Assembly: GCA_003194525.1 (NCBI GenBank)
Contig: NBIV01000076.1
Span: forward strand, 220,669-284,668
Reading direction: 5' to 3'
Length of the DNA: 64,000 nt
Origin: Gracilariopsis chorda
Taxonomy: Eukaryota; Rhodophyta; Florideophyceae; Gracilariales; Gracilariaceae
Shown here: in pieces, positions 1-64,000 of the stretch
Position numbering within the stretch: position 1 is the first letter of the stretch
How the letters are laid out: each line of letters starts with the position of its first letter
Position numbers and translations under genes: made by a program
The notes under the pieces: model-generated
Seen by the model: only the letters and a program-made list of their open reading frames with translations
The model's database searches: none
Told to the model about the DNA's origin: nothing

Positions 1-29
1 ATAACTTATTTTAGTTTTGACCAGAAAGA

Positions 30-464
30 ATGCGTTTGCTGAATTGTAGCGAGGCCGTGGAGAACGAATTCATTCGCGTTCTGTGGGAGTGCTGTCAACG
101 AGTAGGAAGTTGTTGTCGAACGGCTAGTCAGTTCAGACTTTCCCAACGCAGCTACTCTCAACCGATTCAACAAGAGGGTATCCACATCAAGCATGTTGCG
201 TCGGTGGATGTGGAAGCGTGCGAGTTTCTCGACTTGTGTCACGAGGTCCTTGAGAGTGCGATATCCCCCACACCCGTGTGGAAACATTATGCACGGCCCA
301 CTCCGTATAATAATGTCAATGCATATCAAAGACAAAATCAAAAGTGCATCGACACTGAAGTTGCAATCGGTGGGGGATACTCGTACAATAGCAGGCTACC
401 AGGGGTGCCCCGGCTACAAGAGGGCGAACGATGTCCCACGTTGTTCATGCAGGGCGATAGCTAA
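30..464 (+). CDS. Hypothetical ORF, 144 aa (doubtful)
   Basis: An ATG-initiated ORF of 144 codons that is identical in the second copy (49707-50141). I do not recognise a family. The opposite strand is open over much of the same stretch (6-341, 111 codons), so the coding strand is uncertain. No signal peptide or membrane segment is visible. A short Gly-rich stretch near residues 113-119 recalls class II synthetase-like folds only superficially. It may be chance open frame or part of a gene that begins left of the window. Confidence 0.2.
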   Translation: MRLLNCSEAVENEFIRVLWECCQRVGSCCRTASQFRLSQRSYSQPIQQEGIHIKHVASVDVEACEFLDLCHEVLESAISPTPVWKHYARPTPYNNVNAYQRQNQKCIDTEVAIGGGYSYNSRLPGVPRLQEGERCPTLFMQGDS

Positions 465-2342
465 AGGGTTACCTTCGAAATTTTCTGTTGTTTGAGGTGC
501 CTTTGGTACCGTTGGTACTTCTGGCATGAGTTTTGGGTCCATAGCTAGCTAGTACTGGGCGGCTCCTAAAATTTGTTTTCGCAAATAGGGTGCCCGCAAA
601 TTCACCAATTCAGTAATTTTTGATTGTGCTCAAATTGCGAAAACCGGTGGAGACTGGCCATTGTCGGAACTGCTGCACGCTTTTTCTCCCAATTTTGGTC
701 ATGAATTTCAGTGTCGGGGTGGTTGAGGGTGCTGACACGTATCTCTCAATTTGGTATTTGCAGCGAGGGCACAAATTGATTTTTAGGAGCCGCGCTCTAT
801 TATAGCAAATAACTGTTCAACATCAAATGCGTCTGTTCAAACGTTTTACTGAAAAACAGCATTCTCCTCCGATTCCGCCGGAGATTACTGGCGGTCCGGC
901 AGAAGAGCTGAGCCGAAGCAACCTTTGCATTTCATATTCTTTTGAGCACGACTGTAAATTTCGCACGGAAAAAGAATGCGAGCTCTTTTCGCATGCACCG
1001 GGCCATATGCATGTAGAGGGAAGAATACACCTTTCTGTTGTGTTGGGGGGGAGGGGTGGCGTGGGCGGGTTGTCGCGATGCAGTGCTTGGTTGAATAGTG
1101 CCACCCACCGTATTGAGCCCCCACAATCGCTTTGCTCAAAAATGGCGGGATGTGAGGGGTTCCGAAACAGGCCAGTTTAAGCCTCATTAACGGAGCAAAG
1201 GCGTATCGCTTTTGTAGTTGCTGTTTGCAGCGAGCTAGTCGCACATTTGTTCATGCTAAACGTCGTGCGGGATCATCTCGCACTCCTCAGCTGCCTATCA
1301 CAGAGATGCTCGAGAAAACGTCTTTGACTTCCATCTCTTCTGAACTGAACAGCGCGCAATTCAGTATAGTGCCAAGCACATACCCGTGTACGGGGGTAGC
1401 ACTATATCGTAATAATCTTGGTCCGAACAAATTTGCTGCTTCTCATCCCCAGTAATCCGCACTCATTACAAGTGGGCATAAGAATCTGCGTGCAGTTTTT
1501 GTGTACGCTTGGTACCAAACGTACCGTTTAGGTTTGCACACTTGGTGCATACCACTGACACATTTCCGCGCGAGCGTCAACAAGAGCGGGCGTCAGCACC
1601 CGCGGACAGTTCAAAGCACTTGCTTACTCCAAAGATCGCACAGTACCGTTCTATCCTCCATGTGAACTCAGTTCATCTTCTAGCGCACAGTACAGCTTTG
1701 CTCCCCCATCTAAACTCTTGGGCACGTGCCTCCTCCGCTCCTTTCTTCAGTGTCATCTCGTCGCAGTACAGGATGTCTAACCTTATACCTTTCGTAAGAA
1801 GAAGAAGAAGAAGAACCCCTTCGTTCTCGTCCCGGAATTGATTGTTCTGCTCACGTTTCCGTGTTCGAAATGCATTTTTGGTGCTTTGCCAGTGCGAAAC
1901 ACCAGATGCTTTTCGAGGACTGACTTTCGTACCTGAAGCCAGGATACCATCAGAATCAAGCAAGGGGCATCACTTCTATAGGAGATTGCAACACGAAGCA
2001 TAAGCAGGGGACGCGCTTTTCTTAACGCTTCTGGTCGCACTGCACTACTTTCTCTTCAACGTCGAGAGATATGAGCTGAGCTGGATCGCAAACAACTGCG
2101 GACAAGATGTCTTGGAATATGTGGTTCGCTGCTGGATTCAAGCGATATCTATGGCATTTCTGGTAACAATAGACGCCCAAAAGACAGCCGAGAGAGTGCC
2201 TAAACACAAAGACACTCTTGTCATGGGGGATGCAGAAATGCGCACTTCTTGAGCAGTGCGGTTGAAACACTCTGTCAACACCGCAACAGAATAAAAGACC
2301 GTCGACTTCTGCGAAAAGAACTGCACTCCTTGCAGTTTGTAT
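465..2342. other. No convincing gene; short GAA tract
   Basis: About 1.9 kb without a recognisable gene. It holds a GAA microsatellite at about 1798-1815 and several short overlapping ORFs on both strands, for example 1509-1841 plus and 1673-1963 minus, none of which resembles a family. Part of it may be UTR or promoter for the flanking minus-strand genes. Confidence 0.5.
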
Positions 2343-3077
2343 TTACCACTGAAAATATTTGCCCATTAGTGTAATCCGAGTATACTTCGCAGTCCTGACT
2401 ATCTGAACACTTCCAACTTCATGGTAAGGGCACCCTGAAGCTGGCTGATGGCTTCCAGGATCAAAGAACAAGTGCAGGTCTCCATCCGGATTCACTTGAG
2501 GCGACTCCTTATCCCTGACAAACACCTGCACTGCACCCTTCTGGGCCACTTTCTCACCCTTCCAGCCTGCTATCAAACCAATCCTGGTGAATCTCTTGAT
2601 GAAATTTCTCTCCAAGTCAGCTTCTAGATCTAACTCAAACCACTCTCCACCATTATTTGAGATGTCGTTGCCCAAAAGCTCAATCACTTCATTATCTGCG
2701 GCACAATAATCTCCATATCTTGTTCCCTTCAGCTTAACAGCCGAGGCCATGTGTCCATACGTGGGATTCCATTCGAAGTGTATAGTCATCGTGGCTTTGT
2801 CAAAATCCTCATTCTTCACGACAATTGAATTTTGGGGAAGTGCACATTCGTAACCCGTCACACCGTCCTCAGTATGGCATCTCTGTGTCTTGCAGAGACC
2901 CAATACCGCTTGACTGTGACATTGTCGGATGGTTTGATATAAGGCGTTACGCGATGAGATGCACTGGTTCGGACAAATATGTACCACCGGTATGACGTCC
3001 CCTATGCATGTCACGAAGAAGTGAACCGAAAGTAGAAAGAAGAAGGCGATACTCATTTTCAAAGGATTGCTATTCAA
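2343..3077 (-). CDS. Secreted Cys-containing protein, function unknown
   Basis: A 244-residue protein with an N-terminal signal peptide: a hydrophobic run of Phe and Leu after Met8, then a cleavage-like site near residue 26. Met8 is an alternative start (base 3056) and would give a more typical signal peptide. The mature part has an N-terminal Cys cluster with several paired-looking cysteines, then a beta-rich Trp/Tyr/Phe-containing region. I do not recognise the family. The intact copy at 52021-52755 differs at about five residues (His to Tyr, Gly to Arg, Glu to Asp, Asp to Ala, Lys to Arg), so the frame is preserved and the gene is probably real. It presumably acts in the secretory pathway or cell wall, which is inference from the signal peptide alone. 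Confidence 0.7.
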   Translation of the reverse strand: MNSNPLKMSIAFFFLLSVHFFVTCIGDVIPVVHICPNQCISSRNALYQTIRQCHSQAVLGLCKTQRCHTEDGVTGYECALPQNSIVVKNEDFDKATMTIHFEWNPTYGHMASAVKLKGTRYGDYCAADNEVIELLGNDISNNGGEWFELDLEADLERNFIKRFTRIGLIAGWKGEKVAQKGAVQVFVRDKESPQVNPDGDLHLFFDPGSHQPASGCPYHEVGSVQIVRTAKYTRITLMGKYFQW

Positions 3078-3330
3078 GAACGATGGTTCGGGCTTGAAAG
3101 CTCACTGGTCGTCGCAGAAAAATTGAAGGCCGGTAGCGCATATAAGCACTTCTGAAAATGAACGTTCAGGCCTTCCGCAAAATCATTGTCACAGGGACAT
3201 GCCTTGTGCCATGAATTTGGAACAAATCGTTCAGATTCGCGATGATCGCCGAGATCTGATCAGGTTTTCAAGAGACTGCACTGTCAAGAACTATGCGCTG
3301 AATTCTTCGGTTGCACTTGTTTCTACCATC

Positions 3331-3790
3331 TTACCATGATTCATAGTACAGTTCAACACCATGGTGCCTATTACTTTTGAAGATTATGACGTAGGTGGCT
3401 TTCTGATACGCTGGCAGCGTGAGCTTGATTCCACTCTGATTCAGAGCTCCCGGAGCATGATGGAAACCAATCAAATGGTGCAGTTTATTAAGAGATATCT
3501 CAAGCACTTCTCTGAATGGTACGAATGTAGTTTGCATTGTAACGTTATTTGCTGCAGCCCCTCCTTCAGTCCAAGCCACAGTCCAAGCCACCGATGAACT
3601 CCGCTCGAATATCTGTCGCTTTGGTCCTCTCAGTATAACTAGACTTTGGCGGGACAAAAAACCTGTAGTACTGGAGCTGCTGTCGATTGATGGTCTTTGC
3701 TAGCGCAAGGTGCGTTGTAGAAACCGCCGGTGGGCTAGTTGTCGAGGATTTACTGATATTTTTTGCACCGGATACTAGAATTCTCGCCAT
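3331..3790 (-). CDS. Hypothetical minus-strand ORFs, possibly one frameshifted gene
   Basis: Two overlapping minus-strand ORFs lie here. One runs 3790-3566 (74 aa, starting just inside the 3' end of the glycosyltransferase gene) and one runs 3657-3331 (108 aa). Both are identical in copy 2. At their overlap there is a 12-bp tandem repeat (about 3573-3596) that keeps frame. They could be two exons or a late exon of the upstream gene, but I see no decisive splice pair. A plus-strand ORF (3361-3597) is also open, so coding is uncertain. No family is recognised. Confidence 0.25.
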
Positions 3791-5805
3791 CTAGCCGTGC
3801 CATAGCTCCATGCAACTCGTCTGACGTTAATCCCATGCTCTAGCTTAACTTCCACTTGTTTAAGCATGGCGCACCTTGCCAGGAACCTTTCCGAGTTGAT
3901 TTCCCTGGTCATGATTCGGAGTGAGCCATTCCTGTGAATTTTTGACGTTTGCAGTAGCCAAGGGAATAAATCGTGACAACTCAAAAGTCTGGTCATATAC
4001 CTTCGAGGACCTATGAAAAACCGATCATTCATTCCATAAAACGAGTGCCTTTTCCCTGAAGCGACTGCATTTTCCCACCACGAAGCGTTTAGTCTCTTCA
4101 TAAACACAATATCCGGCCTAACTCGAGCTATATAATCATACTTGCGACCTATCTGCCTTTCTCGATGGTTAATAAGAGATAGACAAGTACGCATATCCCA
4201 CAACTGAAGCAAGTAGTTCTGAACCTGGTCATCGGTGGAGAGCGTTCCGTGAAGCAGCTTTTTTGCCCTTGCTTCTCTTACGACGACCTTGAGCCAGTTC
4301 TTGTGAATTTTGGGTTTCGTTGAAAAACGAATTGTAGTTGCATTGAACAGAAACGCAGACGAAGAGCGATCATCCATTGGAGTAACGACGAATACGTCAA
4401 AGAGAGGTATTGCACTGCGCAAAGTGGATATAATGTTAAAGTGCGTGAAGGGCGCAGACCGCATTTGCCCGGTCAGGCACACTGCTGTTGATGGATACTC
4501 GTTGACCAGCGTTGGAACGTGTATCCTCGTTCGCGCTATTTCTAAGACAGGGAATTTTTTCAGAGAACTCACGGCTTCCTGCACAGAATCACGGCTCAAA
4601 ATGTTATTGGTGGCCAAGTAATTGCATATGTATTCAAACACTTTTGGTAGAGTGTGGATTTGTTTAGGTACTGTGAGGTTCCTCAAGTACAGAACGGTAT
4701 TTTGTAGAAGCTCTTCCGTTGCCTGAATGATTTCACTCGTTTCTATCGAGTTTATGACGTCCAGGGAGGGATGCACAACCAGGAGGGAAGAGTCTGATTC
4801 CCATAGAACCCGCTGAACTATAAGCCCACCAATTATGTCGTCATAGATTCTATCTGCTGTGTTACATTTTAGCAGCTGAGAGGCAAGCGCCCAAAATGCG
4901 TTTCTGTTGTACTGCACGGGTGACCTGGGAAGGGGGGCCAAGGCAGGAGCAAGGAAAGCAAGGGCTTTTGCTTTGTTGATTTCTGAGGTCTCATGCCCAT
5001 GAACACCGCCTAAAGATTCTTCACGTTCCTCATTCTCTTGAAATCGCGAGAAAAACGGGTGGCAATCGTAATTTGATGTAGGGAGGTGGTGAATGATGGG
5101 AAATGAGACGGTCGAGTTTATAGATGGAAGTGACTCAAATGGGACCGGAGGATCTGGTTCATTGTTGAACATACTGAGAATTGGTATTCCACGAGTATAA
5201 ATTCTTTTTCTGTGAAGAATAGATGCAGCATTCGTAAGGTACCTGGACTTCGGTGCAATCCGAATTTCGGCTGAAATGAGCTCGCTGAGCAGCAAAGAAG
5301 AGGAATTGCCGACAAGATTTTGAGAAACGTCCCCCTTTCCAACTCCGTACTTTGAGGTATAAAAGTATACGTCATCGTTGAGCAGTATGACAGTCATGGC
5401 ATTTTCAAGAATAAAGCTGTAGTACTCGTGACTGGTTCCCCAAGAAGTGAGGTGTATATGCCTAGCGATAGGGTCTTCCAGTTCATATTTGATTTCAAAC
5501 AGCAGGCATACATCAAGCAGTTCTTGAGAGAACTGTCTGAGGAACAGCTTGAGGCTATGTTCGGACTCTGATCTCCCGATGAGCCAGACAGGGGCTGCAC
5601 ATGATAGATAACTTGCTGGATTTGATCTGAACTTGAATGAAGTGGCATGGTACATACATGCTATTGATGTGATTAGAAAGAGTAGGCAAAGAATCAAATG
5701 TTGGATGTATGTACTTGCAGACTTGCTGCAAGACCGAACGCTGCGAACAGAACCTGGTTGCTGTCGCCACGGCATGATACGAGATGAACAAGCGGCTCCT
5801 CTCAT
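3775..5805 (-). CDS. DUF288/STELLO-like type II membrane glycosyltransferase
   Basis: A 676-residue single-exon protein. A short basic N-terminus precedes one transmembrane segment (residues about 34-53), the layout of a type II Golgi protein. The middle region (about 290-400) has the DUF288/STELLO pattern: an Asn-x-AFWAL-like motif, then an Ile-Tyr-Asp-Asp stretch and a Val-Gln-Arg-Val-Leu-Trp block resembling the family's conserved 'DIWRGYW..QRLLW' region. The C-terminal third has a Cys-Leu-Thr-Gly-Gln-Met-Arg motif and a Tyr-Asp-Tyr-Ile-Ala-Arg-Val-Arg-Pro-Asp block typical of DUF7796-like glycosyltransferases. STELLO proteins in plants act in the Golgi with cellulose synthase; whether that applies here is unknown. 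The copy at 53453-55483 is intact with about three residue changes (Ile48Met, Gly to Ser, Phe to Tyr), which argues for a functional gene. Confidence 0.65.
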   Translation of the reverse strand: MRGAACSSRIMPWRQQPGSVRSVRSCSKSASTYIQHLILCLLFLITSIACMYHATSFKFRSNPASYLSCAAPVWLIGRSESEHSLKLFLRQFSQELLDVCLLFEIKYELEDPIARHIHLTSWGTSHEYYSFILENAMTVILLNDDVYFYTSKYGVGKGDVSQNLVGNSSSLLLSELISAEIRIAPKSRYLTNAASILHRKRIYTRGIPILSMFNNEPDPPVPFESLPSINSTVSFPIIHHLPTSNYDCHPFFSRFQENEEREESLGGVHGHETSEINKAKALAFLAPALAPLPRSPVQYNRNAFWALASQLLKCNTADRIYDDIIGGLIVQRVLWESDSSLLVVHPSLDVINSIETSEIIQATEELLQNTVLYLRNLTVPKQIHTLPKVFEYICNYLATNNILSRDSVQEAVSSLKKFPVLEIARTRIHVPTLVNEYPSTAVCLTGQMRSAPFTHFNIISTLRSAIPLFDVFVVTPMDDRSSSAFLFNATTIRFSTKPKIHKNWLKVVVREARAKKLLHGTLSTDDQVQNYLLQLWDMRTCLSLINHRERQIGRKYDYIARVRPDIVFMKRLNASWWENAVASGKRHSFYGMNDRFFIGPRRYMTRLLSCHDLFPWLLQTSKIHRNGSLRIMTREINSERFLARCAMLKQVEVKLEHGINVRRVAWSYGTARWREF

Positions 5806-6469
5806 CCTCTGACCCTTGGTGTATGCATGAATGCTCCATATACTCTGTTAGTCCGATAAATGTTTGCTTTGGTATTGGCTGCTAGAATAGGCTGCACCAC
5901 AATCGGAGCAGTGAGCAAATATCTGACTCCTGAGAAGCTGTTTCCGCACGCTGCATCTGTGCATCGCTGTGCCCATAAAAATAAGACTCTCCTGCCCGTA
6001 AAAACCGTTTATTGCCGTTCTTCTGGTTGACGATCTTAATGGCTTGGTAGAAAGGGATTTGATGCGAAGTATAAGCTTCTCATCGAGCCGTAGGTCACAA
6101 CCTTGTCGCTCACAGCTCAGTCCCAGCAGACTGAACGGTACCCAGGGAGGGAAATGGGTGGGAAAAAAAAACTTGAAACCAGCTACAAGGACTCTGAGGA
6201 CGATGCTTGGTCTGACTAGAGCGATGCGATCAATCGACATCGCTCACTGAGCTTGAGCCATCGTCGTCGCCGTCCACCAGAATTAAATAAATATTCTTCT
6301 ACGCATTGCTTGAACTTCTAGTGATTGACGATGCTTTTGCACCTACACGGAGTTGATTGTCAACCACACCATGCATCAGCCGTGAGAAGAAAGAGGTTTA
6401 TTTTTGAGCTGACTACTAAGAGTGTGTCACGTATGATAGCTCTTATGTGCATAACTTCAGCAAAAAACA
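5806..6469. other. Upstream region of glycosyltransferase gene with dispersed repeat
   Basis: Non-coding by my reading. It includes the probable promoter of the minus-strand glycosyltransferase gene and most of a dispersed 310-bp repeat listed separately. Minus-strand ORF 5848-6240 runs through the repeat and resembles no family. Confidence 0.5.
6011..6319. repeat. Dispersed 310-bp repeat, copy a
   Basis: About 310 bp that recur at 10255-10567, and therefore also at 55689-55997 and 59943-60256, with roughly 85-90 percent identity by eye. The shared block starts near 'attgccgttcttc' and ends just after 'cattcttctac'. It has no terminal inverted repeats or obvious target duplications. The minus strand of copy b contains an Asp/Ser-rich open stretch that is interrupted in copy a, so it may be a fragment of an old gene or a short retroposon. 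Confidence 0.75.
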
Positions 6470-7360
6470 CTAGCAGCATTGCATTAAGGCATACACAGGC
6501 CAATTGGAGCACTTACGGCAAATAAAGATGTAAACCGATCCGCAGTCTCCGAAGCACGTGTCTGATCTCCGCACGAGGTGGCACTGCGCGTTTCCGGAAG
6601 AGTCTCGTGGAATATCGGAGGGAGCCCATCTGTGGCCAGCCTCACCGTCACCGCTAGAAAGCGTGAGAAGATGGTCAGTGGAGGCATCACAAATACACAA
6701 CGGCGTGTACTCTTCCTGGACGTACGACACGAAGCCGCCTACCTTCGAACCTGGTGATTCGGCGAAGACACCTTCGTAAGCCCATGCGCGCGTCTCGGGT
6801 GGCAATTGCATAACTTCCATGTCATGCTGCGCGTTCTCGGCTAACCACGCGTTCACTTCCGCGAGAAGGGCTGGATCGGTGATCGGAGGGTTCTCTGTAA
6901 TGCGTTCGGGAAAGAGGCGGCACTCGCGCGGCACATTGCTCCATTCGGCGTAACGGTTGTGCTCGATTGCAGGCTGCCCAACACTATCGCGTAAGTCTTG
7001 TCGGCGGCGCCAGCATGCTTTCGCGTAAGGGCCGCACCCTAACTCTTCGTCATGTTCTTCCGGGCACCATATCAATTGGAAAATATCGGAATCCTCCGGG
7101 AACTCCATTTCAGGAAGGTCAGTCTTCGAAAGCTGCAGCACGGCCGCCATCGACATGTTGTGCTCTTCACACGCTGGCCAAGGCTCTTCAGCAGGCCAAG
7201 CTATCACGCCTCCCGTTTTAGAAGCTAGAACATCTGGTACTAATGTCTCTCGAGGGTGGAGCAGAACGGCAGTCTTCGTAGCCAGTGCGAAACGGGTAGC
7301 AACATCGGCTTGAGGGACGTAGGTTTTTGGGGGGAAGGAAATTACTCGCTGGGCTGACAT
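6470..7360 (-). CDS. DUF1963 (YwqG-like) protein
   Basis: A 296-residue soluble protein with the DUF1963 layout. An N-terminal segment leads into a Lys-Thr-Gly-Gly-x-Ile-Ala-Trp-Pro motif (about residues 48-56), followed by the Gln-Leu-Ser-Lys-x-Asp-Leu-Pro block. A central Pro-rich part follows, and the C-terminus carries the hallmark Phe-Gly-Asp-Cys-Gly-x-Val-Tyr-Ile-Phe-Ile-Cys motif, ending in Gln-Cys. The family is widespread in bacteria and eukaryotes and has no firm biochemical role. The ATG at 7358-7360 gives the full domain. In copy 2 the same frame is broken near the N-terminus by one inserted base (see 56148-57043). Confidence 0.75.
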   Translation of the reverse strand: MSAQRVISFPPKTYVPQADVATRFALATKTAVLLHPRETLVPDVLASKTGGVIAWPAEEPWPACEEHNMSMAAVLQLSKTDLPEMEFPEDSDIFQLIWCPEEHDEELGCGPYAKACWRRRQDLRDSVGQPAIEHNRYAEWSNVPRECRLFPERITENPPITDPALLAEVNAWLAENAQHDMEVMQLPPETRAWAYEGVFAESPGSKVGGFVSYVQEEYTPLCICDASTDHLLTLSSGDGEAGHRWAPSDIPRDSSGNAQCHLVRRSDTCFGDCGSVYIFICRKCSNWPVYALMQCC

Positions 7361-8764
7361 GGGCGCCAGTTTGCTTCGGCGTCTCTTTGATTAACGAGAG
7401 GGAGTGTCGGACCACGGCCAAATCTCGTGAAGGACAGAAAGAAAGGAGAGCAAGAAATGTAGGTCCCAAGTAGAGCTTCGCTGCGGCATATACAGTGTTC
7501 TCCGCGAGGCAGTCCGAAATGCCAACAAGTACTGGCGGCACATCGAAATGAAAGTATTACCAATACTGGCAGCACTAACCGCATTGGGGTCGAAGCTCAA
7601 TTCGGTGCGTGCATCCATCGCGTACCAGAAAGCGGACCGCTGAAAGGTTGTTTACAGCTTAATTGTCATCCGGATTAAGTGCTAGCAATCCGTTTCTGAC
7701 ATTATTTTTTTTTCTTACTGTCAGCCTTTTAGTCTAACAATCGCACAACAGAAATAACATAGTTGGATGATACCGTTTCGGTCATCAAGTATTCTGTGAA
7801 CTGTCCCCACAATAAACTGGCAGACTTCGAAAACCCGAGCAGGCCAAAAACGCATCAACTTAAGCGTTTTGAGACTGTCTCCCGTGGTCAGAGAGTTGAA
7901 ACTGGAGTAATGTATTGGACCTTATGTTGGTACAAGCTTGGCGTAGCTTTCAAGAATAGTTGATACGCGGAATCCAAGCCATGTAGACAGTGCTAGGTCG
8001 TCAATTTAGTCGTAGGACCAGAACGCGGGTCAGTTAGAGAACGTAAGAGCGAGCCATCTTCAACAAACGAGTCAACTATATGAAGCACAAAAACATAAAC
8101 TGCACATCGTATACTCATCAACGTTACTGTAGTACTAATTGACTAACTCTTCAAAGGCTATAGAACATAGTTTTGTGGCAGAATCTAAGCGTTTTATAGA
8201 ATGATAAGTTAAAACGTCAACTGTGTTAAGTTTCCATTGAGCTTTGCAGTTGGGTGGTACTATTTGCGTGCTTTTCCCTTCGTACTATGTCTATCTGAAA
8301 GTATTCAGAAGGCAATATATCACTACTAAGCGTCAGTCATCTTTATGCCAATAGAAAGAAACCTGCGTTAATCGGCCAGAATCCGGGGATCATGATATTT
8401 GTAGGTTTGCAAAAGTCAATGCTGTACTCCGATCGGGCCGCATCACGTATGTTTCTTGTCGACTTCTTGAATCGTTGATTTGGCTTGTCTAAGCATGTCA
8501 GTAAAATCAGACTAGACGCTGCACTTCATCTTGGTGAAAGTTTATTCTTCTGCAGCATATAGCTCGCAGTGCTTCTAACGATCCTAAACTAAACGGATTC
8601 AAGACAGATTTTAGGAAGATATGGTGTTTACATTGCAGCACTTTCAGATTTTTTTGCGCTTGTCGAGATCTTGCTTGAACGGCTAGGTTCCTGGTATTTT
8701 ATGCACTGCCTCCTCCACACCCGCTCGCAATGGGGGCTTAGCTTAAGCATAAGTAGGAATTCAT

Positions 8765-8813
8765 GTTATGCCAATATACATAGTCCGCCATGGACCATGT
8801 ATATGGGCATAAC
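8765..8813. other. 22-bp stem hairpin
   Basis: Left arm 8765-8786 and right arm 8792-8813 are inverted repeats with 20 of 22 positions paired around a 5-nt loop. The hairpin is preserved without change in copy 2 (58448-58496). The size would suit a structured RNA, a small MITE-like remnant or a protein-binding palindrome. The sequence does not distinguish these. Confidence 0.55.
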
Positions 8814-9144
8814 TTGAATCATGGTACACAGACAGGGATATAGATGCGTAAAAGTGCTATATGTAGCATCAGACCAATACTGCGTTAAAATTTTGCTTTA
8901 AGGTGCAGCGAACCAAAACATTTCTTGTCTCGTGAGGCATACTTTCAAAAACATTGAATAAGAAATCAGTTTTGATTATTAGAACTTGCAAAATCTTTAA
9001 GTGTCTATAGTGCCACTTTTTTGTAGTAAACCACTCATACAGACGTTTGTCACAGCAATGCTGTGCCAATCTTCAAGTTGCTTACCGATTGCTTTTGAAC
9101 ATGACTGTGAAAGGATCGCTGACTTTTTGCATCGAGTCACACCT

Positions 9145-9178
9145 TACGTAGTATCTACGTTCACGTAGATACTATGTA
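9145..9178. other. Near-perfect palindrome with 2-nt loop
   Basis: Arms 9145-9160 and 9163-9178 pair at 15 of 16 positions around the dinucleotide TC. The palindrome is present unchanged in copy 2 (about 58829-58862). It is a possible cruciform or binding site, with no known role. Confidence 0.6.
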
Positions 9179-9567
9179 GCCTATGTTCGAGAGATGTTCC
9201 GGAATACGTGGACTGAGCATGGCATCCTCCCGAAACCTGTTTTTATTGAAATGGGTTCAACCCAATCGTTTCAAGCTTGAAGCTGGTACTACTCTTCTAC
9301 AAGATTACATAAAAAGGAGTCTTCTGGTCATTCATTATGTATCAAACAGTGGTCGGTAAACAATTCCTAAGTAATAATGGCCATATTCCCACAATAGAGT
9401 AAAGACCATTTGTTTAGATCTCGTGATCGTCGTAAAGTGAATAGGCTGTAAAATCGCTAGTCGCATACTTTGCCTCATTTTTTCCTGCACTTTTCCTCGC
9501 GCTTCTTCTTTTTCTTCAGCATCAATTTGAACTTGCACTTTCGGCACTTCATCGTCTTGCGCGTCTT

Positions 9568-9942
9568 CTAACAACCCTTTCTTAAGATATGGCCAGAAAT
9601 GTCGAGGTCTGTCAAAGGATTAGTCGGGGTCAATGGAGCCTCAATAAACCTTGAAAGAGTTAAAATATACTTGGTCAAGACAGCTCTTTCCCTCAAATGA
9701 CTCCAAAGAACGTTCATCCAAGCTATACCCCGACAAGAGGTCTTCGAGCCGGGCACAGTGTTCAGCGCTTTCACCATTTAACCTTGTTCGCACGCACATC
9801 GCATCCCTGCGGTAGGCGGCATCGGAAAGGGTACTACACGGCTCAGAGTCCTTTCCTCGGTGTCTGGCAATGTGAGGCTTGCCCCCACGGAGATGCGGAA
9901 AAGAACGTGAACCACCACAACGGTGATCAAGATGGACTTCAT
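9568..9942 (-). pseudogene. Small secreted ORF, frameshifted in this copy
   Basis: Starting at ATG 9942, the minus strand encodes a hydrophobic signal-peptide-like N-terminus (Lys-Ser-Ile-Leu-Ile-Thr-Val then Val/His/Leu). The frame shifts about 100 bases downstream relative to copy 2: one base is missing near 9831 ('aaagggta' against 'aaagggata') and one is extra near 9705 ('ttcttt' against 'ttctt' in local orientation). In copy 2 (59253-59600) the frame is continuous, but the equivalent start codon is ACG. The C-terminal part ends in the same residues in both copies. Family unknown. Confidence 0.45.
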
Positions 9943-11075
9943 GACTGACGATAGTTGAGGTCTCAAGTAATATAGCACCGAGCTGGTAGGGTTGTTAATA
10001 TTTTGGGACTCAAGGCCTGTCTCTGCGTTTCTAGTAAACATGCATCGTTGGTGCCAGTGGAAGGAAGAGGGATTGTGCGTAATAGACTAGTTTGTTCCTT
10101 GTTTTTGCATGGGTTCTTGAGCACCATTCTGGACAAAGAACAAAACTAACCAATACGAATATTTCAATCTTCTGCTCGAAGCTTGAGATATGTGCGGAGG
10201 CAGCCGTTTGTACAACGTATAGGTTCGTTGCCTCCCAGTCATCGATATATCTGTATTATTGCCGTTCTTCCTGATGACGATCTTTATGGCTTGGTAGACA
10301 GGGATTGGATGAGAAGTTTAAGCTTCTCATCGAGCCGTAGGTCACAACCTTGTCGCTCACAGCTCAGTCCCAGCAGACTGAGCTGTACCCAGGGAGGGAA
10401 ATGAGTGGATAAAAGAAACTTGAAACCAACTGCAAAGACTCTGAGGACGATGCTTGATCTGACAGAGAGCGATGCGATCGATCGCAATCGCTCACTGAGC
10501 TTGAGCTATCGTCGTCGCCATCCTCCAGAATTAAATAAACATTCTTCTACACGTTGCTTGAAATTCTAAGAGGTTCTAGCTCTCGGTCTGCGGCGACGAC
10601 GATCGTTCTCCATCCACAACCATCTCCGCCAGCGCGTCTTCTTGGCGTTCTGCGTTCTTGCGATAAGCTTTTCTTTTCCCGCCCTTCCCTCCCTGTACGA
10701 GCAGTGAGGCCTTCTGGGACTCACTGAACGCGTCAGGCTGTTGCCTTTCGGTGGACCAGAGCACATGGCCTTTCAGGCTTTGTGTCTCCTACACTACCCA
10801 AAGAATAAAGATCTAGCATTGAGCTACATGGAAGGACAGTATTCAAACAATCTAAAACACAAAGAGATTCACAGTTTGAACTAACGTAATATTCAGAAAG
10901 AACTTTCATTTTTAGAGAACATGATGATGATGCAATCACATTGAATACTTGTCACGGTGCCACACGTGGGGGAATCGTCGCGTCAAAACCCTGCAAAACC
11001 TGCGACTATGAAGTGCTTGCCCCGCCATTCGATGCAGGGGACGGGCGTCAGACACTTTCTACCACGTAGCACTTT
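9943..11075. other. Intergenic, with dispersed repeat and a basic ORF fragment
   Basis: Contains the second copy of the 310-bp repeat (10255-10567) and, at 10576-10764 on the minus strand, a 62-codon Lys/Glu/Ser-rich ORF that looks like part of a nuclear or disordered protein. The equivalent in copy 2 is frameshifted. No complete gene is seen. Confidence 0.45.
10255..10567. repeat. Dispersed 310-bp repeat, copy b
   Basis: Second member of the repeat described at 6011-6319. Its minus strand has an uninterrupted Asp/Ser-rich frame of about 45 codons (near 10380-10535) that copy a has lost. Confidence 0.75.
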
Positions 11076-11816
11076 CTAATAACAATCCGGAAACTCGTAT
11101 CGAATCCCCATAACTGTGTCGACTGGGGTATATATGTCATCCGACGTCACAGGATCAGCACCGTTCTCCTTCATTGATAAAGGGAAGTTGCCAGTCGCAT
11201 CCATGTTTGCCGCATATATGGCCTCTTTCCAACTCATGTAATCGTAAGAAGGATCGTTATTGGTGAAGTTCCCCTCTGGACTCAGCTTAGCACGACCGTA
11301 GATAGGAAGTGCAATTCCATTTGGAGTTTGATGAAAGCCTTGACTGCCATGTTTCCATCCGCCGAATTCCATCGAAAGCCCGGATGCGATGTAAGCACCG
11401 TTGTTTGTAACTTTCATGATAATATCATCACACACGCCCGAGTACGTGAATTTTTGAACGTCAAAGCCAGGCGGGACGTATCCTTGATACTTTCCGTTGA
11501 TGAAAATCTCGCAATAGTCGTTGGCGAACACATAGTACGGAACATCTTCCACGATCTGGTTGCACGTCTTACTCGCCGAGCAACCGTGTCCCTCCGAACA
11601 ATCCGCGTCTGAAGAGCAAGGGCCACCTCCTTTCACTTGTCCAGTCCTCACACTTGACTTCGTTGCCCTTCTTGGTGATCGATGTGTGGGAGCACCGCAT
11701 GCAGATCGACGGGAACAAATCTGTTTGCATTGCTTAAGGTTGAGACCACCAGCTTGTGCACTACAGAGCAGCAGCAACGATAGTAGAGCAAAGAACAAAA
11801 GAGAATGAAAATGCAT
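11076..11816 (-). CDS. Secreted Cys-rich protein, function unknown
   Basis: A 246-residue protein. Residues 1-22 are a strong signal peptide (Leu-rich, ending Ser-Ala-Gln-Ala-Gly). A Cys-rich N-terminal segment follows, including a Cys-Ser-x-Asp-Ala-Asp-Cys-Ser-x-Gly-His-Gly-Cys pattern (about 72-84) like small disulfide modules. Then comes a domain with a 'Phe-Ala-Asn-Asp-Tyr-Cys-Glu-Ile-Phe-Ile-Asn-Gly-Lys' motif, which resembles beta-sandwich carbohydrate-binding modules in which an Asn-Gly turn follows two strands. That fold suggestion is inference. The gene's promoter and first 60 or so codons are duplicated in tandem upstream (12172-12720). In copy 2 this gene is shattered by many indels (60765-61508). 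Confidence 0.65.
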   Translation of the reverse strand: MHFHSLLFFALLSLLLLCSAQAGGLNLKQCKQICSRRSACGAPTHRSPRRATKSSVRTGQVKGGGPCSSDADCSEGHGCSASKTCNQIVEDVPYYVFANDYCEIFINGKYQGYVPPGFDVQKFTYSGVCDDIIMKVTNNGAYIASGLSMEFGGWKHGSQGFHQTPNGIALPIYGRAKLSPEGNFTNNDPSYDYMSWKEAIYAANMDATGNFPLSMKENGADPVTSDDIYTPVDTVMGIRYEFPDCY

Positions 11817-12169
11817 GATTAGAGAGGCTGCGTATGGTCGAATAGCCTCTTAGAAACAATTGATGAGTTCTATGCGCCTGCTTGCGTCTGGCTATAGGCT
11901 CCGCGGCCTTAAGTACGCAACCTGGGGAGTTCGTAAACAATGCATGGTATGTTGCTTGCCGTTCTTGACAAATGCATAGGATATAAACCCTCAATAGAAG
12001 CAAACTGTATCCATTGTGCATCCTTCAGTCCATCCGCGTCATTATCGATACTATATAATTTGAAGCAAAGTGCATCAATCTATTCTACGTCCATCAATTT
12101 ATCAACGTTTTTGTCGAGACTGTAAGTCCTCTTGCATTGGGACAAAGCGTCATATCGTTTCAAACTCGA
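11622..12169. repeat. 550-bp tandem duplication, unit 1
   Basis: Bases 11622-12169 recur at 12172-12720 at an offset of about 550 with a few substitutions and 1-bp indels. The unit spans the first roughly 65 codons of the secreted protein gene, its 5' UTR and about 350 bp of upstream sequence including a TATATAA-like motif near 12052. Confidence 0.9.
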
Positions 12170-12366
12170 GAGCCACCTGATTTCACTTGTCCAGTCCTCA
12201 CACTTAACTTCGTTGCCCTTCTTGGTGATCGATGTGTGGGAGCACCGCATGCAGATCGACGGGAACAAATCTGTTTGCATTGCTTAAGGTTGAGACCACC
12301 AGCTTGTGCACTACAGAGCAGCAGCAACGATAGTAGAGCAAAGAACAAAAGAGAATGAAAATGCAT
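12160..12366 (-). pseudogene. Duplicated 5' fragment of secreted protein gene
   Basis: A 68-codon ORF that starts with the same signal peptide and first Cys-rich residues as 11076-11816. It then runs out of homology at the tandem-duplication edge and stops after five unrelated codons. If transcribed it could make a short secreted peptide of about 46 mature residues, since the duplicated unit carries its own promoter region. I treat it as a truncated copy. Confidence 0.7.
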
Positions 12367-12720
12367 GATTAGAGAGGCTGCGTATGGTCGAATAGCCTTC
12401 TTAGAAACAATTGATGAGTTCTATGCGCCTGCTTGCGTCTGACTACAGGCTCCGCGGCCCCAAGTACGCAACCTGGGGAGTTCGTAAACAATGCATGGTA
12501 TGTTGCTTGCCGTTCTTGACAAATGCATAGGATATAAACCCTCAATAGAAGCAAACTACATCCATTGTGTATCCTTCAGTCCATCCGCGTCATTATCGAT
12601 ACTATATAATTTGAAGCAAAGTGCATCAATCTATTCTACTTCCATCAATTTATCAACGTTTTTGTCGAGACTGTAAGTCCTCTTGCATTGGGACAAAGCG
12701 CGATGTCGTTTCAAACTCGA
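12172..12720. repeat. 550-bp tandem duplication, unit 2
   Basis: Upstream unit of the tandem pair described at 11622-12169. Both units are also present in the second large copy (61314-61863 and 61866-62414), so the tandem event predates the large duplication. Confidence 0.9.
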
Positions 12721-14304
12721 CCACACAATTTTGCCAGATATCCCAATATATTATGTCCGAAGAAATCCACTCTTTAAAGACAAAAATGATTTTGTTTACC
12801 ATTTTTTCTGTTGTCACTTAGATGATACGCTATAAGTATAATCTGGGCACAAAGCTTGTATGAAGTTCCACTTTGGTTCCTGGATGGCATTTGGTTTTGT
12901 TTCCGTGTCGACAAAAAAGACGTATCACAAGGGTCTGTCGTGGTTACAAGGGATAAGCCATTCTGGCATATTTTTGTTGGCTTAGATTATTGTTAAATGC
13001 AAGGGGAACGTCTTCGAAGATGTTGCTTTTTACGTTGCTCTTTTCGTTAGCAAATTTCCTTACTCCGTTTCCACAAATGAACAGTAGTGTGATGTTCGAA
13101 AACTGCCATGAAGTAGAGGTTCCATGTCTCCAAGTTTATTGAACACAAAACGAGCCACTTATTTAGAATCAGATTCAAATTGCTAGATTGTTAAGGTAGG
13201 TACTTTGTGTGACACTGGGCTATTTTGCTGTTTTCAGTTCGACGATTTCTCTTTAGAAAATCTCTGTTACAAACTCCTTTTTTTTTCATAAGGCTCACTG
13301 AAGTCTCTGCATCAACGTTTCTGTGCTGTAAACCTTCAAAAGTACGGAGTACTGTAAAATTTTCAGGGTTGGGAAGACCGGTGTTCTTTCTTTTGCAGAT
13401 TCTTTTTGCGCAAGTGAACAAAGTAAGGTGACTTATTTACATAGCTATTTAATTAAAATTCTAAGTTGTGATTAAGAATTGATTGTGACAAACTGTTGGC
13501 TTACTGACGTAGATCAACGGTCTAAAGAGGATAGTACATTAGTTTGAGAACATGGCTTTTGCTGGACTTATTCGAATGATGAGAAAAAGTGCTGTAAAAG
13601 TAATGGCGTATTTTGTTGCCGAAGTACCATAACAGATTCAGGAAGGACTGATTCAATACTAAGTAAGAAGAGGTGAAGTGGAGCATCCTTTCGAAGATCA
13701 ACACTAATTCTTTGGCTTTCAGTAGGGCCCATCGTCGATGGGCATCCAGTGCGACATTTAGGCCCGCAAGAATTCTTATCCTTCGAGGAGCTGGACACGT
13801 TGAGTCTCCAATTCAAACAAACCGTATTAGATCTCTCTTTGTGGTCGAGTATGCCATTTGTGCACACATATGGACTCTGTTAACATGAGCAACAAGGAAG
13901 CAGCTTCGTCATAAATATGTTCTATGGGGTTTACTGTTTCTTCGTCACTACTGCTCAGAAAATCTGATTAACGTGATATGTGGATGTGATGAAAAGACCT
14001 GAAGAACATAGTGTTGGAAAGTCGTGAAGGTTCTAGCGGATCCAAAAGTGGTATGCTTCATATCCATCAGCTACCATGTCGCTAACATTTTGCTTTCTAA
14101 CATTTCCAGTTGTAAGGGTTCTGGAAAACCGGATTATTTGGTTCTCCGCTTCTAGATAGATTTTTTACAGTTAAAGGAACAGAATGCAGGGTCTATGAGT
14201 TATCTCCTTACTCCTAAGGCTTTTATGCTCAGAAATTGAATTCTTCTGGTCTCAGATATGAAATCAGTGTGATCATCAAAATCGAAAAACTTGTTTAGGT
14301 TTTT
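12721..14304. other. No recognised gene
   Basis: AT-rich sequence with only short ORFs (for example 13225-13431 plus, 13568-13867 minus) that resemble nothing known. A short palindrome of 8-bp arms lies at 13737-13753. Copy 2 shows the same sequence with scattered 1-bp indels, one of which disrupts the 13568-13867 ORF, which argues against coding. Confidence 0.5.
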
Positions 14305-15100
14305 GGAGGCTTTCCTTGCGGTGCTTATTCTGATTTAAAACCTTTTCGTTCGAGGATGAAAGAAGAACTTTTACAATCTGAAAAAGTAATATCAGGTCAA
14401 TTTTACATGGATTCGAAATACTTGAAGCCATCTCAGGTTCTGGGATTGGATAGAGCTTGCATGTACTCGCTTGTGGAAAACATGAAAAGCGAAGCCAACG
14501 GTTAAAGCAGTTTCTGGTTTTGGAGACTCAACTTCGCTACCACTCGTCTCTCTATTCGCACTGTTTTCACGCAGTTGTCCATAATTGATGGATGGAGAAG
14601 ATGCTAGGGGACAAGATGGAGCAACAGAACGTCATTCTTGAAATGGTCCACCAGCAAATAGTTTAGATGCACATAGAGCAGAGCTATCTCAGTTTCCACG
14701 GCCACCTGGTCAAGAGTTCGTGAATGAATGCGGCCTTCATGTCCAAGCGCTCAGTATACCAGCAGTTGAAGACGATTGCGAAGTAACTTGTTCCTCTCCA
14801 TCAATTCTCTTTGTGTTTTGCTGCAGCAACTTTCAGACCTACGATCTGTTAATGTAGACGGCAGGAACAGGGCTCTGACAGTGGGCTAAGTTTCTAAGCG
14901 CGAAAAAGGATGAAAAGCGATCGACGAGGGTTGTTGGAACAAAGTTTACATTGTTCAAACATAAGATTAGGTACTAGTAACATAAAGTTCTGATGGAAAT
15001 TTACGTATAGTTGCATCCGAAATGTGGAAACGACAAAGACGAAGTCATCGGAAACGTTAACTGCATATGCCGAAGTAACAAAACAGTTCTGCTTCATTAC
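14305..15100. other. No recognised gene
   Basis: AT-rich sequence. Short ORF 14894-15097 on the minus strand lies just downstream of the piggyBac-like remnant and is not recognised. Whether the large duplication continues into this stretch cannot be seen, because copy 2 ends with the window. Confidence 0.5.
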
Positions 15101-16047
15101 TTAGATATGGTTTACTAGTGAAGTCTGTTCTGCCGCCTTCTCCCGCAGTGCTTCCAGATATTCCTGTGAGATTCTTCGTTGCACTAATGTATGTTCAGAA
15201 TACCACTGGTCCCAGCATGTAGTGCACAGCGCTTGACGGCATAAGGAACACCACTGTCTCTGACGAGAACCACCTTTCTTGCGATAATGTTTTCCAGACA
15301 CAGTTAATGTGTATGTGTACGAACAAAGCGCGCAGTACGTTTATTTTCCATTAACGTTTCTGTTTAGATCTCCATGTGACAGCCTGCGATTTCGGTCTTC
15401 ATCTCGGTTATACATTTAAATGGCTTTTCGCTTGTACAATGGTTCAATTACTGGGAGTTCTTCGACACTTTGAAGAGAAGCGCGGTTCTCCCTTGCATTT
15501 CTTACGTTACTATTCACAGCCTCCGCATACTCTCTTCCGCAATGAAGAGCAAAATCTGCAAATTTACAGCACCTCGATATATCATGCCGCAGCTCCTGAT
15601 ACCTCTTCTGTCCCTTGGAGCCGTTTATTGTCGCAGGCAGTCTTCCACAGCGTTTTTCAAGTCATAGACGGAACACAATGGCTGCATTGTTAACCTGTGC
15701 GTATAGTAGTCTTTTGAGTATGCCTACTACAGAGTTTTCAGAACTGTTCATGTAGCATAACCACGTCATTGCCCTACTAAATTCGTCAACACCCCCTTTA
15801 AGATATATCCCGTGAACGAAAGCCGTTGGGCGTATCAACCGAGCAGGTGGTGCGGTTCCAAATCTATTGACGAGCCCACGGTATACTTCACACAAAATAT
15901 AGTAGGATGCGAAGGAATGTAAGTCGAGGGGATGAGAATTTCGCAGCATACCATTTTATTCTTTCGGAGTATACATTGCTTCTCTCGCAACCCATAGAAA
16001 TCTCCAACGCGTATTCCAGACAAGAGAAAACTGTACCAAGACCACAT
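15101..16047 (-). pseudogene. piggyBac-like transposase remnant
   Basis: One minus-strand frame spans 15949-15101 and is broken by stops near 15662, 15413 and 15343. It shows a Lys-Gly-Gly-Val-Asp-Glu-Phe-Ser-Arg motif (about 15780), as in the late part of DDE_Tnp_1_7 transposases, and at its end a zinc-ribbon-like module. The module contains Cys-Ala-Leu-Cys, then Cys-Ser-Leu-Cys-x3-Leu-Cys-x2-Cys, and a His about nine residues later, as in piggyBac C-terminal domains. A Phe-Asp-Glu-Cys-Met motif at about 16025, in another frame, may be the first catalytic Asp region. The normal spacing between these is shortened, so the gene carries deletions, stops and frameshifts and is dead. Confidence 0.65.
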
Positions 16048-16397
16048 GCACTCGTCAAAGTTAAGAATAGCTCTTTTTTTCCTCCAACGCCACAGTTACT
16101 TCCCTATCAATGCACGAAAGGCACTTGTTTAACACTCAGGCAAAATGAGTGGAAAAGACAGTGCTGGTCATACTCAGGTGGCGGAATTCATTCCTGAAAC
16201 AGCTTTTAGAACTCTTCGTTTCTGCCAATATCGCTGACATATGTCAGTGCTTCGTATTTGGGTTTGTCCTCCTGCGCATTCACTCTAGTTCGTAGTGCGT
16301 TTAATTTTTGATTTCAACGGCACATACTACATGGTCTCCATTCCAATTTCTATACATTTTAGTCCATCAGGGCTGTCGGAAACCATCAAATTCCGAC

Positions 16398-16992
16398 TTA
16401 GAGGATACTAACCCAGTTGCTCGTATGTGACGTACAACGAATCGTTGATCCATATCTTCGTCTTTCTGACGATAAGAAATCTCCCCTTGTCATAGTGTTA
16501 CGTTGGAAAAACGTCGGGGGCTCCCTAAGCACATGCCTTTCGTTGACACTACCTTTCTTCATACCAGCTGTGCTAACCAACGGCGTCATGACCCACCTAT
16601 CCAAAGACGTCCTGTATAGATTATCCAAAACAGTTTTTGTCTTCACAGCCGCTCTCTGCTCGTCAGCGAGCTCTTCGTCTCCCATTACTTCTAATGTTGT
16701 GGAACCCTTGATAACCATCCTACGCAGCTCCAGTAGCTGGCTTACAATCTGCGCTTTTTGGCAGACTGCTTGACAGAGAATGGCCCACACTTCTCATAAC
16801 CTGCAACAATTGAGCCTTTGTCATTGAATTCGCTGTCTCTGCTCTTGAATTCATTCCAAACTCCGATGCGCTTTGCTGCACGTCTATGGATCTCGTGGCA
16901 GACGTTTTAATCCCTAGCAAATGTGCAAGTTTTGCCATACATTGCGTTAGGTGATGTTTTGTTTCGTCAAAGCTTCCGGGAAACGTTACCAA
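16398..16992 (-). pseudogene. Hypothetical protein split by a frameshift
   Basis: Two overlapping minus-strand ORFs, 16992-16720 (90 aa) and 16790-16398 (130 aa), read as one helical, Leu/Gln/Glu-rich protein if the frame changes near 16785. No family is recognised. It lies head to head with the pogo-like gene (17191), so it could be a cargo or accessory ORF of the same transposon. That is conjecture. Confidence 0.3.
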
Positions 16993-17190
16993 ACCCCTTC
17001 CAATTTTTTGGCAGATATTATCCCTCTCGTCGGCGCAATTTGGTGCATGGCGTAATTTTATACGACATTTTTCTCCGTATCACGTAACCAGAGAACTTGA
17101 ATTGACGGTCTCAGCCTAACTCTCAGTCTTCTTTACCGTCAGCATTGGCACACAACATCAAGCCAGAACTTCCACCTCCCAAGATGTCCA

Positions 17191-18867
17191 GTGCTTTGGG
17201 ACACAGCATTAACAATGCCGCCCTCTATGCGGCTCATGTCCGCAAAGTTCAAAGTGCAGCATGAAGATCGACAGATCCAAAAAGTTCGCAGAGAAGCGGC
17301 ACTAGAGCTGCTCAAGAAAGGCGTTTCTATCCGCCCAACATCAATGGAAACCAATGTATCGTCTTCAACAGTACAACGCCTTCGAACTGCACTACAAAGC
17401 AATAACCACATAACCCTACATAAGCTTTTGTATCCAGGTACCCACCACGCTGGTAGACCGTTTGTTTTAACCATACCAGAACAATTGTTGGTTCTAAATC
17501 GCGCATTTGAAGCAACTCAGCGAGGAATCGCAATGGATGTGAAGCAAATTAGAGTGGTTTTAGGAGGTATCACAAAAGATGGCCGTATAGGATACAAAAA
17601 CGGGCTTCCAAGCGGTGATGCTTTGCGTCAATTCAAAGCAAAAAAACAGACAGCTCACCCTTCGAAATGCGGAGAATAAAATGCAGGTTCGTTTAGCTGC
17701 ACAATCTTACAGTGATGTACAATCGCTCAAAGAAATGTTAATGAAGCTCGACAGAAAACATCCAGGCCTTCTCTCCGATCCCAATCGCATTTGGAACTAT
17801 GACGATACCAGTATCTTTCCTGAATTCGGAAAGCGCGTCAAGTGTTTCTCTCCTTCTGATAGTCGTAAGGGTGGCACCAGACTGTCAATGAAGGAAAATG
17901 GAAAGCATGTTACCGCAGGAATTGTCATCTCGGCTGCAGGAAACGTTGTTCTACTAGTACTGATAGCTTCAAGAAAGCGAAAAATGTCCCATTGGCTTGA
18001 ACCACTGCATCGAGAATTCTTCGTTCATGATGACGGTAGTCCAAATTGGCTCACGGATAAAAACTGGTGTCCTGGTGACACCTGTTTGTTAGTTAGCGAA
18101 AATGGGTCAGTCGATGGCATGAACATGCCTCATATCGTTTCGCACATTAACAGGTTCATACGCACATTAATTTCTAAAGACGAACCTGTTCTTCTCCTTC
18201 TGGAAGGGCACAGTTCTCGTCAGACCGTAGAGTGGCTGGAGGTCTGTACAGAAATGAAAAAAGAAGTTATCAAACTCCCGGCATACACAACATGTTTTCT
18301 ACAGCCTTGCGACAAAGCGGTTAACAAGCGCTTTCAGGAACGCATACGCAAAACTAGAGACTCTTTGATGAGACAGTGCCATATCTCCCATGCCAACGTT
18401 GCGCTTAAAATCAAGTTAGTTGTGGCAGGATTTCGTGCAGTCACAAACGCTGTTGCCCAGAAAGCTTTTGTTGAAGCGCGGCTTTGGCCGATGAACTACG
18501 GCTTTATGAAGCCGTTTACTGTACCAAAGGCCAGTGGAGTGGTCACAACTACACTGCAGAGTGGATGTCCAGTTGATTATGATACTTTTGATCTGGAAAC
18601 TACGTCAGCGTTTCACAACAGGCGTGCGAGTCGCATGCTTGTTAATCAGATACACCGTATGACTTCACCTGGTTGTCGACCGTCATATGTCCTGGCGGAA
18701 ACTGCACTGTTGATGCGCAACTCGTACGTAGTCAACCAGTTGTTGGGCAAAAGAATTGCCCCTCTTCCCAGCGCTTCTAAGTGTTCTGCTTCAAACAAGG
18801 TTATTTGTTTCGGGAATGTTGCAGAGCTACTGACAGTTGATGAAATGCGGAGCAAATTGGGTCCAAT
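17191..18867 (+). pseudogene. pogo/Tigger-like transposase, 5' part (split by retroelement)
   Basis: The first ORF (17191-17679) has a psq-like helix-turn-helix near its N-terminus. The second (17615-18867) has the DDE_1 core: Asn-Tyr-Asp-Asp-Thr (first catalytic Asp), the 'Leu-Leu-Glu-Gly-His-Ser-Ser' block where families usually have Asp-Gly-His or Asp-Asn-His, and Leu-Gln-Pro-Cys-Asp for the third acid. The two ORFs are joined by a one-base shift at a run of seven A (17640-17646), where both frames carry matching family-like residues, so a single indel broke the gene. At 18867 a complete LTR retrotransposon interrupts it, and the reading frame resumes at 28602. The Glu in place of the second Asp suggests catalytic decay or a domesticated history. 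Confidence 0.75.
18863..18867. repeat. Target site duplication CCAAT, left
   Basis: CCAAT directly precedes the 5' LTR and is repeated directly after the 3' LTR (28597-28601), a 5-bp duplication as expected for Ty3/Gypsy integrases. Confidence 0.95.
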
Positions 18868-19673
18868 TGTAGTGCAACGCCCTCAGGGAGGGATTCTTGG
18901 TACTTGAACGCTTTCCCGATATTATCGGTTGTGTAGTGTGTATATGAACTACGCCCCACTATGGTGGATATGGACACGTGGGACACGGTTTTGGGTCAAT
19001 TGGCGGTTGGCCACAGTAGTGGATGTTGCCACGGAATGTGGAGTATTTTAGTTAATTTTGTTTATTATTTTCACACCCATTTTTGGGAAGCTAGTACTTA
19101 GTGCGACGGCGCACTGCCGTCGCACCAGTAAACCTTCCCCAACAAGGGACCCCAACCTGGGGAATTGGCTCTGAGCTTTACTGCCTCCGCGTGTTCTCAA
19201 CTCCTCCTTGGAGGGAAGCACCGTAGTGTACGGAAGTTCACCCCCCTTGCACATCTGAAGGAGACCCATCATTGGGAGTACTAATTGTTCCAAGTGTCTT
19301 GGTGTTTCGCCCTGTATAGGGTTATTGTTACCGGCATTGCCGTATCTGCTCGTCGCTCTCGCGACCCACTTGGTCTTTCCTCTTTCCCCTTTTTAGGGTA
19401 GCACCTCCCGCTATCCGCGGCCCTCGTGTGCGCATCCGCTCACACACCCCCACTTACGTGGAAACATACCTCTACTGAGGATCACACCCCGCTCACGCGG
19501 ATACCGATTCTTCGCCTTCACCTCCCTGCGCGAGTCGCGACAGGTGTCCCTGGTCTTACAAACCGGCTTCGCCGTGACACCTCTGGGAGGGCTCTACCCA
19601 ACTGGGTTCACCTCGTGAGAGGAAGATCCCGGACGTCTTTCGGTGTTTTTCCCCTTTGGGGCATTGCACCACA
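18868..19673 (+). repeat. 5' LTR of element 1
   Basis: 806 bp, TG...CA. It contains a perfect 10-bp stem with 5-nt loop at 19101-19125 and many 4-6 bp hairpins, for example 19290-19302. Open frames inside the LTR recur in every LTR copy and are not treated as genes. Confidence 0.95.
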
Positions 19674-19676
19674 AAG

Positions 19677-19696
19677 TGTTCTCCCGACCTAGAATC
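19677..19696 (+). promoter_or_regulatory. Primer binding site, one base altered
   Basis: Three bases after the LTR, the sequence is complementary to a tRNA 3' end. Element 2 has TGG followed by TCTCCCGACC here; element 1 has TGT, a mismatch to the CCA end. The reverse complement reads as a T-loop, then an acceptor strand ending TCGGGAGA-CCA. I cannot say which tRNA it is. Confidence 0.65.
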
Positions 19697-19778
19697 GGTT
19701 TTTGTTTTCCCTCTTACGAGGTTACTTTTTAGTTACCGGAAGTTCCGTGATCGTTTCCCGTCGTAACGGTATTTTCTC

Positions 19779-21955
19779 ATGTCGAGAAATCCCTCCGACG
19801 CGGAGCCAGTGGTTACGCGTAGTCGCTCCCGCGACAACGCGGACACTTCCGAAGTTCGGTTCGTACCCCGTATCCCCATACGGACAAGTTCCAGCCGTGC
19901 TGGCGCCGCTTCATCGCGGAATGATACCCCCGAACGGGAAGCCCGGAACCTCCTTTTGCCCTCGTTATCACCCCCGCAGGGGAATGCAGCATCGACTCCG
20001 GCTGTTGCCGCAGTGCCCCAGGCACCCCGGCCTGCTCCCGCTGTCGCGGCTTCAAGCCCCCGTGGAACGGGCGATAACACCCCCCAGGGGACTTCCCTGG
20101 AATCCCAGGTCCGCGCTCTGTGGACCGCCCATGACACCCTTGTAGGGGAACTAAAATCCCTCCAAGAGGTGGTCTCGGCAACCCCCGTAAAGGAGGTCGC
20201 CGAGGAACTCCGTATTTTACGGTCTGACGTCAACTCCGTGTTGGAGAGTTTGGGACAACCCGCCGCCTTCATCGAAGGAGTTGAAGCCCGATTTGATCGG
20301 ATTGGTGCCCGCCTGGAGACGCTGGAGCAGTTCGTCCTCATGGACAAACCATCCCCGGGTGATCCGGTAAACGAGGCATCGCACAACGACCAGCTTGCTG
20401 GGAAGAAGAAACGCCGTCATCGACGGAAACACCACCGGAAATATTCGGACTCCGATTCTTCGACATCGTCGGACTCATCCCGAAACCATTCGGTTAGCTC
20501 GAGCTCCTCGGGCTCCGACTCGGAGGACGAGAAGCGAGGCTACTCCTCCCGCTCGAAGCGGTCATCGGCCACTGAAGGTGTGGTCCGAACCCGCCAGAAG
20601 GGGAGAAGACACCCCGGTCTCCGGGAGTTGAAACCGACAAACCCGGATTACCGGAAGCTTTTATCATACCGGTACTACCGGCTTGAAGATTCGTCACTTG
20701 GACGTACGCCCCGGGGTACGGGAAAGGTGCGAGAATGCATTAAGCGAATGCAGCTCTCGCTCCGCAACCAGTATTTTACTGGAGAGGACCCAGTCCTAGT
20801 ACTGGATTTCCTATCCCGCTTTGTAGCGGAGGCCGATATCCTCGGTATGAATGAGGGACAAGCCTATTTGGCTTTACCGTATTTCTTACGGGGAGTGGCG
20901 GAGGACCAATACACCTCTGTCAGAGGATCTTTTCGCGCCTCTTAGGGAGGAGTTACTTGCTGGCCGGAGGCTGTGCAGTATCTTCTGCGCTCCTACGCCA
21001 CCAACACCGCTATTCAGCAGGCTATCCTCGCTTTGCAAGATACACGCCAGCGTGCTGGAGAGACCGAGACCGATTACTCGGTGCGCCTTAACAAGGCTTT
21101 CCACAGATGTGGTAACGTATACCCCGCTGGGGAGCGCAGTACCATGTTCATTGATGGTCTTGACCCGGCAATCCGGAGTTTAGTTACCCGTTATCGGGAG
21201 GACAAGCGAAGGATCACCTACCTCGAGCTGGTCCAACACGCTCGAGCGGAAGGGGATGCACTTCGTGCAAGAACTCCGAACAATCAGTCTAAATCCGCCA
21301 AGGCTTCGTTGCTGGAAAGCGAAGCTTCCTCTCTCCCGCTCACCGCGGATGGGAACCCTGGACAGGGATTTGATACCGTGCATTTAGTGCAGGGGGATGG
21401 TGTGTCGATACCCACCAGTGAGTTACCGTCAACGACGGAGATGACCCATGATACGGGAACAGAAGATCCCGTTCTATACGGTGGTAACAGTCGGGTTCAA
21501 CCCCAACGACTCCCGTTTTCAAACGGTCAATCTCGTTATCAACGGCCTGGATGGACTGACACCCGCCCTGCGGTTCGCTTCTCCGATACTCGGAATAATA
21601 ATCCGCGTGTCGCGGTGCTGGCTCTCATTTGCCACCTGTGTTATGCCCATGGCCATACCTCTCTCCTCAGTGTATTTGTTCATTGAAGGATATGGCCAAG
21701 GTGGTGGCAAATTATGAGGCCCTCAATCCAGAGGAGAAACGTTCCGTCCCGACGGCTTCCTACCTCCGTGCTAAAACGGACTTTTCTCACGCCCTACCAC
21801 AGACCCCGCGGGCGCGGCAAGATTCATACACCCCGATTCGGGAGATCACGCAACCATCCGTTGCAACCCCTGCTTATGCGGATAGAAACCCCCGTCAACG
21901 GGATGAAGCACTCGTTGTCGAGGAAACCAACCCACTGCCGAAGGCGGAAAACTAA
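19779..21955 (+). pseudogene. gag of element 1 (stop and frameshift)
   Basis: Same gene as the intact 724-residue gag of element 2. A TAG at 20943-20945 replaces a Glu codon, and a CT insertion near 21661 shifts the frame just before the last Cys of the CCHC zinc knuckle. Everything else aligns closely with element 2. The product would be truncated within the capsid-like region, so element 1 cannot supply full-length Gag. Confidence 0.9.
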
Positions 21956-24900
21956 CTGAGGGAGTCTCCCCTTTGGGAGAGGCGTCCTCAAGAACGAGGC
22001 TGTTGGCGCCCGAGGCGTCCTCGCCTCGCTCCCCGGTGAAAGTCTTCTCGAGGAAACACACCGCTGACGCGGACTCTGCGCACCTCGGTGTGTTGCGCCG
22101 CCCATGGATACGGAGTAAAAATCCCCGGATTCCCGGTAGAGTCTTGGTCTTGGCCAAGCGCAATTATAAGGTCTATGCCGACCTTGGTCTTGACCTCCAG
22201 TTTATGGTGAGGTTTCTCACCGTCCTGGATACAGGTGCAGGCCCCAACTTCGTTGTGGAATCATTGTTACCCCCGCTCGTGCGGTCGCGTATCCGCTCTG
22301 ACGCGGTCCCCGACATTTCGGATGCGAACAACAATCCGTTACAAACGGTGGGCACAGTGGACCTCGTCGTGAGACTTGGTACCTCTGTGGTGAAGTTGGA
22401 CTTCATCGTTTGCCGTTCATTGGCAGCACCAGTCATACTGGGATGTGATTACTGCGACAGATTTGTCGACGCAATCAGGCCCCGCCTCAGGCGTGTAGAA
22501 CTTGAAGACGGATCGTCGGTTCCGATTGTTCGCCGCCCGCTAAAGCGGTCCTCTCGGAAACAAGTTCCGCTCCCTGCTGCGCAGGAACCAACACCCACGT
22601 ACCGCGAGTCCACCAAGCTCCGCGTCGCTGCCTCGGTTTCTATACCGGCTGAGTCCCAAGTCTGGGTGCAGGTAAATTCCCGTCAACACGGTCTTCGGGT
22701 TATACAACCCCTCGCCTCGTTGTACGATAAATCCCAGCTGGCGCTGGCTAATGGAATTGTCTCCATTTCCCCGGATGTCCCTTTCCGGATATTGGCTGCC
22801 AACCTTGGCAAACACCCCCAGTATCTGGTCAAACACCAAGTAATTGGGAGTGTAACCCCCCATCCTATGGGAATGCTGCCAACAAAGATGACAGCCGCCG
22901 ATGTACTCGGAGTTTCCACCTCTTCTGAGGAGTTCGCCCCGCCGTCCGAAGACATCAAGTCTAAGGAGGGGGAGGAAACCGCTACTTCAGCGCCGAACAT
23001 ACCGAGTAACTCGGAATTGCGAACCACACCTGTTCCACAGGACAATGCTCCATCGAGCAATGACCGGATTGATCCGAAAAAAGCACTTGAAGCGCTGGAC
23101 TTCAGCCACGTGCCAGAGTCGCACCGCGACAAACTCCGTACTATGTTACGGGAATTCACCACAATGTGGGATGCCTCGCTTGGCGAGATTGATGCAACGG
23201 AACACCGGATCGATTTAATCCCCGGTGCGCGACCGGTTGCACAACCCCTTTACAGGGCAGGTCCGAAAGCTCGGGAAGAGGAGCATTCCCAGGTGGACAA
23301 GATGCTCCGCGCAGGTGTGATTGAGCCCGCTCAATCACCCTGGGCATCCCCAGTTGTACTGGCTTTAAAGGCCGACGGAACCTGGAGGTTCTGTGTCGAC
23401 TACCGCCGGCTCAATGCCGTGACTGTTAGGGACACGTACCCCATCCCTCGTCTGGACGAGTGCATTGACTCCCTTGGAGACGCCACCGTGTTCACGGCCC
23501 TTGATGCCAATTGGGGATATTGGCAAGTACCTGTCAGACAGGAGGATCGCGACAAAACCGCATTCACCTGCCATGCAGGAACGTACCGCTTCAAGCGGAT
23601 GCCATTTGGGTTAACCAACGCCCCCGCCACCTTTCAGCGTGCAGTAGATATTCTACTCAACCGCTTTAAGTGGCGGAGTTGTCTGGTCTACCTTGATGAT
23701 ATTATCATCTTCTCCAACTCGTTGGACGACCATCTCACTCACGTCCGAGACGTGCTCACCGTACTCCGCGATGCGGGAACTACCCTCAAGTTGAGGAAAT
23801 GCGAGTTTTTCACAGATACTGTGAAGTATCTGGGTCACATTATCCGTCCTGGACGGTTAGCGATCGAGAAAGCTCGAGTCAAATCCCTCGTTGAGGCGAA
23901 AGAACCCCGTACTCAAACGGAACTGCGCTCCTTTCTGGGGCTGGTCAACGTCTATCGACGGTTTATCCCGAACTTTTCGGATACTGCAGCGCCCCTGAAC
24001 GCGTTGTTGCGAAAGGGGAACCCCCCAAAACTGGGCACATTTACGCCCGAGCAATCGGAAGCTTTTAACTCCTTAAAGGAGGCTGTCACATCAGCACCAA
24101 TCCTACATCTCCCAAACCTTGGGTTGCCATACTCCGTAGATACGGACTCGAGCGACTACCAAGTCGGGTGTGCTCTTTTTCAAACCACCCCCGAGGGGGA
24201 ACGAGATCCAATTGGTTATTGGTCACGTTCGCTCAATGTTCATGAGCGGAACTACTCCGTATCGGAGAAAGAGTGCCTCGCCGTCGTATGGGCGATGACC
24301 ACTCTGCACCCCTACCTTATGGGAATTCACTTCACCGTGTACACGGATCATTCCTCATTGAGGTGGTTGATGAATATCTCCGACCCGTCGGGACGCCTCA
24401 TGCGCTGGAGACTCCACCTCGCGGAATATGACTTTCAAGTCATTTATAAAAAGGGTGCGCAGAACACCCAGGCCGACGCTTTATCGCGGTTACCCACAAG
24501 TGGGGAAGCACTCCCAACGGAGGATGATGAAGTCCCATGCTTCATGGCTATAGACCCGGATGATCCGGAATATGCCGTCGAGGCTAGGCCAGAAACCTGG
24601 GACGAGAATGCTGATTTTGACGAACTACTCGCATCGCGAGATAAATCTGAGAACCCGTTAACGGGAAACTTTTTACCGGTATCACCGGAAGAAATGATCC
24701 GAGAACAATTCGGCGACCCATTCTGTACGATAATTCGTGCCCGTATCAACGGTGGTGAAGATCTCCCTTTCGGGGTAAACGACAAAGGCTACCTCGTAAG
24801 AAAGGTCGAAGCCCGCCCACAGATTGTGGTACCACATTCCCTGCAATCGCGGGTGTTACATCTATCACACTACGCCCCCATTGGAGGTCACCCAGGTGGG

Positions 24901-27534
24901 AGGAAACTCTACCTAACCCTGCGAAGGGATTTCTATTGGCCCGCAATGGCGGTGGATTGCTACGCAACTGTGCGGTTTTGTAGCGAATGCGCGAAGAATC
25001 GCGTCAAACTCCGCAAAAATGCGAAGAAGATGAAACTATTCCCCGCAAGGGAGCCGCTCGAGTTTATTGCAATCGATATTCTCGGACCATTACTCACCAC
25101 GAAACGTGGAAACAAGTTTCTACTTGTCATTACCGACCGCTTTTCTAAGCTGGTACGGACTGTCCCTCTTCGGAGGATAACCGCTCTCACGGTGGCCCAG
25201 GCTCTGGTGACACACTGGATTTTTGTCTACGGTCCCTCTGTAGAGGTGCTCTCTGACAACGGGAAGCAGTTCGTGAGCAAGTTCTTCCAGGATGTTTGTC
25301 GCATCCTGGATGTCAAGAACTTGTTCACGACTACCTATCACCCCCAGTGTAATGGGCAAGTTGAACAGTTTAACCGGACGTTACTCGCGGCGTTACGTTC
25401 TTACGTCGCTGACCACCCAACGAATTGGGATCTCTACGCTGATGCGGTAACCTACGCGTACAATACGCAGGTACACCGGACTACCGGAGTTTCGCCATTC
25501 GAGTTAGTTCTATCTAGAACACCCCCGCCTGTGGCGCTGGAACCCCAAGCTACCTTGGACAATTTCCCATCTGTGGGTATCTACCGGCAGCAATGGAAGC
25601 AATGGCTTTCCAAGCTGGTCCCCGCTGCGCGGAAGTCTATGGCACGGGCCCAAGCCGCTTACAAGCTGGATTTTGATGCTCGCTTGCGAGGGAAACCATC
25701 CCCGATTCGGGCGAATAACTACGTCTTCATCAGGAAGGAGTACTACAACCCGGAACGGGAGAAGCGTCACAAACTCTCGCCTGTGGCGGATGGACCCTTC
25801 AAGGTGATCTCTGTTAACACCGACACTGTCGTGGTAGAGATGGGGGACACGCACGAACGGATTTCCCGTGATCGTGTTGTCCTTGCCACTCCTCCCTCGT
25901 CAGAGGTAGTCCTGGATCCAGGCAACCCCGTTTCTACGGACTCCGCTACACCGGAACAATCCGGGAGTACTAGACCTACGGTACTACCACACCCCAGCCG
26001 GGGACTCTCAGACCTACCGACTCTGTCGGACTCACCGGCTCAGCCGGGTAATTCGGGCCCCTCAGCGCCCGCCCCTACCACGTCTGCCCCACTGGCGCGC
26101 ATCTATACCCGCCAGGCGGGGAATTTTATCCCTTATCCCGCCACTCCGTCTAAGGAGGGGGAGGAGAACACTCTTTTTCGAGGAACGATATCACCGTCGC
26201 AACGGGAAACACACCGTAACATACGGAACACTGACCGTGGAGCACGGAGTATGTCACGCGACACTAGTCCCCCGTTCTCGGGCAGTGCTGTGCAACAGGA
26301 ACCAGACGCGCAGGCCCCGCAAAAGCGGCAAATACACCGTTTGTCACGGGAAAACGAGAAGCCTCACTCCAATACCGCAGCAGCGGAAAGGCAATCGCTC
26401 GATGCCTCGAAGCCGCCGTTGGCGGAAGTCCCCGCGGAAGCGGTTCAATCAGGTCGATCAGACCCGCGCCCTGCGGAGAAGGGGCGCCCAGATACGCCGG
26501 CCTCACAGGGGAATACCCACACCCCTCTTGGGGAAAAAGGCGGCCAAGCTGCAGTCGAAGCTTTAAGCCCTGGCTCGCAAGCACCGGAAACGCCTCCCGT
26601 CGTTGACGGAATCAAAGCCCCCGCTACGGGGAATAATTTGCGCCAACCCCCGCATCGCTGTGGCGAAGAACCGAGGAACTCGGGAATAACGCGCGCCATC
26701 GCCCGCCCAAAACCGGTCGTACCGGACGCTGCTCCTCCTCACGGAGATGGTGCACTGCGCTCAGCGGCAATTCCCCTAAAAAGGGTGTCATCGGCACCTG
26801 CCCGGCACCCCCCAAAGGGGAATTTTGACCAAAATACCGGTGTACCGTAGTTAGCCCCAGACAACCCGTCAGTAGCCGGGGACAACACGGCATCGCCGGA
26901 ACGTATGGTGCATAGCGCTCGTGCGCCTGGCAGGGAGGCGGTTTGCCACCCAATCACCTTGTCGCACGGGACCCCCCAGGGGATTGTGGAAATGCCGATC
27001 CCGCAGGAGCGGTCATCTTCCCGCAAACTCGCGGTTCGTGAGCTCAACCGCGAAGGCGGAGCCCAAGTCCCCCGCCGACTGGCGGTTCGCCCGCAATACT
27101 GCGAAAGCGGAAATGAACCTGCCCCAATGGGGAATGACTTGCCGGTGAAAACCGTGGCACCACACACCCTCTTGAGGGATATCTTCCCGCATGAGCAGCG
27201 GCCGCCATCACATCGCACGGCATCGCTGGAGTTATCGCCGAACACCGTGCTAAGGGACATTATACCGCACAGCGGGCAGCCCCCGCAAGGAATTACAACC
27301 ACCACCCGGCACGGCCGGCAGGTCTACGAACGAGAGTTCGTAGTAGACCGACTTGTCGGACACACCTGGGACCAGGATGGTATTCTACAATACCGCGTCC
27401 GCTGGTACGGGTATGACCCCAGTGGGGATACGTGGGAGCCAATCGAACACCTCCCACGGTCGCAGGTCGTGCGATACCACCGTCAAACGGGAACTGCAGC
27501 TCCAGCCACGCTGGTAAATGCCCAAGTTGGGTAA
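21907..27534 (+). CDS. pol of element 1 with late in-frame stop
   Basis: The open pol frame starts at 21907 inside the end of gag, in the -1 frame. In order it encodes: aspartic protease (Asp-Thr-Gly-Ala at 22228-22239); reverse transcriptase with Tyr-Leu-Asp-Asp at 23689-23700; RNase H ending in a Tyr-Thr-Asp-His-Ser-Ser-Leu-Arg block; integrase with an HHCC zinc finger (24865-25000); and a DDE core (Ala-Ile-Asp-Ile, Leu-Ser-Asp-Asn-Gly-Lys, and Asn-Gly-Gln-Val-Glu). A Pro-rich linker of about 430 residues follows, then a chromodomain (27322-27490). A TAG at 26848-26850, a Glu codon in element 2, separates the chromodomain from the rest. The enzymes are otherwise open over 1,625 codons, while targeting by the chromodomain would be lost. 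Confidence 0.92.
27322..27490 (+). other. Chromodomain of element 1
   Basis: Encodes a Tyr-Glu-Arg-Glu-Phe-Val-Val-Asp start, then a Tyr-Arg-Val-Arg-Trp-Tyr-Gly-Tyr stretch and Asp-Thr-Trp-Glu-Pro, the canonical aromatic cage and Trp-Glu motif of chromodomains. In chromoviruses this domain directs integration to chromatin with histone marks. Here it lies downstream of an in-frame stop. Confidence 0.85.
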
Positions 27535-27778
27535 CGTTGCCGCGCGAACGGAGGGCGATAGGAAAGGATAACATGGCAAGGTCTGTCGAAGACAGGGAAC
27601 TCAAATGAGAATCACCGTTAAAAACGTGAAAGTTTATTCAAGGGAGCAGCTAGCTCCCCACAACACTTTACTACAATAGCCGGCTATGCCAGGAAAGAAG
27701 AACCGGAGACGGCGTACGCGCTTTTATCACCCATTTTCGTCTGGGAACCCTCCGCGTCCGCGGTCGTTTTCCCGTCTT

Positions 27779-27790
27779 AGGGGGGGGATA
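27779..27790 (+). promoter_or_regulatory. Polypurine tract, element 1
   Basis: A run of eight G preceded by A lies directly before the 3' LTR and would be the plus-strand primer. Confidence 0.8.
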
Positions 27791-28596
27791 TGTAGTGCAA
27801 CGCCCTCAGGGAGGGATTCTTGGTACTTGAACGCTTTCCCGATATTATCGGTTGTGTAGTGTGTATATGAACTACGCCCCACTATGGTGGATATGGACAC
27901 GTGGGACACGGTTTTGGGTCAATTGGCGGTTGGCCACAGTAGTGGATGTTGCCACGGAATGTGGAGTATTTTAGTTAATTTTGTTTATTATTTTCACACC
28001 CATTTCTGGGAAGCTAGTACTTAGTGCGACGGCGCACTGCCGTCGCACCAGTAAACCTTCCCCAACAAGGGACCCCAACCTGGGGAATTGGCTCTGAGCT
28101 TTACCGCCTCCGCGTGTTCTCAACTCCTCCTTGGAGGGAAGCACCGTAGTGTACGGAAGTTCACCCCCCTTGCACATCTAAAGGAGACCCATCATTGGGA
28201 GTACTAATTGTTCCAAGTGTCTTGGTGTTTCGCCCTGTATAGGGTTATTGTTACCGGCATTGCCGTATCTGCTCGTCGCTCTCGCGACCCACTTGGTCTT
28301 TCCTCTTTCCCCTTTTTAGGGTAGCACCTCCCGCTATCCGCGGCCCTCGTGTGCGCATCCGCTCACACACCCCCACTTACGTGGAAACATACCTCTACTG
28401 AGGATCACACCCCGCTCACGCGGATACCGATTCTTCGCCTTCACCTCCCTGCGCGAGTCGCGACAGGTGTCCCTGGTCTTACAAACCGGCTTCGCCGTGA
28501 CACCTCTGGGAGGGCTCTACCCAACTGGGTTCACCTCGTGAGAGGAAGATCCTGGACGTCTTTCGGTGTTTTTCCCCTTTGGGGCATTGCACCACA
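27791..28596 (+). repeat. 3' LTR of element 1
   Basis: 806 bp, differing from the 5' LTR at about four positions by eye (C/T changes near 28017, 28105, 28552 and A/G near 28178). Confidence 0.95.
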
Positions 28597-28601
28597 CCAA
28601 T
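28597..28601. repeat. Target site duplication CCAAT, right
   Basis: Matches 18863-18867. Removing the element plus one duplicate restores an uninterrupted reading frame in the pogo-like gene. Confidence 0.95.
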
Positions 28602-28851
28602 GAAGGGTTTCAAAGCTACAAAGAACTCTTCGCCGGTAGTGAGTGGGCTTAGTGCGGTTCGGAGTACAGCGCAAAAGGAGAACGAGCTACGAAGTGGTCA
28701 GACGAAGATGGGAGGAAAAAAAGCAGCTCAAGCCATAGCATCTTGGATGACGTTCCAATCGCGCAGTGGCCCACATGTGCCAAGAAGTCTATCGGGCGTA
28801 GAACCGTTCTTGCAGCAGTTGACTGCAATCGAACTGCAGCAGAAGCGTTAG
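28602..28851 (+). pseudogene. pogo/Tigger-like transposase, 3' part
   Basis: C-terminal about 83 codons of the gene interrupted at 18867. With one CCAAT duplicate removed, the codon phase joins exactly (the last two bases of the left part plus the first base here form ATG). The frame then continues through a Lys/Ser/Gln-rich tail to a stop at 28851. The tail is low in similarity to known families, as is usual for this part of pogo-like proteins. Confidence 0.8.
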
Positions 28852-29341
28852 TGTAGCTTGCAGAGAGGCAGAGAGACCGAAACCCTGATTGAGACGCCGT
28901 ACCAAATTGTGCCTTTTGTCGTAAAACGTGTTTTGTTGGTGCTGTTCTGATACAGCATGATCGTTGATTTTGGCCCTTTGAATATACATTCTGAGTCTCT
29001 CGTTATTTGTTCCAAATTGTGCCGACGAGAGGGATAACCTCGCCAAGCCCGCGATGTTGTTCTTCAAGTCCTTTCCTAAAACTTTGAAAAGCTCTGTGTA
29101 GTTCTAGATGTGTATCCAAAAGCACGTGCCAAGAACCCTGAAGTACCTTCTCATTTCAACAGTGTCACCTCCTGAACCTTTGCTAGTGCTTGAGAAAATT
29201 TCAGGCACACCACTGACACCACTAAAGCCGATGCATTACGGGTTTGACGCACTCTGGTAGCATGTCTGACGAAGATAGTGTGAAAAATTGCTATCGCAGA
29301 TGTGTCCATCTTGAAATTATAACCGTTCTAAGGAATCAAAG
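28852..29341. other. No recognised gene
   Basis: About 490 bp downstream of the pogo-like gene. It may include that transposon's 3' end, but I could not find terminal inverted repeats. Confidence 0.4.
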
Positions 29342-29801
29342 TTACCTTGCTCGAGCAAAACATTGTCGGATTATTGTGATACATAGTCTCTTTTCTTCCA
29401 CTAGATCTTTCATGGTAAAGGCATGCTTTGACGTTTCGCCCAGCAGCGGTCTTCGGCTTCCGTAAAGCACTGTACATAGCCCTGCATCCCTTCTCACTGA
29501 TGACCTTTCCTTTGTGCGGTTTTCGTATGCCACCGTTGCCAAAAACAAAAAGGAAGTGTTAGCTGCGCTTGTAAGTACCAACACCAGTACATCGAATGCC
29601 GTTATTGACAAAATCTACAGTCCGTTCACTATTATAGCCACGATCAGAGCAGAATATGCCCTCAGTCGTCGACCGCACCGCACCCGAACTTGGAAAAACT
29701 TGAATTGCCTTAACCAAGCCCTTGGAAACCCATGTAATCTTTTCAAGCTTGGCGAAAGAGGAGCTTGGCAATGAATACTGTAAGAGAGGAATGACAATCA
29801 A
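29342..29801 (-). pseudogene. Possible DDE transposase remnant
   Basis: Two overlapping minus-strand frames. The upstream one contains a Cys-Ser-Asp-Arg-Gly-Tyr motif followed about 15 residues later by Gly-Ile-x3-Gly-x-Gly-Thr-Tyr-Lys-Arg. This recalls the 'DRGY ... G.GT.KR' pattern of some DDE transposases. A frameshift follows. Weak call. Confidence 0.3.
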
Positions 29802-29930
29802 ACTTCACGTTTTACTCTCTCCGTGCAACGATGAAGCTTCGCGCTTCTATCGTTGTCACGCTAACCAGCGTAAATTACTTAGAGGTGTTTGTTTTCGCTC
29901 TATGTTTGAATCGGATTTAATAGATATGAA

Positions 29931-30596
29931 TTACCAACAAACGTTCGTTACGTAATAACAGTGAATGGGTGTCGCGTAATACCTTATTATATTCACCCTC
30001 TCTTCCGAATCAGACGTCCTCGTTGATTCCTCATACGCGCGGATGAGATCCTTGCAGTTCATAAACTCGCTTTTTGCCGTCCAAATAGCGTGTTCTTTGG
30101 TATCATTTTCGAATATTACCACGTAGTAGACCTTCCGGCCTGACTTCGTCTTATCCAGAATTTCTTTGACTTCTTGTTTCGCATTGCCTTCGGCATCAAT
30201 TACTACCGACAAAGTAGTGTTGTCGTTTTCTGCCTTCAAGTACTTCTTTAGCTTCGTAACTTGAAAAACATTGTGCACCCATTTCATCGTAGGAGGAAGC
30301 TCTACTTTGTAAGTCACTGGATTCATGACTTCAGTAATTGATAAACGACCGACAAACTTCGGCCTCCATTTCTGTGGCAAATCTGAGCGATATGAAAGTC
30401 CCGTACCAGCAACATTCAACATCACCAAGTCTCCAACTTCGAAACATACGTGTCCTTTCTTCTGATTGGAGTAGTAGATTTGTTGTGCTTGTGCATCGGA
30501 AAAGTTATCTCGCGCTATTAACCTAAACCTCTCTTGTCGTTCCAGATGGTTCACTTCTGCTTCAAATTGTGAAACAGTACCCGTTTGTCTCGTCAA
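29931..30596 (-). pseudogene. Integrase C-terminal and chromo-like region (old Gypsy)
   Basis: 221 codons. A Val-Gly-Asp-Leu-Val-Met-Leu block and a Lys-Trp-Arg-Pro-Lys-Phe-Val-Gly-Arg block are followed by His-Asn-Val-Phe-Gln-Val-Thr-Lys-Leu-Lys, the standard integrase C-terminal (GPY-like) motif. A chromo-like segment follows with Val-Lys-Glu-Ile-Leu-Asp and Tyr-Tyr-Val-Val-Ile-Phe. Confidence 0.75.
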
Positions 30597-31070
30597 TTAA
30601 GACTGAAGAATATATCTCAAATCGACTTCGAATAAAGTTAGCTTCGTGCTTTTGTGTTTTGTGGCGTTGTACTCAGACTCCAGGTAACCGAGGATCAAAT
30701 TACATTCCTTTGGCTTCTTGTGAATGATATGACGTAGCATCTGGCTCAACGTTCGAATAGTATCTTCACTCTGACCATCGGTCTGTTGACGTCTTTTGCT
30801 TGCCATATTCTTCCTAATGTTCAGCGTCTGCGTGCTTCCTTCAAAGTACTTCGACGTAAAAAGCGGATCTTTATCCAATATTATGCTTTCTGGCATTCCT
30901 TGTTTGGAAAATACATAGTCAAACAAGAACTGAACAATATCAGTAGATGTAATGCCCTTATTTGTCGGGATAAAGATGCCTCGTTTTGAAAGCTTTTCAA
31001 CGATGACAAACACTGAGTCGTTTCCTTTGTCACAGATTGGGTATTCTGTAAGAAAATTCATCGTCAACAC
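30597..31070 (-). pseudogene. Integrase core fragment (old Gypsy)
   Basis: Contains the Val-Glu-Lys-Leu-Ser-Lys-Arg block (normally Val-Asp-Arg-Leu-Ser-Lys), Ile-Ile-Leu-Asp-Lys-Asp-Pro-Leu-Phe-Thr-Ser, and Thr-Asp-Gly-Gln-Ser-Glu, corresponding to the DDE core of Gypsy integrases with decay. Confidence 0.75.
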
Positions 31071-31131
31071 CTCTCAACATTTTTTTGGGATTCTGTGTGG
31101 TTGGAATAGTCCTTTTTTTGCCCGTTCTTTC

Positions 31132-31576
31132 TTATTGTGTTGGAAGCTGAGACATGATCCAACGTAATTTACAATATCGTTGTGAATCCCTTTCCAGTAG
31201 AATGTCTTTGCGCACTGGTACAACTTTTTTCCACTTCAAAATGTGCGCACGTGTGTATTTCGGCAAGAACTTCGTTTCGTAGACCTGCGACTTGTGGTAC
31301 ATAAAATCGTCTTGTATCGGCACCAGTCTAGTAAATACTCTTATCCTCCATTGAGTAGTTGGGTGGATACATACGGATGTTCTTAGAGTTCTCTGCTTCG
31401 CTGTTTGAACACCACGCAATCAGATCTCTTGACCATTTATCCTTAGCGTAGCCCTCCTGTATCCTATGTACTAGAGTGTTGTCCTTCACACGTAATGAAT
31501 TCAGAGCTATGGAACTCCCGACGTTCTTACTTACTGCATCAGCTGCACTATTCATTGAGCCCGGCAGATGCTCCAC
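31132..31576 (-). pseudogene. RNase H end and linker fragment (old Gypsy)
   Basis: The frame opens with Leu-Pro-Gly-Ser-x-Asn-x3-Asp-Ala-Val-Ser, a decayed form of the 'PG..N..ADALSR' motif that ends Gypsy RNase H. The frame then shifts. Confidence 0.6.
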
Positions 31577-31921
31577 GATAAAATTGTAGCTCTGCAGTTC
31601 GTCTATTCATCGCATCTGCCTTCCACTTAGCTTGGTCTTCGACTGCAGTTATTTAAGTTTCTCATGATATGTCTTCAAAAATTGGTTTGTCTCGTAGATA
31701 AACTGCCCACGTTCTCAATGCGATCACCACTGCTAAGAGTTCTTGGTCCCCGGGATCCCATCTTGTTTCAGTGTCCGTCAATCTGTGGGATAGATATGCG
31801 ACTGGGTGACCACTTTGCTAAGTAGTTGCTCCTACCGCAAACTTAGACGCATCTGTCGTGAGGACGAAGGGCTACGTTGAAGATGGATGTATTAAAAGTG
31901 GTCCATTCGTAAGATTTTGCT

Positions 31922-32516
31922 TCACTTCGTCGAACGCATTTCTTCCTTTTCACTATACGTGAACTCCTTCCGTCGAACCAGGTTAGTCAATGTTAGTACA
32001 ATGGCTGCGTGGTTCTTCATAAATCGCCGGTGAAAATTTGCCAGGCCTAAGAATCTTTGCACTTCTTTCACGTTCTGTGGGATCGGCCAATATTCGACGG
32101 CTTTTACGAAACGTCTTTTCGTTCTTATTCCTTGCCAGTTCACCATGTAGCCTAAATACTCTACTTTTTCAAGTCCAAAAGTACACTTGCTGGGCCGTAG
32201 GTATAGTTTTCGTTTGCACAAGATACTGAATACTCGTCGCAAGTGTTCCCTGTGTTCTTCCACATTCCTACTATAGATCAATACGTCGTAAAGGTACATT
32301 ACCATACAATCGCCAAGAAGTTCCTGGAACAGGCTGGCGAGAAGGCGGGAGAACGCCGCGAGAGCGTTTGTTAATCCGAAACATAAGACTCTCCATTCCA
32401 AAGAACCAAATCGGGTCCTTATTGCCGTTTTGTGACAGTTTTGGTCGTTTAATCTCATTTGATGATACCCTCCAGATGAGTAGGGTCACCACAGTCAAAA
32501 TAGAAAGAAGATTCAT
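31922..32516 (-). pseudogene. Reverse transcriptase fragment (old Gypsy)
   Basis: Shows His-Lys-Thr-Ala-Ile-Arg-Thr-Arg, Phe-Gly-Leu-Thr-Asn-Ala, and Tyr-Leu-Tyr-Asp in place of the catalytic Tyr-Leu-Asp-Asp. The Phe-Leu-Gly-Leu-Ala-Asn-Phe-His-Arg-Arg-Phe block follows. The changed catalytic Asp confirms it is dead. Confidence 0.85.
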
Positions 32517-32640
32517 CCTTCCTCTTTACTTCAACCGTCCGCCTGCGGGAAGATAGAAGCTTACAGTCTGAGGAGGACTGTTTTACAGTGCGTTCAAAAA
32601 TGTGGGAGAACACGCTGCCTTCGTTCTTCTGCGACATGGC

Positions 32641-34102
32641 GTATAGGGCTGCCTGTACCTCTTATCTGACAATGTTCTTCAGAGCAGCCTTGTTGACGTG
32701 AGAGGAAGAGCTGTCACGAGTAAAAGAAAGGTTCTTCATGACAGTAACGGTGTCGTACAGGTTACAGCGACAAAATGGAGACGGTGTGAGGATACTATTG
32801 CCCTGGAGAATGAAGCGTTTATGTCTCCAATTATGTTGGGCAGACTTCCCAATACTTTGGCAACTTCGGTAATCCTATTTTTAGTGTACAGCACCTTTCC
32901 ATTCGTCTAAGCATGATAATCAAGCTTCAATAGTCGAATATGCAGCTTGTTCACCATTTGTTTGAGTTCTTCGATCGACCTATCGAAAGCAGATTTGTCG
33001 AAGACAAGCTTTTCTGAACTTGAGGATACCCTTTTCTCCAAGCGGGCCTCTGCAAGAGCAACAAGTTGGCGCTTATAATTTTTCAACGTCTCTTCACTAA
33101 GCTGAGAGTTGTTAAGCAGAGTAATAGCTGAAACGTCTCCCACTTGAGAGAGTAATGACAAATCGCCATGCATTCCGTTATTGTCTGCACGCCCACGAAA
33201 CTAGGAGACAAAAATAGCTAATGGTTCATCTTTGTGGCAGCGGCAGGTCGTCAAAAGATGAAAGGATGCTATAAGACGTGACACCACAGCCCTTGGCGGA
33301 TCCATTACAATGAGCTGAACTATTTGACGTACGACTTACAATTGGTCATCTAGATTCAACTCACTTAGACTTTTTGCCTGTGATTTGTCAATAATAGACT
33401 TCTAAGTGGCTGAGGGCGCGCGGTCGTAGAGTTGACGCCCAGGAGTGGCGGAAAATGATTAATGCAGGCGGTCATACCTTTTTTGGGCAGCTACAGAAAT
33501 GGTTTTACCTCAACGAGATACGTTGCAACGCCATTCTTGCAGATCGTTTATTGTGTCAAAGCGAGAAGGATCCGTAGGGCTTTACGAAAATATCTTCCTT
33601 CCTAGGCCCATGAATGAGGTTTACCCAGCGAGGTAGTTGCAGCAGCAATCGCTGCGGGAGAATAAGTCTCGCGGATACCAAGTTGCGCTAGCATGCGAAA
33701 AGAAGGCGAGCTGGAATATAGTCCCATGCCAAGTCCCTTGAGCCTTTGTCCATGTTCTTCGAGGTCCAGCTCGGAATTTTTTTGTTCTATTGCCTCGAGG
33801 TGCGCGAGATCAGTAGCCAGAGGAGCGTGCAAATGTAAGCCAGCAATGCATGATGCTGGCGGTTAATTTTCACACTCTATCTCAGACACGTTTTCCCTTT
33901 GCTGTTGCCCTAGGTGGAAAAGGCGGGGAGGGGGTGGAAGCTATATGAGATTCGATATCATTTTAAGGGCCAACCCCTTTTCGCCTCTTCCACCCCAGGG
34001 GTCTCTCGCCTTCCATGCGGTGACCACCTCGCGAACTTATTGCGCCGCTGATGGCAGCGGCATTGCTGCAGACTCCACCACCACCCGCTTTCCCGTCGTC
34101 CC
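32641..34102. other. Unassigned, may include gag of the old Gypsy element
   Basis: Minus-strand ORFs 32907-33173 (helical, Leu/Glu/Lys-rich) and 33602-33832 lie where gag would be expected, but have no recognisable motif. The rest is non-coding by my reading. Confidence 0.35.
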
Positions 34103-34514
34103 TGAGGTGCAACGCCTTCAGGGAGGAATTCTCGGTACTTGAACGCTTTCCCGATATTATCGGTTGTGTAGTGTGTATATGAACTACGCCCCACAATGGT
34201 GGATATGGACACGTGGGACACGGTTTTGGGTCAATTGGCGGTTGGCCACAGTAGTGGATGCTGCCACGGAATTTGGGGTATTTTAGTTAATTTTATTTAT
34301 TATTTTCACACCCATTTCTGGGAAGTTAGTACTTAGTGCGACGGTGCACTGCCGTCACACCAATAAACCTTTTCCGACAAGGGACCCCAACCTAGGAAAT
34401 TGGCTCTAGTTGTTACCGCTTGCGCGCGTGCTCTACTCCTCCTTGGAGGGAAACGCCGTGAACCACGGGACATCTAACCCCCTTGCACATGTAAAGGGAC
34501 CCATCACTGGAAGT
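34103..34514 (+). repeat. Old solo LTR, left part
   Basis: The first 412 bp of a diverged LTR of the same family (starts TGAGGTGCAACG where young LTRs have TGTAGTGCAACG). It is interrupted by element 2, and its remainder is 44301-44714. Flanking pentamers GTCCC (34098-34102) and GTTCC (44715-44719) are a decayed target duplication. Confidence 0.85.
34510..34514. repeat. Target site duplication GAAGT, left
   Basis: Directly precedes element 2 and matches 44296-44300. Confidence 0.95.
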
Positions 34515-35320
34515 TGTAGTGCAACGCCCGAAAGGAGGGATTCTGGGTACTTGAACGCTTTCCCGATATTATCGGTTGTGTAGTGTGTATATGAACTACG
34601 CCCCACAATGGTGGGTATGGACACGTGGGACACGGTTTTGGGTCAATTGGCGGTTGGCCACAGTAGTGGATGTTGCCACGGAATGTGGAGTATTTTAGTT
34701 AATTTTATTTATTATTTTCACACCCATTTCTGGGAAGCTAGTACTTAGTGCGACGGCGCACTGCCGTCGCACCAGTAAACCTTCCCCAACAAGGGACCCC
34801 AACCTGGGGAATTGGCTCTGAGCTTTACCGCCTCCGCGTGTTCTCAACTCCTCCTTGGAGGGAAGCACCGTAGTGTACGGAAGTTCACCCCCCTTGCACA
34901 TCTGAAGGAGACCCATCATTGGGAGTACTAATTGTTCCAAGTGTCTTGGTGTTTCGCCCTGTATAGGGTTATTGTTACCGGCATTGCCGTATCTGCTCGT
35001 CGCTCTCGCGACCCACTTGGTCTTTCCTCTTTCCCCTTTTTAGGGTAGCACCTCCCGCTATCCGCGGCCCTCGTGTGCGCATCCGCTCACACACCCCCAC
35101 TTACGTGGAAACATACCTCTACTGAGGATCACACCCCGCTCACGCGGATACCGATTCTTCGCCTTCACCTCCCTGCGCGAGTCGCGACAGGTGTCCCTGG
35201 TCTTACAAACCGGCTTTGCCGTGACACCTCTGGGAGGGCTCTACCCAACTGGGTTCACCTCGTGAGAGGAAGATCCCGGACGTCTTTCGGTGTTTTTCCC
35301 CTTTGGGGCATTGCACCACA
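34515..35320 (+). repeat. 5' LTR of element 2
   Basis: 806 bp, TG...CA, close to the element 1 LTRs. It differs from its own 3' LTR at a dozen or so bases, several clustered in the region matching 43916-43946. Confidence 0.95.
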
Positions 35321-35323
35321 AAG

Positions 35324-35343
35324 TGGTCTCCCGACCTAGAATC
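35324..35343 (+). promoter_or_regulatory. Primer binding site, element 2
   Basis: TGGTCTCCCGACC and following bases, three bases after the LTR, complementary to a tRNA 3' end ending in CCA. Confidence 0.75.
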
Positions 35344-35425
35344 GGTTTTTGTTTTCCCTCTTACGAGGTTTGTTTTTATCTACCGGAAGTTCCGTGATCG
35401 TTTTCCGTCGTAACGGTATTTTCTC

Positions 35426-37600
35426 ATGTCGAGAAATCCCTCCGACGCGGAGCCAGTGGTTACGCGTAGTCGCTCCCGCGACAACGCGGACACTTCCGAA
35501 GTTCGGTTCGTACCCCGTATCCCTATACGGACAAGTTCCAGCCGTGCTGGCGCCGCTTCATCGCGGAACGATACCCCCGACCGGGAACCCCGGAACCTCC
35601 TTTTGCCCTCGTTATCACCCCCGCAGGGGAATGCAGCATCGACTCCGGCTGTTGCCGCAGTGCCCCAGGCACCCCGGCCTGCTCCCGCTGTCGCGGCTTC
35701 AAGCCCCCGTGGAACGGGCGATAACACCCCCCAGGGGACTTCCCTGGAATCCCAGGTCCGCGCTCTGTGGACTGCCCATGACACCCTTGTAGGGGAACTA
35801 AAATCCCTCCAAGAGGTGGTCTCGGCAACCCCCGTAAAGGAGGTCGCCGAGGAGCTCCGTATTTTACGGTCTGACGTCAACTCCGTGTTGGAGAGTTTGG
35901 GACAACCCGCCGCCTTCATCGAAGAAGTTGAAGCCCGATTTGATCGGATTGGTGCCCGCCTGGAGACGCTGGAGCAGTTCATCCTCATGGACAAACCATC
36001 CCCGGGTGATCCGGTCAACGAGGCATCGCACAACGACCAGCTTGCTGGGAAGAAGAAACGCCGTCACCGACGGAAACATCACCGAAAATATTCGGACTCC
36101 GATTCTTCGACATCGTCGGACTCACCCCGAAATCATTCGGTTAGCTCGAGCTCCTCGGACTCCGACTCGGAGGACGAGAAGCGAGGCTACTCCTCCCGCT
36201 CGAAGCGGTCATCGGCCACTGAAGGTGTGGTCCGAACCCGCCAGAAGGGGAGAAGACACCCCGGTCTCCGGGAGTTGAAACCGACAAACCCGGATTACCG
36301 GAAGCTTTTATCATACCGGTACTACCGGCTTGAAGATTCGTCACTTGGACGTACGCCCCGGGGTACGGGAAAGGTGCGAGAATGCATTAAGCGAATGCAG
36401 CTCTCGCTCCGCAACCAGTATTTTACTGGAGAGGACCCAGTCCTAGTACTGGATTTCCTATCCCGCTTTGTAGCGGAGGCCGATATCCTCGGTATGAATG
36501 AGGGACAAGCCTATTTGGCTTTACCGTATTTCTTACGGGGAGTGGCGGAAGACCAATACACCTCTGTCAGAGGATCTTCTCGCGCCTCCGAGGGAGGAGT
36601 TACTTGCTGGCCGGAGGCTGTGCAGTATCTTCTGCGCTCCTACGCCACCAACAACGCTATTCAGCAGGCTATCCTCGCTTTGCGAGATACACGCCAGCGT
36701 GCTGGAGAGACCGAGACCGATTACTCGGTGCGCCTTAACAAGGCTTTCCACAGATGTGGTAACGTATACCCCGCTGGGGAGCGCAGTATCATGTTCATTG
36801 ATGATCTTGACCCGGCAATCCGGAGTTTAGTTACCCGGTATCGGGAGGACAAGCGAAGGATCACCTACCTCGAGCTGGTCCAACACGCTCGAGCGGAAGG
36901 GGATGCACTTCGTGCAAGAACTCCGAACAATCGGTCTAAATCCGCCAAGGCGTTGTTGCTGGAAAGCGAAGCTTCCTCTCTCCCGCTCACCGCGGATGGG
37001 AACCCTGGACAGGGATTTGATACCGTGCATTTAGCGCAGGGAGATGGTGTGTCGATACCCACCAGTGAGTTACCGTCAACGACGGAGATGACCCATGATA
37101 CGGGAACAGAAGATCCCGTTCTATACGGTGGTAACAGTCGGGTTCAACCCCAACGACTCCCGTTTTCAAACGGTCAATCCCGTTATCAACGGCCTGGATG
37201 GACTGACACCCGCCCTGCGGTTCGCTTCTCCGATACTCGGAATAATAATCCGCGTGTCGTGGTGCTGGCTCTCATTTGCCACCTGTGCTATGCCCATGGC
37301 CATACCTCTCCTCAGTGTATTTGTTCACTGAAGGATATGGCCAAGGTGGTGGCAAATTATGAGGCCCTCACTCCAGAGGAGAAACGTTCCGTCCCGACGG
37401 CGTCCTACCTCCGTGCTAAAACGGACTTTTCCCATGCCCTACCACAGACCCCGCGTGCGCGGCAAGCTTCAAACACCCCGATTCGGGAGATCACGCAACC
37501 ATCCGTTGCAACCCCCGCTTATGCGGATAGAAACCCCCGTCAACGGGATGAAGCACTCGTTGTCGAGGAAACCAACCCACCGCCGAAGGCGGAAAACTAA
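35426..37600 (+). CDS. gag of element 2, intact, 724 aa
   Basis: Begins at ATG 35426. The N-terminal third is Arg/Ser/Pro-rich and disordered. A basic KKKRRHRRKHH-type stretch and a Ser/Asp-rich tract (about residues 210-255) follow. The capsid-like region (about 290-500) has the retrotransposon gag pattern around Leu-Asp-Phe-Leu-Ser-Arg-Phe. Near the C-terminus is a CCHC zinc knuckle with exact Cys-x2-Cys-x4-His-x4-Cys spacing (37277-37318). It should form the particle and bind element RNA. The stop at 37598-37600 lies inside the open pol frame. This is the only intact gag in the window. Confidence 0.93.
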   Translation: MSRNPSDAEPVVTRSRSRDNADTSEVRFVPRIPIRTSSSRAGAASSRNDTPDREPRNLLLPSLSPPQGNAASTPAVAAVPQAPRPAPAVAASSPRGTGDNTPQGTSLESQVRALWTAHDTLVGELKSLQEVVSATPVKEVAEELRILRSDVNSVLESLGQPAAFIEEVEARFDRIGARLETLEQFILMDKPSPGDPVNEASHNDQLAGKKKRRHRRKHHRKYSDSDSSTSSDSPRNHSVSSSSSDSDSEDEKRGYSSRSKRSSATEGVVRTRQKGRRHPGLRELKPTNPDYRKLLSYRYYRLEDSSLGRTPRGTGKVRECIKRMQLSLRNQYFTGEDPVLVLDFLSRFVAEADILGMNEGQAYLALPYFLRGVAEDQYTSVRGSSRASEGGVTCWPEAVQYLLRSYATNNAIQQAILALRDTRQRAGETETDYSVRLNKAFHRCGNVYPAGERSIMFIDDLDPAIRSLVTRYREDKRRITYLELVQHARAEGDALRARTPNNRSKSAKALLLESEASSLPLTADGNPGQGFDTVHLAQGDGVSIPTSELPSTTEMTHDTGTEDPVLYGGNSRVQPQRLPFSNGQSRYQRPGWTDTRPAVRFSDTRNNNPRVVVLALICHLCYAHGHTSPQCICSLKDMAKVVANYEALTPEEKRSVPTASYLRAKTDFSHALPQTPRARQASNTPIREITQPSVATPAYADRNPRQRDEALVVEETNPPPKAEN

Positions 37601-40600
37601 CTGAGGGAGTCTCCCCTTTGGGAGAGGCGTCCTCAAGAACGAGGCTGTTGGCGCCCGAGGCGTCCTCGCCTCGCTCCCCGGTGAAAGTCCTCTCGAGGAA
37701 AGACACCGCTGACGCGGACTCTGCGCACCTCGGTGTGTTGCGTCGCCCGTGGATACGGAGTAAAAATCCCCGGATTCCCGGTAGAGTCTTGGTCTTGGCC
37801 AAGCGCAATTATAAGTTCTATGCAGACCTTGGCCTTGACCCCCAGTTTATGGTGAGGTTTCTCACCGTCCTGGATACAGGTGCAGGCCCCAACTTCGTTG
37901 TGGAATCATTGTTACCCCCGCTTGTGCGGTCTCGTATCCGCTCTGACGCGGTCCCCGACATTTCGGATGCGAATAACAACCCGTTACAAACGGTGGGCAC
38001 GGTGGACCTCGTCGTGAGACTTGGTACCTCCGTGGTGAAGTTGGACTTCATCGTTTGCCGTTCATTGGCAGCACCAGTCATACTCGGATGTGATTACTGC
38101 GACAGATTTGTCGACGCAATCAGGCCCCGCCTCAGGCGTGTAGAACTTGACGACGGATCGTCAGTTCCGATTGTTCGCCGCCCACTAAAGCGGTCCTCTC
38201 GGAAACAAGTTCCGCTCCCTGCTGCGCAGGAACCACCGCCCGCGTCCAGCGAGTCCACCAAGCTCCGCGTCGCTGCCTCGGTTTCTATACCGGCTGAGTC
38301 CCAAGTCTGGGTGCAGGTAAATTCCCGTCAACACGGTCTTCGGGTTATACAACCCCTCGCCTCGTTGTACGAGAAATCCCAGCTGGCGCTGGCTAATGGA
38401 ATTGTCTCCATTTCCCCGGATGTCCCTTTCCGGATATTGGTTGCCAACCTTGGCAAACACCCCTAGTATCTGGTCAAACACCAAGTAATTGGGAGTGTAA
38501 CTCCCCATCCTATGGGAATGCTGCCAACAAAGATGACAGCCGCCGATGTACTCGGAGTTACCACCTCTTCTGAGGAGTTCGCCCCGCCGTCCGAAGACGT
38601 CAAGTCTAAGGAGGGGGAGGAAACCACTACTTCAGCGCCGAACATACCGAGTAAATCGAAATTGCGAACCACACCTGTTCCACAGGACAATGCTCCATCG
38701 AGCAATGACCGGATTGATCCGGAAAAAGCACTTGAAGCGCTGGACTTCAGCCACGTGCCAGAGTCGCACCGCGACAAACTCCGTACTATGTTACGGGAAT
38801 TCACCACAATGTGGGATGGCTCGCTTGGCGAGATTAATGCAACGGAACACCGGATCGATTTAATCCCCGGTGCGCGACCGGTTGCACAACCCCCTTACAG
38901 GGCAGGTCCGAAAGCTCGGGAAGAGGAGCAGTCCCAAGTGGACAAGATGCTCCGCGCAGGTGTGATTGAGCCCGCTCAATCACCCTGGGCATCCCCAGTT
39001 GTACTGGCTTTAAAGGCCGACGGAACCTGGAGGTTCTGTGTCGACTACCGCCGGCTCAATGCCGTGACTGTTAGGGACACGTACCCCATCCCTCGTATGG
39101 ACGAGTGCATTGACTCCCTTGGAGACGCCACCGTGTTCACGGCCCTTGATGCCAATTGGGGATATTGGCAAGTACCTGTCAGACAGGAGGATCGCGACAA
39201 AACCGCATTCACCTGCCATGCAGGAACGTACCGCTTCAAGCGGATGCCATTTGGGTTAACCAACGCCCCCGCCACCTTTCAGCGTGCAGTAGATATTCTA
39301 CTCAACCGCTTTAAGTGGCGGAGTTGTCTGGTCTACCTTGATGATATTATCATCTTCTCCAACTCGTTGGACGACCATCTCACTCACGTCCGAGACGTGC
39401 TCACCGTACTCCGCGATGCGGGAACTACCCTCAAGTTGAGGAAATGCGAGTTTTTCACAGATACTGTGAAGTATCTGGGTCACATTATCCGTCCTGGACG
39501 GTTAGCGATCGAGAAAGCTCGAGTCAAATCCCTCGTTGAGGCGAAAGAACCCCGTACTCAAACGGAACTGCGCTCCTTTCTGGGACTGGTCAACGTCTAT
39601 CGACGGTTTATCCCGAACTTTTCGGATACTGCAGCGCCCCTGAACGCGTTGTTGCGAAAGGGGAACCCCCCAAAACTGGGAACATTTACGCCCGAGCAAT
39701 CGGAAGCTTTTAACTCCTTAAACGAGGCTGTCACATCAGCACCAATCCTACATCTCCCAAAACTTGGGTTGCCATACTCCGTAGATACGGACTCGAGCGA
39801 CTACCAAGTCGGGTGTGCTCTTTTTCAAACCACCCCCGAGGGGGAACGGCACCCAATTGGTTATTGGTCACGTTCGCTCAATGTTCATGAGCGGAACTAC
39901 TCCGTATCGGAGAAAGAGTGCCTCGCCGTCGTATGGGCGATGACCACTCTGCGCCCCTACCTTATGGGAATTCACTTCACCGTGTACACGGATCATTCCT
40001 CACTGAGGTGGTTAATGAATATCTCCGACCCGTCGGGACGCCTCATGCGCTGGAGACTCCGCCTCGCGGAATATGACTTCCAAGTCATTTATAAAAAGGG
40101 CGCGCAGAACACCCAAGCCGACGCTCTGTCGCGTTTACCCACAAGTGGGGAGGCACTCCCAACGGAGGATGATGAAGTCCCATGTTTCATGGCAATGGAC
40201 CCGGATGATCCGGAATGTGCCGTCGAGGCTGAGCCAGAAAACTGGGACGAAGATGCTGACTTCGACTACCTACTCGCATAGCGAGATGATTCTGAGAAAC
40301 CCATACCGGGAAATTATGTACCGGTTGAGACCGAGGAAATGATCCGAGAACAATTCGGGGACCCCTTCTGTACAAGGATACGTGCACGCCTCAACGGCGG
40401 AGAGAACCTCCCCTTCGGGGTGAACGACATTGGTTACCTCGTGAGGACCGTCGAGGTTACCCCACAAGTTGTGGTACCGCACACGCTACAGAAGCGGATA
40501 TTGCACCTTTCGCATTACCCGAAACTCGGGGGACACTCCGGTGGGAGGAAGCTTTATCTAACCCTTCGCAGGGATTTCTACTGGCCCGCCATGGCGGTTG

Positions 40601-43167
40601 ATTGCTACGCTACGGTGCGGTTTTGCACGCAATGCGCGAAGAACCGGGTCAAACTCCGGAAGCACTCCAAACGGATGAAGCTATTCCCCGCCAGGGCGCC
40701 GCTCGAGTTTGTCGCAATTGACATTCTCGGACCATTGCTCTCTACCAGGAGAGGCAACAAGTTCCTACTCGTTATTACGGACAGGTTCTCGAAATTAGTT
40801 CGGACAGTCCCTCTAAAGAGGATTACCGCCTACACGGTCGCTCACGCCTTTGTGCGGCATTGGGTGTTTGCCTACGGACCTCCTTTGGAGCTACTTTCCG
40901 ACAACGGGAAACAGTTCGCATCGCGATTTTTCCAGGACGTCTGTCGGATACTGGATGTGAAGAATCTCTTCACGACCACGTATCATCCCCAGTCTAATGG
41001 GCAGGTCGAGCGTTTCAACCGGACAATGCTCGCAGCTCTCCGTGCTTACACGGCTGACCACCCCAAGACTTGGGATATCTACACGGATGCCGTGACCTTT
41101 GCGTACAATACGCAGGTACACCGGACTACCGGAATATCCCCTTTCGAGTTGGTCCTTTCACGGACACCCCCGCCAATGGCGTTGGAATCCCAACCTACGT
41201 TGGACGCGTTCCCTTCTGTGAAGGATTACCGCCAGAAGTGGAAAGCATGGCTGACCAAGCTGGTACCCGCAGCGCGGAAGGCGATGGACCGCGCCCAAGC
41301 CGTCTACAAACGGAATTTCGATGCTCGCTTGCGAGGAGGCAAACCGGAACAGATCAACTCCGGGGACTTCGTATTCGTCCGCAAGGAGTACTACAACCCT
41401 GAAAGGGAGAAGCACCATAAGCTCTCGCCTGTGGCGGATGGTCCTTTCAAGGTTATCTCCGTCACGACGGACACAGTGGTTGTGGAAATGGGTGACGCGC
41501 ATGAGCGGTTATCTCGCGATCGCATCGTGCTAGCTCCGCCACCCTCGACTGAGGCTGCACCAGCTACGCTGGACCCTACACTGGAATATGGCTCTGCATC
41601 CGATACATCGGTGGTGAGACGGCCTACCGTGCTACCACACCCCTCCCGGGGACTCTCAGACCTACCGACCCTGTCGGACTCACCGGCTCAGCCGGGTAAT
41701 TCGGGCCTCTCTGTGCCCGCCCCTATGGCGCGAATCTACACCCGCCAGGCGGGGAATGTTATCCCTTATCCCGCCGCTCCGTCTAAGGAGGGGGAGGAGA
41801 ACACTCGTTTTCGAGGAACGATATCACCGTCGCAACGGGAAACACACCGTAACATACGGAACACTGACCGTGGAGCACGGAGTATGTCACGCGACACTAA
41901 TCCCCCGTTCCCGGGCAGTGCTGTACAACAGGAACCAGACGCGCAGGCCCCGCAAAAGCGGCAAATACACCGTTTGTCACGGGAAAACGAGAAGCCTCAC
42001 TCCAAGACCGCAGCAGCGGAAAGGCAATCGCCCGATGCCTCGAAGCCGCCGTTGGCGGAAGTCCCCGCGGAAGCGGTTCAATCAGGTCGATCAGACCCGC
42101 GCCCCGCGGAGAAGAGGCGCCCAGATACACCAGCGCCGCTGGGAAATACCCACACCCCTCTTGGGGAAAAAGGCGGCCAAGCTGCAGTCGAAGCTTTAAG
42201 CCCTGGCTTGCAAGCACCGGAAACGCCTCCCGTCGTTGACGGAATCAAAGCCCCCGCTACGGGGAATAATTTGCGCCAACCCCCGCATCGCTGCGGCGAA
42301 GAACCGAGAAACTCGGGAATAACGCGCGCCATCGCACGCTCGAAACCGGTCGTACCGGACGCTGCTCCTCCTCACGGAGATGGTGCACTGCGCTCAGCGG
42401 CAATTCCCCTGAAAAGGGTGTCATCGGCACCTGCCCAGAACCCCCCAAAGGGGAATTTTGACCAAAATACCGGTGTACCGGAGTTAGCCCCAGGCAACCC
42501 GTCAGTAGCCGGGGACACCACGGCGTCGCCGGAACGTATGGTGCAGAGCGCTCGTGCGCCTGGCAGGGAGGCGGTTTGCCACCCAATCACCGTGTCGCAC
42601 GGGACCCCCCAGGGGACTGTGGAAATGACGATCCCGCAGGAGCGGTCATCTTCCCGCAAACTCGCGGTTCGTGAGCTCAACCGCGAAGGCGGAGCCCAAG
42701 TCCCCCGCCGACTGGCGGTTCGCCTGGCCTACCGTGAAGACGGGAACAACGACACCCCAATGGGGAATGACTTGCCGGGGAAAACCGTGACACCACATAC
42801 CCTCTTGAGGGATATTTTCCCGCATGAGCAGCGGCCACTAGGACAGCGCACGGCAACGTCGGAGTTATCGCCGAACACCCTGCTAAGGGACATTATACCG
42901 CACAGCGGGCAGCCCTCGCAAGGGAGTACAACCACCACCCGGCACGGCCGGCAGGTCTACGAACGAGAGTTCGTAGTAGACCGACTTGTCGGACACAACT
43001 GGAACCAGGATGGTATTCTACAATACCGCGTCCGCTGGTACGGGTACGACCCCAGTGGGGATACGTGGGAGCCAATTGAACACCTCCCACGGTCGCAGGT
43101 TCTGCGATACCACCGTCAGACGGGAACTGCAGCCCCAGCCACGCTGGTTAATGCCCAAGTTGGGTAA
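37552..43167 (+). pseudogene. pol of element 2 with two stops
   Basis: Same domain order as element 1: protease, reverse transcriptase with Tyr-Leu-Asp-Asp at 39334-39345, RNase H, integrase, linker, chromodomain. A TAG at 38464-38466 (Gln in element 1) lies between protease and RT, and a TAG at 40279-40281 (Ser in element 1) lies between RNase H and integrase. From 40339 the frame is open for 942 codons through integrase and chromodomain. No frameshifts were seen, so the decay consists of point changes only. Confidence 0.92.
42955..43120 (+). other. Chromodomain of element 2
   Basis: Same motifs as in element 1, here fused in frame to the integrase through the Pro-rich linker. Confidence 0.85.
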
Positions 43168-43476
43168 CGTTGCCGCGCGAGCGGAGAGCGAAAGGAAAGG
43201 ATAACAAGGCAAAGTCCGTCGAAGACGGGGAACTCAACCGAGAAGCACCGTTCTAAACGGGAAAGTTTATTCAGGGGAGCAGCTAGCTCCCCACAATACT
43301 ACACTACACTAACTGGCATAGCCAGGGAAAGAAGAACTAGGAAACAACGGCTGCGGTATCAGGGGCTAGTGACTCTGATGCAGAGGAAATTACCGGAGAA
43401 CCGGAGACGGCGCACGCGCTTTTATCACCCATTTTCGTCTGGGAACCCTCCGCGTCCGCGGTCGTTTTCCCGTCTT

Positions 43477-43487
43477 AGGGGGGGATA
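43477..43487 (+). promoter_or_regulatory. Polypurine tract, element 2
   Basis: A followed by seven G, directly before the 3' LTR. Confidence 0.8.
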
Positions 43488-44295
43488 TGTAGTGCAACGC
43501 CCGCAAGGAGGGATTCTGGGTACTTGAACGCTTTCCCGATATTATCGGTTGTGTAGTGTGTATATGAACTACGCCCCACAATGGTGGGTATGGACACGTG
43601 GGACACGGTTTTGGGTCAATTGGCGGTTGGCCACAGTAGTGGATGTTGCCACGGAATGTGGAGTATTTTAGTTAATTTTATTTATTATTTTCACACCCAT
43701 TTCTGGGAAGCTAGTACTTAGTGCGACGGCGCACTGCCGTCGCACCAGTAAACCTTCCCCAACAAGGGACCCCAACCTGGGGAATTGGCTCTGAGCTTTA
43801 CCGCCTCCGCGTGTTCTCAACTCCTCCTTGGAGGGAAGCACCGTAGTGTACGGAAGTTCACCCCCCTTGCACATCTAAAGGAGACCCATCATTGGGAGTA
43901 CTAATTGTTCCAATCATATTGGTGTTTCGCCCTGTATAGGGAGTCCTGTCCACCGGCATTGCCGTATCTGCTCGTCGCTCTCGCGACCCACTTCGTCCTT
44001 CCTCTTTCCCCTTTTTAGGGTAGCACCTCCCGCTATCCGCGGCCCTCGTGTGCGCATCCGCTCACACACCCCCACTTACGTGGAAACATACCTCTACTGA
44101 GGATCACACCCCGCTCACGCGGATACCGATTCTTCGCCTTCACCTCCCTGCGCGAGTCGCGACAGGTGTCCCTGGTCTTACAAACCGGCTTTGCCGTGAC
44201 ACCTCTGGAAGGGCTCTACCCAACTGGGTTCACCTCGTGAGAGGAAGATCCTGGACGTCTTTCGGTGTTTTTCCCCTTTGGGGCATTGCACCACA
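43488..44295 (+). repeat. 3' LTR of element 2
   Basis: 808 bp. It carries a cluster of differences at 43916-43946 relative to the 5' LTR, including a paired change in a hairpin (43910-43922). Confidence 0.95.
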
Positions 44296-44300
44296 GAAGT
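44296..44300. repeat. Target site duplication GAAGT, right
   Basis: Matches 34510-34514. Confidence 0.95.
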
Positions 44301-44714
44301 CGTATTATTTCAATTGCATTGGTGTTTCGCCCTGTATAGGGATGTTGTTACCGGCATCGCCTTTCGCCCCCGTCGCTCTCGCGACTCACTTCGTCCTCTC
44401 TTCCTCCTCTCCGCCCTTCCTTTTTCCCCTTTTTAAGGTAGCACCTCCCGCTATCTGCGGCCCTTGTGTGCGCATCCACCCACACACCCCCACTTACGTG
44501 GAAACATACCCCTACTGAGGATCACACTGCGCTCACGCGGATACTTATTCTTCGCCTTCAACTCCCTGCGCAAGTCGCGACAGGTGTCCCAGGTCTTACA
44601 AACCGGCTTCGCCGTGATACCCCTGGGAGGGCTCTACCCAACCGGGTTCACCTCGTGAGAGGAAGATCCCGAACGTCTTTCGGTTTTTTTTTCGTTCTGG
44701 GGCATTGCACCACA
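44301..44714 (+). repeat. Old solo LTR, right part
   Basis: Continues 34103-34514 after removal of element 2 and ends CACCACA. The joined LTR would be about 826 bp, with no internal element sequence, so it is a solo LTR formed by recombination before element 2 arrived. Confidence 0.85.
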
Positions 44715-45362
44715 GTTCCGCATGCTCAAATTGCGTCGACACGCACTCGTGCTTCAGGTCCGCCACGGCATCAGCTGCTTCATTGGCCGTGAACGCGCCA
44801 AAAGCGCTGCGGCCGTGCTGCAATTATATTCTGTCGTTTCCTACAAGGAAGGCGAGTTGTACGTACCAATCCGTTAACTGCAGATGCTCTGCACCCTTTC
44901 CATAAACGTCGCCGCAAAGGTCCAGTAAAGCGCGTTACTTTGCACGTCGCAGAGCGTGCGACCACAGTTTTCGTCAGCTCGTCAACTTGCATAATTTGGA
45001 TGCCTCTCATCACCACGTCATACGAGACCCGTTTCCAGTCGATCAACACGCCGAATGATTCTTTTTTGACGCCTGTCCATTCAGCCTCACCAACGACCAA
45101 CAAGTCACAGTGCAGCAGGTGTTGAGTGATCTCAGTGACCTTCAAATGCTAATGGACCCCATCTTGTGTGGTGATGTTGGCTTCGAAAAGACGGAGGTAG
45201 CCATTCGCGCCGCGTTTCGAGCCTTGATAGCCAGTAAACAGGTGGCGGTTCCGGATCCTACTACGATCATGACATATCGGCATTATGAAACTTTCAAGCA
45301 GCGCTTCCTACCTCTTTACACGCAGTACCACATTGCGTGCATTAATCGCTTTATGTCAAAAC
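44715..45362 (+). pseudogene. mfd: mfd-like transcription-repair coupling factor fragment
   Basis: Two regions in two frames match Mfd. Near 44722-44874 is a His-Gly-Ile-x2-Phe-Ile-Gly start and a Glu-Leu-Tyr-Val-Pro-Ile end, the RNA-polymerase-interaction (CarD/RID-like) domain, closed by a TAA at 44875. At 45080-45362 a Phe-Ser-Leu-Thr-x-Asp-Gln motif leads into Cys-Gly-Asp-Val-Gly-Phe-Glu-Lys-Thr-Glu-Val-Ala, the Mfd Walker A, then a Lys-Gln-Val-Ala-Val and Pro-Thr-Thr block. The Walker A Gly before Lys is Glu, which should abolish ATP binding. Mfd displaces stalled RNA polymerase for repair; in eukaryotes it is known from plastid-bearing lineages. The 5' end is cut by the solo LTR and the 3' part is missing. 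Confidence 0.75.
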
Positions 45363-45513
45363 GCTGCACGTCTCTGCCTTGTTGCTTTACCGTGAGCCGT
45401 ACAAAACTAGGCTGGAATATGTCTCCTATCTCACCTACACCCCCAATTCGTACTACAATCAGCACTGCACCGCCACAGGAAGAAGTATGTCAGAACTACG
45501 TAAGTGAGGAAAT

Positions 45514-45942
45514 TTATGAGTCTATAGAGGTACTGACCAAAGGTAAAAGCAGATGCAGCGATGCAAAGTTGTTCAGAGTACAACAGTTTGCCGCAAACAC
45601 CAGGCCATTCAATATTTCGCGCAAACCTAAAGTGGGGCGTTTGGCAATAATATCGTTGAACTTGGTATACTTGTTTTCCATCGTGGTCTCATTTTCAGAT
45701 ATGCCAGGCAGTATTTCCACGAACGCTACTAGTAAATCGTTGCACCAACCAAACCCCCTGATTCTGGAAGGGATTCCATCGCTTGCATCTTGTGCAGTAG
45801 TTGCTGTCATGACGGGGTACGTGTCATCGGACGCGTCAGCCTCCATATCAATAAAAGGGTAGTATGGAACGGCATGATTTGACGAACTAGAATCATCTGT
45901 CATCTCGCGAATGATCGAGGTTGCAAGTGGCTGTGCCATCAT
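45514..45942 (-). CDS. Hypothetical protein, about 142 aa
   Basis: A minus-strand ORF from the ATG at 45942 (an upstream non-ATG extension is possible). It has an acidic Ser/Asp-rich N-terminus and a segment with Phe-Gly-Trp-Cys-x3-Leu and later helical pattern that vaguely recalls Myb/SANT-like domains of transposon proteins. The plus strand is open as well (45110-45862), so coding is doubtful. Confidence 0.3.
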   Translation of the reverse strand: MMAQPLATSIIREMTDDSSSSNHAVPYYPFIDMEADASDDTYPVMTATTAQDASDGIPSRIRGFGWCNDLLVAFVEILPGISENETTMENKYTKFNDIIAKRPTLGLREILNGLVFAANCCTLNNFASLHLLLPLVSTSIDS

Positions 45943-46077
45943 GTTGATCCATGTTGGCAATCTTTAAGATAAACCACCATGATAGAGCTCTGAGAATCTC
46001 AAGTAGCTTTGCCAATCCCCACCCCTTCTCCCTAATCTTTCCCCAGTTGAACCTTTGAACTTTGCTTTTTGCCCATT

Positions 46078-47159
46078 ATGTGTTCGTCTCCACCTCAATC
46101 TCTGCTTCTTGCTATCTCCCCTTCTCTCCTCCTCGTAGGCATCCGTTGCATCCAGCCGACTTGCCGTTCTGATATGCCAATTTGTGCGGACCATGAGCTC
46201 TCCCCCTATGAGGGCATCGAACAAGGTTTACGTAATCTTGAACTCAATCCCGACCTCTACGATTCCTGTCGCCCACACGACTCAAACATCACATGCAACA
46301 ACTTTCTGCAACAGCCCCCCTTAATCGCCTTCAAGCGCATGTACATGAGGAACAACTCTGATGAAGCTTTCGTACTCCAGAAGCTCCTGAAATGCGGACC
46401 TCTCTCAGACCAATTTCTAGAATTTGGCAGTGGTAGAGAGCTCGCCTCCGAAATAGACGAACTTACAGCGTCAGACGATGATTGGTGCATGTGGTACGGC
46501 CACTCGGATTGTTGGACTTTCAACCAGCTCGTCGACTACACTCAGATAATGGCTGAGAAGAATATTGCCTTCCAGTGCCCAGCTTCTTGCTAGAGGTACT
46601 CTTTAGTCAATGCCCTAATGAGCCCGTGTTGGGTTTGCCTGTTTCCAGCTTCTCCATCATTTTGAAGAAACCCAGCTACGGCTTGGACGCCGAAGCAGAA
46701 CACAATGCACTTTTAACCATCGGCGCATGTACAACACTCATGCCCACACTTCTCTTGGTTACCTTTTTTCATTTCGTTGTGTGTCTTATGACTTCTGTGC
46801 TCTTGTATTGGCTCAAAGTCCTTCCTTCGATCATCGCTCGGAGCATTGCGGCTCTCTCCCTTACTACTTTGTTCGCGACGATCTCCCTCGTGACCTATCT
46901 TCATGTATCTCATATTCTCGGCAACTACGTGGTGCAGGATTCATTTGCATTGCTGACGGCCCCATTCGACTGGGCTTTATTCGGAGTGGTACTCTTCATT
47001 GTTATAGTTATATGTGTTTCCTTTGTGATACGCTTCCAGTGGCTCAGAGCCCGCAGCTTTGTCGCTGTGTGTAGCTCGCTTCTCGTCTTTACTATCATAC
47101 TTGCGATCTCGACTACTGTGGATATTGAACTTCGTGCAACTGTGAACGTGAAACTTTGA
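46078..47159 (+). pseudogene. Multi-pass membrane protein, frameshifted
   Basis: The first ORF (ATG 46078 to 46593) has a signal peptide (Leu-rich, to about residue 22) and a Cys-containing extracellular region with an Asp-Asp-Trp-Cys-Met-Trp motif. The second ORF (46575-47159), in another frame, has four hydrophobic segments near 46740-46820, 46820-46900, 46965-47030 and 47060-47130. The overlap at 46575-46593 suggests a one-base shift in one original gene, or an unrecognised short intron. The Trp-Cys-x-Trp and following layout is reminiscent of the glutamate-receptor-like gene on the other strand (47434-49297). A diverged paralog is possible but not shown. Confidence 0.45.
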
Positions 47160-47433
47160 CATGACGGGTCAGGGGTGCCTATTCTTTGAAGGAAAGGGAA
47201 AGCGTTGTTCTTAACGGGAACTGAAAATGAATGATTAGATTCTCTTCGCCCCTGCCGCTGGCAACGGGTCATGCTTTCCTACAGGTTATACGCCGCAGTC
47301 GCCCCCAACCTAAAAATTCTTCTTCCCGTTCATGGAAATTCAGGTTCTTCCATGATTGCTTCAGTAAGAAATAAAACCGCGTCCGACATACACTCTTAAA
47401 GACGAAGCTCCAGATTTTTGTGCTTTCTGCACC

Positions 47434-49297
47434 TCATGCGCGCCAGCATACTAAAGAGATGAATACAATGAGCATCGGAACAAAAACGGGTAAAAGCAGA
47501 GCGTATGCAAACACCGGCGTTGAAATCATTTTTGTCTTCTCAGATTCAGTGCCCAGCAGTTTGTTAATCTGTATAGTGCATTCAAAAACAAAGTTAGATC
47601 AATGGTGATGACATCTAATGCAGTCAGTCATGAAGAACTTACTTCTCCATCGATGCGTAAACGCACTATTTTGCGATCCAACTCCCGCCTTGACGCATTA
47701 TGAACTATCGAGTTAAACAACCAGCCGCTGTTGAAGCGATATATATCACCTGTTGTTCTGAACAAGGCCTGCTCCGAATGAATCATGTATTGAGTTAGGA
47801 AAAAGAAGATGGTCAGACAAAAAATCTTCAATGTTAAACATAGCTCATCGAATGAAATAAGGCTCTCCATGCCTTACCAAAGAAAGTTTCGGGTTCTGAC
47901 GGATTTGGTACTTCGCCTCATTCTCGTATGAGACTGCAAATTGTACGGGGTCTTCTTCCCTTGCAATTCTAGCCAAACAATCCGTCAAGATTTCTTCGTT
48001 TTCCCATAGGTCTCCACCGTTTTCGGAGACTCTATCATTGTTGGGGTTCACTTAAATACGACCGACACAGTAGTCAGTGATGGGTGAACAACATAATCAC
48101 AATAGTTTCACAGGGTTGTGTAAGACGTCACGTACCTCGTTGTTTCCAAACTTGCGCAAATGCTGAATTGCCCATCACACAGTATTTCTTCAACTGCTCA
48201 TTCGAAATAGAGTCAACGCTTTTCTCTAACTTACCTTCGTTTTCCGAGAACAGGACGTTAACAATACCAGCTTCGTAGAATATTACGAAGAATAGTGTGC
48301 ATGAAATCATCGAAAACCTTAACAATGCACCAAAACATGTGAACTTCTGCTTTCTCGAATCAACTTCAGCTCTTTTGTCTAGCAGTGAGACTGAATCAGT
48401 TGATTCTGGGCAAAGACTATCACCCGACAATGATTCCAAGTCTGTGCCTTCTTCGTCACCACTTTCCTTGAACAATGGTGATTGCAAAACGTGCCCCTTG
48501 TCCCCAACGACCATAAGATATGTAGCGATGAAGTAGTTATTGAGAGGAATAAAGCGAACCTTGACGACAAACACGATGCAAAGAATAACATAACCCAAAA
48601 CGGCAACAAAGAAAGCCAGCCACGCGTTTGTAGAATACGGTGCAAGCACAAGCCTAAACGGATCCTTCTCATTGAATGAATCGGATTTTCCTACAATTAC
48701 CATCCGATCATCCAGCCAAGAGTCACTTTCATAATGAAGACACTTTCGCTGAGGAGTTTCTAACATGGGTCCTGCCACGGCAAACTGATAATCTTTACGG
48801 CTCTCGACGTAGTGTTGTAGAGTGTTCCATGAACACCCTTCTCCGGTCATGTCTCGATTGGGGCCGACCCAAACACACCATGCATGCACAGCAGTTTTCT
48901 GAAACAAGTCAAAGAGCCCTCCCTCGAGTCCATAACTTTCAGGAACCTCGCTGCAACTGAAAGGAACTGAAATCTTGTTTCTTTGCGGTTCCGTAAGATT
49001 TGTGAGTTTCCCCACCTTGGATCCAAGGAACGGTGGCTCATATTTGAGGATAAAGCAAATGGCGGATTTGCATACATCAAATGCATCGATTTGGCGCTCA
49101 AGTTGCGGAAGACACGTTTCACCAGACATCACGTAACACTGCTCCGGATCATATTTTGAACAATCATAATCTTTGTCTCCGGCCTGGAGGCATGGATCAA
49201 CATCGTTATCTCTCAAAGATAGAAAAGAACTATTTGCAAATCCAAGAGCCACAGAAAACAAAAGTGCAGCCAACGCTATACGAATCATGAAAGGCAT
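47434..49297 (-). CDS. Ionotropic glutamate receptor-like channel, four exons
   Basis: Exons (minus): 49297-48136, 48050-47878, 47771-47643, 47568-47434. All three introns (85, 106 and 74 bp) are GT-AG, with donors GTACGT, GTAAGG and GTAAGT, and the exons join in phase to 532 residues. Residues 1-22 are a signal peptide. An S1-like ligand-binding half follows (Glu-Pro-Pro-Phe near 87, Phe-Ala-Val-Ala-Gly-Pro near 172). The first membrane segment is about 223-246, after Leu-Ala-Pro-Tyr-Ser-Thr-Asn-Ala-Trp. A long loop leads to an M3-like segment (about 325-350) without the canonical SYTANLAAF. The S2-like half follows (Ser-Ile-Ser-Asn-Glu-Gln-Leu and Leu-Arg-Ile-Asp-Gly-Glu). The final segment in exon 4 fits M4. 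A clear pore loop is not visible, so channel function is uncertain. Confidence 0.72.
47569..47642 (-). other. Intron 3 of glutamate receptor-like gene
   Basis: 74 bp, donor GTAAGT, acceptor ATACAG, phase 0. It connects Asp-Gly-Glu to Ile-Asn-Lys-Leu and brings in the last transmembrane segment. Confidence 0.7.
47772..47877 (-). other. Intron 2 of glutamate receptor-like gene
   Basis: 106 bp, donor GTAAGG, acceptor ending GGAG, phase 0, with a CTAAC branch-like motif about 24 bases before the acceptor. An alternative acceptor 3 bases later would delete one Gln. Confidence 0.65.
48051..48135 (-). other. Intron 1 of glutamate receptor-like gene
   Basis: 85 bp, donor GTACGT, acceptor TTTAAG, phase 1. 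It joins a Gly/Arg-ending exon to a codon for Val and keeps the S2-like frame. Confidence 0.7.
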
Positions 49298-49364
49298 CTC
49301 AGGAACGAGTCCTGGTGTACGAAATAGTGTCGACGGATGTTGACCTTATGGATAGAGTGCACGA

Positions 49365-49637
49365 ATGGCGCACAGGGAAAAACATCGAAGAGCATGGCGA
49401 ATGAAGTTATATGACTACTACGACGCATGTTGCACACACCTTCTTAACATACGTTTTCATGCAGATCGGTTGGGACTCCAATACCCCTTCCCAAGGCTGG
49501 TTAATGCCGAACACGTACTTGTTGCAAAGCACTTGTTGACTCTGCATTGCAGGGATGAATTGTTGTGGAGAGAACAGACATTGCGGGGCTGCTGGGCCCC
49601 AAATTTGGTGCAGCGGTTACGGAGCCTTGCGGGCTGA
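49365..49637 (+). CDS. Hypothetical ORF next to duplication edge
   Basis: 90 codons, rich in His, Arg and Leu, not recognised. It lies 41 bp left of the point where similarity to window base 1 begins. Homology may continue further left in the genome, where copy 1 is not visible. Confidence 0.25.
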   Translation: MAHREKHRRAWRMKLYDYYDACCTHLLNIRFHADRLGLQYPFPRLVNAEHVLVAKHLLTLHCRDELLWREQTLRGCWAPNLVQRLRSLAG

Positions 49638-49706
49638 CGCATAACGTTACCATGAAAAGGGGGCCAGATTGTTGGTGATAACTTATTTTAGTTTTGACCA
49701 GAAAGA

Positions 49707-50141
49707 ATGCGTTTGCTGAATTGTAGCGAGGCCGTGGAGAACGAATTCATTCGCGTTCTGTGGGAGTGCTGTCAACGAGTAGGAAGTTGTTGTCGAACGG
49801 CTAGTCAGTTCAGACTTTCCCAACGCAGCTACTCTCAACCGATTCAACAAGAGGGTATCCACATCAAGCATGTTGCGTCGGTGGATGTGGAAGCGTGCGA
49901 GTTTCTCGACTTGTGTCACGAGGTCCTTGAGAGTGCGATATCCCCCACACCCGTGTGGAAACATTATGCACGGCCCACTCCGTATAATAATGTCAATGCA
50001 TATCAAAGACAAAATCAAAAGTGCATCGACACTGAAGTTGCAATCGGTGGGGGATACTCGTACAATAGCAGGCTACCAGGGGTGCCCCGGCTACAAGAGG
50101 GCGAACGATGTCCCACGTTGTTCATGCAGGGCGATAGCTAA
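49707..50141 (+). CDS. Hypothetical ORF, copy 2 (doubtful)
   Basis: Identical to 30-464 at the protein level, with the same doubts about coding strand and function. Confidence 0.2.
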   Translation: MRLLNCSEAVENEFIRVLWECCQRVGSCCRTASQFRLSQRSYSQPIQQEGIHIKHVASVDVEACEFLDLCHEVLESAISPTPVWKHYARPTPYNNVNAYQRQNQKCIDTEVAIGGGYSYNSRLPGVPRLQEGERCPTLFMQGDS

Positions 50142-52020
50142 AGGGTTACCTTCGAAATTTTCTGTTGTTTGAGGTGCCTTTGGTACCGTTGGTACTTCTG
50201 GCATGAGTTTTGGGTCCATAGCTAGCTAGTACTGGGCGGCTCCTAAAATTTGTTTTCGCAAATAGGGTGCCCGCAAATTCACCAATTCAGTAATTTTTGA
50301 TTGTGCTCAAATTGCGAAAACCGGTGGAGACTGGCCATTGTCGGAACTGCTGCACGCTTTTTCTCCCAATTTTGGTCATGAATTTCAGTGTCGGGGTGGT
50401 TGAGGGTGCTGACACGTATCTCTCAATTTGGTATTTGCAGCGAGGGCACAAATTGATTTTTAGGAGCCGCGCTCTATTATAGCAAATAACTGTTCAACAT
50501 CAAATGCGTCTGTTCAAACGTTTTACTGAAAAACAGCATTCTCCTCCGATTCCGCCGGAGATTACTGGCGGTCCGGCAGAAGAGCTGAGCCGAAGCAACC
50601 TTTGCATTTCATATTCTTTTGAGCACGACTGTAAATTTCGCACGGAAAAAGAATGCGAGCTATTTTCGCATGCACCGGGCCATATGCATGTAGAGGGAAG
50701 AATACACCTTTCTGTTGTGTTGGGGGGGGGAGGGGTGGCGTGGGCGGGTTGTCGTGGTGCAGTGCTTGGTTGAATAGTGCCACCCACCGTATTGAGCCCC
50801 CACAATCGCTTTGCTCAAAAATGGCGGGATGTGAGGGGTTCCGAAACAGGCCAGTTTAAGCCTCATTAACGGAGCAAAGGCGTATCGCTTTTGTAGTTGC
50901 TGTTTGCAGCGAGCTAGTCGCACATTTGTTCATGCTAAACGTCGTGCGGGATCATCTCGCACTCCTCAGCTGCTTATCACAGAGATGCTCGAGAAAACGT
51001 CTTTGACTTCCATCTCTTCTGAACTGAACAGCGCGCAATTCAGTATAGTGCCAAGCACATACCCGTGTACGGGGGCAGCACTATATCGTAATAATCTTGG
51101 TCCGAACAAATTTGCTGCTTCTCATCCCCAGTAATCCGCACTCATTACAAGTGGGCATAAGAATCTGCGTGCACTTCTTGTGTACGCTTGGTACCAAACG
51201 TACCGTTTAGGTTTGCACACTTGGTGCATACCACTGACACATTTCCGCGCGAGCGTCAACAAGAGCGGGCGTCAGCACCCGCGGACAGTTCAAAGCACTT
51301 GCTTACTCCAAAGATCGCACAGTACCGTTCTATCCTCCATGTGAACTCAGTTCATCTTCTAGCGCACAGTACAGCTTTGCTCCCCCATCTAAACTCTTGG
51401 GCACGTGCCTCCTCCGCTCCTTTCTTCAGTGTCATCTCGTCGCAGTACAGGACGTCTAACCTTATACCTTTCGTAAGAAGAAGAAGAAGAAGAACCCCTT
51501 CGTTCTCGTCCCGGAATTGATTGTTCTGCTCACGTTTCCGTGTTCGAAATGCATTTTTGGTGCTTTGCCAGTGCGAAACACCAGATGCTTTTCGAGGACT
51601 GACTTTCATACCTGAAGCCAGGATACCATCAGAATCAAGCAAGGGGCATCACTTCTATAGGAGATTGCAACACGAAGCATAAGCAGGGGACGCGCTTTTC
51701 TTAACGCTTCTGGTCGCACTGCACTACTTTCTCTTCAACGTCGAGAGATATGAGCTGAGCTGGATCGCAAACAACTGCGGACAAGATGGCTTGGAGTATG
51801 TGGTTCACTGCTGGATTCAAGCGATATCTATGGCATTTCTGGTAACAATAGACCCCAAAAGACAGCCGAGAGAGTGCCTAAACACAAAGACACTCTTGTC
51901 ATGGGGGATGCAGAAATGCGCACTTCTTGAGCAGTGCGGTTGAAACACTCTGTCAACACCGCAACAGAATAAAAGACCGTCGACTTCTGCGAAAAGAACT
52001 GCACTCCTTGCAGTTTGTAT
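50142..52020. other. No convincing gene (copy 2)
   Basis: Counterpart of 465-2342, with a G-run length difference near 50724 and a few substitutions. The GAA tract is at about 51477-51494. Confidence 0.5.
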
Positions 52021-52755
52021 TTACCACTGAAAATATTTGCCCATTAGTGTAATCCGAGTATACTTCGCAGTCCTGACTATCTGAACACTTCCAACTTCAT
52101 GGTAAGGGCACCCTGAAGCTGGCTGATGGCTTCCAGGATCAAAGAACAAGTGCAGGTCTCCATCCGGATTCACTTGAGGCGACTCCTTATCCCTGACAAA
52201 CACCTGCACTGCACCCTTCTGGGCCACTTTCTCACCCTTCCAGCCTGCTATCAAACCAATCCTGGTGAATCTCCTGATGAAATTTCTCTCCAAGGCAGCT
52301 TCTAGATCTAACTCAAACCAGTCTCCACCATTATTTGAGATGTCGTTGCCCAAAAGCTCAATCACTTCATTATCTGCGGCACAATAATCTCCATATCTTG
52401 TTCGCTTCAGCTTAACAGCCGAGGCCATGTGTCCATACGTGGGATTCCATTCGAAGTATATAGTCATCGTGGCTTTGTCAAAATCCTCATTCTTCACGAC
52501 AATTGAATTTTGGGGAAGTGCACATTCGTAACCCGTCACACCGTCCTCAGTATGGCATCTCTGTGTCTTGCAGAGACCCAATACCGCTTGACTGTGACAT
52601 TGTCGGATGGTTTGATATAAGGCGTTACGCGATGAGATGCACTGGTTCGGACAAATATGTACCACCGGTATGACGTCCCCTATGCATGTCACGAAGAAGT
52701 GAACCGAAAGTAGAAAGAAGAACGCGATACTCATTTTCAAAGGATTGCTATTCAA
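52021..52755 (-). CDS. Secreted Cys-containing protein, copy 2
   Basis: An intact 244-codon copy of 2343-3077 with about five amino-acid changes and no frame damage. Signal peptide and cysteines are unchanged. Preservation of the frame while residues change supports a real protein. Function unknown. Confidence 0.7.
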   Translation of the reverse strand: MNSNPLKMSIAFFFLLSVHFFVTCIGDVIPVVHICPNQCISSRNALYQTIRQCHSQAVLGLCKTQRCHTEDGVTGYECALPQNSIVVKNEDFDKATMTIYFEWNPTYGHMASAVKLKRTRYGDYCAADNEVIELLGNDISNNGGDWFELDLEAALERNFIRRFTRIGLIAGWKGEKVAQKGAVQVFVRDKESPQVNPDGDLHLFFDPGSHQPASGCPYHEVGSVQIVRTAKYTRITLMGKYFQW

Positions 52756-53008
52756 GAACGATGGTTCGGGCTTGAAAGCTCACTGGTCGTCGCAGAAAAA
52801 TTGAAGGCCGGTAGCGCATATAAGCACTTCTGAAAATGAACGTTCAGGCCTTCCGCAAAATCATTGTCACAGGGACATGCCTTGTGCCATGAATTTGGAA
52901 CAAATCGTTCAGATTCGCGATGATCGCCGAGATCTGATCAGGTTTTCAAGAGACTGCACTGTCAAGAACTATGCGCTGAATTCTTCGGTTGCACTTGTTT
53001 CTACCATC

Positions 53009-53468
53009 TTACCATGATTCATAGTACAGTTCAACACCATGGTGCCTATTACTTTTGAAGATTATGACGTAGGTGGCTTTCTGATACGCTGGCAGCGTGA
53101 GCTTGATTCCACTCTGATTCAGAGCTCCCGGAGCATGATGGAAACCAATCAAATGGTGCAGTTTATTAAGAGATATCTCAAGCACTTCTCTGAATGGTAC
53201 GAATGTAGTTTGCATTGTAACGTTATTTGCTGCAGCCCCTCCTTCAGTCCAAGCCACAGTCCAAGCCACCGATGAACTCCGCTCGAATATCTGTCGCTTT
53301 GGTCCTCTCAGTATAACTAGACTTTGGCGGGACAAAAAACCTGTAGTACTGGAGCTGCTGTCGATTGATGGTCTTTGCTAGCGCAAGGTGCGTTGTAGAA
53401 ACCGCCGGTGGGCTAGTTGTCGAGGATTTACTGATATTTTTTGCACCGGATACTAGAATTCTCGCCAT
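53009..53468 (-). CDS. Hypothetical minus-strand ORFs, copy 2
   Basis: Same two overlapping frames as 3331-3790, identical in protein sequence. Coding uncertain. Confidence 0.25.
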
Positions 53469-55483
53469 CTAGCCGTGCCATAGCTCCATGCAACTCGTCT
53501 GACGTTAATCCCATGCTCTAGCTTAACTTCCACTTGTTTAAGCATGGCGCACCTTGCCAGGAACCTTTCCGAGTTGATTTCCCTGGTCATGATTCGGAGT
53601 GAGCCATTCCTGTGAATTTTTGACGTTTGCAGTAGCCAAGGGAATAAATCGTGACAACTCAAAAGTCTGGTCATATACCTTCGAGGACCTATGAAAAACC
53701 GATCATTCATTCCATAAAACGAGTGCCTTTTCCCTGAAGCGACTGCATTTTCCCACCACGAAGCGTTTAGTCTCTTCATAAACACAATATCCGGCCTAAC
53801 TCGAGCTATATAATCATACTTGCGACCTATCTGCCTTTCTCGATGGTTAATAAGAGATAGACAAGTACGCATATCCCACAACTGAAGCAAGTAGTTCTGA
53901 ACCTGGTCATCGGTGGAGAGCGTTCCGTGAAGCAGCTTTTTTGCCCTTGCTTCTCTTACGACGACCTTGAGCCAGTTCTTGTGAATTTTGGGTTTCGTTG
54001 AAAAACGAATTGTAGTTGCATTGAACAGAAACGCAGACGAAGAGCGATCATCCATTGGAGTAACGACGAATACGTCAAAGAGAGGTATTGCACTGCGCAA
54101 AGTGGATATAATGTTAAAGTGCGTGAAGGGCGCAGACCGCATTTGCCCGGTCAGGCACACTGCTGTTGATGGATACTCGTTGACCAGCGTTGGAACGTGT
54201 ATCCTCGTTCGCGCTATTTCTAAGACAGGGTATTTTTTCAGAGAACTCACGGCTTCCTGCACAGAATCACGGCTCAAAATGTTATTGGTGGCCAAGTAAT
54301 TGCATATGTATTCAAACACTTTTGGTAGAGTGTGGATTTGTTTAGGTACTGTGAGGTTCCTCAAGTACAGAACGGTATTTTGTAGAAGCTCTTCCGTTGC
54401 CTGAATGATTTCACTCGTTTCTATCGAGTTTATGACGTCCAGGGAGGGATGCACAACCAGGAGGGAAGAGTCTGATTCCCATAGAACCCGCTGAACTATA
54501 AGCCCACCAATTATGTCGTCATAGATTCTATCTGCTGTGTTACATTTTAGCAGCTGAGAGGCAAGCGCCCAAAATGCGTTTCTGTTGTACTGCACGGGTG
54601 ACCTGGGAAGGGGGGCCAAGGCAGGAGCAAGGAAAGCAAGGGCTTTTGCTTTGTTGATTTCTGAGGTCTCATGCCCATGAACACTGCCTAAAGATTCTTC
54701 ACGTTCCTCATTCTCTTGAAATCGCGAGAAAAACGGGTGGCAATCGTAATTTGATGTAGGGAGGTGGTGAATGATGGGAAATGAGACGGTCGAGTTTATA
54801 GATGGAAGTGACTCAAATGGGACCGGAGGATCTGGTTCATTGTTGAACATACTGAGAATTGGTATTCCACGAGTATAAATTCTTTTTCTGTGAAGAATAG
54901 ATGCCGCATTCGTAAGGTACCTGGACTTCGGTGCAATCCGAATTTCGGCTGAAATGAGCTCGCTGAGCAGCAAAGAAGAGGAATTGCCGACAAGATTTTG
55001 AGAAACGTCCCCCTTTCCAACTCCGTACTTTGAGGTATAAAAGTATACGTCATCGTTGAGCAGTATGACAGTCATGGCATTTTCAAGAATAAAGCTGTAG
55101 TACTCGTGACTGGTTCCCCATGAAGTGAGGTGTATATGCCTAGCGATAGGGTCTTCCAGTTCATATTTGATTTCAAACAGCAGGCATACATCAAGCAGTT
55201 CTTGAGAGAACTGTCTGAGGAACAGCTTGAGGCTATGTTCGGACTCTGATCTCCCGATGAGCCAGACAGGGGCTGCACATGATAGATAACTTGCTGGATT
55301 TGATCTGAACTTGAATGAAGTGGCATGGTACATACATGCCATTGATGTGATTAGAAAAAGTAGGCAAAGAATCAAATGTTGGATGTATGTACTTGCAGAC
55401 TTGCTGCAAGACCGAACGCTGCGAACAGAACCTGGTTGCTGTCGCCACGGCATGATACGAGATGAACAAGCGGCTCCTCTCAT
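53453..55483 (-). CDS. DUF288/STELLO-like glycosyltransferase, copy 2
   Basis: A full 676-codon copy of 3775-5805 with about three amino-acid changes (Ile48Met in the membrane segment, one Gly to Ser, one Phe to Tyr). All motifs described for copy 1 are unchanged. Both copies could be active. Confidence 0.65.
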   Translation of the reverse strand: MRGAACSSRIMPWRQQPGSVRSVRSCSKSASTYIQHLILCLLFLITSMACMYHATSFKFRSNPASYLSCAAPVWLIGRSESEHSLKLFLRQFSQELLDVCLLFEIKYELEDPIARHIHLTSWGTSHEYYSFILENAMTVILLNDDVYFYTSKYGVGKGDVSQNLVGNSSSLLLSELISAEIRIAPKSRYLTNAASILHRKRIYTRGIPILSMFNNEPDPPVPFESLPSINSTVSFPIIHHLPTSNYDCHPFFSRFQENEEREESLGSVHGHETSEINKAKALAFLAPALAPLPRSPVQYNRNAFWALASQLLKCNTADRIYDDIIGGLIVQRVLWESDSSLLVVHPSLDVINSIETSEIIQATEELLQNTVLYLRNLTVPKQIHTLPKVFEYICNYLATNNILSRDSVQEAVSSLKKYPVLEIARTRIHVPTLVNEYPSTAVCLTGQMRSAPFTHFNIISTLRSAIPLFDVFVVTPMDDRSSSAFLFNATTIRFSTKPKIHKNWLKVVVREARAKKLLHGTLSTDDQVQNYLLQLWDMRTCLSLINHRERQIGRKYDYIARVRPDIVFMKRLNASWWENAVASGKRHSFYGMNDRFFIGPRRYMTRLLSCHDLFPWLLQTSKIHRNGSLRIMTREINSERFLARCAMLKQVEVKLEHGINVRRVAWSYGTARWREF

Positions 55484-55688
55484 CCTCTGACCCTTGGTGT
55501 ATGCATGAATGCTCCATATACTCTGTTAGTCCGATAAATGTTTGCTTTGGTATTGGCTGCTAGAATAGGCTGCACCACAATCGGAGCAGTGAGAAAATAT
55601 CTGACTCCTGAGAAGCTGTTTCCGCACGCTGCATCTGTGCATCGCTGTGCCCATAAAAATAAGACTCTCCTGCCCGTAAAAACCGTTT

Positions 55689-55997
55689 ATTGCCGTTCTT
55701 CTGGTTGACGATCTTAATGGCTTGGTAGAAAGGGATTTGATGCGAAGTATAAGCTTCTCATCGAGCCGTAGGTCACAACCTTGTCGCTCACAGCTCAGTC
55801 CCAGCAGACTGAACGGTACCCAGGGAGGGAAATGGGTGGGAAAAAAAAACTTGAAACCAGCTACAAGGACTCTGAGGACGATGCTTGGTCTGACTAGAGC
55901 GATGCGATCAATCGACATCGCTCACTGAGCTTGAGCCATCGTCGTCGCCGTCCACCAGAATTAAATAATTATTCTTCTACGCATTGCTTGAACTTCT
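55689..55997. repeat. Dispersed 310-bp repeat, copy a'
   Basis: Counterpart of 6011-6319 in the second large copy. Confidence 0.75.
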
Positions 55998-56147
55998 AGT
56001 GATTGACGATGCTTTTGCACCTACACGGAGTTGATTGTCAACCACACCATGCATCAGCCGTGAGAAGAAAGAGGTTTATTTTTGAGCTGACTACTAAGAG
56101 TGTGTCACGTATGATAGCTCTTATGTGCATAACTTCAGCAAAAAACA

Positions 56148-57038
56148 CTAGCAGCATTGCATTAAGGCATACACAGGCCAATTGGAGCACTTACGGCAAA
56201 TAAAGATGTAAACCGATCCGCAGTCTCCGAAGCACGTGTCTGATCTCCGCACGAGGTGGCACTGCGCGTTTCCGGAAGAGTCTCGTGGAATATCGGAGGG
56301 AGCCCATCTGTGGCCAGCCTCACCGTCACCGCTAGAAAGCGTAAGAAGATGTTCAGTGGAGGCATCAAAAATACACAACGGCGTGTACTCTTCCTGGACG
56401 TACGACACGAAGCCGCCTACCTTCGAACCTGGTGATTCGGCGAAGACACCTTCGTAAGCCCATGCGCGCGTCTCGGGTGGCAATTGCATAACTTCCATGT
56501 CATGCTGCGCGTTGTCGGCTAACCACGCGTTCACTTCCGCAAGAAGGGCCGGATCGGTGATCGGAGGGTTCTCTGTAATGCGTTCGGGAAAGAGGCGGCA
56601 CTCGCGCGGCACATTGCTCCATTCGGCGTAGCGGTTGTGCTCGATTGCAGGCTGCCCAACACTATCGCGTAAGTCTTGTCGGCGGCGCCAGCATGCTTTC
56701 GCGTAAGGGCCGCACCCAAACTCGTCGTCATGTTCTTCCGGGCACCATATCAATTGGAAAATATCGGAATCCTCCGGGAACTCCATTTCAGGAAGGTCAG
56801 TCTTCGAAAGCTGTAGCACGGCCGCCATCGACATGTTGTGCTCTTCACACGCTGGCCAAGGCTCTTCAGCAGGCCAAGCTATCACGCCTCCCGTTTTAGA
56901 AGCTAGAACATCTGGTACTAATGTCTCTCGAGGGTGGAGCAGAACGGCAGTCTTCGTAGCCAGTGCGAAACGGGTAGCAACATCGGCTTGAGGGACGTAG
57001 GTTTTGTGGGGGGAAGGAAATTACTCGCTGGGCTGACA
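56148..57038 (-). pseudogene. DUF1963 protein, copy 2, N-terminal frameshift
   Basis: Counterpart of 6470-7360. One extra base near 57006 ('gttttgtgg' against 'gtttttgg') shifts the frame after about 11 codons. From the start at 56885 the remaining 245 codons are open and keep the whole core, with changes such as Glu-Leu to Glu-Phe, Glu to Asp and Cys to Phe. It could be translated from an internal start, lacking about 50 residues, or the extra base could be a sequencing error in a short homopolymer context. Confidence 0.65.
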
Positions 57039-59252
57039 TGGGCGCCAGTTTGCTTCGGCGTCTCTTTGATTAACGAGAGGGAGTGTCGGACCACGGCCAA
57101 ATCTCGTGAAGGACAGAAAGAAAGGAGAGCAAGAAATGTAGGTCCCAAGTAGAGCTTCGCTGCGGCATATACAGTGTTCTCCGCGAGGCAGTCCGAAATG
57201 CCAACAAGTACTGGCGGCACATCGAAATGAAAGTATTACCAATACTGGCAGCACTAACCGCATTGGGGTCGAAGCTCAATTCGGTGCGTGCATCCATCGC
57301 GTACCAGAAAGCGGACCGCTGAAAGGTTGTTTACAGCTTAATTGTCATCCGGATTAAGTGCTAGCAATCCGTTTCTGACATTATTTTTTATTCTTACTGT
57401 CAGCCTTTTAGTCTAACAATCGTACAACAGAAATAACATAGTTGGATGATACCGTTTCGGTCATCAAGTATTCTGTGAACTGTCCCCACAATAAACTGGC
57501 AGACTTCGAAAACCCGAGCAGGCCAAAAAACGCATCAACTTAAGCGTTTTGAGACTGTCTCCCGTGGTCAGAGAGTTGAAACTGGAGTAATGTATTGGAC
57601 CTTATGTTGGTACAAGCTTGGCGTAGCTTTCAAGAATAGTTGATACGCGGAATCCAAGCCATGTAGACAGTGCTAGGTCGTCAATTTAGTCGTAGGACCA
57701 GAACGCGGGTCAGTTAGAGAACGTAAGAGCGAGCCATCTTCAACAAACGAGTCAACTATATGAAGCACAAAAACATAAACTGCACATCGTATACTCATCA
57801 ACGTTATTGTAGTACTACTTGACTAACTCTTCAAAGGCTATAGAACATAGTTTTGTGGCAGAATCTAAGCGTTTTATAGAATGATAAGTTAAAACGTCAA
57901 CTGTGTTAAGTTTCCATTGAACTTTGCAGTTGGGTGGTACTATTTGAGTGCTTTTCCCTTCGTATTATGTCTATCTGAAAGTATTCAGAAGGCAATATAT
58001 CACTACTAAGCGGCAGTTATCTTTATGCCAATAGAAAGAAACCTGCGTTAATCGGCCAGAATCCGGGGATCATGATATTTGTAGGTTTGCAAAAGTCAAT
58101 GCTGTACTCCGATCGGGCCGCATCGCGTATGTTTCTTGTCGACTTCTTGAATCGTTGATTTTGGCTTGTCTAAGCATGTCAGTAAAATCAGACTAGACGC
58201 TGCACTTCATCTTGGTGAACCTTTATTCTTCTGCATCATATAGCTCGCAGTGCTTCTAACGATCCTAAACTGAAACGGATTCAAGACAGATTTTAGGAAG
58301 ATATGGTGTTTACATTGCAGCACTTTCAGATTCTTTTTGCCCTTGTCGAGATCTTGCTTGAACGGCTAGGTTCCTGGTATTTTATGCGCTGCCTCCTCCA
58401 CACCCGCTCGCAATGGGGGCTTAGCTTAAGCATAAGTAGGAATTCATGTTATGCCAATATACATAGTCCGCCATGGACCATGTATATGGGCATAACTTGA
58501 ATCATGGTACACAGACAGGGATGTAGATGCGTAACAGTGCTATATGTAGCATCAGACCAATACTGCGTTAAAATTTTGCTTTAAGGTGCAGCGAACCAAA
58601 ACATTTCTTGTCTCGTGAGGCATACTTTCAAAAACATTGAATAAGAAATCAGTTTTGATTATTAGAACTTGCAAAATCTTTAAGTGTCTATAGTGCCACT
58701 TTTTTGTAGTAAACCACTCATACAGACGTTTGTCACAGCAATGCTGTGCCAATCTTCAAGTTGCTTACCGATTGCTCTTTGAACATGACTGTGAAAGGAT
58801 CGCTGACTTTTTGCATCGAGTCACACCTTACGTAGTATCTACGTTCACGTAGATACTATGTAGCCTATGTTGGAGAGATGTTCCGGAATACGTGGACTGA
58901 GCATGGCATCCTCCCGAAACGTGTTTTTATTGAAATGGGTTCAACCCGATCGTTTCAAGCTTGAAGCTGGTACTACTCTTCTACAAGATTACATAAAAAG
59001 GAGTCTTCTGGTCATTCATTATGTATCAAACAGTGGTCGGTAAACAATTCCTAAATAATAATGGCCATATTCCCACAATAGAGTAAAGACCATTTGTTTA
59101 GATTCTCGTGATCGTCGTAAAGTGAATAGGCTGTAAAATCGCTAGTCGCATACTTTGCCTCATTTTTTCCTGCACTTTTCCTCGCGCTTCTTCTTTTTCT
59201 TCCGCATCAATTTGAACTTGCACTTTCGGCACTTCATCGCCTTGCGCGTCTT
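57039..59252. other. Long AT-rich stretch without recognised genes (copy 2)
   Basis: Counterpart of 7361-9567, including both long hairpins (58448-58496 and 58829-58862) without change in their arms. Confidence 0.5.
58448..58496. other. 22-bp stem hairpin, copy 2
   Basis: Same hairpin as 8765-8813, unchanged. Confidence 0.55.
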
Positions 59253-59600
59253 CTAACAACCCTTTCTTAAGATATGGCCAGAAACGTCGAGGTCTGTCAA
59301 AGGATTAGTCGGGGTCAATGGAGCCTCAATAAACCTTAAAAGAGTTAAAATATACTTGGTCAAGACGGCTCTTTCCCTCAAATGACTCCAAGAACGTTCA
59401 TCCAAGCTATACCCCGACAAGAGGTCTTCGAGCCGGGCACAGTGTTCAGCGCTTTCACCATTTAACCTTGTTCGCACGCACATCGCATCCCTGCAGTAGG
59501 CGGCATCGGAAAGGGATACTACACGGCTCAGAGTCCTTTCCTCGGTGTCTCGCAATGTGAGGCTTGCCCCCACGGAGATGCGGAAAAGAACGTGAACCAT
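59253..59600 (-). CDS. Small secreted ORF, frame intact in this copy
   Basis: Counterpart of 9568-9942. Here one continuous frame reaches the shared C-terminus (ending Leu-Arg-Lys-Gly-Cys). The ATG used in copy 1 is ACG, so the first ATG in frame is at 59598-59600. That gives a shorter hydrophobic start (Met-Val-His-Val-Leu-Phe-Arg-Ile-Ser-Val-Gly-Ala) that may still act as a signal peptide. The protein then has about 100 residues with three or four Cys. Family unknown. Confidence 0.4.
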   Translation of the reverse strand: MVHVLFRISVGASLTLRDTEERTLSRVVSLSDAAYCRDAMCVRTRLNGESAEHCARLEDLLSGYSLDERSWSHLRERAVLTKYILTLLRFIEAPLTPTNPLTDLDVSGHILRKGC

Positions 59601-59942
59601 CACAACGGTGATCAAGATGGACTTCGTGACTGACGATAGTTGAGGTCTCAAGTAATATAGCACCGAGCTGGTAGGGTTGTTAACATTTCAGGACTCAAGG
59701 CCTGTCTCTGCGTTTCTAGTAAACATGCATCGTTGGTGCCAGTGGAAGGAAGAGGGATTGTGCGTAATAGACTAGTTTGTTCCTTGTTTTTGCATGGGTT
59801 CTTGAGCACCATTCTGGACAAAGAACAAAAACTGACCAATACGTACATTTCAATCTTCTGCTCGAAGCTTGAGATATGTGCCGAGGCAGCCGTTTGTACA
59901 ACGTATAGGTTCGTTGCCTCCCAGTCATCGATATATCTGTAT

Positions 59943-60256
59943 TATTGCCGTTCTTCCTGATGACGATCTTTATGGCTTGGTAGACAGGGATTGGATGAGA
60001 AGTTTAAGCTTCTCATCGAGCCGTAGGTCACAACCTTGTCGCTCACAGCTCAGTCCCAGCAGACTGAGCTGTACCCAGGGAGGGAAATGAGTGGATAAAA
60101 GAAACTTGAAACCAACTGCAAAGACTCTGAGGACGATGCTTGATCTGACGGAGAGCGATGCGATCTATCGCAATCGCTCACTGAGCTTGAGCTATCGTCG
60201 TCGCCATCCTCCAGAATTAAATAAACATTCTTCTACACGTTGCCTTGAAATTCTAA
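59943..60256. repeat. Dispersed 310-bp repeat, copy b'
   Basis: Counterpart of 10255-10567 in the second large copy. Confidence 0.75.
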
Positions 60257-60764
60257 GAGGTTCTAGCTCTCGGTCTGCGGCGACGACGATCGTTCTCCAT
60301 CCACAACATCTCCGCCAGCGCGTCTTCTTGGCGTTCTGCGTTCTTGCGATACGCTTTTCTTTTCCCGCCCTTCCCTCCCTGTACGAGCAGTGAGGCCTTC
60401 TGGGACTCACTGAACGCGTCAGGCTGTTGCCTTTCGGTGGACCAGAGCACATGGCCTTGCAGCTTTGTGTCTCCTACACTACCCAAAGATTAATGATCTA
60501 GCATTGAGCAATAAGGAAGGACAGTATTCAAACAATCTAAAACACAAAGAGATCACAGTTTGAACTAACGTAATATTCAGAAAGAACTTTCATTTTTAGA
60601 AAAACATGATGATGATGCAATCACATTGAATACTTGTCACGCTGCCATACGTGGGGGTTCGTCGCGTCAAAACCCTGCAAAACCTGCGACTATAAAGTGC
60701 CTTGCCCCGCCATTCGATGCAGGGGACGGGCGTCAGACACTTTCTAGATACCACGTAGCACTTT

Positions 60765-61508
60765 CTAATAACAATCCGGAAACTCGTATCGAAATCCCCA
60801 TAACTGTGTCGACTGGGTATATATGTCATCCGACGTCACAGGATCAGCACCGTTCTCCTTCATTGATGAAAGGGAAGTTGCCAGTCGCATCCATGTCTTT
60901 GCGCATATATGGCCTCTTTCCAACTCATGTAATCGTAAGAAGGATCGTTATTGGTGAAGTTCCCCTCTGGACTCAGCTTAGCACGACCGTAGATAGGAAG
61001 TGCAATTCCATTTGGAGTTTGATGAAAGCCTTGACTGCCATGTTTCCATCCGCCGATTCCATCGACAAGTCCGGATGCGATGTAAGCACCGTTGTTTGTA
61101 ACTTTCATGATATATCATCACACACGCCCGAGTACGTGAATTTTTGAACGTCAAAGCCAGGCGGGACGTATCCTTGATACTTTCCGTTGATGAAAACTCT
61201 CGCAATAGTCGTTGGCGAAACACATAGTACGGAACATCTTTCCACGATCTGGTTGCACGTCTTACTCGCCGAGCAACCGTGTCCCTCCGAACAATCCGCG
61301 TCTGAAGAGCAAGGCCACCTCCTTTCACTTGTCCAGTCCTCACCACTTGACTTCGTTGCCTTCTGGTGATCGATGTGTGGGAGCACCGCATGCAGATCGA
61401 CGGGAACAAATCTGTTTGCATTGCTTAAGGTTGAGACCACCAGCTTGTGCACTACAGAGCAGCAGCAACGATAGTAGAGCAAAGAAACAAAAGAGAATGA
61501 AAATGCAT
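60765..61508 (-). pseudogene. Secreted Cys-rich protein, copy 2, many indels
   Basis: Counterpart of 11076-11816. At least a dozen 1-2 bp insertions and deletions break the frame into pieces (open fragments at about 60860-61108, 60978-61421 and 61105-61551). The start codon and signal peptide region are present, but the frame is lost soon after. The indels are nearly all single bases with few substitutions, unlike the rest of the duplication, so sequence error must be considered. Confidence 0.75.
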
Positions 61509-61863
61509 GATTAGAGAGGTTGCGTATGGTCGAATAGCCTTTTAGAAACAATTGATGAGTTCTATGCGCCTGCTTGCGTCTGGACTAATAGGCTCCGCGC
61601 CTTAAGTACGCAACCTGGGGAGTTCGTAAACAATGCATGGTATGTTGCTTGCCGTTCTTGACAAATGCATAGGATATAAAACCCTCAATAGAAGCAAACT
61701 GTATCCATTGTGCATCCTTCAGTCCATCCGCGTCATTATCGATACTATATAATTTGAAGCAAAGTGCATCAATCTATTCTACGTCCATCAATTTATCAAC
61801 GTTTTTGTCGAGACTGTAAGTCCTCTTGCATTGGGACAAAGCGTCATATCGTTTCAAACTCGA
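61314..61863. repeat. 550-bp tandem duplication, unit 1, copy 2
   Basis: Counterpart of 11622-12169, with several single-base indels. Confidence 0.85.
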
Positions 61864-62060
61864 GAGCCACCTGATTTCACTTGTCCAGTCCTCACACTTA
61901 ACTTCGTTGCCCTTCTTGGTGATCGATGTGTGGGAGCACCGCATGCAGATCGACGGGAACAAATCTGTTTGCATTGCTTAAGGTTGAGACCACCAGCTTG
62001 TGCACTACAGAGCAGCAGCAACGATAGTAGAGCAAAGAACAAAAGAGAATGAAAATGCAT
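61854..62060 (-). pseudogene. Duplicated 5' fragment of secreted protein gene, copy 2
   Basis: Identical in protein sequence to 12160-12366. Confidence 0.7.
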
Positions 62061-62414
62061 GATTAGAGAGGCTGCGTATGGTCGAATAGCCTTCTTAGAA
62101 ACAATTGATGAGTTCTATGCGCCTGCTTGCGTCTGACTACAGGCTCCGCGGCCCCAAGTACGCAACCTGGGGAGTTCGTAAACAATGCATGGTATGTTGC
62201 TTGCCGTTCTTGACAAATGCATAGGATATAAACCCTCAATAGAAGCAAACTACATCCATTGTGTATCCTTCAGTCCATCCGCGTCATTATCGATACTATA
62301 TAATTTGAAGCAAAGTGCATCAATCTATTCTACTTCCATCAATTTATCAACGTTTTTGTCGAGACTGTAAGTCCTCTTGCATTGGGACAAAGCGCGATGT
62401 CGTTTCAAACTCGA
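61866..62414. repeat. 550-bp tandem duplication, unit 2, copy 2
   Basis: Counterpart of 12172-12720 and almost unchanged, in contrast to unit 1 of this copy. Confidence 0.9.
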
Positions 62415-64000
62415 CCACACAATTTTGCCAGATATCCCAATATATTATGTCCGAAGAAATCCACTCTTTAAAGACAAAAAATGATTTTGTTTACCATTTT
62501 TTCTGTTGTCACTTAGATGATACGCTATAAGTATAATCTGGGCACAAAGCTTGTATGAAGTTCCACTTTGGTTCCTGGATGGCATTTGGTTTTGTTTCCG
62601 TGTCGACAAAAAAGACGTATCACAAGGGTCTGTCGTGGTTACAAGGGATAAGCCATTCTGGCATATTTTTGTTGGCTTAGATTATTGTTAAATGCAAGGG
62701 GAACGTCTTCGAAAGATGTTGCTTTTTACGTTGCTCTTTTCGTTAGCAAATTTCCTTACTCCGTTTCCACAAATGAACAGTAGTGTGATGTTCGAAAACT
62801 GCCATGAAGTAGAGGTTCCATGTCTCCAAGTTTATTGAACACAAAACGAGCCACTTATTTAGAATCAGATTCAAATTGCTAGATTGTTAAGGTAGGTACT
62901 TTGTGTGACACTGGGCTATTTTGCTGTTTTCAGTTCGACGATTTCTCTTTAGAAAATCTCTGTTACAAACTCCTTTTTTTTTCATAAGGCTCACTGAAGT
63001 CTCTGCATCAACGTTTCTGTGCTGTAAACCTTCAAAAGTACGGAGTACTGTAAAATTTTCAGGGTTGGGAAGACCGGTGTTCTTTCTTTTGCAGATTCTT
63101 TTTGCGCAAGTGAACAAAGTAAGGTGACTTATTTACATAGCTATTTAATTAAAATTCTAAGTTGTGATTAAGAATTGATTGTGACAAACTGTTGGCTTAC
63201 TGACGTAGATCAACGGTCTAAAGAGGATAGTACATTAGTTTGAGAACATGGCTTTTGCTGGACTTATTCGAATGATGAGAAAAAGTGCTGTAAAAGTAAT
63301 GGCGTATTTTGTTGCCGAAGTACCATAACAGATTCAGGAAGGACTGATTCAATACTAAGTAAGAAGAGGTGAAGTGGAGCATCCTTTCGAAGATCAACAC
63401 TAATTCTTTGGGCTTTCAGTAGGGCCCATCGTCGATGGGCATCCAGTGCGACATTTAGGCCCGCAAGAATTCTTATCCTTCGAGGAGCTGGACACGTTGA
63501 GTCTCCAATTCAAACAAACCGTATTAGATCTCTCTTTGTGGTCGAGTATGGCCATTTGTGCACACATATGGACTCTGTTAACATGAGCAACAAGGAAGCA
63601 GCTTCGTCATAAATATGTTCTATGGGGTTTACTGTTTCTTCGTCACTACTGCTCAGAAAATCTGATTAACGTGATATGTGGATGTGATGAAAAGACCTGA
63701 AGAACATAGTGTTGGAAAGTCGTGAAGGTTCTAGCGGATCCAAAAGTGGTATGCTTCATATCCATCAGCTACCATGTCGCTAACATTTTGCTTTCTAACA
63801 TTTCCAGTTGTAAGGGTTCTGGAAAACCGGATTATTTGGTTCTCCGCTTCTAGATAGATTTTTTACAGTTAAAGGAACAGAATGCAGGGTCTATGAGTTA
63901 TCTCCTTACTCCTAAGGCTTTTATGCTCAGAAATTGAATTCTTCTGGTCTCAGATATGAAATCAGTGTGATCATCAAAATCGAAAAACTTGTTTAGGTTT
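62415..64000. other. No recognised gene (copy 2)
   Basis: Counterpart of 12721-14304. Single-base indels relative to copy 1 at about 62480, 62714, 63411 and 63550 fall in short ORFs, consistent with non-coding sequence. Confidence 0.5.

Follow-up and report, generated by a model that had tools for sequence, protein, structure and literature searches.

Tiny perfect hairpins far above chance, coding sequence included, in one retrotransposon lineage of a red seaweed

RNA viruses with genome-scale ordered RNA structure fold more strongly than codon-preserving shuffles along the whole genome, at positions that are not conserved. The retrotransposon described here resembles them in its unconserved hairpin positions and, in one family (A, below), in a clear folding excess, but its internal G·U pairs are unused and both of its strands fold alike. 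Perfect inverted repeats within coding sequence are known from the mitochondrial genes of Nematomorpha, where the portion of the published account used here describes palindromes with arms of up to 284 bp in a few genes (PMC6649704). As in that portion, imperfect repeats are not in excess in our elements and gains and losses are many; unlike there, the arms measure 4-5 bp, number hundreds per element, lie in a retrotransposon, and in one family show signs of selection. The longest stems listed have 10 bp, and long coding palindromes were not found. Template-switch hairpins, as far as the excerpted account goes, are also short-range perfect Watson-Crick stems, but copies of our elements show neither palindrome-making clusters nor a creation bias (PMC8794818). 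Yeast Ty3 is likewise a Ty3/Gypsy element with structured regions in its genomic RNA, including reverse transcriptase (RT); in the part of that study considered here its RNA combines structured regions with dynamic ones, and saturation with small perfect hairpins is seen only in our elements (PMC11381356).

The window, i.e., the whole 64,000-nt stretch of Gracilariopsis chorda DNA that was analysed, contains two elements of the same family (Table 1). Element 1, with its 806-bp LTRs and CCAAT duplicated at both ends, has the makeup of a chromovirus-like Ty3/Gypsy element: Pfam matches run from RT through RNase H to integrase, and a chromodomain is present, which in this copy lies beyond a stop in a frame of its own. 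A tRNA primer binding site was sought in the 40 nt past the 5' LTR, which contain no TGG. A self-priming site was rejected (best match 11/20, shuffle average 11.5).

Table 1. Coordinates of the features of elements 1 and 2 in the window.
Feature	Position	Strand	Remarks
Target-site duplication, left	18863..18867	.	CCAAT
5' LTR of element 1	18868..19673	+	806 bp, hairpin-rich
LTR stem	19101..19125	.	10 bp, 5-nt loop
gag-like open frame	19767..20945	+	hairpin-rich; stop at 20943-20945
gag-like frame continued	20946..21686	+	past stop
pol frame	21907..26850	+	RVT_1, RNase H, integrase zinc domain, rve; hairpin-rich
Stem within RT coding sequence	23317..23338	.	10 bp, 2-nt loop
Densest stretch	23320..24480	.	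33 stems >=5 bp, loops 2-7, vs 9.0
Frame with chromodomain	26851..27534	+	past stop at 26848-26850
3' LTR of element 1	27791..28596	+	4 mismatches vs 5' LTR
Target-site duplication, right	28597..28601	.	CCAAT
Element 2	34515..44300	+	same family; LTRs 34515-35320 and 43488-44300

Hairpins cover the whole of element 1: LTRs, gag, pol and tail. The initial annotation had counted them by eye and judged them too dense for chance, and this was borne out by 300 shuffles preserving protein, codon use and codon-junction dinucleotides. Between 23320 and 24480, with loops of 2-7 nt, there are 33 stems of at least 5 bp vs 9.0 in shuffles (maximum 17) and 13 of at least 6 bp vs 2.3 (maximum 7); with loops of 3-8 nt and dinucleotide shuffles, the counts are 30 vs 5.8 and 9 vs 1.3. 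The observed numbers thus lie outside the shuffle range, and equal density in unrelated genes was not seen either. The stems it quoted are present at 23378, 23447, 23695, 23713 and 23740, together with, in the LTR, the 10-bp stem 19101-19125 (loop 5); its stem 23320-23335 proved to be the inner part of a larger one (23317-23338, 10 bp, loop 2), and 25287-25309 reads by eye as an 8-bp stem with a 7-nt loop. As it also stated, the hairpins cross protein motifs and therefore use synonymous freedom; codon use and dinucleotides do not account for them in the strict shuffles. Exact 5-bp stems with loops of 2-4 nt number 51 in pol (22105-25899; 9.4 in strict shuffles, z 12.2), and the 5' LTR has 8 exact 5-bp stems vs 1.6 expected. 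Stems in the gag-like frame (19782-20942) number 20 vs 3.5 in codon shuffles, and the interior of element 2 (35340-43470, loops 3-8) holds 155 stems of at least 5 bp vs 44.2.

Both sequences put forward earlier as hairpin-poor controls kept that role: the glycosyltransferase gene (3775-5805) has no comparable density (7 vs 4.2; with loops 3-8 a mild excess, 18 vs 10.3, z 2.4), and the old Gypsy remnant (31922-32516) has none (0 vs 1.3). The window flanks are at expectation (observed/expected 45/43.3 in 1-18800, 12/12.4 in 28700-34000 and 40/41.7 in 45000-64000), and ten host chaperone genes show a mild 1.45x excess (64 vs 44.1). An artefact, whether from composition (bases or k-mers), codon use or assembly, is extremely improbable: the C-rich 5' arms of one family (A, below) speak for it, but the excess survives strict shuffles, 5-bp stems with loops of 9-30 nt are near chance (129 vs 113), there are many copies on many contigs, and the trait recurs on an independent contig. 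The strict shuffles and the loop-length control led us to reject composition, codon and k-mer artefacts.

The excess is concentrated in hairpins whose stem has 4-5 bp and whose loop has 2-5 nt; those of 5 bp with a 3-nt loop occur 58 times vs 7 expected. In the families measured there is one hairpin per 33-43 nt. At loop 3, stem length falls off past 5 bp (63 exact 5-bp stems vs 6 longer); in family A pol, with loops of 2-4 nt, 16 longer stems stand beside 51 exact ones, and a hard upper limit on stem length is thus not claimed. Loops of 3-4 nt are preferred beyond energy, and RNA energy does not explain this preference. On reading the stem list by eye (uncounted), neither a common loop sequence nor special stable loops were evident. 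Family A arms have the form CC...GG with a C-rich 5' arm, and on the coding strand the sequence flanking the hairpins is rich in A (p 1e-6). The CC...GG form is found partly in family B and is absent in families C and D and contig L089; a sequence-specific protein site was considered for the A-flanked arms of family A and rejected, as C, D and L089 lack them. Hairpin centres in family A are most often 18-22 nt apart (76 pairs at those distances); because pooled pieces of B, C, D and L089 lack this peak, regular spacing is not built upon.

Searching the host genome for further families, as the initial annotation had proposed, revealed the trait in four families of one Ty3/Gypsy clade (3.4-6.8x). 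Contig L089, from another source, belongs to the same clade and has it as well. The hairpins noted in the two elements are thus real, but the focus on these two was too narrow, since the trait is a property of the clade. It is absent from more distant Gypsy elements and from 12/12 Copia loci tested; among viral contigs there is one relative, at 40%, without it. Among the groups tested, the trait is therefore restricted to one clade. The families are near synonymous saturation, with 0.40-0.48 of third positions alike at identical residues, and each keeps its hairpin density while most hairpin positions turn over. Between families most hairpins are lost, not converted.

Variants among copies bear on whether such hairpins are kept or made. 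At least 102 copies of family A were listed, of which 30 entered the variant test. Singletons there fall 63 in stems to 94 outside, whereas variants in at least three copies fall 7 to 42 (p 0.0009; lost vs outside, single vs shared variants, odds ratio 2.7, p 0.0009). This supports selection against stem loss, in family A only, and suggests that selection maintains the hairpins. Against this stand the two-copy variants of family A, which are not depleted in stems (9:15), A2, which alone gives p 0.09, and families B and C, with few shared variants, in which the test does not replicate (B 1:1; C 4 stem to 3 non-stem, p 0.07, in the opposite direction). Alternatively, RT might fold the growing strand back on itself through a tiny loop and use it as its own template, making or repairing perfect stems without function. 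Such copying is consistent with stems that pair strictly by Watson-Crick rules and with tiny loops, template switching is described for DNA replication (PMC8794818), and nematomorph palindromes are, in the portion cited above, likewise perfect or absent (PMC6649704). However, hairpin-creating variants in family A number 30 vs 37.3 by chance, in 29 copies none of the 66 occurrences of clustered changes (<=8 nt apart) forms a hairpin holding all of them, hairpins are mostly lost between families, and loop-3 stems drop off past 5 bp. Perfection of quasi-palindromes by template switching, suggested at the outset, is thus not supported, and this already weakened explanation is improbable. We favour selection over it because family A singletons fall freely in stems, creation is not above chance, and shared variants avoid stems.

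Perfect stems number 160 vs 45.7 expected, whereas stems with one internal G·T pair are at chance (58 vs 57.7); the G·U-including pairing of the genomic strand that belongs to ordered viral RNA is thus not seen. An energy-matched test agrees that G·U is unused in family A, and does so more weakly in B-D, where in the strongest energy bin G·U stems (2.0x sense, 1.6x antisense) come near the Watson-Crick enrichment (2.6-2.7x). The folding excess, measured in pol and RT parts, is similar on sense and antisense strands; it reaches 17.1% on the sense strand in family A, and in B-D (3.9-7.8%; sense 4.2-6.7%) overlaps that of one host gene (5.8 and 4.5%). Both B-D results weigh against our reading below. 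Because internal G·U is unused, pairing seems relevant on both strands or in DNA. A compact genomic RNA, also suggested initially, is accordingly disfavoured as the lone cause. That the hairpins act in sense genomic RNA, as dispersed Gag/nucleocapsid sites or by general compaction, is improbable, and slightly more so than the copying mechanism above: the sense folding excess and coding-strand A flanks of family A would fit it, as would the structured RT regions of Ty3 RNA (PMC11381356), but G·U is unused, antisense folds equally well, no common loop sequence is apparent by eye (uncounted), and RNA energy leaves the loop-size preference unexplained.

It is less doubtful, though still unlikely, that the site of action is the single-stranded DNA of reverse transcription, where hairpins would compact or protect the cDNA or guide strand synthesis. 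Under selection on DNA pairing, G·T would not count and both strands would look alike, as observed; the preference for 3-4-nt loops beyond energy, coverage of the whole element with its LTRs, and restriction to one RT lineage also fit. Yet no known benefit requires it, stable G·T stems are mildly enriched in DNA energy bins (29/20 and 62/36), and in telling real hairpins from shuffled ones the DNA energy model does about as well as the RNA model (AUC 0.588 vs 0.569 overall; 0.590 vs 0.600 for Watson-Crick loops 3-5), so that this comparison is not decisive. If correct, it would reveal a previously unrecognised constraint on reverse transcription.

The excess, its geometry, its clade restriction, the density kept near saturation as positions turn over, and the indifference to internal G·U are features in which we have high confidence. 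Tentatively, the reading that we favour from them is that the hairpins may blunt host small-RNA silencing, in line with the third cause named in the initial annotation, avoidance of small-RNA targeting. The chromodomain Ty3/Gypsy clade keeps LTRs, gag, pol and tail filled with Watson-Crick hairpins of 4-5 bp and a 2-5-nt loop. With pairing relevant on both strands, RNAs of either polarity, along with the small RNAs cleaved from them, may be self-structured at short range and thus poor substrates, making Argonaute-guided or other hybridisation-based silencing less effective. Local density alone would matter, leaving hairpin positions free to move. A shade more tentative is the general formulation, that a second, sequence-independent rule may span the entire retrotransposon genome, in which closely packed Watson-Crick mini-hairpins on both strands, formed anew while synonymous sites saturate, would camouflage it against guided silencing. 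The host genome encodes two Piwi domains, both of them full, as well as two Dicer-like ORFs in which RNase III domains are paired; a search for RdRP gave no match in the genome, and no control matched either. Windows of 21-24 nt in family A hold a whole hairpin in 35-44% of cases vs 11-14% in shuffles. More than half of these windows hold none, and elements of the same genome without the trait thrive, which both speak against evasion; the coding-strand A-rich flanks of family A speak against full strand symmetry.

Blunted small-RNA silencing would represent a sequence-free evasion strategy. The pattern itself seems to constrain the entire genome of a transposable element; it is invisible to ordinary alignment and, in the best-sampled family, apparently kept by selection. 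Living alongside the hairpin-rich families in the same genome, the elements without the trait provide natural controls.

The density of short perfect inverted repeats (hairpins) that the initial annotation had counted by eye in the RT coding DNA of element 1 was borne out, with 33 in 23320-24480 against 9.0 in shuffles (maximum 17 among 300). Tabulated by stem and loop across the internal region, observed/expected counts of 5-bp stems were 29/6, 58/7 and 19/5 for loops of 2, 3 and 4 nt, and those of 4-bp stems 66/26, 64/21 and 41/19 for loops of 3, 4 and 5 nt. Loops of 9-30 nt, which serve as an internal control, had stem counts close to expectation: 129 exact 5-bp stems against 112.9 (SD 9.6), compared with 106 against 16.3 for loops of 2-4 nt. 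The excess is present in each of the LTR, gag, pol and tail, and in pol (51 against 9.4) it was measured against shuffles preserving protein, codon use and codon-junction dinucleotides. The two elements are the only places where the per-kb profile of the window shows a clear rise; the flanks lie at 0.96-1.04 times expectation and ten host chaperone genes at 1.45 times. The excess is real and specific.

Element 1 encodes a gag-like frame, then RT, RNase H, integrase and a chromodomain. Its host is a red alga: one HSP70-type protein encoded in the genome matches a Gracilariopsis chorda protein at 100% identity over 603 aa, and for Pol the top relative among the matches listed comes from Agarophyton chilense (72% over query residues 350-850). 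The absence of TGG after the 5' LTR of element 1 suggests that the usual tRNA 3'-end primer site is missing, and priming may be unusual. The long direct copies outside both elements represent either a segmental duplication or unmerged haplotypes.

Features of element 1 and the neighbouring DNA (window coordinates)
Feature	Coordinates	Details
Element 1, LTR retrotransposon	18868-28596	806-bp LTRs with 4 mismatches between them; CCAAT target duplications
Stops interrupting this copy	20943-20945; 26848-26850	
Stretch after 5' LTR of element 1	19674-19713	TGG absent
ORF with DDE_1 endonuclease domain	17591-18862	reaches element 1 insertion site; ordinary hairpin content
Partial LTR copy	34107-34514	89-90%; immediately 5' of element 2 5' LTR
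Direct copies	1-14302; 49678-64000	99.0% identity over 14.3 kb; flank both elements on the outside

Dense hairpins are a trait of one clade among those compared. Counting exact 5-bp stems with loops of 2-4 nt against dinucleotide shuffles, the four hairpin-rich Ty3/Gypsy families A, B, C and D stood at 3.4-6.8 times expectation (family A, to which the elements of the window belong, from 5 of its 30 fetched copies). They share 67-75% DNA similarity, and the RT proteins of B, C and D are 77-84% similar to that of A. No such density was found in Gypsy loci at 34-43% RT identity (0.6-1.1 times; L051-L054 and L058, which form one family, L059, L061 and L078) or in any of 12 Copia loci (0.7-1.5 times). 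Locus L089 (73% RT identity over 111 aa) carries 20 hairpins of 5 bp/3 nt against 2.1, with mixed outer pairs; L093 duplicates it (24 against 7.0), and L084, at 54% RT identity, has a weak excess (24 against 16.1). A further 16 loci gave only 0.5-1.8 times expectation, the top ones, L098 and L099, reaching z 2.2; some loci share contigs (L092 and L097 with L084, L094 with L085, L096 with L086). The Ty3/Gypsy loci L089 (JALZUP010000409.1, Robiginitomaculum MAG) and L084 (WTKN01000225.1, Moorena) lie on contigs filed as bacterial MAGs, which look like eukaryotic contamination.

As to function, we rank first, tentatively, that the hairpins may blunt small-RNA silencing through self-structure on both strands. 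Whole hairpins are contained in 35-44% of 21-24-nt windows in family A (11-14% in its shuffles), 26-37% in B, C and D, 22-29% in L089 and 11-14% in Copia. The host genome contains coding sequence for two full Piwi domains, and two of its ORFs have paired RNase III domains; a genome search for RdRP found none, and control genomes gave no match either. Piwi (Argonaute) domain fragments also occur in facing opposite-strand pairs, at 17466-17756(-) with 17956-18156(+) on contig C483 of genome G000, recurring near 25474 and 33482 in a repeat of ~8.0 kb, and on C648, C777 and C944. Such units could yield double-stranded RNA against host Argonaute.

Two rivals to the silencing reading, both ranked after it, place the role in a single molecule: single-stranded cDNA, a somewhat less probable site, or genomic RNA, a less probable one still, ranked close behind a mutational origin. 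Across the pol sequences of A-D, a single internal mismatch put stems at chance level, both for G.T (58 against 57.7) and for A.C (53 against 61.9), compared with 160 perfect stems against 45.7. At matched predicted RNA energy, Watson-Crick stems of family A reached 4.3 and 5.7 times expectation in the two strongest bins, and one-G.U stems 1.27 times in both bins for the sense strand and 1.1 and 1.8 times for the antisense. This contrast is weaker in B-D (Watson-Crick 2.6 and 3.0 against G.U 2.0 and 1.1 in sense; 2.7 and 2.9 against 1.6 and 1.5 in antisense), where G.U stems may include a Watson-Crick core. Stems with G.T (18/6.7) and with A.C (16/8.1) are each elevated in L093, which we read as transition decay. 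Folding excess over codon shuffles (sense/antisense, %) was 17.1/16.1 in A, 6.0/7.8 in B, 4.2/5.5 in C and 6.7/3.9 in D, with 3.3/3.0 in Copia, 1.5/4.4 and 0.2/-0.2 in hairpin-poor Gypsy, and 1.4/-3.0 and 5.8/4.5 in HSP70. The loop-size effect exceeds energy under RNA and DNA models alike, between which there was no clear winner; stable G.T stems were slightly enriched in DNA energy bins (29/20, 62/36). From the chance-level G.T, energy-matched, folding and loop-size results, the property that counts seems to be pairing that holds in DNA or on both strands. Two features of family A hairpins speak against full strand symmetry: they are flanked by A on the coding strand (chi-square 30.6, p 1e-6) and frequently lie ~20 nt apart.

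Hairpin losses look filtered within the transposing lineage. Among the best-scoring 30 of at least 102 family A copies, over the region where all align, stem:non-stem counts were 63:94 for singletons and 7:42 for variants in at least three copies (Fisher p 0.0009; here and in the tests below, p values are optimistic, as shared variants may be recombination-linked), with no stem depletion among two-copy variants (9:15). Subfamily A1 alone gave 74:145 against 2:20 for shared variants (p 0.016) and A2 29:60 against 4:23 (p 0.09). Restricted to stems of at least 5 bp, the tests gave p 0.009, 0.14 and 0.27 for family A, A1 and A2. Stem-losing and outside variants, single against shared, gave an odds ratio of 2.7 in A1 and A2 (p 0.0009). 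A mutational origin of the hairpins, also ranked after the silencing reading, is unlikely: in A1 and A2 singletons destroyed 91 stems and created 21 (chance expectation 26.2), and variants in at least two copies destroyed 14 and created 9 (11.1), so mutation is net destructive, without bias toward making hairpins. None of 66 occurrences of change clusters (41 in A1, 25 in A2, some common to several copies) forms a hairpin containing all its changes. Family C runs in the opposite direction to A (12:42 against 4:3, p 0.07), family B gave 19:43 against 1:1, and the Copia control lacked the contrast (107:475 against 7:29).

Between families, compared by one copy each, third positions of identical residues agree at only 0.40-0.48, each family still retaining its hairpin density. 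Same-centre hairpins number 7-17 per family pair, against 0.6-1.1 after shifting one family, and those whose two sides have both changed amount to 2-5 in each comparison (codon shuffles: 0.4-1.7). The majority of positions turn over. Divergence between elements 1 and 2 is 0-4% as far as the end of RT and 23-34% beyond, in the integrase part; in this alignment 89 of the 126 element 1 hairpins were unchanged, 35 broken and 2 compensated, and element 2 has 121. Elements 1 (22105-26000) and 2 (37700-41700) and locus L038 are mosaics, near-equal up to and through RT and then divergent (45-60% beyond RT for L038), as would be expected had they swapped the integrase part.

Among the papers listed in our search of the open-access literature, none was seen to describe such hairpin saturation in retrotransposons. 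Among the nearest known systems, judging from the parts of these sources consulted, are the coding palindromes of Nematomorpha (PMC6649704), template-switch hairpins (PMC8794818) and the Ty3 RNA map (PMC11381356).
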